From positions 124,001 through 188,000 of the forward strand of contig JAFSGE010000025.1 in assembly GCA_017434885.1 (NCBI GenBank): DNA of 64,000 nucleotides. The letters run 5' to 3'. The first letter of the stretch is position 1; every line of letters starts with the position of its first letter. The notes under the pieces are model-generated. The model ran no database searches. It saw nothing but the letters and a program-made list of their open reading frames with translations, and was not told the DNA's origin. The DNA comes from Lachnospiraceae bacterium (GTDB taxonomy: Bacteria; Bacillota; Clostridia; Lachnospirales; Lachnospiraceae). The translations under genes and the position numbers were made by a program. Positions 1 to 64,000 of this stretch are shown here, piece by piece.

Positions 1-1
1 T

Positions 2-1753
2 GTAAGGTGTTGTTTGAAATATGGAGGATACTTTGTTGCAGAGTTGATTTTGGCATACATACTTGCAAGGGTTGTGGTACAGGGAAATACCATTATCGGA
101 GATGCCATTGATGATATGCTTGCGGGAGAGACTGTAAACCCCGGAGCGTTTATGGGCGTTCTTCTGGGACTTACGGCGGCAGGATTTGCAGCAGCTTTTT
201 TTAAAAGTATTTTTGCATCGTGGTTTAGCATTAAAGTACAGGCTGCTTACAAGAATATGGTGGCGAGGAAATTGTACCGTTTGGAGTACCGCTATTTTGA
301 TCAAAACGGTTCGGCATCTGTGATTAATAAGGTGAATACCGATATTGCGGAAACGGATAATCTATTAAGTCAGAATGTGCCGGAAATATGTACGAATCTG
401 GTTGCCATGATAACCTATGCCGTTTACATCGGACAGATTAATTTAGGACTTCTTTTCCTGATGTTGATTTGTTATCCGTTTATCTTTTGGTTTACCAATA
501 AAGTAGTAAAAAAGATTCAAAGTCTGCGAAAGGTTTTCAGGCAAAAGTCAGATATTATTACGGAAATTTCGCAGGATTGTGTAAGCGGTATACTGGTGCT
601 GAGAGCCTTCGGTGCAGAAGACTATTTTCAGGAAAAACTGAATGCAGCGGCGGATGATTTGGTGGCAAACGAGGCAAAGAGGGTACGCATCACAAATAAC
701 GTGTTAATTATCCGAAGACTCTTGCAATGGATGCCCAATATTATCTGTGCGGTATATGCGTATGTAATGGTATTGCAGGGAAATATCAGTCTTGGTGAAC
801 TGGTGGTATTCCTTATGATTTTACAAAGGTTTGTGGATGCCTTTGTGGGAGTGCCCTTTAATCTGGTAGATGCAAGAGAGTGTATGGTGTGCGTAGGGCG
901 TGTGGAAGAAATTCTTACTCAGCCGGATGAACCAAGTGGTACTGCAATGGAAGGTGTTGCGGGTAAAGTAACCGGTGCAGATGAAGAAACAGAGGACGAA
1001 ACGGTGATATCCTTCCGAAATGTCAGCTTTTCCTATGTAGATGGTAAAGAGGTGTTGAAGCAACTTTCTTTTCGGATAAAAGAAAATACAAGTGTGGCCT
1101 TTGTAGGAGACTCCGGCGGGGGAAAGAGTACGATTTTTCATCTTTTGTGCGGATTTTATCAGCCGGATATGGGTACATATGAATTGTTTGGAAGAGATTT
1201 TAAGGAATGGAATGCGGAGGCGGCAAGAGAACACATGGCACTGGTGTCGCAGAATGTTTTCCTGTTCCCGACCACAATAAGGGAAAATGTGCGTTACGGC
1301 AATTTTGATGCCACTGACGAGGAAATTGTAGAGGCATGTAAAAATGCAAGAATTCACGATTTTATTATGGGTTTGCCGGAAGGATATGACAGTATTGTAG
1401 GTGAGAGGGGTATTTTGCTTTCAGGCGGAGAGAGGCAGAGAATTTCCATCGCCAGAGCTTTTCTCAAGAATGCGCCGATTCTTTTATTGGATGAACCTAC
1501 TTCTGCTATTGATGTGGAGACGGAAAAGTTAATTCAGGAAGCGCTTGAGGGGCTTTCAGACAACAGAACATGTATTACGATTGCACACAGGCTTTCCACC
1601 ATTCAGAATGCAGATGAGATTATGGTTTTGAAGGATGGAATTATAGCAGAGAAGGGAACACATAAGGAACTTTTGGATAAAGGCGGTATTTATTCTGCCA
1701 TGTACGGGAAAGAGGAAAAGGAGGTGCAGGATGAAGCAGTGGAGCATATTTAA
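2..1753 (+). CDS. ABC exporter subunit, membrane plus ATPase domains (5' partial)
   Basis: Half-transporter of the type I ABC exporter class: an N-terminal membrane domain (about residues 1-310) and a C-terminal ATPase. The ATPase shows Walker A GDSGGGKST, signature LSGGERQ, Walker B ILLLDEP and the H-loop AHRLST, so it looks catalytically complete. The frame is open to the left edge. A TTG at position 14 could be read as a start, but the sequence there is already entering the first membrane helix, so I think roughly 15-20 N-terminal residues lie outside the window. The stop overlaps the start of the next ABC gene by about 20 bases, so the two probably form a translationally coupled heterodimer. 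The substrate cannot be told from sequence (drug, peptide or lipid are all possible). Confidence 0.9.
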   Translation, partial: VRCCLKYGGYFVAELILAYILARVVVQGNTIIGDAIDDMLAGETVNPGAFMGVLLGLTAAGFAAAFFKSIFASWFSIKVQAAYKNMVARKLYRLEYRYFDQNGSASVINKVNTDIAETDNLLSQNVPEICTNLVAMITYAVYIGQINLGLLFLMLICYPFIFWFTNKVVKKIQSLRKVFRQKSDIITEISQDCVSGILVLRAFGAEDYFQEKLNAAADDLVANEAKRVRITNNVLIIRRLLQWMPNIICAVYAYVMVLQGNISLGELVVFLMILQRFVDAFVGVPFNLVDARECMVCVGRVEEILTQPDEPSGTAMEGVAGKVTGADEETEDETVISFRNVSFSYVDGKEVLKQLSFRIKENTSVAFVGDSGGGKSTIFHLLCGFYQPDMGTYELFGRDFKEWNAEAAREHMALVSQNVFLFPTTIRENVRYGNFDATDEEIVEACKNARIHDFIMGLPEGYDSIVGERGILLSGGERQRISIARAFLKNAPILLLDEPTSAIDVETEKLIQEALEGLSDNRTCITIAHRLSTIQNADEIMVLKDGIIAEKGTHKELLDKGGIYSAMYGKEEKEVQDEAVEHI

Positions 1754-3377
1754 ACAGACCATGCGTGTGATGGGAAAACATTGTCCGGCTTATCTTCTCG
1801 GAATTTTCTTTATGAGTACATGTTGGGCGGCGTTTTCCGTTATGACGTCTATTTTGCTAAAAAATGTAGTGGATGCGGCGCAGTCTGCACAGGTAAACAG
1901 GATTCCCTGGATTATTGCTGGCAATATTCTGGGTGGTGTCGTGATTCTGCTTCTTTATCGTGCAGGAGCGATTGTGTACAATGTGGAGGCAAAGCGTGCC
2001 CACGGAACCGTTTGCAAGAAAGTTTTTCATCATGAAGTGAGACTGCCCTATGCTTATTACGAAAAGCATCACAGTGGTGAATTTATTTCCAAGCTTTCTT
2101 ATGACTTAGAGAAAATGGGAAGTATTTACGGTTCCAGACTGAGAAGAACGGTGGCACCGATTTTACAGGTAATTGTATATCTGATTCCTATGATGATTCT
2201 AAGTTGGCAGATTACATTTTGCCTTATTGGGGTGAATCTGATTATGCTATTGATTAACGGATTGCTTATCAAACCAATCAGGGAAGTCTCCAAGGAACTC
2301 TCCGAAACAAACAGTAAAATGACAGAGAAAATGTCAAATCTGCTTCAAGGAATGGAGCAGGCGCGCATGTATCGTGCCGGACTGCGAACAGTTGATGAGT
2401 TTGTTTCTGAAAATGAGAAGTATGTAAAGCAAAATAATAAGAAGATTGTTTATACGGCAATTTTAGAAAGCTGCAGTAACGGATTTGACCTCTTGTGCGC
2501 ACTTGCATTTTTGATGCTTGGTATTTATTTTGTGCAAAGCGGGCAAACAACGTTGGGCTCACTGACAGCTATTTACTCCTTGTACGGAACCTTTTCTTTC
2601 CAGTTTTTACAGCTTGGAAGATATTTGCCGGAATTAATCGGTTGTTTGGTAAATGCACAGAATATTTTTGAATTTCTTGAGGAAGAAGAGGAACCGGAAA
2701 ATTGGTATGGGAAAGACGCTTCAAAAGCAGATGGTGCCATGATACATTTTGACGGAATCGAATTCTGTTACAGGGAAGATAAACCGCTGCTAAAGGATTT
2801 TTCCATGCGGGTTACAGAGGGGGAAAGTGTGGCAATCACAGGATCTTCCGGCAGCGGAAAGACAACCGTTTCCAAACTGCTTTTATCTCTCTATCCGGTG
2901 ATAGGCGGGGAGTGGTTTTTGAATGGAAAGTCCTGTTATGATTTGAGCAACAGTGAAATCAGAAGTCAGATTGCTTATGTTCCCCAGGAACCTTATTTGT
3001 TTCATGAAAGTATTAAGGAAAATATCAGAATCGGTAAGCCGGATGCCACAGATGAAGAGATTGTAAATGCGGCAAAAATGGCATATGCCCATGAGTTCAT
3101 TATGCAATTGGAAAACGGTTATGATACCAACGTGGGAGAGCGCGGGAACAATCTCTCCGGCGGACAAAAACAGCGAATTGCCATTGCCAGAGCGATTTTG
3201 AAGGAAGCGCCTATTATATTACTTGATGAAGCAACTTCTGCACTGGATAATGAATCGGAACGGTTGGTAAATGAAGCCTTGAAGCAAATGAAAAATAAAA
3301 AGACAATTCTCATGATAGCCCACAGACCGTCCACAATAGCACTTGCGGACAGAAAAGTGGCAGTCGGAGGGGAATGA
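1731..3377 (+). CDS. ABC exporter subunit, membrane plus ATPase domains
   Basis: Second half-transporter, 548 residues, partner of the overlapping upstream gene. The membrane domain covers about residues 1-310. The ATPase has Walker A GSSGSGKTT, signature LSGGQKQR, Walker B IILLDEATSALD and the H-loop histidine in AHRPST. The protein stops about ten residues after the H-loop region (ADRKVAVGGE), some 20 residues short of the usual end with its ENGRIVEEGTH-like segment. All catalytic motifs are present, so this is probably a naturally short tail rather than a broken gene. The start sits inside the end of the upstream frame, after an AAGGAGG-type ribosome site. Confidence 0.92.
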   Translation: MKQWSIFKQTMRVMGKHCPAYLLGIFFMSTCWAAFSVMTSILLKNVVDAAQSAQVNRIPWIIAGNILGGVVILLLYRAGAIVYNVEAKRAHGTVCKKVFHHEVRLPYAYYEKHHSGEFISKLSYDLEKMGSIYGSRLRRTVAPILQVIVYLIPMMILSWQITFCLIGVNLIMLLINGLLIKPIREVSKELSETNSKMTEKMSNLLQGMEQARMYRAGLRTVDEFVSENEKYVKQNNKKIVYTAILESCSNGFDLLCALAFLMLGIYFVQSGQTTLGSLTAIYSLYGTFSFQFLQLGRYLPELIGCLVNAQNIFEFLEEEEEPENWYGKDASKADGAMIHFDGIEFCYREDKPLLKDFSMRVTEGESVAITGSSGSGKTTVSKLLLSLYPVIGGEWFLNGKSCYDLSNSEIRSQIAYVPQEPYLFHESIKENIRIGKPDATDEEIVNAAKMAYAHEFIMQLENGYDTNVGERGNNLSGGQKQRIAIARAILKEAPIILLDEATSALDNESERLVNEALKQMKNKKTILMIAHRPSTIALADRKVAVGGE

Positions 3378-3430
3378 CAGGTAAAAGTAAGCAGGAAAAT
3401 TGAAAAATAAGAAGACACAAAGAAGATAAC

Positions 3431-3470
3431 AGCCGGACTGTGAAGATAATGCGGTCCGGCTGCTTTTCTG
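3431..3470. terminator. Rho-independent terminator between convergent genes
   Basis: An 8-bp perfect stem AGCCGGAC / GTCCGGCT (3431-3438 with 3454-3461) is followed by GCTTTTCTG. It ends the ABC exporter operon and may also stop the convergent Rpn-family gene. Confidence 0.8.
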
Positions 3471-3487
3471 TAAATGGTAAGTAGAAA

Positions 3488-4408
3488 TTATTCTTTGCCC
3501 AGTGCTTCTTTTAACGCTGCATTTTCAGCTTTTAGCACAGCAATTTCTTCATCCTTTTCTGCAATAACTGCTGCAAGTTCTTCTTCATGTTGTTTTTCGA
3601 TGATATCAATGTCAAGAATTAAAGATTCGTCTGTAAGCATGTTCAATACCTCCATCTCTTCATAATGAGAATAAATATGCTGATATAACTGGTGCGTCAG
3701 GCGTTTTAAACGTCTGGCATCATTATCGGTTATATTGTTTAACGTCAAATTATGCTCTATTGTTTCGATTATATCATGCTCTATCAGATATTGCAATGCT
3801 TTCAGATTTTCTTCGGAACGCTCTTTTTTCATGATATCTCTGAGCTTGAGAAGTTGAAAGGGAATCAGGATAATCATTTTTTTGTTATTAAGCTCTTCTA
3901 AGGAGGCTTCTAAAAATTTAAACGTGGAAACCTTGTACAGAAAGCTGCCCTGGGTACCGAAATTCAACCGCAGACAGTATTCGTCGGGGACTTTTGAGGC
4001 AGAGTTGAGATAGATAATCTTTGGCTCAGGAAACAGAAGTTCACAGCCGCTTTCGGTAGTGCTTTGTTCTATGTATCCTTCTGTATCGGTGAGAAGATTA
4101 ACTGCATAGCGGCGATTTCTGTCAGCATGTCCGTAGCCATAATCGAAGACCCGAAAGACAATGTCTTCATCTTCTGTCATCTGGGCTTCCATGTGATAAC
4201 TGTGGTTGCCGTTGATGGTCAGAATGGTATCGGCTAAAATGCGCCGAAGCTCGTTGTTTTCGAACTCTGTCCAGTTGTAAGTGACATTACTGTCAGTCGG
4301 ATAACAGGTGTCAAACAGGCCGTTAATTAAGTTGATAACCGCTTTCGATGAAAGGGTTAAGATTTTTTTAAATACTTTGTCATAGATATGATAGATATTT
4401 TGAGACAT
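3488..4408 (-). CDS. Rpn-family PD-(D/E)XK nuclease / putative transposase
   Basis: 306 residues. The N-terminal half looks like the Rpn (recombination-promoting nuclease) family: a conserved start with YDKVFKKIL, then an aspartate in ADTILTI and the E-x-Q variant of the nuclease core in YHMEAQ (about residues 60-76). Known members are PD-(D/E)XK nucleases once called transposases; they often occur as many copies per genome. The last 45 residues form a heptad-like charged helix (KDEEIAVLKAENAALKEAL), likely a coiled coil for oligomerisation. It stands alone, convergent with the ABC exporter operon. A fragment resembling the C-terminal part of the same family lies at 31985-32332. Confidence 0.75.
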   Translation of the reverse strand: MSQNIYHIYDKVFKKILTLSSKAVINLINGLFDTCYPTDSNVTYNWTEFENNELRRILADTILTINGNHSYHMEAQMTEDEDIVFRVFDYGYGHADRNRRYAVNLLTDTEGYIEQSTTESGCELLFPEPKIIYLNSASKVPDEYCLRLNFGTQGSFLYKVSTFKFLEASLEELNNKKMIILIPFQLLKLRDIMKKERSEENLKALQYLIEHDIIETIEHNLTLNNITDNDARRLKRLTHQLYQHIYSHYEEMEVLNMLTDESLILDIDIIEKQHEEELAAVIAEKDEEIAVLKAENAALKEALGKE

Positions 4409-4676
4409 AAATGATTTCCTCCTAATCAGATGTGATAGTAATGTGGTAAAAAGATATTATGGCACCCTCAAAGGCATCACCTCGCAATCGGTTGATAATG
4501 ATAAGTTTGACAATCAAAACCTCAAATGAAAAGTTTGGTTGAAAAAACCAAAGATAAATGGAACTTTATTGAATAAGCCGACACGCTTTGCAAGTCGGTG
4601 TTTCGTTACATCCGAACGGATAATGGAAGAATACCACAAAAGAGAAGGTAATGCAATAAATAAAGATAAAATCCTC
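4409..4676. other. Intergenic stretch with two hairpins, no gene seen
   Basis: Divergent gap between the Rpn-family gene and the purine operon. It holds TTTGGTT / AACCAAA (4534-4540 with 4546-4552) and CCGAC / GTCGG (4578-4582 with 4594-4598). The second, preceded by AATAAG, resembles the hairpin repeat found at 39197 and 44627. I see no convincing coding frame. Confidence 0.4.
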
Positions 4677-4706
4677 TTGCAAATTTCTGTAATCTCATGT
4701 TACTAT
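4677..4706 (+). promoter_or_regulatory. Candidate sigma-A promoter for the purine riboswitch operon
   Basis: TTGCAA (4677-4682), 18-bp spacer, TACTAT (4701-4706). The predicted start near 4713 falls just before the first paired helix of the riboswitch at 4721, which supports the assignment. Confidence 0.5.
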
Positions 4707-4718
4707 GATTGCAGATAA

Positions 4719-4841
4719 AGAGCTGTGCAACTGGCGGAAGACGGGAAACCGTTGTGAGAGCACTCACAGGGAGCACAGTTTTGATGAGAATGCCGACCGC
4801 CTGGGCGAACACTGTTAATGTGTGCCGCTCAGGCGGTTTTT
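4719..4841 (+). promoter_or_regulatory. ZTP (pfl) riboswitch with expression platform
   Basis: Seen: outer helix AGCTGTGC (4721-4728) pairing with GCACAGTT (4773-4780), the conserved ACTGGCGGAA-type segment, GGGAAACC, GGGAGCAC, and downstream the hallmark CCGCCTGGGC (4797-4806). This arrangement matches the ZTP/pfl riboswitch, which senses the AICAR derivatives ZMP and ZTP when 10-formyl-tetrahydrofolate is short. The hallmark is also the 5' arm of a terminator, so ligand binding should block termination and turn the operon on. The downstream genes are purO and purH, the enzymes that consume ZMP, which is the expected regulon. I am confident of the class; the pseudoknot was not computed. Confidence 0.9.
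4796..4841 (+). terminator. Riboswitch terminator (expression platform)
   Basis: ACCGCCTG (4796-4803) pairs with CAGGCGGT (4830-4837), followed by a T run (4837-4841). The 5' arm is shared with the ligand-binding core of the ZTP riboswitch, so folding is mutually exclusive. Confidence 0.85.
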
Positions 4842-4862
4842 ATGAATAGGAGGCAAAAGAGG

Positions 4863-5576
4863 ATGAAAATGTTATCACTGAAAGAAGAACTTGCAAACAA
4901 TGCTTACCCCGGACGCGGAATTGTTATCGGAAAGACACCCAACGGAAAGTATGCGGTAACAGCTTACTTTATTATGGGAAGAAGCTCCAATAGCCGTAAT
5001 CGTGTCTTTGTAGAGGACGGACAGGGAATCCGTACACAGGCTTTTGACCCTTCCAAGTTAGAAGACCCCAGCCTGATTATCTATGCACCGGTAAGAGTAC
5101 TTGGCAACAAGACTATCGTGACAAACGGTGACCAGACAGATACTATTTATGAAGGTATGGACAAGCAGCTTACTTTTGAACAGTCACTCAGAAGCCGCGA
5201 ATTTGAACCCGATGGTCCTAACTACACACCTCGTATCTCCAGTGTGATGCATATCGAAAACGGTACTTACAATTATGCAATGTCTATCTTAAAGAGCAAC
5301 AACGGTAACCCTGAAAGCTGTAACAGATACACATTTGCCTATGAAAACCCTGTAGCGGGTGAGGGCCATTTTATTCATACATATATGCATGACGGCAATC
5401 CCCTTCCCAGCTTTGAAGGAGAACCTAAGTTAGTGGATATGATGGATGATATGGAAGCATTTACCGACATGCTTTGGGAAAATTTAAACGAAGAAAATAA
5501 GGTATCTCTTTTTGTAAGATACATTAATATCCAAACCGGTCAGTACATGACAAAGATTGTGAACAAGAACAACTAA
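4863..5576 (+). CDS. purO: IMP cyclohydrolase, PurO type
   Basis: 237 residues, resembling the PurO-type IMP cyclohydrolase family (first known from archaea, also found in Clostridia), which closes FAICAR to IMP in the last step of purine synthesis. Family-like stretches include NPYPGRG-type ANNAYPGRGIVIG near the N-terminus and NYTPRISSV in the middle. I chose ATG 4863 because AGGAGG lies at 4848-4853; an upstream in-frame ATG at 4818 falls inside the riboswitch terminator and has no ribosome site. It is followed after 20 bases by the AICAR transformylase gene, so together they replace the usual bifunctional PurH. Control is by the ZTP riboswitch just upstream. Confidence 0.85.
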   Translation: MKMLSLKEELANNAYPGRGIVIGKTPNGKYAVTAYFIMGRSSNSRNRVFVEDGQGIRTQAFDPSKLEDPSLIIYAPVRVLGNKTIVTNGDQTDTIYEGMDKQLTFEQSLRSREFEPDGPNYTPRISSVMHIENGTYNYAMSILKSNNGNPESCNRYTFAYENPVAGEGHFIHTYMHDGNPLPSFEGEPKLVDMMDDMEAFTDMLWENLNEENKVSLFVRYINIQTGQYMTKIVNKNN

Positions 5577-5596
5577 CAAAGATAAGGAGATAAGCG

Positions 5597-6775
5597 ATGA
5601 ACGAAATCGAATTGAAATATGGCTGTAACCCCAATCAGAAACCTTCCCGCATTTACATGGAAGATGGCAGTGAGCTTCCTGTTACCGTATTAAACGGCAA
5701 ACCCGGATATATTAATTTCCTGGATGCTTTCAACGGTTGGCAGCTTGTGAAAGAATTAAAGAAGGCAACAGGACTTCCGGCTGCAACTTCCTTTAAGCAC
5801 GTATCCCCTGCCGGTGCGGCAGTAGGTCTTCCTCTTGATGAAACCCTTGCAAAGATTTACTGGGTAGATGATTTGGGAGAACTTTCTCCTCTTGCATGTG
5901 CATATGCAAGAGCAAGAGGTGCAGACAGAATGAGTTCCTTTGGTGATTTTATTGCTCTTTCCGATATTTGTGATGCAGATACCGCACGTCTGATTAAGAG
6001 AGAAGTTTCTGACGGTGTTATTGCTCCCGGATATACTGAGGAAGCACTTGAAATGTTAAAAGCAAAGAAAAAAGGTGCTTATAATGTCATTCAGATTGAT
6101 GAAGCATATGTTCCTGCTCCTGTTGAGAAAAAGCAGGTATACGGCATTACCTTTGAACAGGGAAGAAATGAACTTGACATCAATGATGAGCTTCTTTCCA
6201 ATATCGTAACCAAGAACAAAGAAATTCCTGAAAGCGCATTGATTGATATGAAGATTGCGCTGATTACTTTAAAGTATACACAGTCCAATTCCGTATGCTA
6301 TGTAAAGGACGGACAGGCAATCGGTATCGGTGCCGGACAGCAGTCAAGAGTTCATTGTACAAGGCTTGCGGGACAGAAGGCAGACAACTGGTTCCTTCGT
6401 CAGTCTCCTCAGGTGCTTGGTCTTCAGTTTGTAGATACTCTCGGCAGAGCAGAAAGAGACAATGCCATCGATAATTATATCGGTGATGAGTATATGGATG
6501 TTTTGGCAGAAGGTGCATGGCAGAATATCTTTAAGGTGAAGCCTGCCGTATTTACTGCAGAGGAAAAGAGAGCATGGCTTGATAAGATGCAGGACGTAAC
6601 CTTAGGTTCTGATGCATTCTTCCCCTTCTCTGACAATGTAGAGCGTGCTCGTAAGAGCGGCGTGAAGTATATCGCGCAGCCCGGCGGCTCTGTAAGAGAT
6701 GACTTGGTAATTGAATGTTGCGACAAGTATGATATGGCAATGGCATTTACTGGCATCAGATTGTTCCATCACTAG
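5597..6775 (+). CDS. purH: AICAR transformylase (PurH formyltransferase domain alone)
   Basis: 392 residues, corresponding to the AICAR formyltransferase part of PurH: it adds a formyl group from 10-formyl-tetrahydrofolate to AICAR to give FAICAR. The family segment KHVSPAGAA (about residues 67-75) is clear, as is the substrate-binding stretch NSVCYVKDGQAIGIGAGQQSR (shown here only as its central GIGAGQQSR). The N-terminal IMP cyclohydrolase domain of ordinary PurH (about 200 residues) is absent and its job is taken by the adjacent purO product. The ribosome site AAGGAG precedes ATG 5597. Its substrate ZMP is the ligand class of the upstream riboswitch, which gives a direct feedback logic. 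Confidence 0.9.
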   Translation: MNEIELKYGCNPNQKPSRIYMEDGSELPVTVLNGKPGYINFLDAFNGWQLVKELKKATGLPAATSFKHVSPAGAAVGLPLDETLAKIYWVDDLGELSPLACAYARARGADRMSSFGDFIALSDICDADTARLIKREVSDGVIAPGYTEEALEMLKAKKKGAYNVIQIDEAYVPAPVEKKQVYGITFEQGRNELDINDELLSNIVTKNKEIPESALIDMKIALITLKYTQSNSVCYVKDGQAIGIGAGQQSRVHCTRLAGQKADNWFLRQSPQVLGLQFVDTLGRAERDNAIDNYIGDEYMDVLAEGAWQNIFKVKPAVFTAEEKRAWLDKMQDVTLGSDAFFPFSDNVERARKSGVKYIAQPGGSVRDDLVIECCDKYDMAMAFTGIRLFHH

Positions 6776-6806
6776 GAGAAAATTGTCAGTGAATTTGTGA
6801 TATTCA

Positions 6807-6835
6807 TTGAGAAAAACTGAATATTCTGTTATAAT
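6807..6835 (+). promoter_or_regulatory. Sigma-A promoter of the glycerol operon
   Basis: TTGAGA (6807-6812), 17-bp spacer, perfect TATAAT (6830-6835). Predicted start near 6842, only a few bases before the leader hairpin at 6846. Confidence 0.8.
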
Positions 6836-6845
6836 AGTAAAAGCG

Positions 6846-6892
6846 GACCATACAAAAAATGAAGCAGAGAAATTTTTTGTATGGTCGTTTTT
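6846..6892 (+). terminator. Leader terminator / attenuator of the glycerol operon
   Basis: A perfect 15-bp inverted repeat (6846-6860 with 6872-6886; arm begins GACCATACAAAAAAT) followed by GTTTTT, lying between the promoter and the first gene. In Bacillus the glycerol genes glpFK and glpD have such leader terminators, read through when the GlpP antiterminator and glycerol-3-phosphate are present. The same logic is inferred here; no glpP gene is in the window. Confidence 0.8.
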
Positions 6893-6923
6893 GCATTTGG
6901 AGAGTTGTTTCGGAGGAAGTGCT

Positions 6924-8393
6924 ATGCGGGATATCGTATCGAGAGACAGAGAGTTTGATGTACTGATTGTAGGGGCTGGTGTCAGCGGAAGTGCTGTGGC
7001 AAGAGAATTATCAAAGAAAAAAATAAATATTGCAGTACTGGATAAGGCTTCCGATATCTGCGAGGGAACCTCCAAAGCAAACAGCGGAATTGCCCATGCG
7101 GGATTTGATGCCAAGCCGGGAACCTTGAAAGCAAAGCTGAATATACGGGGAAGTCAAATGATGGAGCAGCTTGCAAAAGAGCTTGATTTTCCGTACAAAA
7201 GAAACGGTTCTCTGGTTCTTTGCTTTGATGAGACAGAAATCGGAAAACTGGAAGAATTAAAGCAGCGCGGTACTGCAAACGGCGTAGAGGCGTTGGAAAT
7301 TATAAATAAAGAACAGATTTTGGAAATGGAGCCTTCTGTATCTTCTAAGGTGGTGGCGGCGCTGCATGCGCCTACGGGTGCCATTATTTGTCCCTTCGGG
7401 CTGAACCTTGCATTGGCAGAAAATGCAGTCTCTAACGGAGTGCAGTTCTTCTTAAAAACAAAGGTGGAAAATATTAAAAAAGAAGATAAGGGATTTGAAG
7501 TAATAACATCGAAGGGGAGTTTTCGTGCAAAAGTGATTATCAACGCGGCGGGAGTCTATGCTGACAAGATACATAATATGATTTCCATGGAAAATGACAG
7601 GCTGGAAATCACACCCAGAAAGGGAGAATATCTTCTTTATGACAAAAAGGTGGGAAGTATGGTGTCGCATACCTTATTCCAATTACCCACTGCCCTTGGG
7701 AAAGGAGTCTTGGTAACTCCTACGGTACACGGAAATCTGCTTACCGGACCTACTGCAGTGGACGGGGAAGATAAAGACGACGCGGCAACTACCGCAGAGG
7801 GGGTTTCACTTATCTTACAAAAAGCGGCAGACAGTATGGAAAGAGTACCAGCCACAGATGTGATTACTTCTTTTGCGGGACTGCGTGCCCATGAAAAAGG
7901 CGGAGACTTTGTGATTGGTGAGGTGAACGGTGTACCGGGCTTTTTTGATGTGGCAGGAATTGAATCTCCCGGTCTTACCTGCGCCCCTGCTATCGGAGAA
8001 TATGTGGCATCAATGATAAGTGAATATCTGCAAGCGGAAGAAAACAAAGATTTCTTCGGATTCAGGAAAGATATTGCCCATATGGCGCAGATGACTGTTC
8101 AGGAGCAGCAAAAGTTGATTCACGGTAATCCGGCTTATGCTAATGTGATATGCCGTTGTGAGATGATAACAGAGGGGGAAATCTGTGCGGCGATTCACAG
8201 ACCTTTGGGAGCAACCACAGTGGATGGTATTAAGAGACGGACCAGAGCGGGAATGGGACGATGCCAGTCAGGCTTTTGCCTTCCGAAGGTAGTGGAAATT
8301 CTGGCAAGAGAGCTTGGAGTTTCGGAAAGTGAAATCTGCAAAAACGAAGAAGGTTCTGTTTATCTTCTTCCTGAGGAAGGAGGAGAGGGATGA
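6924..8393 (+). CDS. FAD-dependent glycerol-3-phosphate dehydrogenase-like oxidoreductase with BFD-type iron-sulfur domain
   Basis: 489 residues, GlpA-like. The N-terminal FAD fold shows VLIVGAGVSGSAVAREL (about residues 12-28) and the GIAHAGFD segment. The C-terminal 100 residues carry a BFD-like domain with four cysteines in CRC...GRCQSGFC, a likely [2Fe-2S] site. The family oxidises glycerol-3-phosphate to dihydroxyacetone phosphate. ATG 6924 is chosen for its GGAGG site at 6912-6916; the frame is open back to 6807, but that stretch is promoter and leader terminator. It overlaps the next gene by four bases and shares an operon with glpK, which supports the role. L-2-hydroxyglutarate oxidase-like activity is an alternative for this family. 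Confidence 0.85.
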   Translation: MRDIVSRDREFDVLIVGAGVSGSAVARELSKKKINIAVLDKASDICEGTSKANSGIAHAGFDAKPGTLKAKLNIRGSQMMEQLAKELDFPYKRNGSLVLCFDETEIGKLEELKQRGTANGVEALEIINKEQILEMEPSVSSKVVAALHAPTGAIICPFGLNLALAENAVSNGVQFFLKTKVENIKKEDKGFEVITSKGSFRAKVIINAAGVYADKIHNMISMENDRLEITPRKGEYLLYDKKVGSMVSHTLFQLPTALGKGVLVTPTVHGNLLTGPTAVDGEDKDDAATTAEGVSLILQKAADSMERVPATDVITSFAGLRAHEKGGDFVIGEVNGVPGFFDVAGIESPGLTCAPAIGEYVASMISEYLQAEENKDFFGFRKDIAHMAQMTVQEQQKLIHGNPAYANVICRCEMITEGEICAAIHRPLGATTVDGIKRRTRAGMGRCQSGFCLPKVVEILARELGVSESEICKNEEGSVYLLPEEGGEG

Positions 8394-9796
8394 AAACGGA
8401 ATTAATTGTTATCGGTGGCGGTCCGGCGGGGATGGCAGCTGCGCTGTCTGCTCGTGAACACGGTATAAAAGATATTCTGATTTTGGAGAGAGACAGTGAA
8501 CTTGGCGGGATTTTAAACCAGTGCATTCACAATGGATTCGGACTTCATACTTTTAAGGAGGAACTGACCGGACCGGAATATGCAGCACGTTATGTACAGC
8601 AGATAAAGGAAAAAGAAATTCCGTATTTTTTAGACACTATGGTAATTGATGTGCAGGGGGGCGACCCTTGCAGAGTGATTGCCATGAACAAAGATAAAGG
8701 ACTTTTTGAAATAATGTGCAGTGCAGTGATTCTGGCAATGGGATGCAGGGAAAGAGCCAGAGGAGCCATGAATATACCGGGAACGCGTCCTTCGGGAATT
8801 TATGCGGCGGGAACAGCACAGTTTTTTGTGAATCGGGAAGGAAAACTTCCGGGGAAGGAAGTTGTGATACTTGGCTCCGGTGATATCGGACTGATTATGG
8901 CGCGCCGTATGAGGTTGCAGGGTGCAAAGGTTAAAATGGTAGCAGAGATTATGCCTTATTCGGGCGGTCTTAAGCGGAATATTGTCCAGTGTCTGGATGA
9001 TTTTGACATTCCGCTGAAATTGAGTCATACTGTAGTAGAGATACACGGAAAGTCACGGGTAGAAGGGGTTACCGTGGCAAAAGTAGATGAAAATTTAATT
9101 CCCATAAAGGGAACGGAAGAGTATGTTTCCTGTGATACGGTTTTATTTTCCTGCGGACTGATACCGGAAAATGAACTGACAGTGGCAGCAGGGGCACAGA
9201 TGGACTTGGTGACAAAAGGACCAGTAGTGAATGGCAGACTGGAAACGACAGCAGAAGGGATATTTGCCTGCGGTAATGTGCTGCATGTACATGATTTGGT
9301 GGATAATGTATCAAAAGAAGCTGAGGAAGCAGGGCATTATGCGGCAGAGTATATTAAGAAGAAACCTTCTGATTGGGGAGAGGCATTAAGACCAAAAATT
9401 CCGCAGAAAAGTAAGTGTATTCTGCCTAACGACAGGGATACATCCAAAACGTTAATTTGCATCGGATGCCCGGTAGGGTGTCTGATTACGGTAATTGAAG
9501 AAAACGGAGAACTTACCGTTACCGGAAATACCTGTGCCAAAGGAGAAGCATATGCGCGAAATGAAATGACTGCGCCAAAGAGGACGGTGACTTCATTTAT
9601 AAAAGTAAAACAGGGGATTAGACCGGTGGTAGCCGTGAAAACAGCAGAAGAAATTCCTAAAGAAAAAATCAGGCAGTGTATGGAAGAAATTCAAAGAGCA
9701 TTCTGCACGGCGCCTGTCTCGGTAGGAGATGTACTGGTTGAAAACGTAGCACAGACGGGGGTTGCTGTTGTGGCAACTGCCAACGTAACGGCTTGA
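8390..9796 (+). CDS. NAD(P)/FAD oxidoreductase fused to a DUF1667-like cysteine domain
   Basis: 468 residues. Residues 1-320 are a two-dinucleotide-fold flavoprotein: FAD motif VIGGGPAGMAAALSA near the start, CGNVLHVHDLVDN near its end and a second GSGDIG motif near residue 164. From about residue 340 the protein has CIGCPVGC and a further NTCAK, then the conserved tail typical of DUF1667, which in many Clostridia is a separate small gene next to these flavoproteins. ATGA overlap with the upstream dehydrogenase implies coupled translation. The role is inferred: electron transfer from the glycerol-3-phosphate dehydrogenase to an acceptor, similar to the GlpABC idea. Confidence 0.8.
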   Translation: MKTELIVIGGGPAGMAAALSAREHGIKDILILERDSELGGILNQCIHNGFGLHTFKEELTGPEYAARYVQQIKEKEIPYFLDTMVIDVQGGDPCRVIAMNKDKGLFEIMCSAVILAMGCRERARGAMNIPGTRPSGIYAAGTAQFFVNREGKLPGKEVVILGSGDIGLIMARRMRLQGAKVKMVAEIMPYSGGLKRNIVQCLDDFDIPLKLSHTVVEIHGKSRVEGVTVAKVDENLIPIKGTEEYVSCDTVLFSCGLIPENELTVAAGAQMDLVTKGPVVNGRLETTAEGIFACGNVLHVHDLVDNVSKEAEEAGHYAAEYIKKKPSDWGEALRPKIPQKSKCILPNDRDTSKTLICIGCPVGCLITVIEENGELTVTGNTCAKGEAYARNEMTAPKRTVTSFIKVKQGIRPVVAVKTAEEIPKEKIRQCMEEIQRAFCTAPVSVGDVLVENVAQTGVAVVATANVTA

Positions 9797-9877
9797 GGCG
9801 GCGCAAATGTAGCAGGCGATACAAAAGTGTTACACGAATATAAAACGGGGAAACAGCAAAGAGAAGGAAGGGGTTAT

Positions 9878-11374
9878 ATGAGCAAATATATTATGGCACT
9901 TGACCAGGGAACCACCAGTTCCCGCTGTATTCTTTTTGATAAAAAAGGAAATATATGCAGCATGGCGCAGAAGGAATTTACACAAATTTATCCCAAGCCC
10001 GGTTGGGTAGAACACAATCCCATGGAAATCTGGTCATCCCAGCTTGCGGTTACCATGGAAGCCATGGCAAAAGTGGGAGCAGGAGCGGAGGACATTGCAG
10101 GTATCGGAATTACCAATCAGAGAGAAACTGCCATTGTCTGGAACAGGGAGACGGGAGAGCCGGTATATAATGCCATCGTGTGGCAATGCCGCAGGACTGC
10201 GGAGAAGATTGATGAACTGGTGGCGCAGGGATATGGCGAACTGATAAAGGAGCGGACAGGGCTTGTGCCGGATGCTTATTTCAGCGGTACTAAGATTGCG
10301 TGGATTTTGGAGCATGTACCGGGAGCAAGAGAGCTTGCAGGAGAGGGCAAGCTGCTGTTTGGTACAGTAGACAGCTGGCTGATTTATAATTTAACCAAAG
10401 GACGCGTTCATGTAACGGATTATACAAATGCTTCCAGAACTATGATATTTGACATCCACAAGCTTTGCTGGGATAAAGAACTGCTGCAATTGCTTGATAT
10501 ACCGGAGTCGATGTTGCCGCAGGTAAAGCCTTCCGCTTATCTGTACGGGTATACTGATGCTTCGGTTCTCGGCGGAGAAATTCCCATTGCGGGAATTGCC
10601 GGTGACCAACAGGCGGCATTGTTCGGACAATGTTGCTTTGGCAAAGGACAGGTAAAGAATACATACGGAACAGGTTGCTTTTTGCTGATGAATACCGGTA
10701 AGGAAGCAATTACTTCGCAAAAAGGTTTACTTACAACTATTGCGGCAAGTGTGGGTGATGAGGTAGAATATGCATTAGAGGGAAGTGTGTTTGTAGCCGG
10801 CGCAGCGGTGCAATGGCTCAGAGACGGCATGCGGATGATTAAATCGGCGTCCCAGACAGGAGAGTATGCAGAGAAAGTGCAGGATACCGGCGAGGTTTAT
10901 ATGGTGCCTGCGTTTGCGGGAATGGGAGCTCCTTACTGGAATCCCTATGCGCGTGGTACTATTGTAGGGATTACAAGAGGATGCGAAAAAGAACATTTTA
11001 TCCGCGCAGCACTTGAATCTATCGCCTATCAGACGTATGATGTACTTAAGGCAATGGAAGAGGATGCAGGTGTTTCCATTGCAGGACTTAAAGTAGATGG
11101 CGGAGCCAGCGCAAACGATTTTCTGATGCAGTTTCAGGCGGATATACTTGGTGCCAAGGTATACAGACCACAGTGCATTGAAACAACGGCGCTTGGAGCG
11201 GCTTATCTTGCAGGACTTGCCACAGGTTATTACAAGAGCAGGGATGAAATCTGTGAAAACTGGCAGCTTGGCAAGGTGTTTAATGCCGGCATGGGCGAGC
11301 ATACAAGGACAAAATTATTAAAAGGCTGGAAGAAGGCTGTAAATTGCGCACTGATGTGGGCACAGCAGGAGTGA
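9878..11374 (+). CDS. glpK: Glycerol kinase
   Basis: 498 residues, the usual length for GlpK, which phosphorylates glycerol to glycerol-3-phosphate with ATP in the cytoplasm. Family signatures: [15 protein letters not shown] at the N-terminus, [12 protein letters not shown] around residue 80, the glycerol-binding WQCRRT, and [18 protein letters not shown] in the C-terminal domain. ATG 9878 follows AAGGAAGGGG; an earlier in-frame start at 9827 has no ribosome site. It sits third in the operon after the two oxidoreductases, completing glycerol conversion to dihydroxyacetone phosphate. No glycerol facilitator gene is seen here. Confidence 0.96.
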
Positions 11375-11378
11375 GGGT

Positions 11379-13661
11379 ATGAAGGAAATTAAAGCAGGAA
11401 CCGTATTGGTTACAGAGGGTGAAAAATTTTTGGAGCGGTCTTTGATTATGAAGGGAAATGTAAGGGCCGTTGCAGGTGGTTTGAATCTGCTTTTCAGAGC
11501 AGGCGATGTGATTGGATTATGCGAAGCGGATAAGGATGAAGCGCTGTTTGAATACCGCGCAGAGACAGATTTGAATATTCTTCCTTTTACAGGAGATAAG
11601 AACCAGTTCAAGGCTGTCATGGAGAAAAATAACGAAATAGCCCGCTATTGCATTTCGTCCTTGTTCAGACAAATGAATGATATCCGCGGCAGATGTGGAG
11701 TGTTACGTGTAGAGAGCGATACTTTGTGGCAGTACGTAAGGGATTGTTATGACAGATACGTAGCATCCTGCGAAGAAGACGGAAGTATGCCGGAGCAGCT
11801 TCCGGGGTATGAGGAACTGCAGAAACCGGAGTTTGAGCAATATCCGCCGGAGTGGTATGAAGGTTATTATGCTACTATGGAACAGATGTTATCGGTATGG
11901 GATTACAATAAGACGGATTATGATTTCATTTATGGGTTCATAGTGAAGACGGCAGAAGATATGCAGGAGATGGTATCCTATTGCAAAGAGGTGCATGCTT
12001 ACAGGGAAGAATTATGCCGTTATCTGATGACAGAAGATGAAGCAGATTTATTCAGATTGTATACCAATATGTATATGGCAAAAATGGAAGAGGGAGTACC
12101 GACAGAAAGATTGTTGGCACTTAAAATAAAGATTAAGGAAATCGTCTCTTTTGCACAGAAGTATTGTGAGACGGAAGCGGCTTCTTATCAGGCAAGAATG
12201 GAGGAATTTGAAAAGAACGTCATGGAACTGGAAAAGCAAAATAATGATAAGACAATGGAAAATGCCATGAGTAATGCAAATGTGAAGGAGATTTTAGCAG
12301 AGATAAGCGGTTCTCTTGATAAAATTTTGGCATATGCGGAATGCGGAGAGCAGGTGGCGGCCAGCTTTAAGAAGTTTGTGCTTGCCTACAAGAAAATGTC
12401 CAACAAAAACAGCAGTGATGATATGGCACGTAAGCTCAGACATGAGCTGACAACACTGTTCTATAAGGTTTACACGGCAGCTTTTCAGGTTAGTATCAAA
12501 GACAGGGAAGTTCCTGTACTGATTAAGATGCTTTTTAACTTCGGCTATGTGGATGAAGAACTGGCAGGTGTGAACAACGCGGTGCAGCTTTATCAGCTTG
12601 CAAAGAATATGCCCACCTCACCGGAAAAAGGTGTTTATTCCATGTATGAGTGGTTGATGGCTATTTATACGGGACAGAAGGAACCCGGACGTAATGAATT
12701 TGACATGGATTACGGCGAGTATTTAAGAGAGCAGCGCAAGATGGGAAAAATCAGCGAAGCGCAGGAGCGCTCTTTAATAGATAATAAAGCATCCAAGGTG
12801 CTTTACGAGCTTGAAAATGTATTTCCGTCTGTTAACAAAATCAGTTTCGGACGTCCCAGTACGTTCTGCCCGTTATTTTCCAAGCATAATATTTTGAAGC
12901 CCTTGGAATCGGTAATTGTAACGGAAGAAAAGATTACGGACATTATTCAAAGTATCCGCTTTGTAGATTTTGGTGCGTTTTACAGGGAAACCATGTATGC
13001 AGAACCTGATAAAGGTATTCCCAAAGAGGTAATACAGGTGGAAGTACTTCCGGATGTGATTCTTGCGCCCAACATCGGAACCAGAGGTGTTATGTGGCAG
13101 GAAGTAGAAGGTAAGAAGAGAACCACACCTGCCAGAATGATTTGTTCCGTATTCCAGTTAGAAGACCTGTTCCTTACCATGATTCGTCTGACGGCGGAGT
13201 TCCGTTGGGAAATGTGTAAGCGTATTCAGGGCGGCAGATGGAATGATGTTACGGAACGTTCCCTCACCAGTGAATACTGTGATTATGCACAGTTCTACAA
13301 GAAAAATAAAGATTTGTCCACAGATACCAAGGAAAAGATTAAGGTACAGCTTACCAAGGCGAGAAATAACTTTAAAGAAATGTTTATCGTGGATTATATT
13401 TCCTGGGTTCGTTATGAGAGTGCAGGTTCTCCGAGACTGAACAAACTGGTAAGAAATATTCTGTATACATACTGTCCGTTCCCGAAAGCTGTTGCAAGCA
13501 AATTGGTGGCAAACCCCATGTACAAGGAAATCGTGGACAAGCATAACATCAGAACAGCGCAGAAAATCCATCATGCGGAGAATGTGTGTAAGAAACTGAC
13601 CAATATGGGTAAGCCCATACCGGAAGAATACGAGAACTACAAGAAGTTCCTTGAAATGTAG
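11379..13661 (+). CDS. Large unknown protein with a cyclic-nucleotide-binding-like N-terminal domain
   Basis: 760 residues, no function recognised. Residues 1-100 look like a Crp-type beta-roll: IKAGTVLVTEGE, IMKGNVRAV and FRAGDVIG occupy the positions of the glycine-marked turns of cNMP-binding domains. The ligand-contact residues cannot be confirmed. The remaining 650 residues are mostly helical and charged, with a possible coiled coil at about 265-300 (MEEFEKNVMELEKQNND), and no transmembrane segment or helix-turn-helix is visible. It starts four bases after glpK, and a Nudix gene follows 24 bases later, so it is probably in the glycerol operon. A ligand-sensing scaffold is only a guess. 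Confidence 0.7.
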   Translation: MKEIKAGTVLVTEGEKFLERSLIMKGNVRAVAGGLNLLFRAGDVIGLCEADKDEALFEYRAETDLNILPFTGDKNQFKAVMEKNNEIARYCISSLFRQMNDIRGRCGVLRVESDTLWQYVRDCYDRYVASCEEDGSMPEQLPGYEELQKPEFEQYPPEWYEGYYATMEQMLSVWDYNKTDYDFIYGFIVKTAEDMQEMVSYCKEVHAYREELCRYLMTEDEADLFRLYTNMYMAKMEEGVPTERLLALKIKIKEIVSFAQKYCETEAASYQARMEEFEKNVMELEKQNNDKTMENAMSNANVKEILAEISGSLDKILAYAECGEQVAASFKKFVLAYKKMSNKNSSDDMARKLRHELTTLFYKVYTAAFQVSIKDREVPVLIKMLFNFGYVDEELAGVNNAVQLYQLAKNMPTSPEKGVYSMYEWLMAIYTGQKEPGRNEFDMDYGEYLREQRKMGKISEAQERSLIDNKASKVLYELENVFPSVNKISFGRPSTFCPLFSKHNILKPLESVIVTEEKITDIIQSIRFVDFGAFYRETMYAEPDKGIPKEVIQVEVLPDVILAPNIGTRGVMWQEVEGKKRTTPARMICSVFQLEDLFLTMIRLTAEFRWEMCKRIQGGRWNDVTERSLTSEYCDYAQFYKKNKDLSTDTKEKIKVQLTKARNNFKEMFIVDYISWVRYESAGSPRLNKLVRNILYTYCPFPKAVASKLVANPMYKEIVDKHNIRTAQKIHHAENVCKKLTNMGKPIPEEYENYKKFLEM

Positions 13662-13685
13662 GAAGCGGTCATAAAGAGGAAAAAC

Positions 13686-14321
13686 ATGAATCGGAAAATG
13701 AGAAAATATACCGATATCAAAAAATTGACAGACAATCGTTTTTTAAATTTATATGAGATGGATGCCCTTGCCGGTGACGGAACGCCTTTTCACTATTATT
13801 TTGCGTCCCGTAACCGGGAGGATGACCTTCCGCTGAAAACAGGAAAGATACCGGCTAACGGCATTGTGATTTATGCGCTTTGGAAAGAGGATCCTTCAAA
13901 AATAGTGATGATTCGGCAATACCGGTATCCGCTGGACGCTTACTTATATGAGCTTCCGGCAGGACTGATAGATGAAGGCGAAACTGCACGTGAAGCTGCC
14001 ATTCGGGAAATGAAAGAGGAGACAGGACTTACTTTTGAACCTTTTACCGATGGTGATGAAGCGTTTGAGAAACCGTACTTTTTGGGAGCGGGACTTACTG
14101 ATGAGACCAGTACATCCGTGTTCGGATATGCTTCGGGGAAAATCAGCGATGCTTATCTGGAAAAAACAGAGTCCATTGAAGTGCTTTTAGCTGACAGGCA
14201 AAAGGCATTGGAGCTCATGAGAAAAGAGAGGATTTCCTTGCGGGCAGCGTTTTTGCTGATGCTGTTTCTGAATCAGGATAAAAGGAATCCGTTTGCTTTT
14301 TTGAAAAAAGATTCTGATTGA
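13686..14321 (+). CDS. Nudix hydrolase, ADP-ribose pyrophosphatase-like
   Basis: 211 residues. A full Nudix box is present: G-x5-E-x7-REMKEETGL at about residues 98-120 (GLIDEGETAREAAIREMK begins it). Nudix enzymes cut nucleoside diphosphates linked to another group; the preceding strand IVMIRQYRYPLDAYLYELPAG resembles ADP-sugar pyrophosphatases (only the core QYRYPLDAYLYELPAG is quoted as diagnostic). It follows the unknown 760-residue protein by 24 bases and may close the operon. Actual substrate is not determinable. Confidence 0.88.
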   Translation: MNRKMRKYTDIKKLTDNRFLNLYEMDALAGDGTPFHYYFASRNREDDLPLKTGKIPANGIVIYALWKEDPSKIVMIRQYRYPLDAYLYELPAGLIDEGETAREAAIREMKEETGLTFEPFTDGDEAFEKPYFLGAGLTDETSTSVFGYASGKISDAYLEKTESIEVLLADRQKALELMRKERISLRAAFLLMLFLNQDKRNPFAFLKKDSD

Positions 14322-14387
14322 TAAAAAATACCAAAATCAAGCTGTTATTTTTGTGAATTATTTGCTTTTTATATGCTGGTTATCCGG

Positions 14388-14436
14388 TTGACATTGTTGA
14401 AAATTACTTTATAATTTAATTAAAAATAAGTAATTT
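14388..14436 (+). promoter_or_regulatory. Sigma-A promoter of the alpha-galactosidase gene with inverted-repeat operator candidate
   Basis: TTGACA (14388-14393), 16-bp spacer, TATAAT (14410-14415). A perfect 9-bp inverted repeat AAATTACTT (14401-14409) / AAGTAATTT (14428-14436) straddles the -10 box, well placed for repression or activation. Similar AATTACTT/AAGTAA words recur around 18731 and 18817, near the araC-type regulator and the binding-protein gene. Confidence 0.7.
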
Positions 14437-14478
14437 CAATTAATTATATGTTAAAAAACAAATTCGGAGGCGGGAAAT

Positions 14479-16668
14479 ATGGCAATTCAATTTTATGAAA
14501 AAGAACAGCTTTTTAAATTGGATACAAAGAGCACAACCTATGCAATCGGCATTGTGGATGAAGAAAAATTTGTCGGACATATTTATTACGGAGAGAAGGT
14601 AAGTGATTACCGTCTGGGTTATCTGATGCGTACGGAGGAACCTCCTTTTGTACCTTCAAAGAATGACAGGGACAGAGTATCCTTCCTTGACAGCTTTGCC
14701 ATGGAATATCCGGCTCACGGACTGGGTGATTACAGAGAAAGCTGTATCAGTATCCGCACACTTGGCGGTAATGTGGCGCTTTCCCTTTCTTACATATCAC
14801 ATGAAATCACAAAAGGAAAAGTACCCTTTCAGGGATTACCCTCATCCTTTGGCAGTGAAGAAGAATGTAGTGTACTGTCAATTCTCTGTGAAGATAAGGT
14901 GACAGGAATCCGCGTGGTATTACAGTATGGTGTTTTTGAAGACGTAGATGTTATTACCAGAAGTGTAAAAGTGGTGAATGGCGGTGCGGAAGAAGTATAT
15001 CTGACTAAAGTATATTCTGCCTGCCTTGATATGGATAACAAAGAATTTGAGGCAATTTCCCTTCATGGTTCTTGGGCAAGAGAGAGACACAAACAGGTTG
15101 TACCTATCAGCCATGGCAAATACAGTGTGGAATCCATTCGCGGTGAGACCAGTCATCAGGATCACTGTTTTATGGCGTTGCAAACCAAGGGGACTACACA
15201 GGAATGTGGTGAAGTGTATGCCATGAATTTTGTGTATTCCGGTAATTTTAAAGTGATGGCACAGTCAGACCAGTTTGATCAGGTGCGCATGGTAATGGGT
15301 ATTCACCCTGAAGATTTTACATGGAAGCTGATGCCCGGTGAAGAATTCCAGGCTCCTGAGGTTGTGATGGTTTATTCTGCCGAAGGACTTGGACAGATGA
15401 CCAGAACCTTCCATGATTTTTATAGAAAGCATTTGATTCGTAGTCCTTATAAGGATAAAAAGCGTCCCATTCTGATTAACAATTGGGAAGCAACTTATTT
15501 TGATTTTAATACAGAAAAATTGATTGCTATTGCAAAGCAGGCATCCGAGCTGGGTATAGAAATGCTTGTTATGGATGACGGCTGGTTCGGTAACCGCTGT
15601 GATGACAACAGAGCGTTAGGTGACTGGTTTGTCAATGAAGATAAACTGCAGGGCGGTTTGAAGTATCTGGTGGATGAAGTGAATAAACTGGGTATGAAAT
15701 TCGGTATTTGGTTTGAGCCGGAAATGATTTCTCCGGACTCCGAGCTTTACCGTGCGCATCCCGACTGGGCGATTGCTATTAAGGGAAGAACACCCAGCCT
15801 TTGCAGAAACCAATATGTGCTTGACTTAACCCGCAGTGAGGTGCTTGACTATGCTTATGAGTGCGTGGCGAAGATACTCCGCAGTGCCAATATTGAATAT
15901 GTAAAGTGGGATATGAACAGACAGCTTTCCGATATCGGTTCTGCCGAGCTTCCGGCAGACAGGATGGGTGAGCTTTATCACAGATATGTGCTTGCTGTGT
16001 ATGAGATGCAGGAGAGACTGATGAAGGAATTCCCTGATTTGCTTCTTGAGAACTGTTCCGGCGGCGGTGCAAGATTTGACCCCGGTATGCTGTTCTACAG
16101 TCCTCAGATTTGGTGTTCCGATGATACGGATGCCATTGAAAGACTTATGATTCAGGAAGGAACTGCTTTGATTTATCCGTTGTCCGCAATGGGTGCTCAT
16201 GTTTCTGACTGTCCGAACCATACAGTGGGCAGAGTAACACCTTTTGAAACGAGAGGATATGTTGCACTGGCGGGAACCTTTGGTTATGAGCTTGATGTTA
16301 CAAGGATACCGGCAGCAGACCGTGAAATGATTCCCGAGCAGGTTGCGATGTATCACAAATATAATGATTTGGTAAGAGAAGGGGACTATTACAGAATTGC
16401 ATCTTATGCAGATAATCATTATTTTGATTGCTACGGTGTGGTAAGCAAGGATAAAAAGGAAGCCCTTTATACCTTTGTTCAGGTGTTGAACCGTCCGAAT
16501 TATCACAGCAGAAGAATCTGTCTGAAAGGTCTTGCCCCCGAAAAGCAATACCGCATCGAGGGAGAAGAACGCATTTATATAGGCGAACTTCTTATGAAAG
16601 CAGGTATCAATGTACCGAATCCCTGGGGAGACTTCGTGGGAAAACTGATTCATGTTACAGAGGTTTAG
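14479..16668 (+). CDS. GH36 alpha-galactosidase
   Basis: 729 residues, full length for clan GH-D family 36, which removes alpha-1,6-galactose from raffinose-type sugars or galactomannan side chains. Catalytic nucleophile is Asp478 in KWDMN; the acid/base is expected at Asp548 in WCSDDTD. Also visible are MDDGWFGNR in the barrel and CSGGGARFDPG. No signal peptide, so it acts in the cytoplasm. GGAGGCGGG precedes ATG 14479. It has its own strong promoter and is followed by a LacI-family regulator gene, placing it in the mannan locus as the debranching enzyme. Confidence 0.93.
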   Translation: MAIQFYEKEQLFKLDTKSTTYAIGIVDEEKFVGHIYYGEKVSDYRLGYLMRTEEPPFVPSKNDRDRVSFLDSFAMEYPAHGLGDYRESCISIRTLGGNVALSLSYISHEITKGKVPFQGLPSSFGSEEECSVLSILCEDKVTGIRVVLQYGVFEDVDVITRSVKVVNGGAEEVYLTKVYSACLDMDNKEFEAISLHGSWARERHKQVVPISHGKYSVESIRGETSHQDHCFMALQTKGTTQECGEVYAMNFVYSGNFKVMAQSDQFDQVRMVMGIHPEDFTWKLMPGEEFQAPEVVMVYSAEGLGQMTRTFHDFYRKHLIRSPYKDKKRPILINNWEATYFDFNTEKLIAIAKQASELGIEMLVMDDGWFGNRCDDNRALGDWFVNEDKLQGGLKYLVDEVNKLGMKFGIWFEPEMISPDSELYRAHPDWAIAIKGRTPSLCRNQYVLDLTRSEVLDYAYECVAKILRSANIEYVKWDMNRQLSDIGSAELPADRMGELYHRYVLAVYEMQERLMKEFPDLLLENCSGGGARFDPGMLFYSPQIWCSDDTDAIERLMIQEGTALIYPLSAMGAHVSDCPNHTVGRVTPFETRGYVALAGTFGYELDVTRIPAADREMIPEQVAMYHKYNDLVREGDYYRIASYADNHYFDCYGVVSKDKKEALYTFVQVLNRPNYHSRRICLKGLAPEKQYRIEGEERIYIGELLMKAGINVPNPWGDFVGKLIHVTEV

Positions 16669-16732
16669 TTACTGATTCGGAATAACTTAAAAAGACCAAA
16701 GAATAATCATCAGCAGCAAAAGGAGAATGAAT

Positions 16733-17755
16733 ATGGCAAAGGCCGTAAAACTTGCTGACATAGCGGAAATTATGAATGTAAGTACCGTAACGGTGTCCAA
16801 AGCGCTATCGGACCAAAAGGGCGTCAGCGAGGAGCTTCGTGAAAAAATTAAACAACTGGCTCAGGAGATGGGATATAAGTCGCCCACTGCCATGAGGATG
16901 CAGAGCGCGCAGAAGAGTTATAATATCGGTGTGCTGATTTCAGAGCGGTATTTTGACCAGAATGAATCTTTTTATTGGCAGATGTATCAGCAGGTAGCAA
17001 CCAGAGCAGTGGCAAAAGAGTGCTTTACCATGTTGGAGCTTGTTGCCTATGAGAAAGAAAGACAGCTTGAAATGCCTAAGCTTTTGCGGGAAAATAAAGT
17101 GGATGGCCTGATTATCATTGGCCTTTTGAAAGAAAAATATTTGGAGATGTTAAGACAAAACATCCGTGTGCCCTTTGTGTGCCTGGATTTTTATGATAAG
17201 AAGCATGAGTGCGATGCGGTGATTACCGATAATTATTATGGTATGTACAAGATGACAAACTATCTGTTTGACATGGGACATACGGAAATTGCTTATGTGG
17301 GAACACTTCTTTATACGGGAAGTATTACGGATCGCTATTTCGGTTATGCCAAAGCACTTATGGAACATGGAAAGAAAGTGCGGGAAGACTGGATTATAGA
17401 AGACAGAGATATGCTAAACGGACAGAGAGAGGATGGGTTTACGTTAAATTTCCCGGAGGAGATGCCGACGGCATTTGTCTGCAACTGTGACTTGACAGCC
17501 GGTGTGGTAATCAATGCTTTGCAGGAAAGAGGTTACCGTGTTCCGGAAGATATTTCTGTGGTAGGATTTGATAACTATATTCATCCCAGTGTCTGCAATG
17601 TGGGAATTACGACCTATGCGGTTGATATTAAAGAAATGGCAAAAAAAGCAATCAACATTATGACCAGAAAAATGTCCGGCGAGCATTATAAACAGGGAAT
17701 TGCCATTGTGGAAGGTCATATGGTGATAAAAGACAGCGTAAAACAGATTGTTTAA
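16733..17755 (+). CDS. LacI-family transcriptional regulator
   Basis: 340 residues. The N-terminal helix-turn-helix KLADIAEIMNVSTVTVSKAL (exactly the LacI pattern) is followed by a periplasmic-binding-protein-like sugar sensor ending in VVGFDNY...TTYAVD. ATG 16733 is preferred: AGGAG at 16721-16725 leaves 7 bases to it, but only one base to the alternative ATG at 16727. It follows the GH36 gene by about 60 bases and ends at a shared hairpin facing the AraC-family gene. Likely a local, sugar-released repressor of the mannan locus; effector unknown. Confidence 0.92.
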   Translation: MAKAVKLADIAEIMNVSTVTVSKALSDQKGVSEELREKIKQLAQEMGYKSPTAMRMQSAQKSYNIGVLISERYFDQNESFYWQMYQQVATRAVAKECFTMLELVAYEKERQLEMPKLLRENKVDGLIIIGLLKEKYLEMLRQNIRVPFVCLDFYDKKHECDAVITDNYYGMYKMTNYLFDMGHTEIAYVGTLLYTGSITDRYFGYAKALMEHGKKVREDWIIEDRDMLNGQREDGFTLNFPEEMPTAFVCNCDLTAGVVINALQERGYRVPEDISVVGFDNYIHPSVCNVGITTYAVDIKEMAKKAINIMTRKMSGEHYKQGIAIVEGHMVIKDSVKQIV

Positions 17756-17783
17756 GAAAAAGATATTATATAGGTATTTGTAA

Positions 17784-17817
17784 AAACAGCGGAGACTTAC
17801 AGAGTCATCCGCTGTTT
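17784..17817. terminator. Terminator hairpin between convergent regulators
   Basis: AAACAGCGGA (17784-17793) pairs perfectly with TCCGCTGTTT (17808-17817). A-rich and T-rich flanks allow stopping from either side. The stop codon of the AraC-family gene lies in the loop. Confidence 0.75.
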
Positions 17818-18693
17818 GTATTCTAAGGGTGTTGTCCCGTATGTTTTCCGGAATAGGGAAATAAAGTGATTGGTATTGTCGATTCCTACTTTGCTGCCGA
17901 CTTCGTGAATTTTTAAGTTAGTGGTGAGAAGAAGATGTCCCGCAATCCGGATTCTTCTTTGGTTCAGGTATTTAAACGGTGATGCACCAAAAGCAGCCCC
18001 AAATTCCCGACATAAACGATATTTGCTGATTTGAAAACGCTCCTCCAATTCATCTAAAGAATAATCTTCATCAAAGTGATTGTCAAAAAGTTCCTTAAGC
18101 TGTGCTAAATAAGGTGCGATTTGAGCGGGAGGAGTGTCGGCAATCAACCGGTTTAAAATGCAATCCGTAAATACGGTATTGATGAGAGAGGAAGCTTTTA
18201 ACGCGGAAGGGATATCGCTCATATCGGTGATGCTCATCAGTTTATCAAGGCATAAGGTAGTGCCGGAAAATGTTGTTACAGGAAAAATGACAGGTTCCGC
18301 TTTGGAAAGAAGACTATAGTAATAGGAAAGAGCGTCTCCGGTTACGAAGAAAACCTGAAATACCCATGGTTCGATAGCGATATCCAGACGGAAATGCTCC
18401 CGGCAGTCAAGTAATAACAGAGAGGATGCCGTCAGGGAATGGACCTGGTTGTCAATTAAAAGCTTACCGCATCCCTCTTTGGTGTATAGCAGAAGAAAAC
18501 AATCCATAGACCGGACGTTGCAGGAAAAAGGGAACGCTGCGGAATGCTCTCCGGCTGCCAGCATTTTGAGCATCGGTGAGTTGTCCTCTAAGGAATATGC
18601 GTAAATATGTCCCAATAAATCTTCCGCATGCCATCCGGAGGGAAACTTGGAAGAGGAAGAAAGGGAGCTGAGAAAAGATTCTTTTATATTCAT
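17797..18693 (-). CDS. AraC-family transcriptional regulator
   Basis: 298 residues. The C-terminal 100 residues are a double helix-turn-helix of AraC type (YSLDELEERFQISKYRLCREF and later IHEVGSKVGIDNTNHFISLF; both quoted in part), with the conserved GTTPLEYKQ ending. The N-terminal half (about 1-170) is a cupin-like sugar-sensing region. An AGGAG site stands 9 bases before the start. Divergent from the binding-protein operon across a 375-bp gap with AraC-like direct repeats, so it is the best candidate activator of the importer and phosphorylase genes. Confidence 0.92.
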   Translation of the reverse strand: MNIKESFLSSLSSSSKFPSGWHAEDLLGHIYAYSLEDNSPMLKMLAAGEHSAAFPFSCNVRSMDCFLLLYTKEGCGKLLIDNQVHSLTASSLLLLDCREHFRLDIAIEPWVFQVFFVTGDALSYYYSLLSKAEPVIFPVTTFSGTTLCLDKLMSITDMSDIPSALKASSLINTVFTDCILNRLIADTPPAQIAPYLAQLKELFDNHFDEDYSLDELEERFQISKYRLCREFGAAFGASPFKYLNQRRIRIAGHLLLTTNLKIHEVGSKVGIDNTNHFISLFRKTYGTTPLEYKQRMTL

Positions 18694-18741
18694 ATAAATA
18701 AACTCCTGACTTGTTTTGAAATTAAGGTTTAAATTACTTAA

Positions 18742-18770
18742 ATTATAGTATGTTTTTTCTAATTAAGCAA
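18742..18770 (-). promoter_or_regulatory. Sigma-A promoter of the AraC-family gene
   Basis: On the minus strand TTGCTT (18765-18770), 17-bp spacer, TATAAT (18742-18747). AAGTAATTT lies directly downstream on the same strand (18731-18739), the same word as in the GH36 operator, hinting at shared control. Confidence 0.65.
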
Positions 18771-18932
18771 ACGTAGGAAGAAGAGAGAAAGAGTTTTTAG
18801 CTAAAAAATAAGAATAAATTAAGTAAAATTAAGCGTTAAAAATTGGAAAAATGGGTTAAAATGACAGAAAATGGTATGCAAATTGCATAAAAACAAGTGG
18901 TAAAAATTGTGAAAAAGGAAGAAATGACCAAT
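18771..18932. other. AT-rich divergent control region, with palindromes
   Basis: Non-coding centre of the 375-bp gap between the AraC-family gene and the binding-protein gene. It contains the perfect 15-nt palindrome TATGCAAATTGCATA (18875-18889), AAATTAAGTAAAATTAAG around 18817-18832, and TTAAGCGTTAA, a weak LacI-operator-like word. No coding frame. Confidence 0.45.
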
Positions 18933-18997
18933 TATAGCAATAATTATATATATATAGCAATATTAAGTGATGATTAAAAAAATAAAGTAAATATAAT
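18933..18997 (+). promoter_or_regulatory. Candidate activator-dependent promoter of the sugar importer operon
   Basis: The 10-bp word TATAGCAATA occurs twice in direct orientation (18933-18942 and 18953-18962), exactly 20 bp apart, about two helical turns. A perfect TATAAT follows at 18992-18997, but 17 bp upstream there is only GATGAT instead of a -35 box. Direct repeats abutting a missing -35 are what AraC-family activators use. The factor is inferred to be the divergent AraC-family protein. Confidence 0.55.
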
Positions 18998-19068
18998 TAA
19001 AATTAAGTTACATGAGTAACCCAAAGTAAACAGTTCAGGTAACAAATAAAAAAGGAGGATAAGTTATT

Positions 19069-20520
19069 ATGAAACTGAGAAAAATGTTAGCACTTACTCT
19101 TGCAACAGCTATGACATTATCTTTAGTAGCTTGTGGCGGCAGTGCAGAAACAACAGAAACAACAACAGAAACAGCAACAGAAACAAAGACAGAAGCAGAA
19201 GCTGAAGTAAAGGAAGAAGCTCCCGCAGCAGAAGCAGAAGCAGAAGCACCTGCAGGTGTTCCTACTTACACACAGATTACTCTTGGTGAGGACTACACAG
19301 ACCTTACAGCAGAAATCAAGTGGATTCACCACAAAACAGACCGTGAAGAAGACGGTACAATCGCAGCTATGGTAGCTGAGTTCAACAAAGTATATCCTAA
19401 CATCACAGTTACAACTGAAGGTGTTACAGACTACGCAGAAGATGCTCTTCTTCGTCTTTCCACAGGTGACTGGGGCGACATTATGTTCATCCCTGCAGTA
19501 GATAAGGCTGAATTAGCTAACTACTTCCAGCCCTTCGATACACTTGAAAACATGTCTACAGCAATCAACTTTGCTGATGCTTGGGAATTTGGCGGCACAA
19601 GCTACGGTGTTCCTTACATGGCTAACGCACAGGGTGTTCTTTACAACAAGGCTGTATTTGAAGCAGCAGGTATTACAGAACTTCCTACAACTCCCGATGA
19701 ATTCCTTGCAGCTCTTCAGGCAATCAAGGATAACACAGACGCTATTCCTTTGTATACAAACTATGCAGCAGGTTGGACAATGGGTGCTTGGGATGCTTAC
19801 ATCGGTACAGTATCTGAAGGTGACAACACATACATGAACCAGAAGTTCGTTCATGATGCAGCTCCTTTCGATGATCCCGGTGATGGCACAGGTATCTACA
19901 ACCTTTACAAGATCCTTTACGATGCAGTTGCTAACGGCTTAATCGAAGACGACTACACAACAACTGACTGGGAAGGTTGTAAGGGTATGATCAACAGAGG
20001 TGAAATCGGTACTATGGTACTTGGTTCTTGGGCATTTGCTCAGATGGTAGAAGCTGGTGAAAACGGTGATGACATCGGCTACATGCCTTTCCCTATGACT
20101 GTTAACGGCACACAGTACGTTGCAGCAGGTGGCGACTACAACTTCGCTATCAATGTTAACTCTTCTGATGACAACAAGACAGCAGCTATGGTATTCGTTA
20201 AGTGGATGACTGAAGAATCCGGATGGTGCTACAACGAAGGTGGTTATACAGTAGCTAAGGGTGGACAGAACCCTGATATGTACGCTGCATTTGACGGATG
20301 TGAAGTATTAGCAGATATGCCTGCAATCGCTGGCGAAGAAACATTCTTAAATGATGTTAACGCTGAATCTGAGCTTTCCTTCAACGCAGGCGGTAACGCT
20401 AAGGTTCAGAGAATCGTAGAAGCAGCAGCTACAGGTTCCGAAAGCTATGATGATATCATGGCTGACTGGACAGCTAAGTGGAACGATGCTCAGGATTATC
20501 TTGGAATCGAAGCTAACTAA
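19069..20520 (+). CDS. Sugar ABC importer, solute-binding lipoprotein
   Basis: 483 residues. A lipoprotein signal (positively charged start, hydrophobic run, lipobox LVACGG with Cys22) is followed by a Thr/Glu/Ala-rich linker (about 25-65) typical of surface-anchored binding proteins, then a family 1 extracellular solute-binding fold (IKWIHHKTDREEDGTIAAMV onward, quoted in part). It captures oligosaccharides outside the membrane for the two permeases encoded next. AAAAAGGAGG precedes the start. Codon choice is markedly biased (GCA, ACA, CTT) compared with neighbours, consistent with high expression. Mannan oligosaccharides are the likely ligand, judged by the downstream enzymes. Confidence 0.93.
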   Translation: MKLRKMLALTLATAMTLSLVACGGSAETTETTTETATETKTEAEAEVKEEAPAAEAEAEAPAGVPTYTQITLGEDYTDLTAEIKWIHHKTDREEDGTIAAMVAEFNKVYPNITVTTEGVTDYAEDALLRLSTGDWGDIMFIPAVDKAELANYFQPFDTLENMSTAINFADAWEFGGTSYGVPYMANAQGVLYNKAVFEAAGITELPTTPDEFLAALQAIKDNTDAIPLYTNYAAGWTMGAWDAYIGTVSEGDNTYMNQKFVHDAAPFDDPGDGTGIYNLYKILYDAVANGLIEDDYTTTDWEGCKGMINRGEIGTMVLGSWAFAQMVEAGENGDDIGYMPFPMTVNGTQYVAAGGDYNFAINVNSSDDNKTAAMVFVKWMTEESGWCYNEGGYTVAKGGQNPDMYAAFDGCEVLADMPAIAGEETFLNDVNAESELSFNAGGNAKVQRIVEAAATGSESYDDIMADWTAKWNDAQDYLGIEAN

Positions 20521-20571
20521 TAGATTTAGATAGAATAATCTGAAATATTGGTAGTGAAATAATGAATATCG

Positions 20572-20599
20572 GAGCCAAGGGGAGGTTTCTCCTTGGCTC
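20572..20599 (+). other. Intercistronic hairpin after the binding-protein gene
   Basis: GAGCCAAGG (20572-20580) pairs with CCTTGGCTC (20591-20599), with no T run following. Such hairpins after binding-protein genes protect the upstream mRNA or give partial termination, so that the binding protein outnumbers the permeases. Confidence 0.65.
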
Positions 20600-20651
20600 T
20601 AATACTCTAAAGTGTTAGGAATGGGCTTGTTTTATCAGGAGGGAAGAGCGT

Positions 20652-21656
20652 ATGGCAGCAATGACTCAGGTTTCAATGAAGAAGAAAAGAACTTTGGGGG
20701 AATGGGCGCGCAGCAGAGACGGACAGAAAGTGTTTGTCATGGTAGCATTTATGATTATTCCTTTGGTTCTGTTATTTGTATTTACATATCTGCCTTTTGC
20801 GGAAATGTTTGGCTTCAGTTTTTACAACATGAAGTATATCGGTGAAAGAAAATTTGTTGGTTTAAAGAATTATATCAGAGTATTTCAGAGAGATGACTGT
20901 TTCAGTGCCCTTAAGAACAGTTTGTATTACATGGGCGGTTCGGTTGTGCAGTTGGCACTGGCACTTTATCTGGCAACAGTTTTAAGTTTTAAAGTAAAGG
21001 GCGGAAGCATTTTTAAGGGCTTCATGTTTTTCCCTTACTTAATCAATGGTATTGCAGTTGGTTTTATTTTTAAATTTTTCTATACCAGAGGCTTCGTGTT
21101 TGATACCGTGCTTCAGTGGTTTGGATTTGAACTTGAAAATTTACCTTACTGGTTGAAGGACCAGAGCATTAACAATATATCTCTGGTGGGTACTTCTGTA
21201 TGGCGTTATTTCGGACAGAACATGGTGCTCTTTATCGGTGCAATTATGTCTGTGGATTCCGAACTTTACGAAGCAGCCATGCTTGACGGTGCCAATCGCT
21301 TCCAGCAGTTTATGTATATTATTTTACCCAGCATTAAGACAATCATCGTACTTAATGTTATTCTTTCCATCACAGGTTCTTTGAGTGCTTTCGAGCCTCC
21401 TTACGTTATTACAAGCGGTGCGAACGGAACGGGTACCTACTTCGTTATCATGCATGAGATTGCACATACCCAGCAGAAGGTAGGTGTGGCATCAGCCATG
21501 GCAATCATCCTGTTGATGATTATTTTCGCGGCAACGATTCTGCAGAAACTGTTCTTCAAGTATGTATTCAGAAGTGCAGAGGATGAAGATTTAAATGCAA
21601 CAGCAAGACGTGATAAGAAGCTGGCAAAATTAGCAGCAAGAAAGGCAGGGAGATAA
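20652..21656 (+). CDS. Sugar ABC importer permease 1 (MalF/UgpA type)
   Basis: 334 residues with six predicted membrane helices, the first after a short basic N-terminus. The EAA loop that contacts the ATPase reads YEAAMLDGANRFQQFMYIILP (quoted core EAAMLDGANRFQQF). It forms the channel with the next gene's product. Start has AGGAGGGAAG upstream. A separate ATPase gene is absent from the window, as usual for such importers, which share an MsmX-type ATPase encoded elsewhere. Confidence 0.93.
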   Translation: MAAMTQVSMKKKRTLGEWARSRDGQKVFVMVAFMIIPLVLLFVFTYLPFAEMFGFSFYNMKYIGERKFVGLKNYIRVFQRDDCFSALKNSLYYMGGSVVQLALALYLATVLSFKVKGGSIFKGFMFFPYLINGIAVGFIFKFFYTRGFVFDTVLQWFGFELENLPYWLKDQSINNISLVGTSVWRYFGQNMVLFIGAIMSVDSELYEAAMLDGANRFQQFMYIILPSIKTIIVLNVILSITGSLSAFEPPYVITSGANGTGTYFVIMHEIAHTQQKVGVASAMAIILLMIIFAATILQKLFFKYVFRSAEDEDLNATARRDKKLAKLAARKAGR

Positions 21657-21658
21657 GT

Positions 21659-22507
21659 ATGACAAATTTACAGAAAATCGGTAGTTATGCATTGACTGTT
21701 CTTAAGTATTTATCATTGGTATTTTTCTCATTTGTGGCAATTATACCGGTTGTTTCCTGCGTGATTACCGCGTTTAAAACAGATACCGAATACCAGAACA
21801 CCAACGTTATGGTATTTCCGGAAAGCTGGTTGTATTTTGAGAACTTTGTACAGGCATTTGAAAGAGCCAATATGGGAAGAGGATTTATCAATTCTATTAT
21901 TATTTTGGTAAGTGTGCTTGTGATTTCCACATTTGTGGGTACACAGCTTGCTTATGTGTTAAACCGTTTTAAATTCCCCGGAAATGGTCTGATTCGTAGC
22001 CTTTTCTTATTTGCTTCATTGCTTCCCGGTGTAGCAATGCAGGTTTCTCTCTATGCAATTATGCACGGAATGGGATTTATTAACTCTCTTTGGGGATACA
22101 TCATTTTGATGTGCGGTACGGACGTTATTTCCATTTATATTTACATCCAGTTCTTTGAAAATATTTCAATATCACTGGATGAATCGGCAATCGTGGACGG
22201 CGCTTCCTATTTTACAATTTTCTACAGAATTTTATTACCGCTTTTAAAGCCTGCGATTGTAACATCCTGTATCTTAAAAGGTGTAAATACATATAACGAA
22301 TATTATGCGGCAAATTTGTATTTACAGGATAAGAAATTATTGCCTACAGTAGCGACTTCATTGTATACTTTTGTTGGGCCCTTAGGCAGCAAATACAACT
22401 TAATTTGTGCAGGTGTTATCATTTCACTTTTACCGGCACTCGTGTTGTTCATTACTTGTCAGAAACAGATTTACAGCGGACTTACTTCCGGTGCTGTTAA
22501 GGGTTAA
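21659..22507 (+). CDS. Sugar ABC importer permease 2 (MalG/UgpE type)
   Basis: 282 residues, six predicted membrane helices, EAA loop DESAIVDGASYFTIFYRILLP (quoted core DGASYFTIFYRILLP). Starts two bases after the first permease gene stops. Partner in the CUT1-type oligosaccharide importer. A short gap leads to the epimerase gene, so uptake and breakdown are co-expressed. Confidence 0.93.
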   Translation: MTNLQKIGSYALTVLKYLSLVFFSFVAIIPVVSCVITAFKTDTEYQNTNVMVFPESWLYFENFVQAFERANMGRGFINSIIILVSVLVISTFVGTQLAYVLNRFKFPGNGLIRSLFLFASLLPGVAMQVSLYAIMHGMGFINSLWGYIILMCGTDVISIYIYIQFFENISISLDESAIVDGASYFTIFYRILLPLLKPAIVTSCILKGVNTYNEYYAANLYLQDKKLLPTVATSLYTFVGPLGSKYNLICAGVIISLLPALVLFITCQKQIYSGLTSGAVKG

Positions 22508-22557
22508 AACAATAAAAAAAGCGGGCTTTAATTCCGCAGGATAAGGAGAGCATTGGT

Positions 22558-23727
22558 ATGAAAACAATTGCAGCAGAAATTAAGAATCATTTAACACAGG
22601 ACATTATTCCCTTTTGGAAGAAGATGCGTGACAATGAATATGGCGGTTACTACGGCTATATGGACTATGACCTTAATCTGGACAAAGAAGCGGTGAAGGG
22701 CTGCATTTTGAACAGCCGTATCACATGGTTTTTTGCCAATGCATATACCCTTCTTAAGGATGAAAGTCTTTTGGACGAAGCGAAACACGGGTTTGCTTTC
22801 ATGAAAGAGCATTGCATGGATAAAGAAAACGGAGGTATTTTCTGGTCCATGAAATATGACGGAACTCCGGAGGATACTACCAAGCATACATATAATCAGG
22901 CTTTTTCCATCTATGCTCTTTCCTCCTATTATGAGGCATCAGGGGATGTGGAAGCACTTGAAATGGCAAAAGACTTATTCCGCATTATTGAAACAAAATG
23001 TACCGATGAAATCGGTTATAAAGAAGCATTTGATAAAGAATTTAATGAAATTGAAAATGATAAGCTTTCCGAAAACGGCGTCATTGCAGAAAAGACAATG
23101 AATACCCTGCTTCATGTGTTTGAGGCTTATACAGAGCTTTACCGTGTGGCAAAGCTGCCCGAAGTGAAGGAGAAGCTTACATGGATCATGGATGTGTTTG
23201 CAGACCAGGTTTACAATCCGGAGCTTCACAGACAGGAAGTGTTCTTTGACGCACAGATGAACTCCATTATCGATTTACATTCCTACGGACATGATATAGA
23301 AACCGCATGGCTGATTGACAGAGGTGTGGAAGTTCTGGGCGATGAAAAGTATGAAGCAAAAATGTCACCCATTACCAAAGATTTGACAGCACAGATTTAT
23401 AAGATTGCATTTGACGGACGTTCCCTCGCCAACGAATGTGAGAAGGGTGTGGTGGATACACACAGAATCTGGTGGGTACAGGCTGAAACCGTTGTGGGAT
23501 TTTTGAACGGATGGGAAAAGAATCCTGACAAGCCGGAGTATCTGGAAGCAGTGAAAGCACAGTGGAACTTTATCAAAGAATATGTAATAGACAAGAGAAA
23601 CGGTTCTGAATGGTATTGGTGGGTAGCTCCCGATGGAACAGCCCTTGAAAAACCGATTGTAGAACCTTGGAAATGTCCTTATCACAACGGCAGAATGTGT
23701 TTTGAAGTGATAAAGAGAACAGAATAA
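22558..23727 (+). CDS. AGE-family epimerase, cellobiose/mannobiose 2-epimerase
   Basis: 389 residues of the N-acylglucosamine 2-epimerase superfamily, matching the cellobiose 2-epimerase branch in length and motifs: NSRITWFFANAY near the N-terminus, KHTYNQAFSIYALS, LHSYGHDIETAWL and VDTHRIWWVQAE, which supply the conserved histidines. In known mannan pathways this enzyme converts beta-1,4-mannobiose to mannosyl-glucose, the substrate for a GH130 phosphorylase. The next two genes are GH130 enzymes, which makes this role very likely. Cytoplasmic; no signal peptide. Confidence 0.9.
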   Translation: MKTIAAEIKNHLTQDIIPFWKKMRDNEYGGYYGYMDYDLNLDKEAVKGCILNSRITWFFANAYTLLKDESLLDEAKHGFAFMKEHCMDKENGGIFWSMKYDGTPEDTTKHTYNQAFSIYALSSYYEASGDVEALEMAKDLFRIIETKCTDEIGYKEAFDKEFNEIENDKLSENGVIAEKTMNTLLHVFEAYTELYRVAKLPEVKEKLTWIMDVFADQVYNPELHRQEVFFDAQMNSIIDLHSYGHDIETAWLIDRGVEVLGDEKYEAKMSPITKDLTAQIYKIAFDGRSLANECEKGVVDTHRIWWVQAETVVGFLNGWEKNPDKPEYLEAVKAQWNFIKEYVIDKRNGSEWYWWVAPDGTALEKPIVEPWKCPYHNGRMCFEVIKRTE

Positions 23728-23751
23728 AAATGTTTGTATGAGGAGGAAATC

Positions 23752-24930
23752 ATGTTACATCAGAAATATTATGAAGAGCTGAAAAAATATGAAGAGCTCA
23801 TTAACAGAAAGAATGAAGTGGATACCGAATTTTATAACGGTGTTTACGATAAGTATGTTTATCCCGTACTTACCAGAGATCATATTCCGCTTACTTGGCA
23901 GTATGATTTGAACCCTGAAACCAATCCTTATTTCATGAAGAGACTTGGAATCAATGCGGTGATGAATTCCGGTGCCATCGAACTGAACGGAAAGTATTAT
24001 TTGGTTGCCAGAATTGAAGGAGATGACAGAAAATCTTTCTTTGGCGTAGCAGAGAGTGATAACGGTGTAGACGGATTTAAATTCTGGGATTACCCTATTT
24101 TACTTCCTGATACCTGTCCGGAAGAGACCAACGTATATGACATGCGTCTTACCAAGCATGAAGACGGTTATATTTACGGTGTGTTCTGTTCTGAAAGTAA
24201 AGACACTACAGTGAACGATTTGTCTGCGGCAGTTGCTGCGGCAGGTATCGTGAGAACCAAGGATTTAAAGACTTGGGAGAGACTTCCCAACTTAGTAACT
24301 TTAAATTCCCCCCAGCAGAGAAATGTAGTACTTCATCCCGAATTTGTAGACGGCAAGTATGCATTCTATACAAGACCCATGGATGATTTCATTGAAACAG
24401 GTTCAGGCGGCGGTATCGGATTCGGACTTTGTGATGATATTACCAAGGCTGTTATCGATGAAGAAAAGATGACAAGTATCCGTAGATACCACACCATTAC
24501 CGAGGCGAAGAACGGCGCGGGTGCAGTTCCCATTAAGACAGAAAAGGGTTGGATACATATTGCGCACGGCGTAAGAAATACAGCGGCAGGTCTGCGTTAT
24601 GTTATTTACGCATTTGCAACAGATTTAAATGACCCTTCCAAGGTAATTGCAGAGCCCTCAGGACTGTTAATCGGACCCAGAGGCGGTGAAAGAGTCGGCG
24701 ATGTTTCCAACGTAGTATTCACAAACGGTGCCATTGCCAACGACAAGGGAGAAGTATATATTTACTATGCTTCCAGTGACACCAGAATGCATGTTGCAGT
24801 TACTACCATTGATAAGCTGATTGATTATGTATTTAACACACCCAAGGATCCCCTTAGAAGTGTGGAATGTGTGGCACAGAGATGTGATATGATTGAAAAG
24901 AACCTTGCATTTCTTGCGCAGCAGAAATAA
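23752..24930 (+). CDS. GH130 subfamily 1-like 4-O-beta-mannosyl-glucose phosphorylase
   Basis: 392 residues, five-bladed-propeller GH130 family. The stretch [20 protein letters not shown] and [21 protein letters not shown] (each quoted within limits) is characteristic of the mannosyl-glucose phosphorylases. Reaction: mannosyl-glucose plus phosphate gives mannose-1-phosphate and glucose. AGGAGG at 23741-23746 selects ATG 23752 over an in-frame TTG at 23734. It lies directly after its substrate-making epimerase. Assigning subfamily 1 is by motif memory, not a tree. Confidence 0.88.
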
Positions 24931-24953
24931 TTTAAGAAAAGAGGAGAAAAGTA

Positions 24954-25976
24954 ATGAGCGAATTAAAAATGATTGCCCCTGCGGTAAAAAATGTACCCTG
25001 GCAGGAAAGACCTGCTAACTTAGTCGGAGCACCTGTTTGGAGATATACAGAAAACCCTATTATCGGACGTAATCCTGTAGAAGGCGTTGCAAGAATCTTT
25101 AACAGTGCAGTTATGCCTTACGGTGATGAATTTATCGGTGTGTTCCGTGGTGAACAGACAAACGGTATCCCTTATATTTACATGGGAAGAAGTAAAGATG
25201 CGATTCACTGGGATTTCGACAAGGAAAAGATTCCTTTTGTAAATGAAAAGGGTGAACCTTTCATGCCCAGATATGCATATGACCCCAGGCTGGTTAAAGT
25301 AGAAGACACTTACTACATTATCTGGTGTCAGGATTTCTATGGTGCTTCCATCGGTATGGCAAAGACCACAGATTTCAAGACATTTACAAGACTTGAAAAT
25401 CCTTTCATTCCTTACAACAGAAACGCAGTATTGTTCCCCAGAAAGATTAACGGAAACTATATGCTTCTTAGCCGTCCTTCCGACAGCGGACATACACCTT
25501 TCGGTGATATCTTCTTAAGCGAAAGCCCTGACATGGTATACTGGGGCAAGCACAGACATGTAATGAGCCAGGGAAGCGAATGGTGGGAGTCCGTTAAGAT
25601 TGGTGGCGGTGCAGCTCCTATCGAGACAAGCGAAGGCTGGTTGTTATTCTACCACGGTGTAAGCGGAACCTGTAACGGTTTTGTATACTCCATCGGTGGT
25701 GCAATCTTAGACCTTGAAAATCCTTCTATCGTGAAGTACAGATGTGAAAACTTCCTGTTAACTCCCGAAGAATGGTATGAAGAAAGAGGATTTGTTCCTA
25801 ACGTATGTTTCCCTTGTGCAACCATTCATGATCCTGAGAGCGGAAGAATTGCAATCTACTATGGTTGTGCAGACAGCTATGTAGGTCTTGCATTTACACA
25901 GTTTGAAGATATCGTGGCTTATATCAAGGAACACAGCCATGTAACAGAAACAGATACAGAAATCGGTATCAGATAA
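24954..25976 (+). CDS. GH130 subfamily 2-like beta-1,4-manno-oligosaccharide phosphorylase
   Basis: 340 residues, a second and distinct GH130 enzyme. Typical motifs: NPIIGRNPVEGVARIFNSAV (start of the propeller), RYAYDPRLVKVEDTYY and NRNAVLFPRKI. Known members of this branch remove the terminal mannose of manno-oligosaccharides with phosphate, giving mannose-1-phosphate. Shorter than its neighbour by about 50 residues, as expected between the two subfamilies. Starts 23 bases after the first GH130 gene, with GAGGAG before ATG. Together they give a phosphorolytic, energy-saving route for mannan breakdown. Confidence 0.88.
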   Translation: MSELKMIAPAVKNVPWQERPANLVGAPVWRYTENPIIGRNPVEGVARIFNSAVMPYGDEFIGVFRGEQTNGIPYIYMGRSKDAIHWDFDKEKIPFVNEKGEPFMPRYAYDPRLVKVEDTYYIIWCQDFYGASIGMAKTTDFKTFTRLENPFIPYNRNAVLFPRKINGNYMLLSRPSDSGHTPFGDIFLSESPDMVYWGKHRHVMSQGSEWWESVKIGGGAAPIETSEGWLLFYHGVSGTCNGFVYSIGGAILDLENPSIVKYRCENFLLTPEEWYEERGFVPNVCFPCATIHDPESGRIAIYYGCADSYVGLAFTQFEDIVAYIKEHSHVTETDTEIGIR

Positions 25977-26005
25977 TGCAAAGAAGCACGTTATGTGCAG
26001 TTTTC

Positions 26006-26034
26006 AAAAGGCTTGCTTCGTGCAAGCCTTTTGT
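26006..26034 (+). terminator. Hairpin terminator after the second GH130 gene
   Basis: AAAAGGCTTGC (26006-26016), loop TTCGT, GCAAGCCTTTT (26022-26032). A perfect 11-bp stem ending in a T run. It could stop or thin transcription before the esterase gene. Confidence 0.85.
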
Positions 26035-26102
26035 TGCTCATAGGTAATTTTCATGGGCAATAAAATATGAATGCGCACTTGCGCAAAAAGGGAGAGAAGG
26101 TT

Positions 26103-27230
26103 ATGGAATATAATGTACATCCCGAGCAGGGAATGATTCACAGAGGCAACTGGTCTCGTATCAAAGCATGCATGCAAAAAGCAAAGGAAGGAAAGTCATT
26201 AAAAGTAGGTTTTCTTGGTGGCTCCATTACCCAGGGAAGTCTTTCCTCCACGTCGGAAACCTGTTATGCCTATCTGGTATATGATTGGTGGAAAAAGAGA
26301 TTTCCGCAGACGGAAATAGAATATATAAATGCCGGAATTGGCGGGACAACGTCCCAGTTTGGTGTATCAAGAGTAAAAGCACATTTACTTTCATATGCGC
26401 CTGATTTTGTGCTGACAGAGTTTGCGGTAAATGATGACAATACCGAGTTTTTTAAGGAGACTTACGAAGGACTTATCAGGAAAATATTGTCAGATGAGTG
26501 TAAACCGGCTTTGGTGCTGATGAACAATGTGAAATATGATGACGGACTGAATGCGGAGGATATGCATTTGGCAGTGGCAAAAGCATATGAACTTCCTATG
26601 GTAAGTATGAGACATACAATTTGGCCGGAGGTAGAAGCGGGACGTATCCCTAACAGAGAGATTACGCCGGATGATCTTCATCCCAACGATGCAGGACATG
26701 CACTTGTAGCACAGGTTATTACCACATTCCTTGATAAGGTCTATGAGGATTTGGAAAATGAAGAGCAACCCGCAGTGTATGACGCGAAAGAAATGCCTGC
26801 ACCGATTACGACAAATGCTTATGAAAAATCCGTGCGTTATCAGAATTTTAACAGTGAGCCTGTTTTAACGGGATTTGAAGCTGACAAAGAAGAACAGAAG
26901 CATATCACGGAGTTTTTCAGAAACGGTTGGACTGCATGGGAAAAGGACAGCAAAATAACATTTAAGATAAACGGTACGGGAATTGCGGTGCAGTATCGCA
27001 AGTCAGTGAAGCAGCCTACGCCCATAGCGCAGATTGTGATTGACGGGGATACAGAAAATGCAATGCTTCTTGACGGCAATTTTGACCAGGATTGGGGAGA
27101 TTGCCTTCACATTGATACAGTGGCAAGGAATTTAAAGCCGGATGAACATACGGTAGAAATTACGATTGTGCAAACAAATCCGGCAGATGTAGTTCCTTTT
27201 TATCTGGTATCTGTTATTGGTTCAAACTAA
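26103..27230 (+). CDS. SGNH acetylesterase, CE17-like, with C-terminal beta-sandwich
   Basis: 375 residues. The SGNH hydrolase blocks are clear: Ser41 in GGSITQGS, Gly block INAGIGGTTSQFG, Asn block FAVND, and Asp191/His194 in DDLHPNDAGH. A second domain of about 150 residues (from about 225) looks like a carbohydrate-binding beta-sandwich, the layout of CE17 mannan 2-O-acetylesterases with their CBM35. No signal peptide, so deacetylation is inside the cell. ATG 26103 has AGGGAGAGAAGG before it; the in-frame ATG at 26067 has none. CE2 enzymes have the reverse domain order, which argues against CE2. Confidence 0.85.
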   Translation: MEYNVHPEQGMIHRGNWSRIKACMQKAKEGKSLKVGFLGGSITQGSLSSTSETCYAYLVYDWWKKRFPQTEIEYINAGIGGTTSQFGVSRVKAHLLSYAPDFVLTEFAVNDDNTEFFKETYEGLIRKILSDECKPALVLMNNVKYDDGLNAEDMHLAVAKAYELPMVSMRHTIWPEVEAGRIPNREITPDDLHPNDAGHALVAQVITTFLDKVYEDLENEEQPAVYDAKEMPAPITTNAYEKSVRYQNFNSEPVLTGFEADKEEQKHITEFFRNGWTAWEKDSKITFKINGTGIAVQYRKSVKQPTPIAQIVIDGDTENAMLLDGNFDQDWGDCLHIDTVARNLKPDEHTVEITIVQTNPADVVPFYLVSVIGSN

Positions 27231-27251
27231 ACCTATAAGGGGGAAAGCGGT

Positions 27252-29636
27252 ATGGAAAATAACAAAATCTCTGATAAAGAAGTAAAGAAAAAACTGCAGG
27301 CAGAAAAGAAAGCGCTAAAGAAGGAACAGGCTGAGCAGAAGAAGGCCGCAAAGGAAGCTGCAAAAGCAGAAAAGGAATTGCAAAAAGCGGCACGCGCAGA
27401 AGCGGAGGCGGAAAGTGATTTGCAGGCAGCATCCGTGCAGGAGCAAATGTCCGCTGGAAAGAAACAAAAAGTGAAGATTGCGAAAAAGGAAAAAGCTGTG
27501 AAGGGTGACAAAAAGAAAATTGACTTCGCCACACTGCTTGGCAGCGTGAAAGACCTCCGTGGAGGCGGTAGCAAAAAGAGTATTTTAGGTACACTGCTTG
27601 CTGCATTTATGGTGCCGGTAGTGCTGATGATTACACTTGGTATTGTTTCTTACAACACGGCGTCTTCCGGTATTGTGGATAAATACAAAGAGTCAGCGAT
27701 TTCTACAGTTTCTGCGGTAGGTGACTACTTTAATCTGGTATGTGATAATATTTCAGGAAAAGCGCTGGAGCTGATTACGAACAGTGATGTGGGTGATTAT
27801 TATGATAAGCATTACGGGAAACAGACACCTGCGGCAATGGAATCCTTCCGTAATGCAAAATCCATTATCAGCAATGCCAAGTCAACAAATAAAAATATTT
27901 ACAGCTGTAGTATTATTCCGGAAAGTACGGCATATTTGTCCACTTTATCCGGCGGTATGACAGAAACTCCCATGGCAGACTTTACCGAGACTGCGGAAGG
28001 ACAATACTTTGTGACAAACAATACGCAGAGAAATAAGTGGATGGGTTATCAGACTTATTTGGATGCCAATATGCAAAGTAAGCAGGAAAATTACGCTTTT
28101 GTATATTACCAGAAATTTTCAAGAGCAGATGCATTTTTGGTAATGTCAGTAGATATGACAGTTGTAAAAGATATGCTTGACGGAATGGATTTTGGAGAAG
28201 GCAGTATCAAAGCATTAGTAGCTGCTGACGGAAGAGAGGTTTCTTTTGTGCAGAAAGCAGATGGTGCACAGGAAGCAGATGCGGCCGAAGAAAGCGCGCA
28301 GGAGCAGAATTGGTTTGTCGGAAATGAATTTTATGAATCAACCAAAGAAGCAGAAGAGCCGGGCAACGTTGATGTCAAAATTGGCGGAAAGAGATATGTA
28401 TATATTTACGCTCCTGTTGGAAAAACAGGTGCCATGGTATGTGCGCTGATACCTGAAGATAACGTACTTGGACAGGTAGGAAGTATTAAATATATTACTA
28501 TCTTTATGGTTATCCTGGCAGCAGGTGCAGCACTTGCTATCGGATTTGTGATTTCCGCAGGCATCAGTAAGACTGTAAAAGAAATGAGCAACGGACTTTC
28601 AGTAGTGGCTGGGGGCGATTTGTCCAAGGATTTTGAGACAAAGAGAAAGGATGAATTTGAGACCCTGACAGGAAGCTTGAATGCCATGATGCAGAGCATG
28701 AGAACACTGATGACGGATATGAAGCAGTTCAGTGCCAAGGTAAACGGGCTTTCCGGTGATGTATCTCACAAGACAACTGCAATTAATGAGTCCATGCAGG
28801 ATATTACAAGAGCCATGGATGAAGTGGCAGGCTGTGTGCAGAGTCAGGCAGAAGATACAGAGACAAGTAATGAAAATATGGCAGCATTTTCAGCAAACAT
28901 CGATGCGGTTACTGCTGAAACAGAGCGTATGGGTACTACGGTAGATAAAGCAATTGACGCGGTAGAAAAGGGAAGAGTAATTGTGGAAGATTTGAGTGCA
29001 AAATCCGATACCACGGTTTCGCTTACACGAGTACTGGTAAATGATATTGATGCGGTACAGAAAAACTCTGCTGAAATTAAGAACTTTGTTGACGTGATTA
29101 ACAATATTGCTGGACAGACCAATCTTTTATCCTTAAATGCTTCCATTGAGGCGGCAAGAGCAGGAGAAGCGGGCAGAGGCTTTGCGGTCGTTGCCGAGGA
29201 AATCCGTAAGCTTGCTGATCAGTCCAAGGAATCCGGTGATAAGATTCGTGAAATTGTAGAACACATCGGAGTGACAACGGATAAGACAACAGAATCTGCG
29301 AGAGAAGCCGAAAACATGGTAAATGAACAGGCAAAGGCTTTGGAAGAGACGGTAAAAGTATTTGGCATGATTCATGACTGTGTAGGAGAACTGGTAGAAG
29401 GAATCCGTATGGTAACAGAAAGACTGGAAGAGAGCATGAACGAAAAAGATAGGGTAGAGAGCTCCTTGCAGAATATTTCCGCAGTATCCGAAGAAGTGGC
29501 AGCTTCTACAGAGGAAGTAACAGCAACCTTAGGTGAGCAGGTTTCCGTGATTCAGAATCTTAAAGATAAAGTAGAAGAACTCAGAGAAGATGCGCTTAGA
29601 CTTGATATCTCTATTGAGAAATTTAAAATTGACTAA
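27252..29636 (+). CDS. Methyl-accepting chemotaxis protein with long charged N-terminal tail
   Basis: 794 residues. Order: a Lys/Ala/Glu-rich cytoplasmic tail (1-112), first membrane helix (about 115-138), a Cache-like outer sensor (about 140-415), second helix (about 418-440), HAMP, and a signalling domain with the hairpin tip NLLSLNASIEAARAGEAGRGF (quoted core SLNASIEAARAGEAGRG). It starts 21 bases after the esterase gene and 17 bases before the GH1 fusion gene, inside the mannan operon, so it may sense mannan sugars and steer motility. The long tail before helix one is unusual; most chemoreceptors begin within a few residues of it. Confidence 0.92.
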   Translation: MENNKISDKEVKKKLQAEKKALKKEQAEQKKAAKEAAKAEKELQKAARAEAEAESDLQAASVQEQMSAGKKQKVKIAKKEKAVKGDKKKIDFATLLGSVKDLRGGGSKKSILGTLLAAFMVPVVLMITLGIVSYNTASSGIVDKYKESAISTVSAVGDYFNLVCDNISGKALELITNSDVGDYYDKHYGKQTPAAMESFRNAKSIISNAKSTNKNIYSCSIIPESTAYLSTLSGGMTETPMADFTETAEGQYFVTNNTQRNKWMGYQTYLDANMQSKQENYAFVYYQKFSRADAFLVMSVDMTVVKDMLDGMDFGEGSIKALVAADGREVSFVQKADGAQEADAAEESAQEQNWFVGNEFYESTKEAEEPGNVDVKIGGKRYVYIYAPVGKTGAMVCALIPEDNVLGQVGSIKYITIFMVILAAGAALAIGFVISAGISKTVKEMSNGLSVVAGGDLSKDFETKRKDEFETLTGSLNAMMQSMRTLMTDMKQFSAKVNGLSGDVSHKTTAINESMQDITRAMDEVAGCVQSQAEDTETSNENMAAFSANIDAVTAETERMGTTVDKAIDAVEKGRVIVEDLSAKSDTTVSLTRVLVNDIDAVQKNSAEIKNFVDVINNIAGQTNLLSLNASIEAARAGEAGRGFAVVAEEIRKLADQSKESGDKIREIVEHIGVTTDKTTESAREAENMVNEQAKALEETVKVFGMIHDCVGELVEGIRMVTERLEESMNEKDRVESSLQNISAVSEEVAASTEEVTATLGEQVSVIQNLKDKVEELREDALRLDISIEKFKID

Positions 29637-29653
29637 TCGAAAGGAAGAAAAAT

Positions 29654-31960
29654 ATGTTTCGTGATGATTTCGTCTGGGGCGTTGCCAGTAGCGCCTATCA
29701 GGTAGAAGGAAAAGAAGAAGGAGACGGATGCGGTAAAAACATCTGGGACACTTTTACCGAAGAAGGAAGAATTTTGGATGGATATAATGCGTATGTGACT
29801 TGTGACCATATGCACAGATACAAAGAAGACTACGCTTTGATGCGTATGCTTGGTATCAAGGCTTACCGTTTTTCCATGAGTTGGGCGAGAATTTTGCCCG
29901 AAGGAACCGGAAAAGTAAATGAAAAAGCAATAGCGCTTTACAGAGACATGATTCTGGAAATGAAGAAGAACGGCGTAGAGCCTTATATTACAATGTATCA
30001 CTGGGAGTTTCCCCAGGCCCTTCAGGATAAAGGCGGCTGGCTGAATGAAGAAGTGATTGACTGGTTTGCTGAGTATGCAAAGGTGGTTGCGGAGAATTTC
30101 TCCGATATTTGTGAGTACTTTATCACTTTAAATGAGCCTCAGTGCTTCGTGGGACTTGGCCATTTGTCCGGTGTACACGCACCGGGTGTGAAGCTTCCTT
30201 ACAAGGATGTTTTCCAGATTGCGCATAATGCGCTCCGTGCACACGGTAAGGCAGTTATCAATCTGAGAAAATATGCATGTCGTCCCATTAAGGTTGGCTA
30301 TGCACCTACCTGTGGTATGGCTTATCCTGCCAGTGATAAACCGGAAGATATTGAAGCGGCAAGAAAGACACTGTTCGGTTTCCATCAGCCTATGGATAAC
30401 TGGACCTGGAATGTGGCATGGTTTAATGACCCTGTGTTCCTTGGCAAATATCCTGAGGAGGGACTTAAGAAATTTGCCGAATATCTGCCGGAAATCACGG
30501 AAGAAGATATGAAACTGATTTCCCAGCCTCTTGATTTTATGGGTCAGAATATTTACAACGGATATATGATGAAGGCAGGGGCAGACGGCGAACCTGAATT
30601 TGTAGACAGACCCGCAGGATTCCCCAAAACAGCGGCAAATTGGCCGGTAACCCCCGGATGCTTTTATTGGGGTGTGAAGTTCCTTTATGAAAGATATAAA
30701 ATGCCGCTGTATATTACGGAAAACGGTATGTCCTGTCATGATGACGTGTCCTTGGACGGCAAGGTACATGACCCGAACAGACAGAACTTCCTTGACCTTT
30801 ATATGTCTGCATTGCAGAAAGCCAATGATGAAGGTGCGGATGTCAGAGGATATTTCCTTTGGACATTTCTTGATAATTTTGAGTGGGATAAGGGATATAC
30901 GGAGAGATTCGGTATCGTGCATGTAGATTTTGCAACGCAGAAGAGAATTGTGAAGGATTCCGCTTACTGGTATCAGAAAGTAATTGAAACAAACGGTGCA
31001 AACTTAAGTATCAACCGGAAACCCCGTCAGATTCTGTTCCTTGACCCTGTGTTTAAACAGATGATTTGGGGCGGCAATCAGCTGGAAACTAAATTTGGTT
31101 ATCAAATTCCCGGAGATAAGACCGGTGAGTGCTGGGCTGTCAGTGCACATCCCAACGGAGATTGCGTGGTAAGAGAAGGCATTTATGCTGGAAAGAGCCT
31201 GTCAGAATTGTGGGAAGAGTATCCTGAGTTGTTCGGAAACAGTGATTATGACCGCTTCCCGCTTCTCATTAAGATTATTGATGCCAAGGATGACCTCAGT
31301 ATTCAGGTACATCCCGATGATGCCTATGCAGGAGAACACGAAAACGGTTCCTTCGGAAAAACTGAATGTTGGTATATTTTGGACTGTCCCGAAGATGCAG
31401 CCCTTGTAGTTGGGCATAATGCAGGAAGCAAGGAAGAACTTGCGGACATGATTGCACAGGGCAAGTGGGGCGAGTTGATTCGCGAAGTGCCTGTAAAGAA
31501 AGGCGACTTTATTCAGATTAATCCCGGTACGGTACATGCCATTAAGGGCGGTCTGATGATTTTGGAAACCCAGCAGAACAGCGATATTACTTATCGTGTA
31601 TATGATTACGACAGACTTACCGACGGAAAGCCCCGTCAGCTTCATGTACAGCAGAGTATTGATGTGATTACTGTGCCTGCACCTTCCGCAGATGACAGTG
31701 TGAAATCCGCACTTGACCTGCCGAAGAATGTGATGAATGAGTTAATCAGCTGTGATTACTATACTGTATGGAAATTGGATTTGGATGGAGCAATTTCCTT
31801 TGAGCAGACACATCCTTTCCTGATTATGAGCGTAATAGAAGGCGAAGGCCTTGTGAACGGTCAGATGATTAAAAAGGGCGACCACTTTGTGATTCCCAGC
31901 GGAATGGGAGAAGTGGAGATGCAGGGTGAAATGGTGCTGATTGCATCGAGTGTGAAATAA
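29654..31960 (+). CDS. GH1 beta-glycosidase fused to class I mannose-6-phosphate isomerase
   Basis: One 768-residue frame with two whole enzymes. Residues 1-446 are a GH1 barrel with acid/base in TLNEPQ (about Glu161), nucleophile in YITENGMS (about Glu355), and NFEWDKGYTERFG, whose glutamate indicates an unphosphorylated sugar rather than a phospho-glucoside. Residues 452-768 are a Bacillus-type ManA: QVHPDD (about 550), KTECWY (about 568) and NPGTVHAIKGG (about 628) supply the zinc ligands. There is no long linker. Role inferred: hydrolysis of beta-glucosyl or mannosyl disaccharides plus conversion of mannose-6-phosphate to fructose-6-phosphate. AAAGGAAG precedes the start. Confidence 0.93.
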   Translation: MFRDDFVWGVASSAYQVEGKEEGDGCGKNIWDTFTEEGRILDGYNAYVTCDHMHRYKEDYALMRMLGIKAYRFSMSWARILPEGTGKVNEKAIALYRDMILEMKKNGVEPYITMYHWEFPQALQDKGGWLNEEVIDWFAEYAKVVAENFSDICEYFITLNEPQCFVGLGHLSGVHAPGVKLPYKDVFQIAHNALRAHGKAVINLRKYACRPIKVGYAPTCGMAYPASDKPEDIEAARKTLFGFHQPMDNWTWNVAWFNDPVFLGKYPEEGLKKFAEYLPEITEEDMKLISQPLDFMGQNIYNGYMMKAGADGEPEFVDRPAGFPKTAANWPVTPGCFYWGVKFLYERYKMPLYITENGMSCHDDVSLDGKVHDPNRQNFLDLYMSALQKANDEGADVRGYFLWTFLDNFEWDKGYTERFGIVHVDFATQKRIVKDSAYWYQKVIETNGANLSINRKPRQILFLDPVFKQMIWGGNQLETKFGYQIPGDKTGECWAVSAHPNGDCVVREGIYAGKSLSELWEEYPELFGNSDYDRFPLLIKIIDAKDDLSIQVHPDDAYAGEHENGSFGKTECWYILDCPEDAALVVGHNAGSKEELADMIAQGKWGELIREVPVKKGDFIQINPGTVHAIKGGLMILETQQNSDITYRVYDYDRLTDGKPRQLHVQQSIDVITVPAPSADDSVKSALDLPKNVMNELISCDYYTVWKLDLDGAISFEQTHPFLIMSVIEGEGLVNGQMIKKGDHFVIPSGMGEVEMQGEMVLIASSVK

Positions 31961-31975
31961 GAGAATTGTAATAAG

Positions 31976-32007
31976 AAAGGGACATTGGCGAAGGCCGATG
32001 TCCCTTT
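31976..32007 (+). terminator. Hairpin closing the mannan operon
   Basis: AAAGGGACATTGGC (31976-31989) pairs with GCCGATGTCCCTTT (31994-32007), one G-T pair, loop GAAG. The stem is strong but the T run is short, so termination may be partial. Confidence 0.65.
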
Positions 32008-32332
32008 AGGCTTACAAGCAATAGGTAACCCTAGCCAAGAACTGAAAGATATGCTAAAATACATAGAGAAATCTACGGCTGAGAATATCACCAATGGAGA
32101 TATTGCATCCGTTTCAGAGCTTGTTGACAAAGTAAAGAAACGCAGAGAGGTGGGTATCAATTATATGAAGTCATGGGAAGTAGAACAAATAGCCCGCGAG
32201 GAATCAATCAGAAAAACAATTAGCATTTTGAAAAATCTTGATGTTGCCAAGGCTACTGTTATCGAAAAAGTGATGGAACAATATGAACTGACAGAAGATG
32301 CAACAATTGAAAAAATAAGTTTATACTGGTAA
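31985..32332 (+). pseudogene. Remnant of an Rpn-family gene (C-terminal part)
   Basis: An open frame of about 115 codons whose product (ELKDMLKYIEKSTAEN, VKKRREVGINYMKSWE) resembles the C-terminal region that follows the nuclease domain in Rpn-family proteins. The N-terminal nuclease part is missing, the only start is a TTG inside the hairpin at 31976-32007, and no ribosome site is visible. Best read as a decayed fragment next to the end of the mannan operon. A short expressed protein is not excluded. Confidence 0.55.
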
Positions 32333-32338
32333 TTAGAA

Positions 32339-32376
32339 GATTCCGATGTTAAAAATTTTCGCATCGGAATCTTTTT
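32339..32376. terminator. Rho-independent terminator between convergent units
   Basis: GATTCCGATG (32339-32348) pairs with CATCGGAATC (32362-32371), then TTTTT. Placed between the Rpn remnant and the minus-strand SDR operon. Confidence 0.85.
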
Positions 32377-32397
32377 ATAATTGGGAACGATTAGTTT

Positions 32398-33012
32398 TTA
32401 CCAGGAAATCTCCCGAAACCATCCATCCCGCATCACCAGTCTATTCTCCTCAGAATGCAAAAAATTATCATTGGCATCATAGCAGAAATCCATGCGCATA
32501 TAATCTGCCGTAGCAATGCCGCATCCGTCAGGATTGGGGCAGAAACAACGGAAGGTATACCCGTCAGGAAGAAGTCTGTTAAAGTAAACTTTCCAAACCA
32601 TGTGAAGTCCGGCTTTTGCCATGGCATAGCCGAAATCCTCGGTTTCTGTCACCTCGCGGATACTGGAAGCGGCATCGGTAATCAACCCTAACCGTTTTTT
32701 CCCTTTAGAAAGTAAGGGGAGTGAGGCTTCTACCAAATCGTAGGTATCGCAGACTGTTTTTTCATAAATTTGCAGCATTTCTGCATAATCTAAATTGCCG
32801 AAAACAGGGGTACTTTCACTGCGGTATTCTGCCTGAATAATCAGATAATCCAGTTTTCCTTCTTTTTCAATTTCTTTCAGTATAGCTTCGCACGCTGTCT
32901 TGTTTTCGGCAGTAGGAAGTTCATATACACAGGCACCAAGTTCATGGAACTGCTTTGCAGTTTTTGCTGCTTCCTGAAAACAGGTTCCTGCAACTAATAC
33001 AATTTCTCTCAT
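32398..33012 (-). CDS. Degenerate short-chain dehydrogenase-like protein
   Basis: 204 residues. The fold pattern is SDR-like: a first strand IVLVAGT, a YAMAK catalytic-type YxxxK (about residues 128-132) and a preceding Ser segment. The glycine-rich dinucleotide motif TGxxxGxG is lost (VAGTCFQEAAK), and NNAG is replaced by a QAEYR segment. It may therefore not bind NAD(P) normally. It lies 12 bases downstream of a canonical SDR gene of similar length, suggesting duplication followed by divergence, possibly into a partner or regulatory subunit. Last gene of a four-gene minus-strand operon. Confidence 0.7.
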   Translation of the reverse strand: MREIVLVAGTCFQEAAKTAKQFHELGACVYELPTAENKTACEAILKEIEKEGKLDYLIIQAEYRSESTPVFGNLDYAEMLQIYEKTVCDTYDLVEASLPLLSKGKKRLGLITDAASSIREVTETEDFGYAMAKAGLHMVWKVYFNRLLPDGYTFRCFCPNPDGCGIATADYMRMDFCYDANDNFLHSEENRLVMRDGWFREISW

Positions 33013-33024
33013 CTTCGCACCTCC

Positions 33025-33714
33025 TTAAAACGGCCAGAACCGGTTATAAACATCCTGTATCATTAATACATCTTCACAGGGAATATCGCCGGTAAACTGC
33101 TTAAAAGCTACCAGAGCAGTTTCTTCGGGTTCGAAATGGCCTTCGGTTGCCTTTACACCGCTCATATAGGAGCGCACCCAGCCCGGATGATACAGGCGGA
33201 AGGTAAATCCTTCTGGGCGTAGCTTCTGAAATAACATTTGGGATGCCATATTTAGTGCAGCCTTTGAGGAGGTGTATGTAAAGGTATCGGGGCGTGTGGA
33301 AAGTGCAATCACACCGGCCTCCGAAGAAAAGTTACAAATTCTTTTTTGTCCTTTTTGCATCAGAGGGTAAAAGGCTTCTATGGTGCGTAAGGAGCCGAAG
33401 GTATTAACCTGAACCGTGTGTAAAAAGCGTTCGCGGTTATCCTCCTGATAAAATATGCCTGCGCAGTTTATCAGGATATCAAGGCAGTCTGTTTTGGCAG
33501 AAACAAGTTTAACCGCTTCTTTTACTGACACATCGTTTCCCACATCTAAGGGAATGATATGCAACGTTTCGGGGAACCGCTCTTTTAAATTCTCAAGTTC
33601 CGGCCAATCGGGCATAAACTGTCCGGCATATACAATATAACCGTTTTTGGAAAAAACTTCTGCAAGGGCAAAACCGACGCCCCGGTCTGCACCTGTAATC
33701 AGTACATGTTTCAT
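33025..33714 (-). CDS. Short-chain dehydrogenase/reductase
   Basis: 229 residues with the complete classical SDR set: TGADRGVG cofactor motif at about 7-14, NCAGI, the Ser of the FSSEAG segment, and YTSSK as catalytic YxxxK. Oxidises or reduces an alcohol/ketone with NAD(P). Substrate unknown; the operon with inositol-monophosphatase-like and ThuA-like genes suggests a sugar or polyol. AGGAGGT precedes the start, 24 bases after the ThuA-like gene. Confidence 0.88.
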   Translation of the reverse strand: MKHVLITGADRGVGFALAEVFSKNGYIVYAGQFMPDWPELENLKERFPETLHIIPLDVGNDVSVKEAVKLVSAKTDCLDILINCAGIFYQEDNRERFLHTVQVNTFGSLRTIEAFYPLMQKGQKRICNFSSEAGVIALSTRPDTFTYTSSKAALNMASQMLFQKLRPEGFTFRLYHPGWVRSYMSGVKATEGHFEPEETALVAFKQFTGDIPCEDVLMIQDVYNRFWPF

Positions 33715-33738
33715 GAATGACCTCCTAAAGTTTGTGTT

Positions 33739-34416
33739 TTACTTTTTGATACACCAATTAATAGCGTTGAGCAAAAGCTTTTGGAATTCCGGATTTTTCC
33801 ATACATCTAAAATGTGACCCGGCATCAGGGCGCAAAGTCGCCCTTGTCCTATTTCACGCACATAACCGGCAGGCATGTCAGCACCGTCCTTTGAAGAGGA
33901 AGTCATCAAAATAAGGGCGTCTTTTGCGGTTAATTCAATTTGATAATGTTCGTCTCGGACAGTAAAGTCTTTCACTCCTTCTGTCACCGGATGAGACGCA
34001 GGTGATATCTGATAATTAACGGGACATCTGGAAGGATGAGTTACAAAACGGCATCCTACCAAATTAATATATTCACGGGCGGGGATGTCAAAACGTTCTT
34101 CTTTCATTTCCCCAAAGGAATTCCCGGCGTGAACAGACAGAAATCCACCGCCATCTTCTACATATTTTCTAAGGTCACAAGGAGTTGCTTCATTGACCCC
34201 CTGTTCAAACCAGGGTGAGGTATTGCCGGATGTTAAATTGTTACCTTTACAGCAGATGATTAAATCATATTGTTTTAAGTCTCCGGCGGAAAGCATGTCC
34301 TTGGCATCTTCCATAAATTCCATGGAGTCATAAAATTCGCTTAGGTAGGATAAGCCTGTGCGGATTACTTCCGCAGGATGCCAGATATCCCCTGCAAGAA
34401 CAAGTATCTTTTTCAT
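33739..34416 (-). CDS. ThuA-like domain protein
   Basis: 225 residues resembling the ThuA (trehalose utilisation) family, a class I glutamine-amidotransferase-like fold. Visible blocks are ILVLAGDIWHPAEV, the LSVHAGNS segment with GGGF before it, and the late RLCALMPGH. The biochemical activity of the family is poorly known; members occur in sugar and cyclitol catabolic clusters. The gene sits between IMPase-like and SDR genes with gaps of 12 and 24 bases, so the four products probably act in one pathway. Confidence 0.82.
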   Translation of the reverse strand: MKKILVLAGDIWHPAEVIRTGLSYLSEFYDSMEFMEDAKDMLSAGDLKQYDLIICCKGNNLTSGNTSPWFEQGVNEATPCDLRKYVEDGGGFLSVHAGNSFGEMKEERFDIPAREYINLVGCRFVTHPSRCPVNYQISPASHPVTEGVKDFTVRDEHYQIELTAKDALILMTSSSKDGADMPAGYVREIGQGRLCALMPGHILDVWKNPEFQKLLLNAINWCIKK

Positions 34417-34428
34417 GAATGAAGCCTC

Positions 34429-35208
34429 CTAATATGGTTTTGTTTTCAGTTCTCCGTACACGGTTTCTCTCAGTTTCTCGAAATTCTCTTTCGTATTGGC
34501 AGCAATAACGCCAAAGGGACCGTCTAAAGGTAATGAATCATGGAACAAAAATTCCACATATCCGCCGGCTTCCTGAATCAGCAAAGCTGCTGCAGCCGCG
34601 TCCCAAGGGAAAATACGGATTTCAAAGTAGAGCTCTACACGGCCTGCGGCAAGCAAAGCCAGTTCCAAAGCGGCAGTGCCTAATCTACGTAAATCATCAC
34701 ATTCATCATAGACCTTTTCGATAATGCGGAAGCATGCGGTCGCGTGACGCTTATCATACAGACTCATGGCAGAGCAAAGGTGGGAATGTGCATAATCGCG
34801 GTCTGAAACATGAATGCGGTTGCCGTTCATGTAGGCACCTTCTCCGGCTTTTGCATAGTACATTTCATCACGGTAGGGGAAATATACCACGCCGATATAG
34901 GGAACATTGTCCTTAAGCAGGGCCACGGAGATAACACTTAAGCCAAGGTCACGGATGAAATTGGAAGTGCCGTCAATGGGGTCAATTACCCAGGTATATT
35001 CTGCAGTCTGAAAAGTGGCGTCTCCTTCTTCTCCGATAAAGGCGCTGCCGGGAAGTAATGCTTGCAAATTTTCATAAAGAAAATTCTGTACCGCAATGTC
35101 TGCGGAGGTCACATAGTTGGAGGCATTTCCTTTTTGCGAAATATCCTCAATGTCTTTTTTCATGAGAAGGGAAGCTTCCCTTACGATTTCTGTAATTTTT
35201 GTAATCAT
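34429..35208 (-). CDS. Inositol monophosphatase family protein
   Basis: 259 residues. The metal-dependent phosphatase motifs are all present: GEEG (about 66-69), DPIDGTSNF (about 83-91) and WDAAAAALLIQEAGG near residue 205. The family removes phosphate from inositol-1-phosphate or related sugar phosphates, with magnesium. ATG 35208 is chosen because an AGGA site lies 8 bases upstream; an ATG nine bases earlier touches that site. First gene of the minus-strand operon. Substrate is unproven; 3'-phosphoadenosine phosphatase activity is an alternative. Confidence 0.88.
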   Translation of the reverse strand: MITKITEIVREASLLMKKDIEDISQKGNASNYVTSADIAVQNFLYENLQALLPGSAFIGEEGDATFQTAEYTWVIDPIDGTSNFIRDLGLSVISVALLKDNVPYIGVVYFPYRDEMYYAKAGEGAYMNGNRIHVSDRDYAHSHLCSAMSLYDKRHATACFRIIEKVYDECDDLRRLGTAALELALLAAGRVELYFEIRIFPWDAAAAALLIQEAGGYVEFLFHDSLPLDGPFGVIAANTKENFEKLRETVYGELKTKPY

Positions 35209-35404
35209 AATTATCATCCTGTTCTGTCATTTCCTAATATTTATGAAGATATTATAGGGAATTTTTCGTTTAATTACTAGAAGGAATCTCTATAGATATG
35301 GTAAATATTTTCCTTTTTCTTGATAAAGTGGCATGGAGTTGATATACTTTTATTGTTGTAAAGAAATAAAGTATACATTACAAATAGAAAGTGAGGACAC
35401 TTTA

Positions 35405-36589
35405 ATGATTAATGAACAATATAAGCAGATGTTACAGGGAAAATCCGTTATCAGACAGCTTTCCGAGTTTGCAACCGCAAGAGGAAAGGAAATCGGCTAC
35501 GAAAATGTATTTGATTACAGCTTGGGAAATCCTTCAGTGCCCGTGCCTGAGAAGTTTACACAGGTGATGATTGATTTGCTTCAGAATAAGACTTCCATGG
35601 AGCTTCACGGCTATAGTCCCAGTGTGGGTATTCCTTCCGTAAAGGAAAAAATTGCGGCATCTTTGAATGAAAGATTCGGCATGAACTATACAGGGAATCA
35701 TATTTTCCCCACCACAGGTGCGGCAGGTGCGGTGGCACATGCGGTAAGATGTGTGACAAAGCCCGGCGATGAGGTGCTGACTTTTGCACCGTATTTCCCG
35801 GAGTACAACCCTTACATTAATATGTCCGGTGCACAGCTTAAGGTAGTGCCTGCCAATACAGAAAATTTCCAGATTAACTTTGAAAAGTTAGAGGAGATGT
35901 TGAACGAAAAGACGATGGCACTTTTAATCAACACACCAAATAATCCTTCAGGTGCTGTTTACAGTGCAGAGACATTGACCGCTTTGGCAGAGCTTCTTTA
36001 TAAGAAACAGGAAGAATACGGACATGATATCTTTATCATTTCCGATGAACCTTACAGAGAAATCGTATTTGCAGGGGTGGATGCTCCTTATGTATCCAAA
36101 TTTTATGACAATACCTTATCCTGTTATTCCTATTCAAAATCGTTATCCTTACCGGGTGAGCGAATCGGTTATGTGGCAGTAAACCCTAAGTGTACCGATG
36201 CAGAATTGATTGTAACTATCTGCAGTCAGATTTCCAGAGGAATCGGGCATAACTGTCCTCCTTCCATTATTCAGCTTGCAGTGGCAGAAGTGCTTGATGT
36301 AACCTCTGATATGAGTGTTTACGAAACCAATATGAACCTGCTTTACAATGAACTTACAGACCTTGGATTTTCCTGCGTAAAGCCCGGCGGAACCTTCTAC
36401 ATCTTCCCCAAGGCACTTGAGGATGACGCAGTGGCATTCTGCCAGAAGGCATTGAAATATGACCTTGTACTGGTACCTTCCGACAGCTTTGGTGTACCCG
36501 GCTACTTCCGTATGGCATACTGCATCGACACTGAGAAAGTAGAGCGCTCCTTAACAGCTCTCCGTAAATTCGTTAAGGATAATTATTAA
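35405..36589 (+). CDS. PLP-dependent aminotransferase, class I/II
   Basis: 394 residues, fold type I aminotransferase. The PLP-binding lysine is in SYSKSLSLPGERIGY; also seen are NTPNNPSGAVY and the ISDEPYREI aspartate that holds the pyridine ring. It moves amino groups between amino acids and 2-oxo acids; specificity unknown. ATG 35405 follows GTGAGGAC; the frame is open to 35333, but no ribosome site supports that. Single gene facing away from the IMPase operon and followed by a 163-bp palindromic element. Confidence 0.9.
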   Translation: MINEQYKQMLQGKSVIRQLSEFATARGKEIGYENVFDYSLGNPSVPVPEKFTQVMIDLLQNKTSMELHGYSPSVGIPSVKEKIAASLNERFGMNYTGNHIFPTTGAAGAVAHAVRCVTKPGDEVLTFAPYFPEYNPYINMSGAQLKVVPANTENFQINFEKLEEMLNEKTMALLINTPNNPSGAVYSAETLTALAELLYKKQEEYGHDIFIISDEPYREIVFAGVDAPYVSKFYDNTLSCYSYSKSLSLPGERIGYVAVNPKCTDAELIVTICSQISRGIGHNCPPSIIQLAVAEVLDVTSDMSVYETNMNLLYNELTDLGFSCVKPGGTFYIFPKALEDDAVAFCQKALKYDLVLVPSDSFGVPGYFRMAYCIDTEKVERSLTALRKFVKDNY

Positions 36590-36597
36590 TTAATAGG

Positions 36598-36760
36598 GAA
36601 TTTGTTTGCGCGGCGAGTCTGTTTTATACTGATTGAAGGGTACTTTAAAAACGTCAGTCCTTGGTTTGCGTTCTTTGCAAACCTAGTACTGCTACGTTTT
36701 TATGTAGCGGGAGCGTGCCCGAAATCAGTATAAAACAGACTCACCGCGCACAGTAAATTC
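36598..36760. repeat. 163-bp fold-back (palindromic) element
   Basis: Terminal inverted repeats of 28 nt (36607-36634 with 36723-36750; left arm begins TGCGCGGCGAGTCTG) differ at one position. The pairing extends outward to GAATTT/AAATTC ends and inward through AAAAACGT / ACGTTTTT to an inner hairpin GGTTTGC / GCAAACC. The element fills the gap between the aminotransferase and patatin genes and could fold as one long RNA or DNA hairpin. It has no coding frame. A MITE-like element or a structured RNA are both possible. Confidence 0.75.
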
Positions 36761-36802
36761 ACCATAGAAATTATTTCAAGATAATAGAAAGAAGGAATGA
36801 AA

Positions 36803-37651
36803 ATGCATCAGGCAGGACTTGTACTGGAAGGCGGAGGCATGAAAGGAAACTACACCAACGGCATTCTCGATTTTTTCCTGGATAAAGGACTGGAATTTCC
36901 TGTTTGCTACGGTGTTTCCGCAGGCGCTATCAGTCTTTGCAGTTTTTTGTCAAAGCAAAGAGGAAGGGCGCTTAACGTTGGCATTGATTATCTGGATGAT
37001 AAAAATTATTGCAGTCTTTACAGTCTGATTACCACGGGAGACTTGTTTGGAGTGGATATGTGTTACCGGAAAATTCCCGATGAGCTTTCTCCCTATGATC
37101 ATGATACTTATGAGAAATATCAGGGGACTTTTTATAGTGTGGTAACAAACATAGAAACAGGAAAACCTGAATATATTCCTATTAAAGACATGAGGAAAGA
37201 TTTGGTGGCAGTCCGTGCATCGGCCTCCCTTCCATTGGTATCCCGCAACGTTGAAATTGGCGGAAAACTTTATCTGGACGGTGGTATTTCGGATGGAATA
37301 CCCCTTAAGGAATCCATGAAGCAGGGAAACCGGAAAAATGTAGTTGTCATGACAAAAGAAGTGGGATACCGCAGAAAGCCAAGTTCCATGCTCTCATTAA
37401 TAAAAATGAAGTATCGCAAATATCCTAAGGTCTATGAACTGATGAGGGACAGACACATTATTTATAATGATACCTTGGATTTTATTCAGGAACAGGTAAA
37501 GGCAGGCAATACTTTTTTGATTCAACCAAAGGTAAAAAGTGATGTGGGAAGAATTGAAAAAGATAAGGAAAAACTGATTGCACTTTACGAACAAGGATAC
37601 AGGGATGCAGAAAACTGTTACGAGGAGCTTCTTGCATTTCTGGAAAAGTAG
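36803..37651 (+). CDS. Patatin-like phospholipase family protein
   Basis: 282 residues. Patatin motifs: oxyanion GGGMKG (about 10-15), nucleophile serine in GVSAG (about residue 39) and the catalytic aspartate in LDGGISDG (about 160). This is a Ser-Asp dyad lipid acyl hydrolase, expected in the cytoplasm as no signal peptide is seen. ATG 36803 has GAAGGA six bases upstream; the in-frame ATG at 36797 is too close to it. Followed after 24 bases by uppP, so a membrane-lipid link is plausible. Confidence 0.9.
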   Translation: MHQAGLVLEGGGMKGNYTNGILDFFLDKGLEFPVCYGVSAGAISLCSFLSKQRGRALNVGIDYLDDKNYCSLYSLITTGDLFGVDMCYRKIPDELSPYDHDTYEKYQGTFYSVVTNIETGKPEYIPIKDMRKDLVAVRASASLPLVSRNVEIGGKLYLDGGISDGIPLKESMKQGNRKNVVVMTKEVGYRRKPSSMLSLIKMKYRKYPKVYELMRDRHIIYNDTLDFIQEQVKAGNTFLIQPKVKSDVGRIEKDKEKLIALYEQGYRDAENCYEELLAFLEK

Positions 37652-37675
37652 TATTTCATAATTGGAGGAAATAAG

Positions 37676-38527
37676 ATGATAGAGTTTTTAAAAGCAGTGT
37701 TATTCGGTATTGTGGAGGGTATCACGGAATGGCTTCCCATTAGCAGTACCGGGCATATGATTTTGCTGGATGAATTTGTGAAGCTTGACGTATCACCGGA
37801 ATTTTGGGAGATGTTTCTGGTAGTAATTCAGCTTGGCGCGATTTTGGCGGTAGTACTTTTATTCTTTCCGCAGATTTGGCCTTTTGGAAATAAAAGTAAT
37901 ACATGTCCTGTGAAGAGGAAAGGAATCCTTTCTTATTGTAAGAAAGATGTATGGGTGTTATGGTTTAAGATTTTGGCAGCCTGTATACCGGCAGCAGTGG
38001 TAGGGCTTTTGTTTGATGAATTTTTTGAAAGTCTTTTTTATAACGGTGTTTGTGTATCTGTTGCACTTATCGTATTCGGTATTGGATTTATCTGGATTGA
38101 GAACCGCAATAAGGGCACAAAACCGCAGATTCATTCTTTAAACGAGCTTACTTATAAGACAGCACTGATTATCGGTCTGTTTCAGCTGATTGCGGCAATT
38201 TTTCCGGGAACAAGCCGTTCCGGTGCAACAATTTTGGGAGCTCTCCTAATCGGGGTATCAAGAACGGTTGCGGCGGAATTTACCTTCTTTCTGGCAATAC
38301 CGGTTATGCTCGGAGCAAGTCTTCTTAAAATATTGAAATTCGGATTTTCTTTTACAGGAAATGAATTGATGATTTTGCTCACAGGCATGATTACGGCATT
38401 TGTGGTTTCCGTAATTGTAATTAAGTTTTTGATGGGCTATATCAAGAAACACGATTTCAAAATTTTTGGATGGTACCGTATCGTTTTGGGAGCGATTGTA
38501 CTGTTATATTTTGGCATTATAAGGTAA
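37676..38527 (+). CDS. uppP: Undecaprenyl-diphosphate phosphatase
   Basis: 283 residues, the BacA/UppP membrane enzyme that recycles the undecaprenyl carrier for cell-wall synthesis and gives bacitracin resistance. Signature segments: GIVEGITEWLPISSTGHM at the N-terminus and FPGTSRSGATI around residue 180. About eight membrane helices. GGAGG precedes ATG 37676. Probably co-transcribed with the patatin-like gene. Confidence 0.96.
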   Translation: MIEFLKAVLFGIVEGITEWLPISSTGHMILLDEFVKLDVSPEFWEMFLVVIQLGAILAVVLLFFPQIWPFGNKSNTCPVKRKGILSYCKKDVWVLWFKILAACIPAAVVGLLFDEFFESLFYNGVCVSVALIVFGIGFIWIENRNKGTKPQIHSLNELTYKTALIIGLFQLIAAIFPGTSRSGATILGALLIGVSRTVAAEFTFFLAIPVMLGASLLKILKFGFSFTGNELMILLTGMITAFVVSVIVIKFLMGYIKKHDFKIFGWYRIVLGAIVLLYFGIIR

Positions 38528-38542
38528 AAATAGGCGGATTAG

Positions 38543-38571
38543 TTGACATTTTGGGGAATTTGGAGTACACT
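38543..38571 (+). promoter_or_regulatory. Sigma-A promoter of the histone-H1-like gene
   Basis: TTGACA (38543-38548), 17-bp spacer, TACACT (38566-38571), giving a leader of about 95 bases before ATG 38673. Confidence 0.7.
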
Positions 38572-38672
38572 GATTGGCATAAATAAGTGTTTTGGGGAGA
38601 ATACTTTTAGTCACCGTTGTATGGAGCAGGGAGAGATTATTAGAAAGTTCCACAATGCGAAAGGAGTTTATT

Positions 38673-39143
38673 ATGGCAGAAGTTAAGAAGACAACAGCAA
38701 AAGTAATTGCTAAGACAGCACCTGTTAAGGAAGAAGCTAAGAAGGTAGAAGAAGTTAAGGCAGAAGTGAAAGAAGCACCTAAGGCAGAAGCTAAGCCTGC
38801 AGCAGAAAAGAAAGCACCTGCAAAGAAGGCAGCAGCTTCCAAGAAGGAAGCAGCAGCTAAAAAGGCACCTGCAAAGAAGGAAGCTAAACCTGCAGCAGAG
38901 AAGAAAGCACCTGCAAAGAAAGCAGCAGCTAAGAAGACTGCAGTTAAGGAAGCCGTTAACTTCCAGTTCAGCGGAAAGTCTTATACACCCGATGATTTAT
39001 TAAAGATCTGCAAGGATGTATGGAAATATGACTTAAACGGTAAGGAAGAAGATTTCGAATCTGTTGAATTGTATGTAAAGCCTGAAGAGAATACTACATA
39101 CTATGTAATCAACGGAAATGTAACAGGAAGCTTCTTTATCTAA
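38673..39143 (+). CDS. Lys/Ala-rich histone-H1-like protein with DUF6465-like C-terminal domain
   Basis: 156 residues. The first 95 are low-complexity Lys/Ala/Pro/Glu repeats (AEKKAPAKKAAA-type units), much like histone H1 tails. The last 60 form a compact domain (FQFSGKSYTPDDLLKICKDV, then YYVINGNVTGSFFI) resembling DUF6465, common in Lachnospiraceae. ATG 38673 has AAAGGAG upstream. Own promoter and terminator. Nucleoid association is plausible from the basic tail, but nothing proves DNA binding. Codon use is strongly biased, suggesting high expression. Confidence 0.82.
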   Translation: MAEVKKTTAKVIAKTAPVKEEAKKVEEVKAEVKEAPKAEAKPAAEKKAPAKKAAASKKEAAAKKAPAKKEAKPAAEKKAPAKKAAAKKTAVKEAVNFQFSGKSYTPDDLLKICKDVWKYDLNGKEEDFESVELYVKPEENTTYYVINGNVTGSFFI

Positions 39144-39170
39144 GAAGAACATATTGTGTCGGAACGTAAG

Positions 39171-39195
39171 CGGACATCTTCGGATGTCCGTTTTC
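39171..39195 (+). terminator. Rho-independent terminator
   Basis: CGGACATC, loop TTCG, GATGTCCG, then TTTTCT (39171-39195). It ends the H1-like gene and directly abuts the 39-nt repeat. Confidence 0.92.
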
Positions 39196-39196
39196 T

Positions 39197-39235
39197 GTCT
39201 AATAAGACGGCTCGCAAAGCGTGGCGTCGTTTGGT
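39197..39235. repeat. 39-nt terminator-associated repeat, copy 1
   Basis: Identical to 44627-44665 except for one base (fourth position T here, C there). It starts GTCTAATAAGACGGC and ends GCGTCGTTTGGT. The centre is an imperfect hairpin with CGC AAA GCG at the tip and GACG/CGTC at the base. Both copies follow directly on a terminator T run. Confidence 0.85.
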
Positions 39236-39242
39236 TCTCTTG

Positions 39243-39571
39243 ATTTTAAAGTATTTCCGGCCAGAATATAAAATGTAAAGCTTTCCTCGAAAAAGCTTTT
39301 TAGAAACTTTCGTCGGATTTTTTAGAAACGCCCTTTTCATAAATGCACTGCCCGGAGTAACTGTTTGAAAAGCCGCCATTACAACAGTGCAAAGCCTATA
39401 AAACTTTTTTAAAAGGCTTTTGGCACTTGTTGTAGTTGTGCGGCTTTGAGTTTTACGACGGGCAGTTAATAAGCATATGAAAAGGGCGGCTTCAAAAAAT
39501 TCCGAAAGTTTATATATGCTTTGAGAGGAAACTGTTACATTATTATATTAATGCGGAAAGTACTTTAAAAT
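39243..39571. repeat. About 330-bp imperfect palindrome upstream of hrcA
   Basis: The left half read forward aligns with the right half read as reverse complement over almost its full length. Shared words in order are ATTTTAAAGTA, ATGTAA, TTTCCTC, AACTTTCG, GCCCTTTTCAT, ACTGCCCG, AAAGCCGC, ACAACA and AAAAGCCT-type inner arms, with the turn near 39400-39415. Outer ends are ATTTTAAAGTA (39243-39253) and TACTTTAAAAT (39561-39571). No coding frame. It fills the gap before the heat-shock promoter at 39621. Its nature (fold-back mobile element, structured RNA) is unknown. Confidence 0.75.
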
Positions 39572-39620
39572 TTACGCCTACTGTTTAGAATTTTTTTAGA
39601 ATTAATTTAGAGGATATCTG

Positions 39621-39649
39621 TTGACAATATATATGGTAAGTGATATTTT
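39621..39649 (+). promoter_or_regulatory. Sigma-A promoter of the heat-shock operon
   Basis: TTGACA (39621-39626), 17-bp spacer, TATTTT (39644-39649), followed at once by the CIRCE operator. Confidence 0.85.
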
Positions 39650-39663
39650 ATGTATGAAAGGTG

Positions 39664-39690
39664 TTAGCACTCCATTGGGTCGAGTGCTAA
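39664..39690 (+). promoter_or_regulatory. CIRCE operator (HrcA binding site)
   Basis: TTAGCACTC, nine bases, GAGTGCTAA: a perfect match to the CIRCE consensus, lying over the transcription start. HrcA, encoded next, binds it and represses the operon at normal temperature with GroEL help. Confidence 0.97.
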
Positions 39691-39723
39691 CAAAGACAAA
39701 AGAATCGGAAAGGAGCGGCTAAT

Positions 39724-40755
39724 ATGCAGTTAGATGAAAGAAAAGTAAAAATTTTACAAGCCATCATCCGCAACTACTTAGAAACCGGTGAACCGGTAGG
39801 CAGCCGTACCATTTCCAAATACACAGATTTAAATTTAAGCTCGGCCACCATCCGTAACGAGATGGCAGATTTGGAAGAGATGGGATATATTTTGCAGCCC
39901 CATACATCCGCAGGCCGTATTCCTTCTGACAAGGGTTATCGACTTTATGTAGATGCCATGATGGAAGAGAAGGAAAAAGAACTGGAAGAACTGAAAGAGA
40001 TGATGATTGAAAAGGAAGACAAAATGGATCATCTCTTAAAGCAGGTAGCAAAGCTTTTGGCTGTGAACACGAACTACGCAACTATGATATCAGCGCCCGT
40101 TGTTCACAAAAACAAATTAAAATTCATCCAGCTTTCCAGAGTAGATACACATCAGCTTTTGGCTGTTATTGTGATGGAAGGCAATGTAATTAAAAACAAT
40201 ATTCTGCATGTAGCGGAAGAGCTAAATGATGAAACACTGTTAAAGCTGAATATTCTTCTGAATACCAATTTAAACGGTATGGCATTAGAGGAAATTAATC
40301 TGGGTACTATATCCATGATGAAACAGCAGGCAGGAGTTCACAGCGATATTGTATCGGACGTAATTGATGCAATTGCAGAGGGAATTAAAGCAGAAGAAGA
40401 TTTGCAGATTTATACCAGCGGTGCGAACAACATTTTTAAATATCCGGAACTTGCGGATAATCAAAAGGCAAGTGAAATCATCAATACATTTGAAGAAAAG
40501 CAGATGCTTACCGAGTTGGTGCAGGAGAGACTTGCAGACGAAGAGAACACGGGAATTCAGGTTTATATCGGTAATGAAACCCCGATTCAGACGATGAAGG
40601 ACTGCAGTGTGGTAACGGCGACCTACGAGCTGGGAGAAGGAATGCGAGGAACTATCGGTATTATCGGACCGAAGCGAATGGATTATGATAAGGTAGTCAG
40701 TACACTCAAAACCATTACCCATCAGCTTGATGATTTATATAAAGACAGGAAGTAG
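39724..40755 (+). CDS. hrcA: Heat-inducible transcription repressor HrcA
   Basis: 343 residues. N-terminal winged helix (ERKVKILQAIIRNYLETGEPVGSRTI, quoted in part: YLETGEPVGSRTISK), the conserved SSATIRNEMADLEEMGY and PHTSAGRIPSDKGYR, then the GAF-like dimer domain with the late GTIGIIGPKRMDY. Represses its own operon through the CIRCE site 34 bases upstream. AAGGAGCGG before ATG. First gene of hrcA-grpE-dnaK-dnaJ, the usual order in Firmicutes. Confidence 0.97.
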   Translation: MQLDERKVKILQAIIRNYLETGEPVGSRTISKYTDLNLSSATIRNEMADLEEMGYILQPHTSAGRIPSDKGYRLYVDAMMEEKEKELEELKEMMIEKEDKMDHLLKQVAKLLAVNTNYATMISAPVVHKNKLKFIQLSRVDTHQLLAVIVMEGNVIKNNILHVAEELNDETLLKLNILLNTNLNGMALEEINLGTISMMKQQAGVHSDIVSDVIDAIAEGIKAEEDLQIYTSGANNIFKYPELADNQKASEIINTFEEKQMLTELVQERLADEENTGIQVYIGNETPIQTMKDCSVVTATYELGEGMRGTIGIIGPKRMDYDKVVSTLKTITHQLDDLYKDRK

Positions 40756-40769
40756 AAAGGACAGGAGAT

Positions 40770-41438
40770 ATGGAAGAAAGAAAGGAAGACTTACAGGAAA
40801 AAATGACTGTAGAAGATACAGAAGAAACTCCGGCTCAGGATGCAGTGGCAGATGACGCGGACAATGCAGAAAATGACGCAGACGAAGCGGATGAAGCAAA
40901 TGCAGACGAAGTGAGCGAGTCTGAGGAAGAGCAGGACGGTCCGGGAGATAAGGCAGACAAAAAGTTCTTCAAGAAAAAAGCAAAAGCAGACAAAAAGCAG
41001 GATGCCTTGAAGGAGAAGGTAGACGAACTGGAAGATAAGGTAAAACGTCAGATGGCAGAGTTTGACAACTTCCGCAAGCGTACAGAAAAAGAAAAGGCAG
41101 CCATGTTTGAAACAGGAGCAAAGAGTGTTATTGAAAAAATCCTTCCGGTGGTAGATAACTTTGAAAGAGGTTTGGCAACCATTCCCGAAGAGGACAAAGG
41201 AAGCGGCTTTGCGAACGGTATGGAAATGATTTACAGACAGCTTATGACAGAACTGGAAAAGATGGATGTAAAGCCCATAGCGGCCGTAGGAGAAGAGTTT
41301 AACCCCGAGTTCCACAATGCAGTGATGCAGGTGGAAAGCGAAGAGTATGAATCCGGCGTGGTAGCGCAGGAACTGCTCAAGGGTTACACATATAGAGACA
41401 CCGTGGTGAGACACAGCATGGTGGCAGTAGTAAGCTAA
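40770..41438 (+). CDS. grpE: Nucleotide exchange factor GrpE
   Basis: 222 residues. The first 70 are very acidic (Asp/Glu/Ala repeats) and then Lys-rich, longer than the GrpE tail in most bacteria. A coiled coil follows, then the family core with MAEFDNFRKRTEKEK, VVDNFERGLA and the beta domain ending GEEFNPEFHNAVMQ. It swaps ADP for ATP on DnaK. 14 bases after hrcA with AGGAGA upstream. Confidence 0.96.
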   Translation: MEERKEDLQEKMTVEDTEETPAQDAVADDADNAENDADEADEANADEVSESEEEQDGPGDKADKKFFKKKAKADKKQDALKEKVDELEDKVKRQMAEFDNFRKRTEKEKAAMFETGAKSVIEKILPVVDNFERGLATIPEEDKGSGFANGMEMIYRQLMTELEKMDVKPIAAVGEEFNPEFHNAVMQVESEEYESGVVAQELLKGYTYRDTVVRHSMVAVVS

Positions 41439-41459
41439 CAAAACCATTAGTTGATATAG

Positions 41460-43352
<1,893 letters not shown>

Positions 43353-43366
43353 GAAATAACACACAT

Positions 43367-43386
43367 ATGCCGCCGTCAGGCGGCAT
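43367..43386 (+). other. Hairpin between dnaK and dnaJ
   Basis: ATGCCGCC (43367-43374), loop GTCA, GGCGGCAT (43379-43386), no T run. Likely an mRNA processing or stability element that lowers dnaJ relative to dnaK. Confidence 0.6.
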
Positions 43387-43416
43387 GTTGTGCGCCCGGA
43401 GGGCGGGAGGATTAGT

Positions 43417-44583
43417 ATGGCAGAACAGAAACGTGATTATTATGAAGTCCTTGGAGTAGAAAAGGGCGCTGATGATGCGGCCATCAAAAAAGCATATAGA
43501 GTACTTGCCAAAAAGTATCATCCTGATATGAATCCGGGTGATGCTGAGGCTGAGAAAAAGTTTAAAGAAGCATCGGAGGCTTATGCTATTTTAAGTGACC
43601 CCGAAAAGAGAAGACAGTATGACCAGTTCGGCCATGCTGCATTTGACGGTGGCGCCGGCGGTGGCGGATTCGGCGGCTTTGATTTTAACAGTGCAGACTT
43701 CAGTGATATATTTGGTGATATTTTTGGCGACTTCTTTGGTGGCGGAAGAAGCAGAAGAGGCAATAACGGTCCCATGAAGGGTGCCAATATCCGTACCAGC
43801 GTGCGTATTACTTTTGAAGAAGCGGTGTTTGGCGTTGAGAAGGAAATTGAGCTCACTTTGAAAGATGAGTGTCAAACCTGTCACGGCAATGGTGCAAAGC
43901 CCGGTACAAGTCCGGAAACCTGTCAGAAGTGTGGCGGTAAAGGACAGGTGGTATTTACACAGCAATCCTTCTTCGGCACGGTAAGAAACGTACAGACCTG
44001 TCCCGATTGTAACGGTACCGGTAAAGTAATTAAAGAAAAGTGTGATGATTGTCACGGAAGCGGATACATTGCAAGCCGTAAGAAAATTCAGGTATCTATT
44101 CCGGCAGGTATTGACAATGGACAGAGCGTCCGTATCAGAGATAAAGGTGAACCCGGTGTAAACGGAGGTCCAAGAGGAGACCTGTTGGTAGAAGTGATTG
44201 TGGCACGCCATCCTGTTTTCCAGAGACAGGACTACAATATTTACTCAACAGTACCGGTATCCTTTGCGGTAGCGGCACTTGGCGGTGATGTAGTGGTGGA
44301 TACTGTTGATGGTAAGGTACTTTACGAGGTGAAGGCAGGAACTCAGACAGACACCAAGGTAAGGCTCAGAGGAAAAGGTGTTCCGTCTCTTCGAAACAAA
44401 GATATGCGTGGTGACCATTATGTTACATTGGTAGTGCAGACACCGGAAAAATTGTCAAATGAGGCAAAAGATTTGTTGAAACAGTTTGACGCACTTACAG
44501 GTGATAGTCTGAATGCGGCGAAGAATGTAAAAGACGGCAAGACGGAACCTGCAAAAGAAAAGAAAAAGAAATTTTGGAAATAA
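43417..44583 (+). CDS. dnaJ: Chaperone DnaJ (Hsp40)
   Basis: 388 residues. J-domain with HPD in [11 protein letters not shown], a Gly/Phe-rich stretch, four zinc-binding CxxCxGxG-type repeats ([32 protein letters not shown]) and the C-terminal peptide-binding domains. It stimulates DnaK ATPase. ATG 43417 is preferred for its GGGAGG site at 43405-43410. Last gene of the operon, closed by the terminator at 44591. Confidence 0.97.
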
Positions 44584-44590
44584 CAGGAAG

Positions 44591-44625
44591 CGTATCGGTA
44601 GGACTGCCTGCCGATACGTTTTTTT
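44591..44625 (+). terminator. Rho-independent terminator of the heat-shock operon
   Basis: CGTATCGGTAGG pairs with CCTGCCGATACG (one G-T), loop ACTG, then TTTTTTT. The 39-nt repeat copy 2 begins right after it. Confidence 0.95.
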
Positions 44626-44626
44626 G

Positions 44627-44665
44627 GTCCAATAAGACGGCTCGCAAAGCGTGGCGTCGTTTGGT
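44627..44665. repeat. 39-nt terminator-associated repeat, copy 2
   Basis: Second copy of the element at 39197-39235, 38 of 39 bases identical, again directly behind a terminator. Here it also lies in the leader of the exonuclease gene, ending 25 bases before its start. Confidence 0.85.
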
Positions 44666-44690
44666 GTGTACATGGCGGAAAGGTAGCATT

Positions 44691-45392
44691 ATGATTTATG
44701 ATTTTACGGCGCTGGATGTGGAAAGCACCGGTCTGAATCCCAAAACTGACAAATTAATAGAAATAGGTGCCGTAAAGGTACGTAACGGAAAGATAACAGA
44801 CCGATTTCATACATTGGTTTATCCGGGGAGGAAACTGGAAGAGAGGATTACACAGCTTACCGGTATTACAGATGAAATGCTGAAGGATGCGCCTGTCATA
44901 GAAGAAGTGATTCCATTGCTTCTCGATTTTATCGGAGAGGATGTTTTGCTCGGTCACAGAATTTTGTTTGATTTTTCCTTTATCAAAAAGGCGGCAGCAA
45001 ATCAGAAGCTTTCATTTGAAAAAAAGGGAATCGATACCTTGAAGATTGCCAGAAGATTTTTGCCGGAGTTAGAGAGTAAGCGACTTTCTTTTCTGTGTGA
45101 ATATTTTGAGATACCGATTGATGCCCATAAAGCAGAAAGCGATGCTAGGGCAGCGGCTATGCTCTACTTTAAACTGGCAGAAAAATTTGGCGGAGAGGAC
45201 GGATTTGAAGCGTTGCCGCTTATATATAAAGTGAAAAAAGAAAGTCCTGCAACGCCCAGGCAAAAAGAACGGTTATATAAATTGGTGGACATGCATAAAC
45301 TGATAATAGACTACGATATAGACGGGCTGACCAAAAGTGAGGCCAGCCGGATTACGGACAAAATATTATCAACCTACGGAAAGCAACTTTAA
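44691..45392 (+). CDS. DnaQ-like 3'-5' exonuclease
   Basis: 233 residues of the DEDD exonuclease family related to the epsilon subunit of DNA polymerase III. Exo I is LDVESTGL (Asp9, Glu11), Exo II the aspartate in HRILFDFSF, and Exo III HKAESDARAA, the DEDDh form. The last 70 residues have a short helical domain (TPRQKERLYKLVDMH) seen in some stand-alone relatives. ATG 44691 follows GGAAAGG. The end overlaps by four bases the convergent TPR-like gene. Confidence 0.9.
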   Translation: MIYDFTALDVESTGLNPKTDKLIEIGAVKVRNGKITDRFHTLVYPGRKLEERITQLTGITDEMLKDAPVIEEVIPLLLDFIGEDVLLGHRILFDFSFIKKAAANQKLSFEKKGIDTLKIARRFLPELESKRLSFLCEYFEIPIDAHKAESDARAAAMLYFKLAEKFGGEDGFEALPLIYKVKKESPATPRQKERLYKLVDMHKLIIDYDIDGLTKSEASRITDKILSTYGKQL

Positions 45393-45991
45393 TTGCGTTC
45401 AAGCATTTGGACAATGCTGTTTTTTAATCCTGAATTAAGTTCCTTTGCAATGGGAATCAGGTCTTTAATCTTTTCAGGACATCCCTGCTCCTTGTAAATG
45501 GTCATAAGCAGCTTGTAAGTGGCACTGACATCGGTGTGTGTGGAAACTGCAAATTCAAGGACGGTACAAGCCTCGTCAAGAAGTCTGTTTTCATAAAGCC
45601 GGTTTCCCAAGGTCTGCAGGGTACGGGCCAAAGTAGTGTAGCGTTGGTCATAAGAGGATAGTAAATTGATATTGGGGGCACCGTATTGCAGTTTTAAGTC
45701 GGTATTGCTGATACCGGTCAGATTCACAATAGGAGACTTGGATAATTCTTCCAGCGTTTCCCGGCATTCCTCTGCCACAGAATCATCCGGCAAGGCAGAA
45801 AGGGGAAGTGTATTTAAAGGAATCTGAATGTAGCATAAATCGTCCAAAGATTTCCGTGGAGTTCTGTTGGCAGCAAGTTCCTTTTCCCAGAAATCATCCA
45901 TGGATTTCTGCTCCAAATTTCTGTGCTTATGAATTTCATATCCGAGCCATACGCAGAATACAATAAAACTTGCAAAAAAGGGGAACTTCAT
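45389..45991 (-). CDS. Membrane-anchored TPR-like protein of unknown function
   Basis: 200 residues. One N-terminal membrane helix (FFASFIVFCVWLGYEI), then a polar region and a helical C-terminal part with TPR-like spacing (LARTLQTLGNRLYENRLLDEA, quoted core TLGNRLYENRLLDEA). No catalytic motif seen. It is convergent with the exonuclease gene, whose stop it overlaps. Probably a protein-interaction module; function not recognised. Confidence 0.7.
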   Translation of the reverse strand: MKFPFFASFIVFCVWLGYEIHKHRNLEQKSMDDFWEKELAANRTPRKSLDDLCYIQIPLNTLPLSALPDDSVAEECRETLEELSKSPIVNLTGISNTDLKLQYGAPNINLLSSYDQRYTTLARTLQTLGNRLYENRLLDEACTVLEFAVSTHTDVSATYKLLMTIYKEQGCPEKIKDLIPIAKELNSGLKNSIVQMLERN

Positions 45992-46091
45992 ATATAATAT
46001 CCTTTCATAGAAAACAAATGTAAAATAGGTAACAAAAGCAAATTTGGGCTGTAAAATGCCCTCAAATGATAAGAAAGGTGTGGTTATTCAA

Positions 46092-46199
46092 ATGTTCAAT
46101 TTCCATAACAGAAGAACCAGAAAAATTGTTTCATCCATCATTATTTTATTGGTTGTCATTGCTATGATAATTCCAACTTTAGCATATTTTATTTATTAA
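46092..46199 (+). CDS. 35-residue small membrane protein
   Basis: A short frame ATG 46092 to TAA 46199 gives a peptide with an Arg/Lys-rich start (MFNFHNRRTRKIV) and one hydrophobic helix (SIIILLVVIAMIIPTLAYF). A GAAAGG site stands about 15 bases upstream, a rather long spacing. The basic-then-hydrophobic layout looks like a true single-pass peptide and not random sequence. It sits 33 bases before the VanW gene and may share its transcript. Confidence 0.55.
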   Translation: MFNFHNRRTRKIVSSIIILLVVIAMIIPTLAYFIY

Positions 46200-46231
46200 A
46201 GCAATGAATAACTCTCCGGAGGGAGTTTTGT

Positions 46232-47767
46232 ATGAAAAAGTTAAGTAAGATATTCATGATGCTGGCAATTGCGGTGTGCAGCTTTTGGGGCCTTAACTTG
46301 CATGCGCAGGCTGAGGAAGAAGAGAAGATTCTTCCCGGAATTTATATAGAGGATATGTCCGCTGAGGGAAAAACTGTTTCGGAAGCGGAAGCTATGGTAA
46401 ATGATTACGTGGAGCAGCTTCTTTCAAGAAATATTACGTTGGTTATGGTAAATGACAAGGAAGTGGTGGTAACACCGGCTGACATGGGATTTTACTGGTC
46501 TAACAAAGAGATTATAAATGAAGCCGCAGCTATTGGACAAAAGGGAAATGTAGTACAGCGTTATAAGGCAAAGAAAGATTTACAGTTTCAAAATAAAAAA
46601 TTTGAGCTTGTGTTTGATGCAGACAAAGAGCAGATAAAGCGTATTCTCGCAGAACAGTGTTCCGTTTACAATGTTGAAGCGGAAAATGCCACACTAAAAA
46701 GAGTGGACGATGAGTTTGTGATTGAAAGCGGTCAGGTAGGCTGTGTGCTTGATGAAGAAGCGTCTATGAATAAGCTGTATGAGTTCTTAACAACACAGTG
46801 GGAAGGCAGTGATGCGTCTTTGGAACTGATTGCCAAGGTGGATGAGCCTCTTGGAAGTGTTGAAGAACTTAGTAAGGTGAAAGATGTACTCGGTACTTTT
46901 TCTACCAGTTTTAAGACATCCGGTTCTTCCAGAAGTGCCAATGTTAGAAACGGTTGTGCTTTGATTAATGGTATTACTTTGTATCCGGGAGAAGAGTTTT
47001 CTACGTATGATACAGTTGCACCGTTTACAACAGAAAACGGATATTATATGGCCGGTTCCTATTTAAACGGTCAGGTAGTAGACAGCCTTGGCGGAGGAAT
47101 CTGTCAGGTTTCCACAACGCTCTACAATGCAGTTCTTTTGGCGGAACTGGAGGTTACCGAGAGACACAACCACTCTATGATAGTGACCTATGTAGACCCT
47201 TCTGCAGATGCGGCGATTTCCGAATCTGCCGGAAAAGATTTCCGATTTGTAAACAATCTGGATACTCCTATTTACATTGAAGGATATACTACCGATGATA
47301 AGCAGATTGTATTTACCATTTATGGTCAGGAGACGAGAGACGCGGGACACAGTGTAGCTTTTGAAAGTGAAATTATCAGCAAGACTTATCCTGACAGTGA
47401 AGTGATTTATACCAATGAAGCAATGGCAGTGGGAGAGGTTTCCGTACAGTCGGCGCATATAGGTTATAAAGCGAATCTTTGGAAAATTGTCTATGAAAAT
47501 GAGCAGGAAGTAAGCCGTGAGATGGTGAATTCCAGTGTATATAAAATGGTGCCCAGAACGGCTACCGTAGGGGTTGCGACAGCAGATCCGAATATTTACA
47601 ATCAAATGATGGCAGCCATTGCCACTAACAATATTGATCATGTAAAAGGTGTAGCGGCAGCGCTTGCCGCCGCAGCAGTTCCGCCGGCGCCACCGGCAGA
47701 AGTACCCGGTGAGGCACCCGCGCAGCCTGCACAGCCACCTGTTGATCCTGCGGCAGTGACACAATAA
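46232..47767 (+). CDS. VanW-family secreted protein with G5-like domain
   Basis: 511 residues. Signal peptide (about 1-28, ending AQA), a peptidoglycan-binding-4-like region (about 45-200), a VanW domain (about 235-360; RNGCALINGITLYPGEEFS and GGGICQVSTTLYNAV, quoted in part), a G5-like domain (about 375-440) and a Pro/Ala-rich tail. Acts outside the membrane, probably at the wall; the role of VanW is not settled. GGAGGG precedes the start. Despite the name it is not evidence of vancomycin resistance, as no vanHAX genes are near. Confidence 0.9.
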   Translation: MKKLSKIFMMLAIAVCSFWGLNLHAQAEEEEKILPGIYIEDMSAEGKTVSEAEAMVNDYVEQLLSRNITLVMVNDKEVVVTPADMGFYWSNKEIINEAAAIGQKGNVVQRYKAKKDLQFQNKKFELVFDADKEQIKRILAEQCSVYNVEAENATLKRVDDEFVIESGQVGCVLDEEASMNKLYEFLTTQWEGSDASLELIAKVDEPLGSVEELSKVKDVLGTFSTSFKTSGSSRSANVRNGCALINGITLYPGEEFSTYDTVAPFTTENGYYMAGSYLNGQVVDSLGGGICQVSTTLYNAVLLAELEVTERHNHSMIVTYVDPSADAAISESAGKDFRFVNNLDTPIYIEGYTTDDKQIVFTIYGQETRDAGHSVAFESEIISKTYPDSEVIYTNEAMAVGEVSVQSAHIGYKANLWKIVYENEQEVSREMVNSSVYKMVPRTATVGVATADPNIYNQMMAAIATNNIDHVKGVAAALAAAAVPPAPPAEVPGEAPAQPAQPPVDPAAVTQ

Positions 47768-47785
47768 CGCGAAAGACAGTAGAGT

Positions 47786-48790
47786 ATGAGACAAGGGAAG
47801 ATATCTGAAAGTGTTTTGAAACGTTCCGTTTTAAAATATATTGACCGAAGTAAAGAACAGACAGGAAAAGGTGCAGGCGTAGGGGAAGACTGCGCCTTTT
47901 TGACTTGTGGAAGCGGCTCTTTGGCGGTATCGACCCAGACATTTATCCTTCCTGTGACAGATGCTGTGAAATATGCTTTGTATGCCGCAGTAAATAATCT
48001 GGCGGCGGGAGGAAGCAAGGCAGAATATGTAACGCTGGCGTTTACATTACCGGAAGAGTTGCCGGAACCGGAACTGCAGCAAATGATGAAACAGGCGCAG
48101 GAGGTTTGCAGGGAACTTGAAATTCAGATAATCGGCGGACATACAGAAGTCTCTGATAAGGTGAAAGCGCCGGTAATTACCGTTACGGCTTTGGGGGCGC
48201 ATTTGACAGGTGAGAAGGTTTTTAGAGAAGCTGACAGAAAAATACCTCAAAACAATTTGGATATTGTTATGACCAAGTGGATTGGACTTGAGGGAACAGC
48301 AATCCTTGCCAAGGAAAAGGAAAAAGAATTGCTGATGAGATATCCCGGGTCTATTATCTATACGGCGCAGGGGTTTGACCGGTATTTATCACTGCTTCCG
48401 GAGGCCGCCACCGCCGTCATGTCCGGCGTTTATACCATGCACGATGTACGAAACGGAGGCGTGTTTGGTGCTTTGTATGAACTTGCAAAGCGTATGGGCG
48501 TTGGACTATCCATAGACTTAAAACAAATTCCGGTGAAGCAGGAGACAATAGAAATCTGTGAATTCTTTGATATAAATCCCTATGAGTTATTGTCCGGCGG
48601 CAGTTTACTGATTGTGACTGCCGATGGTGAGAAGCTAGTGGAGGCGTTATATGAAAAGGGCGTGGAAGCAGCCGTTATCGGGAAAACCACAGCAGGAAAC
48701 GATAAGGTGGTTTTGAATGAAGATGAAACCAGATACTTGGAACCTGCCAAACCTGATGAAATTTTTAAAATTGATTTTATGTCCGTATAG
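47786..48790 (+). CDS. AIR-synthase/HypE-like protein
   Basis: 334 residues with the PurM-like two-domain fold: GAGVGEDCAFL near the N-terminus, the ATP-site IIGGHTEVSDKVKAP, and a second domain ending LLSGGSLLIVTA. Relatives are PurM, HypE and ThiL. The HypE C-terminal cysteine tail is absent, so hydrogenase maturation is unlikely. Function unknown; the family binds ATP and makes phosphorylated intermediates. It follows the VanW gene by 18 bases with a poor ribosome site. Confidence 0.8.
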   Translation: MRQGKISESVLKRSVLKYIDRSKEQTGKGAGVGEDCAFLTCGSGSLAVSTQTFILPVTDAVKYALYAAVNNLAAGGSKAEYVTLAFTLPEELPEPELQQMMKQAQEVCRELEIQIIGGHTEVSDKVKAPVITVTALGAHLTGEKVFREADRKIPQNNLDIVMTKWIGLEGTAILAKEKEKELLMRYPGSIIYTAQGFDRYLSLLPEAATAVMSGVYTMHDVRNGGVFGALYELAKRMGVGLSIDLKQIPVKQETIEICEFFDINPYELLSGGSLLIVTADGEKLVEALYEKGVEAAVIGKTTAGNDKVVLNEDETRYLEPAKPDEIFKIDFMSV

Positions 48791-48799
48791 AAATATAAT
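48771..48799 (+). promoter_or_regulatory. Sigma-A promoter of the Lrp-family gene
   Basis: TTGATT (48771-48776), 17-bp spacer, perfect TATAAT (48794-48799), overlapping the end of the preceding gene. It gives a leader of about 20 bases before ATG 48827. Confidence 0.65.
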
Positions 48800-48826
48800 A
48801 GAATGCAGGAAAGGATGGACGAAATT

Positions 48827-49306
48827 ATGAGAGAACAGATTTTAGCGATTATTGAAAAGAACAGCCGCATTGATATTAAAGAGCTTGCGGTGATATTGGG
48901 CGTAGAGGAAATAGATGTTGCCAATGAATTAAAGGCACTTGAGGAAGAAAGTGTTATTTGCGGATATCACACCATGATTGACTGGGAAAAAACTTCCATT
49001 GAAAAAGTAACGGCACTTATTGAAGTGCGTATTACTCCTCAGAGAGGTCAGGGCTATGACAATATCGCAGAGAGAATTTACAGATATCCCGAAGTAAACA
49101 GTGTATATCTGATTTCCGGCGGTTATGACCTGATGGTAACTTTGGAAGGAAAGTCATTGAAGGCAATCTCCAGTTTTGTATCCGATAAGCTTTCTACACT
49201 TGATGGTGTATTAAGTACAGCCACTCACTTTATCTTAAAGAAATACAAAGACCATGGAACTATTATGCACAAAATTGAAGATACAAGGGAGAAGGTGTCA
49301 CCGTGA
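48827..49306 (+). CDS. Lrp/AsnC-family transcriptional regulator
   Basis: 159 residues. An N-terminal helix-turn-helix (KNSRIDIKELAVILGVEEID) and the C-terminal RAM ligand domain with VYLISGGYDLMVTLEGK. Known members sense amino acids. ATG 48827 fits GGAAAGG about 12 bases upstream and the promoter at 48771; ATG 48803 has no ribosome site. Its stop overlaps the GTG start of the aminotransferase, so regulator and enzyme are co-made; the aminotransferase substrate is the likely ligand. Confidence 0.9.
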   Translation: MREQILAIIEKNSRIDIKELAVILGVEEIDVANELKALEEESVICGYHTMIDWEKTSIEKVTALIEVRITPQRGQGYDNIAERIYRYPEVNSVYLISGGYDLMVTLEGKSLKAISSFVSDKLSTLDGVLSTATHFILKKYKDHGTIMHKIEDTREKVSP

Positions 49307-50475
49307 GAAATCCGTTAGCAGATAAAATAGTAGATATCAAACCATCCGGCATTCGGAAGTTTTTTGATATCGTAAGTGAAATGAAAGATGCAATTTCGCT
49401 TGGTGTGGGAGAACCTGATTTTGATACCCCCTGGCGAATCAGAGACGAAGGCATTTACTCGTTGGAGAAAGGGAAGACCTTTTATACTTCCAATGCCGGA
49501 TTGAAAGAACTCAGAACAGAGATTACCAAGTACATAAAGAGAACGCAGGGAGTATCTTATGATCCGCTGAAAGAGGTACTTGTTACCGTTGGCGGTTCAG
49601 AGGCCATTGACTTAGCTCTTCGTGCCATGATTAATCCGGGAGAGGAAGTATTGATTCCGCAGCCCAGCTACGTTTCCTATGAACCATGTGCAATTTTGGC
49701 AGATGCAAAGCCGGTTATCATCGAATTAAAAGAAGAAAATGAATTCCGTCTTACGGCACAGGAACTTCGGGATGCCATTACAGACAAAACCAAGGTATTG
49801 ATTTTGCCGTTCCCCAACAATCCTACCGGTGCCATTATGGAAAAGGCTGATTTGGAAGCGATTGCAGAAGTGATTCTGGAAAAAGATATTTTTGTAATTT
49901 CTGATGAGATTTATTCTGAGCTTAGTTATAAGGAAAAACATGTTTCCATCGTGAGTCTGCCCGGTATGCAGGAGAGAACGGTTCTGATTAACGGATTCTC
50001 CAAGGCGTATGCCATGACCGGATGGAGACTTGGCTATGCCTGCGCACCTGCGCTTATTATGGAGCAGATGACAAAGATTCACCAGTTTGCCATTATGTGT
50101 GCACCTACTACCAGCCAGTATGCGGCTGTAGAGGCGCTCAGAAACGGGGATGATGACGTGGCAGCTATGCGTGAATCTTACAATCAGAGAAGAAGATTTC
50201 TGATGCATGCGTTTAAGGAAATGGGATTGAAATGTTTTGAACCTTATGGAGCATTTTACGTGTTCCCTTGTATCAAGGAATTTGGTATGACCAGTGATGA
50301 ATTTGCGGAGAGGTTGCTTAAGGAAGAAAAGGTTGCGGTAGTTCCGGGTACTGCCTTCGGTGACTGCGGCGAAGGATTCCTGCGTATTTCCTACGCATAC
50401 TCATTGGAAAATCTGAAAATTGCCATGGAGAAAATTGCGGCATTTATCGGAAGACTTCGCGAGGAACAGAAGTAA
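49303..50475 (+). CDS. PLP-dependent aminotransferase, class I
   Basis: 390 residues, aspartate-aminotransferase-like fold. Lys in NGFSKAYAMTGWRLGYA binds PLP; FPNNPTGAIM and ISDEIYSELSY are the other core blocks. The GTG start overlaps the upstream TGA (GTGA), an arrangement of translational coupling with the Lrp-family gene. Substrate may be an aromatic or branched amino acid; not determinable here. Confidence 0.92.
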   Translation: MRNPLADKIVDIKPSGIRKFFDIVSEMKDAISLGVGEPDFDTPWRIRDEGIYSLEKGKTFYTSNAGLKELRTEITKYIKRTQGVSYDPLKEVLVTVGGSEAIDLALRAMINPGEEVLIPQPSYVSYEPCAILADAKPVIIELKEENEFRLTAQELRDAITDKTKVLILPFPNNPTGAIMEKADLEAIAEVILEKDIFVISDEIYSELSYKEKHVSIVSLPGMQERTVLINGFSKAYAMTGWRLGYACAPALIMEQMTKIHQFAIMCAPTTSQYAAVEALRNGDDDVAAMRESYNQRRRFLMHAFKEMGLKCFEPYGAFYVFPCIKEFGMTSDEFAERLLKEEKVAVVPGTAFGDCGEGFLRISYAYSLENLKIAMEKIAAFIGRLREEQK

Positions 50476-50487
50476 AGAGGATAATGT

Positions 50488-50925
50488 ATGGATGCGCAGG
50501 AGAGGACAAAAAAGAAGCGAAAAATAATTTTTATGGTGTTGCTGAATACACTACCTTTTTGGCTATGCTGCATGATGTTTCCGATAGGAGCACTTACAGG
50601 GTTGATATGTCTGATGCTGCATCTTACGTTAACCTATTATAATTTTATGGAAACAAAAAAGTTGCATGCATTTTTGTTACTGAATGGAGTATTGCTTGTG
50701 GCAACGGCAGCAGGGTTAACAATGATGACATGGCTCTATTATCATTTTGTCAGTTCGGATGCCGAAACGCCTATTGCAGGAATGGCAGTAGCATATGTCA
50801 TGAGCATCTTCGTTCTGGGATTGACGGTGTTTGTAGCGTTTTTTAGAGTAATTCGTATTATTTATGAAAAGATAAAAGGAAAAACAAAAGATAGTGAAAA
50901 CCCGGAATGTGACTTGGAAGAATAA
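50488..50925 (+). CDS. Small integral membrane protein, unknown function
   Basis: 145 residues with four predicted membrane helices between a Lys-rich start (RTKKKRK) and an acidic end. Twelve bases after the aminotransferase and followed by the terminator at 50930. No motif recognised. Confidence 0.7.
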   Translation: MDAQERTKKKRKIIFMVLLNTLPFWLCCMMFPIGALTGLICLMLHLTLTYYNFMETKKLHAFLLLNGVLLVATAAGLTMMTWLYYHFVSSDAETPIAGMAVAYVMSIFVLGLTVFVAFFRVIRIIYEKIKGKTKDSENPECDLEE

Positions 50926-50929
50926 AAAG

Positions 50930-50971
50930 AAGGTCAGCACCTGCCGAATAGGCAGTGTGCTGACCTTTTTA
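50930..50971. terminator. Terminator between convergent operons
   Basis: AAGGTCAGCAC (50930-50940) and GTGCTGACCTT (50957-50967), with inner CTGCC / GGCAG, then TTTTT. The A-rich left flank allows use by both strands; it touches the stop of the minus-strand gene. Confidence 0.92.
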
Positions 50972-51172
50972 ACTGATGTCAAGCTCCGGTGGAACATCAA
51001 GTTCTTCGGAGACATACTTGCCGTTTTTTTTGCGTTGTCTGACGCACTCGGTAAGTAAGTATTCTATTTGTCCGTTTACGGAGCGGAAATCGTCTTCTGC
51101 CCATGCTGCGATTGCATTGTACAGCTTGGGAGATAGGCGGAGCGGCACTTGTTTCTTTTCGTTATCTGCCAT
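50969..51172 (-). CDS. Arc-like ribbon-helix-helix protein
   Basis: 67 residues. [20 protein letters not shown] followed by [13 protein letters not shown] has the strand-helix-helix pattern of Arc/MetJ-type repressors. Starts two bases after the SPFH gene ends, so translation is coupled. A 19-nt palindrome over the operon's -10 box is a likely autoregulatory site. Confidence 0.82.
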
Positions 51173-51174
51173 AT

Positions 51175-52179
51175 TTAGTACAGGGAGCCGGAATTTACGA
51201 TCGGCTGTGCATCATGATTTCCGCAGAGAACAACGAGAAGATTGGATACCATTGCCGCTTTTCTTTCTTCATCCAATTCTACTACGTTGTTTTCGCTTAA
51301 GCGTTCCAAAGCCATTTCCACCATACCTACGGCACCGTCCACAATCATTTTACGGGCGTCAATAATAGCGGATGCCTGCTGACGCTGTAACATCACTGCC
51401 GCAATTTCGGTAGCGTACGCAAGATAGGTGATGCGTGCTTCTACAATTTCGATACCTGCTTCGTTAACGCGAGCCTGAATTTCGTCTTTGATACGCTGTG
51501 CCACAACCTCGCTGGAGCCGCGCAAACTTCCGTCGTCAGCCATGCCGTCTCCGGTGGTATCCACATTGGGAGCCACATCGTAGGGATAAATACGGACTAC
51601 ATTTCTTAAAGCAGTATCACACTGTAAAGAGAGAAATTCCTTGTAATTGTCTACGTTAAATACAGCTTTTGCAGTGTCTGTGATTTTCCAAGTAACAGCA
51701 ATGCCGATTTCTACGGGATTGCCAAGGCAGTCATTGATTTTCTGACGGCTGTTATTCAGAGTCATGATTTTTAGCGAAAGCTTCTTGTCGACATGTTCTA
51801 CGGCGGCAGTTCCGGTACCGGTTAAAGTAAGTGAAGCAAGCGCGGAAGAGTCTTTTACATCACCGCTTTGGCTCAACTTGGTTTTGGCAGCGGGATTTAC
51901 GCTGACACAGAAGGGATTGACAAAATAAAAGCCTTCTCCCTTTAAAGAGCCAATGTAATTTCCGAATAAAGTAAGTACCAGCGCCTCCTGAGGTTTGAGA
52001 ACTTTCAGTCCGCAAAGAGGAAACCATGCCAAAGCAAGAATAATGACGCTGATAACTGCCAGTGGCATAGAAAGGTTAATGCCGACAATTAATCCGATAA
52101 CAGCGATTATATATATAAAAATCACTGCCATAAGTACCAACATACCGTTTTTCTTTTCTGTTAAAATTTTTTCTTTCAT
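51175..52179 (-). CDS. SPFH/Band 7 domain membrane protein
   Basis: 334 residues. Two membrane helices near the N-terminus (about 15-60), then an SPFH/prohibitin domain ([29 protein letters not shown]) and a helical region ([20 protein letters not shown]). Such proteins form membrane microdomain scaffolds. ATG 52179 is chosen: the GTG nine bases upstream lies within the AAGGGGTG ribosome site. Paired with a ribbon-helix-helix gene. Confidence 0.9.
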
Positions 52180-52215
52180 AAGATACACCCCTTTTCAAAA
52201 TGAAATGATTTTATT

Positions 52216-52253
52216 TGATATCATTATGATATCACAAAGATAATATATGTCAA
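52216..52253 (-). promoter_or_regulatory. Promoter with palindromic operator for the SPFH/RHH operon
   Basis: Minus strand TTGACA (52248-52253), 16-bp spacer, TATCAT (52226-52231). The palindrome GATATCAT-T-ATGATATC (52217-52233, extended one base each side) covers the -10 box. Binding there would block polymerase; the downstream ribbon-helix-helix protein is the candidate. Confidence 0.65.
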
Positions 52254-52261
52254 GAGGCAAT

Positions 52262-52318
52262 AAAAAAATTCTCCTTACCATGTTCATATTTCATATGAGA
52301 CACAGGCACAGGAGAATT
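52262..52318 (-). terminator. Probable terminator after trmL
   Basis: On the minus strand AATTCTCC (52311-52318) pairs with GGAGAATT (52267-52274) and runs into T7 (52262-52268). An inner CATAT/ATATG hairpin lies in the loop. Long loop, so moderate confidence. Confidence 0.55.
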
Positions 52319-52322
52319 ATTT

Positions 52323-52817
52323 TTATTCTTTCCAATGTAATCTATGCAGTTCTCCTTCCATTTGCATCTGTGAAAAGTTCTGTTGGCGAAGTGCTTCGTA
52401 AAGCACAATGGCAACAGAGTTTGACAGATTCAAAGAACGGATTTCCGGCAACATGGGAATTCTGATGCAGGTTTCTTCATAGTCTACCAAAATCTCTTCC
52501 GGGATACCGGCACTTTCTTTGCCAAACATAATAAAATCGTCAGGGCCGAAAGCAACATCCGTATAAACATGTTTCGCTTTGGTAGTTGCCATCCAGATTT
52601 TTGCACCCGGATGCATCTGTTTAAATTCCTCGAAATTCATATATCTTGTCACATCCAGATGCTCCCAATAGTCCATTCCTGCCCTTTTGATTTCTTTCTC
52701 ATTCAACCGAAATCCCAAAGGTTCAATTAAATGAAGACCCGTTCCCGTAGCCACACATGTCCTTCCGATATTTCCTGTATTTGCCGGAATCTCCGGCTGA
52801 TGTAAAATAATATTCAT
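52323..52817 (-). CDS. trmL: tRNA (cytidine/uridine-34 2'-O)-methyltransferase
   Basis: 164 residues, the short SPOUT enzyme TrmL, which methylates the wobble ribose of tRNA-Leu using SAM. Knotted-fold motifs: HQPEIPANTGNIGRTC, FGKESAGIPEEI and RSLNLSNSVAIVLYEALRQQ. ATG 52817 follows GAGGA and the stop of the histidine kinase gene; an ATG 15 bases earlier lies inside the kinase. End of the mutS2-regulator-kinase-trmL operon. Confidence 0.93.
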   Translation of the reverse strand: MNIILHQPEIPANTGNIGRTCVATGTGLHLIEPLGFRLNEKEIKRAGMDYWEHLDVTRYMNFEEFKQMHPGAKIWMATTKAKHVYTDVAFGPDDFIMFGKESAGIPEEILVDYEETCIRIPMLPEIRSLNLSNSVAIVLYEALRQQNFSQMQMEGELHRLHWKE

Positions 52818-52821
52818 AAAT

Positions 52822-54243
52822 TTAATCCTCATCCGTTTCCGTCACAGGCAATGAGAAAATAAACTCCGTTCCCACACCCTCTGTACTGATTACATTGATA
52901 TGTTCCCCATGGGCATGAATGATTTCCCTGGTAATGGAAAGCCCCAGCCCTGTTCCCTTTTTGTCCTTGCCTCGTGACAAATCTGATTTATAAAAGCGGT
53001 CCCAAATCAGCTTTAAATCATCCTTGGGAATACCGATACCGCTGTCTTTTACCGATACAAAAATTTTATTGTGTTTTTCAGTGGTTTCAATCTTAATAAC
53101 CGAATCCTGATGGCTAAACTTAATGGCATTGTCAAGAAGGTTGTAAAGCACCTGCTGTATTTTGCCGATATCCGCAATTACCAAAAGTTCATCTCCTGTC
53201 AAAATCAGTTCAATGGCAATGGTTTTGCGCCTGCAGGTTCCTTCAAAGGAAGCAGCTACGTTGCGGATAATGCGATTGATATCAAAGCTGGTTTTATCCA
53301 ATAGCATTCCTTTTGTGTTTAAGTTGTTAAGTGTCAAAAGACTGTTGGTAAGCTTAGTCAGACGCTCCGTTTCATTTAAAACAATGTTTAAGTATTTTTC
53401 GTGAAGTTCTTCAGGAATTGTACCGTCAATCATTGCTTCCAGATATCCTTTAATGGAAGTTAAAGGGGAGCGGAAGTCATGCGATACATTGGCAACAAAC
53501 TTTTTCTGGTCATCTTCTGCGCGGGCAATTTCACTTGCCATGTAGCTTAAGGATGCTGCCAGGTAACCGATTTCGTCTTCGCTGTCTACCTGAAATTCAT
53601 AATGCATGTTTCCGGCGGCGTATTGTTCTGTTGCTTCGGTAATTTTTCGAAGCGGCAAATATACCATTTCCGTAAAGAAAATTAAAATAATCATGGACAA
53701 CAAAAACAAGATGACAAGCATCAGGTAAGAGATGTTCAGCAAATTGTTGCAGGACTCCTCTAAATTGCTCATGGGATAGTGAATTACCACATATCCCCTT
53801 ACCTTGTAGTTCGAAGTGATGGGAGCAAACACACTCATCTGTTCATCTTCGAAGCTGTCAAAAAAGTTGCCGATGGTGTAATGGGAACTGCCGGTAATGG
53901 TAGGGTCAAAATCGGAAATTACAGTTTCGTGCTCCAAATCAAGCGGATTTCTGGAGTCCAGAATCATTCGGCCAGAAGGGTTGATAATCCACAAAGTAGC
54001 TGAAAGGTAAGTGTCCAATGCATCAAGCTGTTTTTTTACCGTATCCAGTGATGTTTCGTTGTCATACAAGTCGGCAGCGTAGGTATTGGCAATCAAAGTA
54101 GCTTCTTTGTAAAGGGCATCGGCGCGTTCTCGTTTCAGATGCTCCATGGTCATATTATCAACGAAAGTGGCAACGACGGCGAAGCCAAACAGACCAAAGA
54201 TGACGTATGCCAAAATAAATTTCAAATAGAGAGTTTTTCTCAT
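52822..54243 (-). CDS. Sensor histidine kinase
   Basis: 473 residues. Membrane helix (about 8-28), outer sensor (about 30-170), second helix (about 172-195), HAMP, dimerisation domain with phospho-His about 254 in SHDFRSPLTSIKGY, and an ATPase domain with NAIKFS, DSGIGIP and GTGLGLSI. Phosphorylates the response regulator encoded just upstream, whose TAA overlaps this ATG (TAATG). Stimulus unknown. Confidence 0.95.
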   Translation of the reverse strand: MRKTLYLKFILAYVIFGLFGFAVVATFVDNMTMEHLKRERADALYKEATLIANTYAADLYDNETSLDTVKKQLDALDTYLSATLWIINPSGRMILDSRNPLDLEHETVISDFDPTITGSSHYTIGNFFDSFEDEQMSVFAPITSNYKVRGYVVIHYPMSNLEESCNNLLNISYLMLVILFLLSMIILIFFTEMVYLPLRKITEATEQYAAGNMHYEFQVDSEDEIGYLAASLSYMASEIARAEDDQKKFVANVSHDFRSPLTSIKGYLEAMIDGTIPEELHEKYLNIVLNETERLTKLTNSLLTLNNLNTKGMLLDKTSFDINRIIRNVAASFEGTCRRKTIAIELILTGDELLVIADIGKIQQVLYNLLDNAIKFSHQDSVIKIETTEKHNKIFVSVKDSGIGIPKDDLKLIWDRFYKSDLSRGKDKKGTGLGLSITREIIHAHGEHINVISTEGVGTEFIFSLPVTETDED

Positions 54244-54941
54244 TAACGCACCTCAAATTTGTAACCGATTCCCCAAATGGTAGCAATGCGCCAGTTGGTA
54301 TGGTCACTGATTTTTTCACGCAGACGTTTGATATGTACGTCTACCGTTCTGGTATCACCGATATACTCATATCCCCAAATCTGGTCAAGAAGCTGTTCTC
54401 TGGTAAATACATGGTTTGGAGAAGATGCCAAAAAGTACAAAAGCTCCAGTTCTTTCGGAGGCATATCCACATTTTTTCCCATATATACAACAGAGTAGTT
54501 GGTCTGATTGATGGTAAGATCCGGATATTCCACGCATTTTACATCGGGAGCGGCAGGAACCGTGGGAGCGGGCTTGTATCTGCGGAGTACTGCCTTGACA
54601 CGCGCCACCAGTTCCTTGGAATCAAAAGGCTTTTCCATATAATCATCGGCGCCTAACTCAAGTCCTAATACCTTGTCAAAAATTTCCCCTTTTGCGGAGA
54701 GCATAATAATAGGTGTGGATGATTTGGCACGGATTTCGCGGCATACCTGATATCCGTCAATTCCGGGAAGCATCAGGTCAAGCAAAATCAGGTTGGGAGC
54801 GTAGGAATCTGCAAGTAAAAGTGCTGTTTCTCCGTCTCCTGCAATCATGGTGTCAAAGCATTCCTTGGTAAGATATAGGGAAATCAATTCCGCAATATTA
54901 CTGTCATCATCTACAATTAATATTTTTTGTCTGTTTACCAT
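54243..54941 (-). CDS. OmpR/PhoB-family response regulator
   Basis: 232 residues. Receiver with DDD near residue 11 and phospho-Asp about 55 in LILLDLMLPG, Lys in MEKPF, followed by a winged-helix DNA-binding domain (LLYFLASSPNHVFTREQLL, then TVDVHIKRLREKI). Partner of the overlapping kinase gene. Sixteen bases after mutS2, likely co-transcribed. Confidence 0.96.
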   Translation of the reverse strand: MVNRQKILIVDDDSNIAELISLYLTKECFDTMIAGDGETALLLADSYAPNLILLDLMLPGIDGYQVCREIRAKSSTPIIMLSAKGEIFDKVLGLELGADDYMEKPFDSKELVARVKAVLRRYKPAPTVPAAPDVKCVEYPDLTINQTNYSVVYMGKNVDMPPKELELLYFLASSPNHVFTREQLLDQIWGYEYIGDTRTVDVHIKRLREKISDHTNWRIATIWGIGYKFEVR

Positions 54942-54957
54942 ATAGCACCATCCCTTT

Positions 54958-57339
54958 CTATTCTTTGAAGGTTACGATTGTGACACCGGCGTCTCCTTCT
55001 CCATATTCGCCTAAGCGGTAACTTTTTACATATTTAATACGCTTTAAGTGGTTATGCACGGCGCTTCGAAGTGCGCCTGTTCCCTTTCCGTGAACAACCC
55101 GGACTGTAGAGAGATGGGAAAGGTAAGCATCATCAAGATATTTATCCAATTCCGAGAGCGCTTCGTCAACAGTACGGCCCAAAAGGTTGATTTCGGGAGA
55201 AATATGCATGGATTTGGACATTTTTATCTTTCCGGTATGTGTTCCCGAAAGGGAGTTATTGCCCGGAAGAGCATCTTCTTTTATCAAAACTAAATCTTTG
55301 ATATTGACCTGGGAACGGATAATACCACACTGTACAAAGAGGTTTCCCTTTTGGTCGGGAAGAGTGCTGACTGTTCCTTTCAAACCCATGGAAAGTACTT
55401 TGACGCTGTCGCCTTTCTTTAATTGTTCCGGTTTCAAATCCTTCTTTGGTTTGTTTTCTTTTTGCTTTAACGCCAGTTTATCGTTTTTGTCATTGATTTT
55501 GCCGCGGACCTTTTCACGGGATTTTTCCAAATCCTTCAGGGATGCTCCGGGTCCTGCCTTTTGGAAAATACGGATGGTTTCGTCAGCCACATCTTTTGCT
55601 TCCTGCAGAATTTCCCTTGCCTGCTCGTTTGCTTCCCGAAGAATCCGTTCCTTGGCATTGTCAATTTTCTCATTTTTTGCCTGTAAGCGCTCTTTCAATG
55701 TCTTAATTTCCTGCTTATAGGAAGCGATTTCCAAGCGCTCCTTTTCAATAGTAATACGGCTTTGCTCAAGGTCAGTAAGAAGTTCTTCAAAGCTTTTGTC
55801 ATCTGTACCTATTTGTTCATTGGCAGCTTCAATGATATAATCCGGCAGTCCAAGTTTGGAAGAAATAGCAAAGGCATTACTTTTACCGGGAACGCCGATT
55901 AACAGTCTGTATGTGGGAGAGAGCGTCTCCACATTAAATTCACAGCAGGCATTTTCCACGTAATCGGTAGAAAGTGCATATACTTTCAGTTCACTGTAAT
56001 GGGTGGTTGCCATGGTGCGGATTCCTCTTTGGTGAAGATGATCCAAAATGGCAATGGCAAGTGCAGCACCCTCGGTAGGGTCAGTGCCGGCACCCAGTTC
56101 GTCGAAAAGACAAAGGGAATTTTCGTCTGCCTGTTTCAAAATAGAAACGATACTTGTCATATGAGAGGAGAAGGTACTGAGACTTTGCTCGATACTCTGC
56201 TCGTCCCCGATATCTGCAAACACTTCCGTAAAAATGGAAAGCTCGGAGCGGTCGAGAGCAGGAATATGAAGTCCTGCCTGTCCCATCAGGGTAAAAAGAC
56301 CTACTGTCTTTAAAGAGACGGTTTTACCGCCGGTGTTGGGACCTGTAATCACCAGCAAATCAAAATCCTTTCCCAAATGAATGTCGATGGGAACTACCTT
56401 TTTCGCCGGCAAAAGAGGATGACGGCCTTTTCGGATATTAATATGGCGATTATTGTTAAAAACCGGTCTGGTTGCATTGAAATCCATGGCAAGGGCAGCC
56501 TTGGCGAAGGTGAAATCCAGAAAGGTCATAATAGACTGGTTTTCCTGAATTTCAAAAGTATGCTCTCCTGTCTGTGCGCTAAGGTCAGCGAGAATCTTTT
56601 CGATTTCTTCTTTTTCCTGAATAGATAACTCTTTTAGCTTGTTGTTCAGTTCCACAATAGCTGTAGGCTCTATAAAGAAGGTAGAGCCCGTGGAGGACTG
56701 GTCGTGAACCATTCCGGGAACCTGACTTTTATATTCGGATTTAACGGGAATACAATAGCGGTTATCACGCATGGTAATTACTGCATCCTGCAAATAACTG
56801 CGGTAGGAGCCGTTGACCATGGAAGCAAGCTGGGAGTGAATCTTATCACCGGTAAGCGCCATACTTCTTCGGATATGCTTTAACGTGCTACTCGCATCGT
56901 CGGCCATTTCATCCTCGGAGATGATACATCTGCGAATTTCGCCTGCCAGTAAGGTCAGAGGCTCTAAGCGCTCAAAATAATCGGTTAAGGATGTTTCTTT
57001 TTCGTCGTCTCTGCCTTTTCGTCCGTACGCCTTGATGCGGTTTACATTGTCTAAAAGTCCGGCAATTTTAAGAAGCTCTGAGGCGGATAAGGTACTTCCT
57101 ATCTCCAGAGAGCGCAGTGCCATGGAGACATTTTTGTTGCCGCCAAAGGAAGTAGAGCCTTTTCCGAACAGCATGGTAAGGGCATCTGCGGTTTGCTGCT
57201 GTGCCAGTTCAATTTCGCTTATATCAGTCATGGGAACTAAATTGCGGCAAAGCTGTTTACCCGGTTCGGACCCGGCTTTATCGGTCAATGTATCAATAAT
57301 TTTGGTATATTCCAATGTGCGTAATACTTTTTCGTTCAT
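54958..57339 (-). CDS. mutS2: MutS2 (endonuclease/ribosome-rescue ATPase with Smr domain)
   Basis: 793 residues. Core ATPase of MutS type (GPNTGGKTVSLK about 333, then DELGAGTDP and ATTHYSELK), a coiled-coil/KOW-type linker and the C-terminal Smr domain (VRVVHGKGTGALRSAV). Lacks the mismatch-recognition domain of MutS. Linked in other bacteria to recombination control and to splitting collided ribosomes. First gene of a minus-strand operon with regulator and kinase. Confidence 0.96.
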   Translation of the reverse strand: MNEKVLRTLEYTKIIDTLTDKAGSEPGKQLCRNLVPMTDISEIELAQQQTADALTMLFGKGSTSFGGNKNVSMALRSLEIGSTLSASELLKIAGLLDNVNRIKAYGRKGRDDEKETSLTDYFERLEPLTLLAGEIRRCIISEDEMADDASSTLKHIRRSMALTGDKIHSQLASMVNGSYRSYLQDAVITMRDNRYCIPVKSEYKSQVPGMVHDQSSTGSTFFIEPTAIVELNNKLKELSIQEKEEIEKILADLSAQTGEHTFEIQENQSIMTFLDFTFAKAALAMDFNATRPVFNNNRHINIRKGRHPLLPAKKVVPIDIHLGKDFDLLVITGPNTGGKTVSLKTVGLFTLMGQAGLHIPALDRSELSIFTEVFADIGDEQSIEQSLSTFSSHMTSIVSILKQADENSLCLFDELGAGTDPTEGAALAIAILDHLHQRGIRTMATTHYSELKVYALSTDYVENACCEFNVETLSPTYRLLIGVPGKSNAFAISSKLGLPDYIIEAANEQIGTDDKSFEELLTDLEQSRITIEKERLEIASYKQEIKTLKERLQAKNEKIDNAKERILREANEQAREILQEAKDVADETIRIFQKAGPGASLKDLEKSREKVRGKINDKNDKLALKQKENKPKKDLKPEQLKKGDSVKVLSMGLKGTVSTLPDQKGNLFVQCGIIRSQVNIKDLVLIKEDALPGNNSLSGTHTGKIKMSKSMHISPEINLLGRTVDEALSELDKYLDDAYLSHLSTVRVVHGKGTGALRSAVHNHLKRIKYVKSYRLGEYGEGDAGVTIVTFKE

Positions 57340-57461
57340 AATTTTTTATCGCTTTCTGAAACTAAATCAATCGTTTTTGGTAAAAGGGATATAACATCCC
57401 AGGCTAACCATTTCAGTATAGCATAAAAGTGCGCAGATTACTATAAAACATCTATCATCGG

Positions 57462-57490
57462 TTGCATAAAAAAAGTGGATTTGGTAAAAT
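57462..57490 (+). promoter_or_regulatory. Sigma-A promoter for the DUF6056-like gene
   Basis: TTGCAT (57462-57467), 17-bp spacer, TAAAAT (57485-57490). Predicted start near 57497. Confidence 0.55.
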
Positions 57491-57528
57491 AAAATAGATT
57501 AAGTATGTGCATGAGCGAGGATAATATC

Positions 57529-58947
57529 GTGGCAGAATTTGTAGAGAAACACAGAAAGAAAATATTCTTTATGATTTTAACGGTGGCAATCGGAATGATA
57601 TATGCTTACAATCTGTTGACACCTTATTTTTCAGATGATTATATGTACGCTTTTCAGGCAAGACAGGCAGAGTCTTTGTGGGATTTGGTGAAGCAGCAGT
57701 ATGCGGAATATCTGTCAAACAGCGGACGTATTATCGGACAGTTTAATATCCGATTATTTTTGTCTGTGGACAAGCACGTGTTCAATGTGGTGAACAGCTT
57801 TATGTTTGGCGCACTGGTGCTTTTGATGTATGCCAATGTGCGCCGTAAAAATAAGTATGACATCTTTTCACTGCTTCTGATTATTGTATTCTTGTGGAGA
57901 TATGCCGTTGATTTTGGGCAAACTATGCTGTGGATTTGCGGTTCCTGCAATTACCTTTGGGGCAGTGTATTTATCCTTGGATTTGTTACATTATATAGGT
58001 TTTTGCTTGAAAATAATCACAAAATAAAACGTCATGCGCTTGTGGCGGTTGGCGTATTTTTCTTTGGCGTGCTGGCTGGCTGGTGCAATGAGAATACTTC
58101 CGGCGGTGGGCTTATGTTGGTGCTGATGTTTGCGGCAAATTTTGTGTGGGACAGAAAAAAAGAAGGAAAGAAGTGCTTGTTTCCTTTCATGATTTCCGGT
58201 GTGGCAGGCATGTGTTGCGGACTTTTGGGTATGCTTACTGCGCCCGGTGTCAGAGGCAGAAGCAGTATGCTGGCAGAGGGAGATGAATATACAGGCTTTG
58301 TAGGGATTCTTTCGAGAATTTACAAAACTTCGGTTACAGTCAGAGAGCATTTCTTTGAATTGCTTGTTCTTTTAATTATAGTGTTTGTTCTTTTGGCACT
58401 GCAAAAGAAACTGAATGACTGGAAGCAAATCAGAACAAATGAGAGTGTATTGTTTTTGGTGGCGGCAGCGGCGACGGCGTATGTGCTCGTGATAATTTCT
58501 ACCACTGCCGACAGAGCCTTTTTCGGTGCAGGTATCTTTTTGATGATTGCGGTTATCAGGGGAATTTCAGAGGTAGATGCGGATAAAGAACTATTGCTCA
58601 AGACAGCAAAATACAGTCTTGTGGGTATTTTGTGTTTGTGGCTTTTCTTTACCTACATGGAGAACCTGGTAAATGTTGCCAGAATTTATCGGGAAGAGAC
58701 GGAACGCGTGGAAATGATTAAGGCGGATAAAGCAGACCCCAATGGAGACGGTATTGTGATTGTGCCGCTTCTTCGGGAGGAGTTTGCAAATCCTTACAGT
58801 GTGGCCCATGTGTCGGATATGACAGATGACAAAAATTACTGGATTAACATTTTTTATGAACTTTATTATGATGTGGGAAATATTACGGCGATTCCCAGAG
58901 ATGAGTGGGAAGTGCTTTACGGTGACACCTTCGGTCAGCCCAAATAA
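57529..58947 (+). CDS. DUF6056-like polytopic membrane protein
   Basis: 472 residues, about ten membrane helices, resembling DUF6056 proteins of the GT-C glycosyltransferase type: after helix one comes PYFSDDYMYAF, with the Asp pair in the usual catalytic-loop place, and further on NSGRIIGQF. Sugar transfer from a lipid carrier is only inferred. I prefer GTG 57529, with GAGGA eight bases before it, over ATG 57505, which lies within about ten bases of the predicted transcript start and has no ribosome site. Confidence 0.72.
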   Translation: MAEFVEKHRKKIFFMILTVAIGMIYAYNLLTPYFSDDYMYAFQARQAESLWDLVKQQYAEYLSNSGRIIGQFNIRLFLSVDKHVFNVVNSFMFGALVLLMYANVRRKNKYDIFSLLLIIVFLWRYAVDFGQTMLWICGSCNYLWGSVFILGFVTLYRFLLENNHKIKRHALVAVGVFFFGVLAGWCNENTSGGGLMLVLMFAANFVWDRKKEGKKCLFPFMISGVAGMCCGLLGMLTAPGVRGRSSMLAEGDEYTGFVGILSRIYKTSVTVREHFFELLVLLIIVFVLLALQKKLNDWKQIRTNESVLFLVAAAATAYVLVIISTTADRAFFGAGIFLMIAVIRGISEVDADKELLLKTAKYSLVGILCLWLFFTYMENLVNVARIYREETERVEMIKADKADPNGDGIVIVPLLREEFANPYSVAHVSDMTDDKNYWINIFYELYYDVGNITAIPRDEWEVLYGDTFGQPK

Positions 58948-58995
58948 TAAAATACAAGGGAAAAAGGCAATGGTGAGAAAAGGCAGGGAAGCATA

Positions 58996-59931
58996 ATGGT
59001 ATGGGAGAATCTAAAGAATAGTCCCTGTAATCTTTGCCCCAGGGAATGTCTTGCAAAGAGAGCGGAGGGAGAAAAGGGATACTGTCTTTGTGATGATAAG
59101 ATTTATGTGGCAAGGGCCTCTCTTCATATGTGGGAAGAGCCTTGTATTTCGGGAGAGAGCGGTTCCGGTACAGTGTTTTTCTCCGGCTGTAACTTAAGGT
59201 GTGTATATTGTCAGAATTTTGAGATTGCGGCGGCGAGAAAAGGAAAAGAAGTGACGGTTTTACAGCTTGCAGAGATTTTTCTCTCCCTGCAGCAAAAAGG
59301 CGCAGCCAATATTAATCTGGTGACGCCGGACCCGTATATTTTGGAAATTGCACAGGCAGTGCTGGTGGCGAAAGAAAAAGGACTTAAGATTCCTGTTGTT
59401 TATAACGGCAGTGGCTACGAAAAAAAAGAAGTAATAGAGAGCTTACAGGGAATCATAGATATTTTTCTGACGGACTTTAAATATATGGAGTGTGAAATGG
59501 CAAAAAAATATTCCTTTGCAGAGAATTACCCGGAAGTTGCCAAGGAAGCTCTTGATGCTATGGTAAAAGTAGTGGGAGAGCCTGTATTTGATGAGAAGGG
59601 GATGATGAAAAGGGGCGTGATAGTCCGTCATCTTCTATTGCCGGGACACAAGAAGAATGCAAAAGCAGTGATACAATATTTATATGAGACATACAAAGAC
59701 AGCATTTACATCAGCCTGATGAATCAATACACACCGTTTCCACGGCTTGACGGAAAAAAGGGATATGAAGTACTTTGCCGCAAGGTGACAAGGAGAGAGT
59801 ATGGGCATATAGTGGATTTTGCGCTTTCACTGGGAATTACCAATGCATTTATTCAGGAAGGGGAGACGGCAAAGGAAAGCTTTATCCCTGATTTTGATTG
59901 TACCGGAGTTGAGATGAAAGAAGGAGAGTGA
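58996..59931 (+). CDS. Radical SAM protein, PflA-like (COG1313 type)
   Basis: 311 residues. CxxxCxxC in GCNLRCVYCQN (about residues 65-75) binds the 4Fe-4S cluster for SAM cleavage. The N-terminus carries a further cluster of cysteines (CNLCPREC, GYCLC) typical of this branch, often annotated as pyruvate formate-lyase activating enzyme-like. The true target is unknown. AGGGAAG before ATG. Five bases before the GH3 start, so co-transcribed. Confidence 0.88.
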   Translation: MVWENLKNSPCNLCPRECLAKRAEGEKGYCLCDDKIYVARASLHMWEEPCISGESGSGTVFFSGCNLRCVYCQNFEIAAARKGKEVTVLQLAEIFLSLQQKGAANINLVTPDPYILEIAQAVLVAKEKGLKIPVVYNGSGYEKKEVIESLQGIIDIFLTDFKYMECEMAKKYSFAENYPEVAKEALDAMVKVVGEPVFDEKGMMKRGVIVRHLLLPGHKKNAKAVIQYLYETYKDSIYISLMNQYTPFPRLDGKKGYEVLCRKVTRREYGHIVDFALSLGITNAFIQEGETAKESFIPDFDCTGVEMKEGE

Positions 59932-59936
59932 CAGCA

Positions 59937-62138
59937 ATGGAGCAAAGTAAATTAGTAGAATTATTAAACGATATGTCTTTGGAAGAAAAAATCAATCAAC
60001 TTTTTCAAGCAAATGTTAGTTTTTACGATAAAGGAAGCATCGTAACAGGACCGGTGGAAGAGCAGGGATTTACCCAAAGAACGATTCAGGAGGCAGGAAG
60101 TGTTCTTAGCCTTCTTGGTGCGGAAAATATTAAAAACGTTCAAAAGGAGCATATGGAGAAGCATCCGCATCATATTCCTCTTGTGTTTATGGCAGATATT
60201 ATTAATGGTTATAAAACGATATTTCCGATTCCGCTTGCACAGGGAGCGGCATTTAACCCGGAAGTGGCAAGAATCGGTGCGGAGGTTGCGGCAAAGGAAG
60301 TGTCCGCGGCAGGTATTCATGTGACATTTTCGCCCATGGTTGACCTGGTCAGAGATGCCAGATGGGGAAGAGTTATGGAATCTACCGGAGAAGATACCTT
60401 CTTAAATTGTGAGTATGCCAAAGCACAGGTAATGGGTTATCAGGGGGAGGATCCGAAGGCACCTGGCAGAATCGGTGCCTGCGTTAAGCATTTTGCGGCA
60501 TATGGTGCGCCGGAAGCGGGTAAGGATTACAACAATGTGGAGCTGTCGGAAAGAACTTTGCGGGATGATTATCTGCCGGCATATGAAGCTGCAATTAAAG
60601 CGGGCGCATTGCTGGTGATGACATCTTTTAATACGATAAACCATGTACCGTCTACGGCAAATAAATGGCTGATGCGTCAGGTTTTGCGCCGGGAGATGGG
60701 ATTTAACGGAGTGCTGATTTCCGACTGGGCGGCAATAGACGAAATCAGAAAGCATGGCATGTGTGAGGACAGAAAAGGAGCAGCGAAGCTGGCCATAGAA
60801 GCAGGTACAGATATTGATATGATGACTACCTGTTATCCCAATTATTTAAAAGAACTGATAAACGAAGGAGAAGTCGATATTGCACTTCTCGATGAAGCGG
60901 TGCTTAGAGTGTTGGAACTCAAGAACAAACTGGGATTGTTTGAAAATCCTTATAAAGATGCAGACGAGGAGGCAGAAAAAAGACTTCTTCTTTGTAAAGA
61001 ACACAGACAGAAGGCAAAGGAGGTGGCAAAGGAGACCTTTGTACTTCTGAAAAATGAACAGATGCTTCCGCTTAAGAGAGAAGAAAAAATTGCATTTATC
61101 GGCCCGTACATAGAGGAAAAGGGAATTATCGGTGCATGGAGCATGTTTGCGGACGAAAAGGACAGTGTTACGATTCGGGAAGCCGTAGAAAATTACGGAG
61201 CCAATGTTCTTTTTTCAAAAGGATGTGACACCCTTTGGGCAGGGGCAGAGATTCTCAGCATGGATACTTATCACAGAAACACCCGTACAAAGGCAGAGCA
61301 GGATGCGATGATGGAAGAAGCGGTGGAGACGGCACGAAAGGCGGATAAAGTAGTGCTTTGTATCGGCGAGCACAGAACCCAGTCCGGCGAAGGGGGAAGT
61401 CGTGGTGACATTACCATACCGAAGCATCATAAGAAATTATTGAAAAAAGTAGCAAAAGTTAACAAAAATGTTATTGTTGTTCTGTTTAACGGAAGACCGC
61501 TTGACATTCGAAAAATACAAAATATGGCAAAAGCAATTTTGGTGGTATGGATGCCGGGAACGGAAGGTGGGAATGCCATTACGGAAGTACTTTATGGGGA
61601 AACTTCACCCAGTGGGAAGCTGCCAATGAGCTTTCCTTATACGGTAGCGCAGATGCCGATGCATTATGATGAATTCAGGTCCGGCAGACAGATAAATCCG
61701 GAAACTCCGGATTACAGATTCCAGTGTAAATATCTGGATATTCCCAATGCGCCGTTGTATCCGTTCGGTTATGGACTTTCTTACACGGAATTTGATTATT
61801 CGGAAGTGAAACTCAGTGCAGATACCCTTACAAGAGGTGGAAATCTTACGGCAGGAGTCATTTTAAAAAATGTTGGTGAATATGAAGGTGCGGAGGCAGT
61901 ACAGCTTTATATTTGTGATGAAGTCGGCAGTGTGGTCAGACCGGTGCGGGAGTTAAAAGGATTTCAAAAGATATGGTTAAAACCCGGAGAAGAAAAACAG
62001 GTTACATTTACGATAACTGAGGAAATGCTTAAGTTTTATGATATTAATATGGAATACGTGGCAGAGAAGGGCCGGTTTACCGTGTTTATCGGAGGCGACA
62101 GCAGTACACAGAATCAGGCGCAATTTCAGTTGGTTTAA
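59937..62138 (+). CDS. GH3 glycoside hydrolase (beta-glucosidase-like)
   Basis: 733 residues. GH3 barrel with nucleophile Asp262 in [12 protein letters not shown], the [15 protein letters not shown] block and KHFAAYG; then the alpha/beta sandwich with [11 protein letters not shown], and a fibronectin-III-like end ([13 protein letters not shown]). No signal peptide, so cytoplasmic. ATG 59937 has AAGGAGAG ten bases upstream; an in-frame GTG at 59928 lies in that site. First of a tandem GH3 pair. Confidence 0.93.
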
Positions 62139-62157
62139 AACAGAAGGACAGGGGTAT

Positions 62158-64000
62158 ATGAAAATGAAACAAATCAAAGAATTAATTTCACAGATGACAT
62201 TGGAGGAAAAAGCATCCATTTGCTCCGGTGCCGATTTCTGGCATACGGAGAAGTTAGAGAGACTGGGGATTCCGGCAACGATGGTTTCTGATGGACCGCA
62301 TGGTCTTCGCAAGCAGGATGAAGGAGCAGATCATTTAGGTATTAATGACAGTATTAAAGCAGTTTGCTTTCCGGCAGGCTGTGGAAGCGCGGCGTCTTTT
62401 AACAGAGAGCTCCTTACGGAAATGGGAGAGACTTTGGGAAATGAATGTCAGGCAGAGGGTGTCAGTGTCATTTTGGGACCTGCCGTTAATATCAAACGTT
62501 CTCCTCTTTGCGGAAGAAACTTTGAATATTATTCTGAAGATCCTTACCTGGCTTCCCAGATAGCAGGGGCATTAATCAAAGGTATCCAGAGTAAAAATGT
62601 AGGAACCAGCATTAAGCACTTCTTGGCAAACAATCAGGAAAACAGAAGAATGTCAGTATCGGCTGAGGTGGATGAGCGTACCTTGCGTGAGATTTATCTT
62701 GCGGCTTTTGAAACAGCAATTAAAGAGCAGAAGCCTTGGACGGTAATGTGCTCTTACAATAGAATTAACGGCGTTTACGCGGCGGAGAACAAAAAATATC
62801 TTACCGATATTCTTCGCGGTGAATGGGGTTTTGATGGTTATGTTGTAAGTGACTGGGGTGCAGTCAATGACCGTGTGGCGGATTTGAAAGCCGGACTCGA
62901 CTTAGAAATGCCTTCCTCAAACGGCATGAACGATGCGCTGATTGTGGAAGCGGTGAAGAATGGTACTTTGGATGAAAAAGTAGTGGATGAGGCGGTAGAG
63001 CATATTTTAAACATTGTGTACCGCTTTGAGGAAAACAGAGATAAAACAGCAGTATTTGACAGGGATAAAGACCATGAAAAAGCCCGCAAAGTGGCAGAGG
63101 AAAGCATAGTTCTTCTGAAAAATGACGATATCCTTCCTCTTTGCGAGTCGCAGAAGGTTGCTTTTATCGGAAAGTATGCGCAGAAACCCAGATATCAGGG
63201 CGGAGGAAGTTCTCACATTAACAGCCATAAAGTGACAAGTGCTATGGAGGCAGCAGCAGATAATGCGAATATCACATATGCGCAGGGCTATGTTGATAAC
63301 AAGAATGAGGTAGATGAGGTACTGCTTGCAGAGGCTTTGGAAGCTGCAAAAAATGCTGATGTGGCGGTTGTATTTGCAGGACTTCCCGATGTTTTTGAAT
63401 CAGAAGCATATGACAGAAAGCATATGCATATGCCTGATTGTCAGAATCTGCTGATTGAAAAGGTGGCAGAGGTGCAGCCCAATGTGGTAGTAGTGTTGCA
63501 TAACGGTTCGCCTGTAGAAATGCCTTGGCTTCCTAAGGTAAAAGGTGTGCTTGAGGCATATCTTGGCGGTCAGGCGGTAGGTGGTGCTGAATATGATATT
63601 TTATTTGGTAAAGTAAATCCCAGTGCCAAACTTCCTGAAACTTTTCCGATTCAGTTAGAGGATAATCCGTCCTATCTGAATTTCCCCGGAGAGGGTGATA
63701 CTGTGGAGTACCGGGAAGGAATTTTTGTAGGATACCGATATTATGACAAGAAAAAGATGAATGTGTTGTTTCCTTTCGGACACGGACTTTCCTATACAGA
63801 GTTTGCGTACAGTAATTTGAAGCTGTCTGCAGAAAGCATTAAGGATACGGATGAACTGACGGTGTTCGTTGATGTGACCAATACAGGAACACGGGAAGGC
63901 AAGGAAGTAGTGCAGCTCTATGTTTCCGACAAAGAGAGCTTTGTGATTCGTCCGGTGAAAGAATTAAAGGGATTTGAAAAAGTATTTCTGATGCCGGGAG
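62158..64000 (+). CDS. GH3 glycoside hydrolase (3' partial)
   Basis: 614 codons to the right edge, no stop yet. GH3 signs: [28 protein letters not shown], nucleophile Asp232 in [23 protein letters not shown] and the start of a fibronectin-III-like domain. It differs from the upstream GH3 in length of the first domain (starting straight at the catalytic barrel), so it is not a recent duplicate. AGGGG lies before ATG 62158, or better spaced for ATG 62164. No signal peptide. A beta-glucosidase role is likely. Confidence 0.93.

What the first reader, a model, noticed from the sequence alone, without database searches (positions are those of the whole stretch)
29654..31960. GH1 glycosidase and phosphomannose isomerase fused in one protein
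A single frame encodes a complete GH1 barrel (both catalytic glutamates) followed with almost no linker by a complete class I mannose-6-phosphate isomerase (zinc-ligand motifs QVHPDD, KTECWY, NPGTVHAIKGG). Each enzyme is normally separate. In a mannan operon the fusion would couple disaccharide hydrolysis to the entry of mannose into glycolysis, suggesting channelling or fixed stoichiometry. I do not recall this pairing as a described enzyme.
Basis: partly seen in the sequence, partly recalled or inferred. Interest (0 to 1): 0.78.

Follow-up and report, generated by a model that had tools for sequence, protein, structure and literature searches.

The report
Known mannan-locus glucosidase–isomerase fusion
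A gut bacterium makes one protein that joins a sugar-cutting enzyme to the enzyme that feeds mannose phosphate into glycolysis; the pairing is real and found in many relatives, but was already described in Roseburia.

Summary
Window 29654-31960 (+) is one 768-aa frame: a complete GH1 domain (Pfam 2-448) followed by a complete type I mannose-6-phosphate isomerase (PMI, 462-766). It is no artefact: 69 distinct full-length fusions share the junction and nearly invariant active sites in both halves, and both halves are under purifying selection. It closes a mannan-utilisation operon and is the only GH1 and only TIGR00218-type PMI found in its genome.

The claim of novelty fails. La Rosa et al. 2019 described a bifunctional protein of the same length in Roseburia intestinalis and assayed its C-terminal part as a PMI; a 2022 paper names RhGH1-M6P in R. 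hominis. Simple channelling is unlikely: GH1 yields free hexose, PMI needs mannose-6-phosphate.

What remains: the 2019 split at residue 246/247, applied to this protein, cuts the GH1 domain in half, so the reported lack of glucosidase activity is probably uninformative. Relatives also show separate genes, one-sided decay, and replacement of the partner by a CE2 acetylesterase. No structure model could be made.

The parts
29654..31960 (+). GH1-PMI fusion gene, 768 aa
29657..30997 (+). GH1 beta-glucosidase-type domain (residues 2-448); acid/base E161 at 30134-30136, nucleophile E356 at 30719-30721
30998..31033 (+). junction, residues 449-460 (12 residues in 54 of 69 fusions, range 9-14)
31034..31957 (+). 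type I mannose-6-phosphate isomerase domain (residues 461-768); metal-site positions Q551, H553, E571, H628
14479..16668 (+). GH36 alpha-galactosidase, same locus
16727..17755 (+). LacI-family regulator
19069..22507 (+). sugar ABC importer: binding protein (19069-20520) and two permeases (20652-21656, 21659-22507)
22558..23727 (+). cellobiose/mannobiose 2-epimerase-like protein (Mep)
   Evidence: below the curated cut-off of the EpiA model
23734..24930 (+). GH130 mannoside phosphorylase (first of two)
24954..25976 (+). GH130 mannoside phosphorylase (second of two)
26067..27230 (+). GDSL/SGNH esterase; RiCEX, also SGNH-type, is the neighbouring locus tag of the fusion in R. intestinalis
27252..29636 (+). 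methyl-accepting chemotaxis protein directly upstream of the fusion

Best explanation
This is the bifunctional GH1-PMI enzyme of the Lachnospiraceae mannan-utilisation locus, the counterpart of RiGH1 (ROSINTL182_05469/70) of R. intestinalis and RhGH1-M6P of R. hominis. Inferred working: manno-oligosaccharides enter through the ABC importer; [quoted passage not shown] a mutase encoded elsewhere makes mannose-6-phosphate; the PMI half makes fructose-6-phosphate for glycolysis. The GH1 half most likely removes beta-linked glucose (perhaps mannose) from imported oligosaccharides as a non-phospho beta-glucosidase. The two halves work on different branches of one pathway and are joined for shared expression, not for passing a common intermediate. 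As the only TIGR00218-type PMI found in the genome, the PMI half probably serves mannose-6-phosphate metabolism in general. Shown: sequence, domains, conservation, copy number, locus. Shown by others in R. intestinalis: PMI activity of the C-terminal part. Inferred: cytoplasmic location, GH1 substrate, reason for fusion.
For: Single frame with two full domains. 69 distinct fusions with conserved active sites. dN/dS in 11 close pairs 0.007-0.098 for GH1 and 0.023-0.154 for PMI; several dS values exceed 1 and are near saturation. Only GH1 and only TIGR00218 match in its 94.5% complete genome. Of 42 other intact-fusion genomes, 36 have no other PMI over the cut-off; in a second set 14 of 18 (species overlap between the sets not checked). 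Genomes whose GH1 gene carries no PMI half or a broken one have a PMI elsewhere in 6 of 6 and 6 of 7 (G288 is the L093 gene again; the exception G150 has its GH1 frame running to a contig end). The 2 genomes with a damaged GH1 half have no other PMI over the cut-off. GDSL esterase upstream in 47 of 52 loci with enough flank, GH130 or epimerase in 29 of 52. Published PMI activity of RiGH1_D2.
Against: The only published test of a GH1 half that I saw found no activity, though probably on a half domain. L066 has lost the nucleophile, L101 the acid/base and L102 residues 5-130, so GH1 activity is not kept everywhere. 6 of 42 and 4 of 18 fusion genomes have a second PMI (one of them, G314, a second full fusion), and a few more have weak matches below the cut-off. 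Many genomes are incomplete assemblies and other PMI types (e.g. type II) were not searched, which weakens 'only copy'. 23 of 52 loci show neither GH130 nor epimerase within 6 kb. The R. intestinalis and R. hominis A2-183 sequences were not in hand for a direct alignment.
Confidence: 0.9

Rival explanations
1. The fusion channels substrate: sugar freed at the GH1 site passes to the PMI site.
For: The two domains sit close together with a short linker in one pathway.
Against: Free hexose is not a PMI substrate; a kinase must act between, and none is fused (the two ROK genes of the genome lie on other contigs). Halves decay independently. Relatives have the domains as separate genes.
Confidence: 0.05
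2. The GH1 half is catalytically idle in most members and is kept as a structural or binding module; the protein is in effect a PMI.
For: RiGH1_D1 was inactive; L066, L101 and L102 have damaged GH1 halves with PMI intact.
Against: The published construct ended at residue 246, which in the window protein lies inside the GH1 domain and before the nucleophile. 68 of 69 keep both catalytic Glu, GH1 dN/dS is about as low as that of PMI, and GH1 also occurs without PMI in relatives.
Confidence: 0.12
3. The frame is an assembly or annotation artefact joining two genes.
For: In R. intestinalis the gene carries two locus tags, and sequence ambiguities between them had to be corrected.
Against: The same junction in 69 distinct sequences from many assemblies, including the strain records Kineothrix alysoides (L075) and Roseburia hominis An869 (L049).
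Confidence: 0.01

Closest known systems
RiGH1 (ROSINTL182_05469/70), Roseburia intestinalis L1-82, La Rosa et al. 2019, PMC6385246 (passages seen)
   Different: The paper sets the border at 246/247; here it lies near 449-460. The window has a chemotaxis receptor between esterase and fusion. Sequences not compared directly.
RhGH1-M6P, Roseburia hominis A2-183, PMC9784577 (passages seen)
   Same: Stated bifunctional GH1 plus mannose 6-phosphate isomerase in a manno-oligosaccharide locus.
   Different: Predicted only, in the passages seen. Another R. hominis record (An869, L049) carries a 76% identical fusion.
FpGH1 'isomerase', Faecalibacterium prausnitzii SL3/3, PMC8262883 (passages seen)
   Same: Named as the isomerase step of the mannan locus.
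   Different: Whether it is a fusion is not stated in the passages seen. In the class sample the only 4 full-length fusions lie in the window's own family; two long frames outside it were checked and are interrupted by a stop behind GH1.
Ks5A7 beta-glucosidase (PDB 9l0q, 9l0n)
   Same: Best solved-structure match of the GH1 half by sequence.
   Different: Its 460-residue chain covers GH1 alone.
Mannose-6-phosphate isomerase, PDB 1qwr (from Bacillus subtilis, organism recalled)
   Same: Best solved-structure match of the PMI half, nearly full length.
   Different: Its 319-residue chain covers PMI alone; has K where the fusions have Q551.

Membership tests
Glycoside hydrolase family 1 (non-phospho beta-glucosidase) | full-length GH1 domain | tested here: met
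   PF00232 5-452 of 453; TIGR03356 497.5 bits over cut-off 478.5
Glycoside hydrolase family 1 (non-phospho beta-glucosidase) | two catalytic glutamates | tested here: met
   E161, E356; 69/69 and 68/69 in the fusion set
Glycoside hydrolase family 1 (non-phospho beta-glucosidase) | hydrolysis of a beta-glycoside | not testable with these tools
   published test used residues 1-246, half of the domain by the window's numbering
6-phospho-beta-glucosidase / -galactosidase (GH1) | score over the curated cut-offs of the phospho models | tested here: not met
   all six phospho models that matched are far below their cut-offs (155-307 bits against 561-686)
Type I mannose-6-phosphate isomerase | catalytic and C-terminal cupin domains | tested here: met
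   PF20511, PF21621, TIGR00218 226.5 bits over 116.2
Type I mannose-6-phosphate isomerase | metal-binding residues | tested here: met
   Q551, H553, E571, H628 in 69/69; roles recalled; 1qwr has K at the first
Type I mannose-6-phosphate isomerase | M6P/F6P interconversion | not testable with these tools
   published for RiGH1_D2
GH1-PMI enzyme of Lachnospiraceae mannan loci (RiGH1, RhGH1-M6P) | GH1 then PMI in one chain, about 768 aa | tested here: met
GH1-PMI enzyme of Lachnospiraceae mannan loci (RiGH1, RhGH1-M6P) | lies in a locus with GH130s, epimerase, esterase, ABC importer, GH36 | tested here: met
GH1-PMI enzyme of Lachnospiraceae mannan loci (RiGH1, RhGH1-M6P) | sequence orthology to ROSINTL182_05469/70 | not tested
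   that sequence was not in hand

The most novel reading that the evidence does not exclude
The mannan operons of Lachnospiraceae reshuffle their enzymes into single chains, with GH1 as a recurrent N-terminal carrier: GH1-PMI in most of the fusions seen, GH1-CE2 in L092 and L093, with GH130-CE2, PMI-GH5, GH1-GH5 and PMI-ROK also seen. In what look like two separate GH1 lineages the PMI core is cut out, yet a short PMI segment and the C-terminal cupin are kept in frame, which would mean that the cupin has a lasting structural role for the GH1 (assembly or stability) apart from isomerase catalysis.
Probability: 0.3. Interest if true: 0.45.

Novelty: already known. Interest (0 to 1): 0.28.

Why it matters
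The fusion itself is in print, so the headline is not new. Two things are of use. First, the published conclusion that the glucosidase half is inactive rests on a construct that, by the window's numbering, ends in the middle of the GH1 domain; the activity of the GH1 half is still open and easy to test. Second, the family holds natural split, decayed and partner-swapped versions that allow a direct test of what an enzyme fusion without a shared intermediate is good for.

Tried and rejected
Assembly artefact: rejected. 6-phospho-glycosidase, which would have given the halves a phosphorylated link: rejected by model scores. Internal translation start giving a free PMI: one search found 56 start codons near the junction with a loose ribosome-site-like match across the 69 genes; no shuffled control was made and 20 of the 56 were printed, so it says nothing either way. 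In the window protein no Met lies between residue 440 and the PMI motif KQMIWGG (read by eye). Single origin: for GH1, one clade with 7 free GH1s allowed inside is not rejected (p-AU 0.973, after unfinished); for PMI, one clade with 4 free PMIs is rejected (p 0.0155) and with 7 is not (p 0.598). The sets were chosen after seeing the trees, and the quick GH1 tree was 82 log-likelihood units worse than the constrained one, so its fine branching is unreliable. One fusion followed by several separations, or a few fusions, both remain open. L116 and L147 have faint GH1-tail-like residues before a free PMI; too weak to use. Fusions outside the family: two long GH1 frames (G616, G423) were fetched and are broken by a stop behind GH1. 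Interdomain geometry: the structure predictor was busy at every attempt and no model was made. Paper searches for the pairing by general words found nothing although it is in print. The 2019 paper I opened by a DOI that I recalled; it is also listed, which also gave the 2022 paper. Searches for GH1-CE2 and GH130-CE2 and for a PMI-glucokinase fusion listed no paper under those terms except two general hits, of which I had seen passages of one (PMC8262883); this covers only the open-licence library.

Full report
WHAT IS THERE. The frame 29654-31960 (+) translates to 768 residues without a stop. Pfam places Glyco_hydro_1 at 2-448, PMI_typeI_cat at 462-558 and the PMI cupin at 697-766; NCBIfam passes the GH1 beta-glucosidase model TIGR03356 and the manA model TIGR00218 over their cut-offs, while the six 6-phospho-glycosidase models that matched fall far below theirs. 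The best solved-structure matches by sequence are the beta-glucosidase Ks5A7 for the first half and the mannose-6-phosphate isomerase 1qwr for the second.

IT IS REAL AND CONSERVED. A scan of genome contigs found 425 relatives, of which the best 80 were kept as 77 loci; 60 of the 77 hold an intact full-length fusion. With the window and 11 loci this makes 72 frames of 740 aa or more, 69 distinct; partial, decayed and GH1-CE2 frames were left out. In these 69 the acid/base Glu is kept in 69, the nucleophile in 68 (K in L066), and the four PMI metal-site positions and R648 in 69. The stretch corresponding to residues 449-460 is 12 residues long in 54 of 69 and 9-14 in all. In 11 close pairs dN/dS is 0.007-0.098 for the GH1 half and 0.023-0.154 for the PMI half, several dS values being above 1.

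WHERE IT OCCURS. In a sample of 299 genomes of the window's family, 12 (own included) have the whole protein in one frame, and G006 has it split over two contig ends. In 391 genomes of the class, 4 do at the threshold used, all of the window's family; two long GH1 frames outside the family turned out to be broken by a stop. Titles of the named records are mostly Lachnospiraceae bins; a few bins are labelled Clostridium, Ruminococcus or Bacillus. Strain records are Kineothrix alysoides (L075, which lacks residues 474-490), Roseburia hominis An869 (L049), and Lachnospiraceae bacterium A4 (L101, whose GH1 half is damaged).

THE LOCUS. Upstream in the same direction lie a GH36 alpha-galactosidase, a LacI regulator, an ABC sugar importer, an epimerase, two GH130 phosphorylases, a GDSL esterase and a chemotaxis receptor, then the fusion; an AraC-type regulator lies on the other strand. 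Of 60 intact genome contigs fusions, 52 have at least 5.9 kb of upstream DNA; among these a GDSL esterase is upstream in 47, a GH130 or epimerase in 29, the chemotaxis receptor in 19, and none of the searched genes in 3.

THE PMI HALF IS PROBABLY THE CELL'S PMI. The window's genome (94.5% complete) has one GH1 and one TIGR00218 gene, both this one; other PMI types were not searched. In one search, 42 of the 50 genomes carry an intact fusion: 36 have no other PMI over the cut-off and 6 have one (G314, a second full fusion; G320, G327, G334, G335; and G339, where it is joined to a nucleotidyl-transferase-like part). Some of the 36 have weak matches below the cut-off. Of the other 8, the 6 whose GH1 gene lacks a PMI half or has a broken one all have a PMI elsewhere, and the 2 with a damaged GH1 half have no other over the cut-off. 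In one search, 14 of 18 fusion genomes have only the fused PMI; of the 7 without a fused PMI, 6 have one elsewhere (in G737 and G277 fused to a nucleotidyl transferase) and G150 has none, its GH1 frame running to a contig end. The two sets may overlap in species.

HOW IT MOST LIKELY WORKS. By the pathway worked out in R. [quoted passage not shown] a phosphomannomutase makes M6P and PMI makes F6P. The window's genome has two PGM/PMM-type genes and two ROK genes, all on other contigs. The GH1 half by family is a beta-glucosidase (inference). Its product is free hexose, so the two halves share no intermediate; shared expression and fixed ratio is the simplest reading (inference).

WHAT IS KNOWN. 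La Rosa et al. 2019 (PMC6385246, passages seen) state that ROSINTL182_05469/70 encodes a bifunctional protein with a glucosidase domain (aa 1-246) and an isomerase domain (aa 247-768), that the first was inactive on the substrates tested, and that the second interconverts M6P and F6P. [quoted passage not shown] that the split follows the two locus tags is my inference. PMC9784577 (passages seen) names RhGH1-M6P as a bifunctional GH1 and mannose 6-phosphate isomerase. So the pairing is already described. Cutting the window protein at the same place leaves 237 of 453 positions of the GH1 model in the first piece and the rest, with the nucleophile, in the second. If the R. intestinalis protein has the same layout, as its identical length suggests, its first construct could not have been active and the activity of the GH1 half is untested.

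BEYOND THE FUSION. In L092 and L093 the same GH1 (76-77% identical) is followed in frame by a CE2 acetylesterase instead of PMI; among 397 family genomes searched with it, only G288, which carries the L093 gene itself, matches over its whole length. In G057 a CE2 gene lies directly downstream of GH1-PMI, which suggests deletion of PMI as a route (inference). G265 has GH130 and CE2 in one 744-aa frame; G134 has PMI-GH5 and G170 GH1-GH5; L016, L026 and L113 have PMI-ROK. L088, L090 and L179 have lost the PMI core with all metal-site positions, yet keep a similar short segment and the cupin end in frame. The GH1 of L088 is 85-88% identical to intact fusions L078, L083, L054 and L051 and 86% to L090, while L179 reaches 63% to any GH1 in the set and 59% to L088 and L090, so the loss looks separate; L179 was not placed in a tree. 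The tree tests allow, but do not show, a single origin of the fusion.

VERDICT. A correct observation, already known, with a useful correction to the published domain border and a side story of domain shuffling in mannan operons. No structure model could be made because the machine was busy.

Noticed in passing
window 27252-29636: A chemotaxis receptor inside the mannan operon, whose first 436 residues match no Pfam family at the default threshold; a similar gene lies upstream in 19 of 52 fusion loci. A manno-oligosaccharide sensor is a guess.
   Followed up: partly
L092:6001-8412, L093:6001-8418: GH1 fused to a CE2 acetylesterase at the place where PMI normally sits.
   Followed up: partly
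L181:8043-10277 (-): GH130 and CE2 in one 744-aa frame.
   Followed up: partly
L110:1803-4265; L114:1217-3478: PMI-GH5 and GH1-GH5 frames in two relatives.
   Followed up: partly
L016:571-2478 (-); L026:2850-4370; L113:606-2357 (-): PMI fused to a ROK-family protein; in L016 and L026 it directly follows a free GH1 gene, which follows a phosphoglucomutase-like frame (judged by eye).
   Followed up: partly
L182:1445-3775 (-); L183:1074-3107 (-); L146:139-2487: Nucleotidyl transferase (mannose-1-phosphate guanylyltransferase-like) fused to a type I PMI (L146 judged by eye from its translation).
   Followed up: partly
L088, L090, L179: GH1 followed by a PMI remnant without the metal-site core, in frame.
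   Followed up: partly
L190:980-3295 (-): Genome G314 holds two different full-length GH1-PMI fusions.
   Followed up: no
L111:1402-3384; L112:197-1969 (-): PMI with a PHP domain and PMI with DUF7402 behind it.
   Followed up: no
window 4818-6775: IMP cyclohydrolase-like protein and AICAR transformylase-type protein as two separate neighbouring genes.
   Followed up: no
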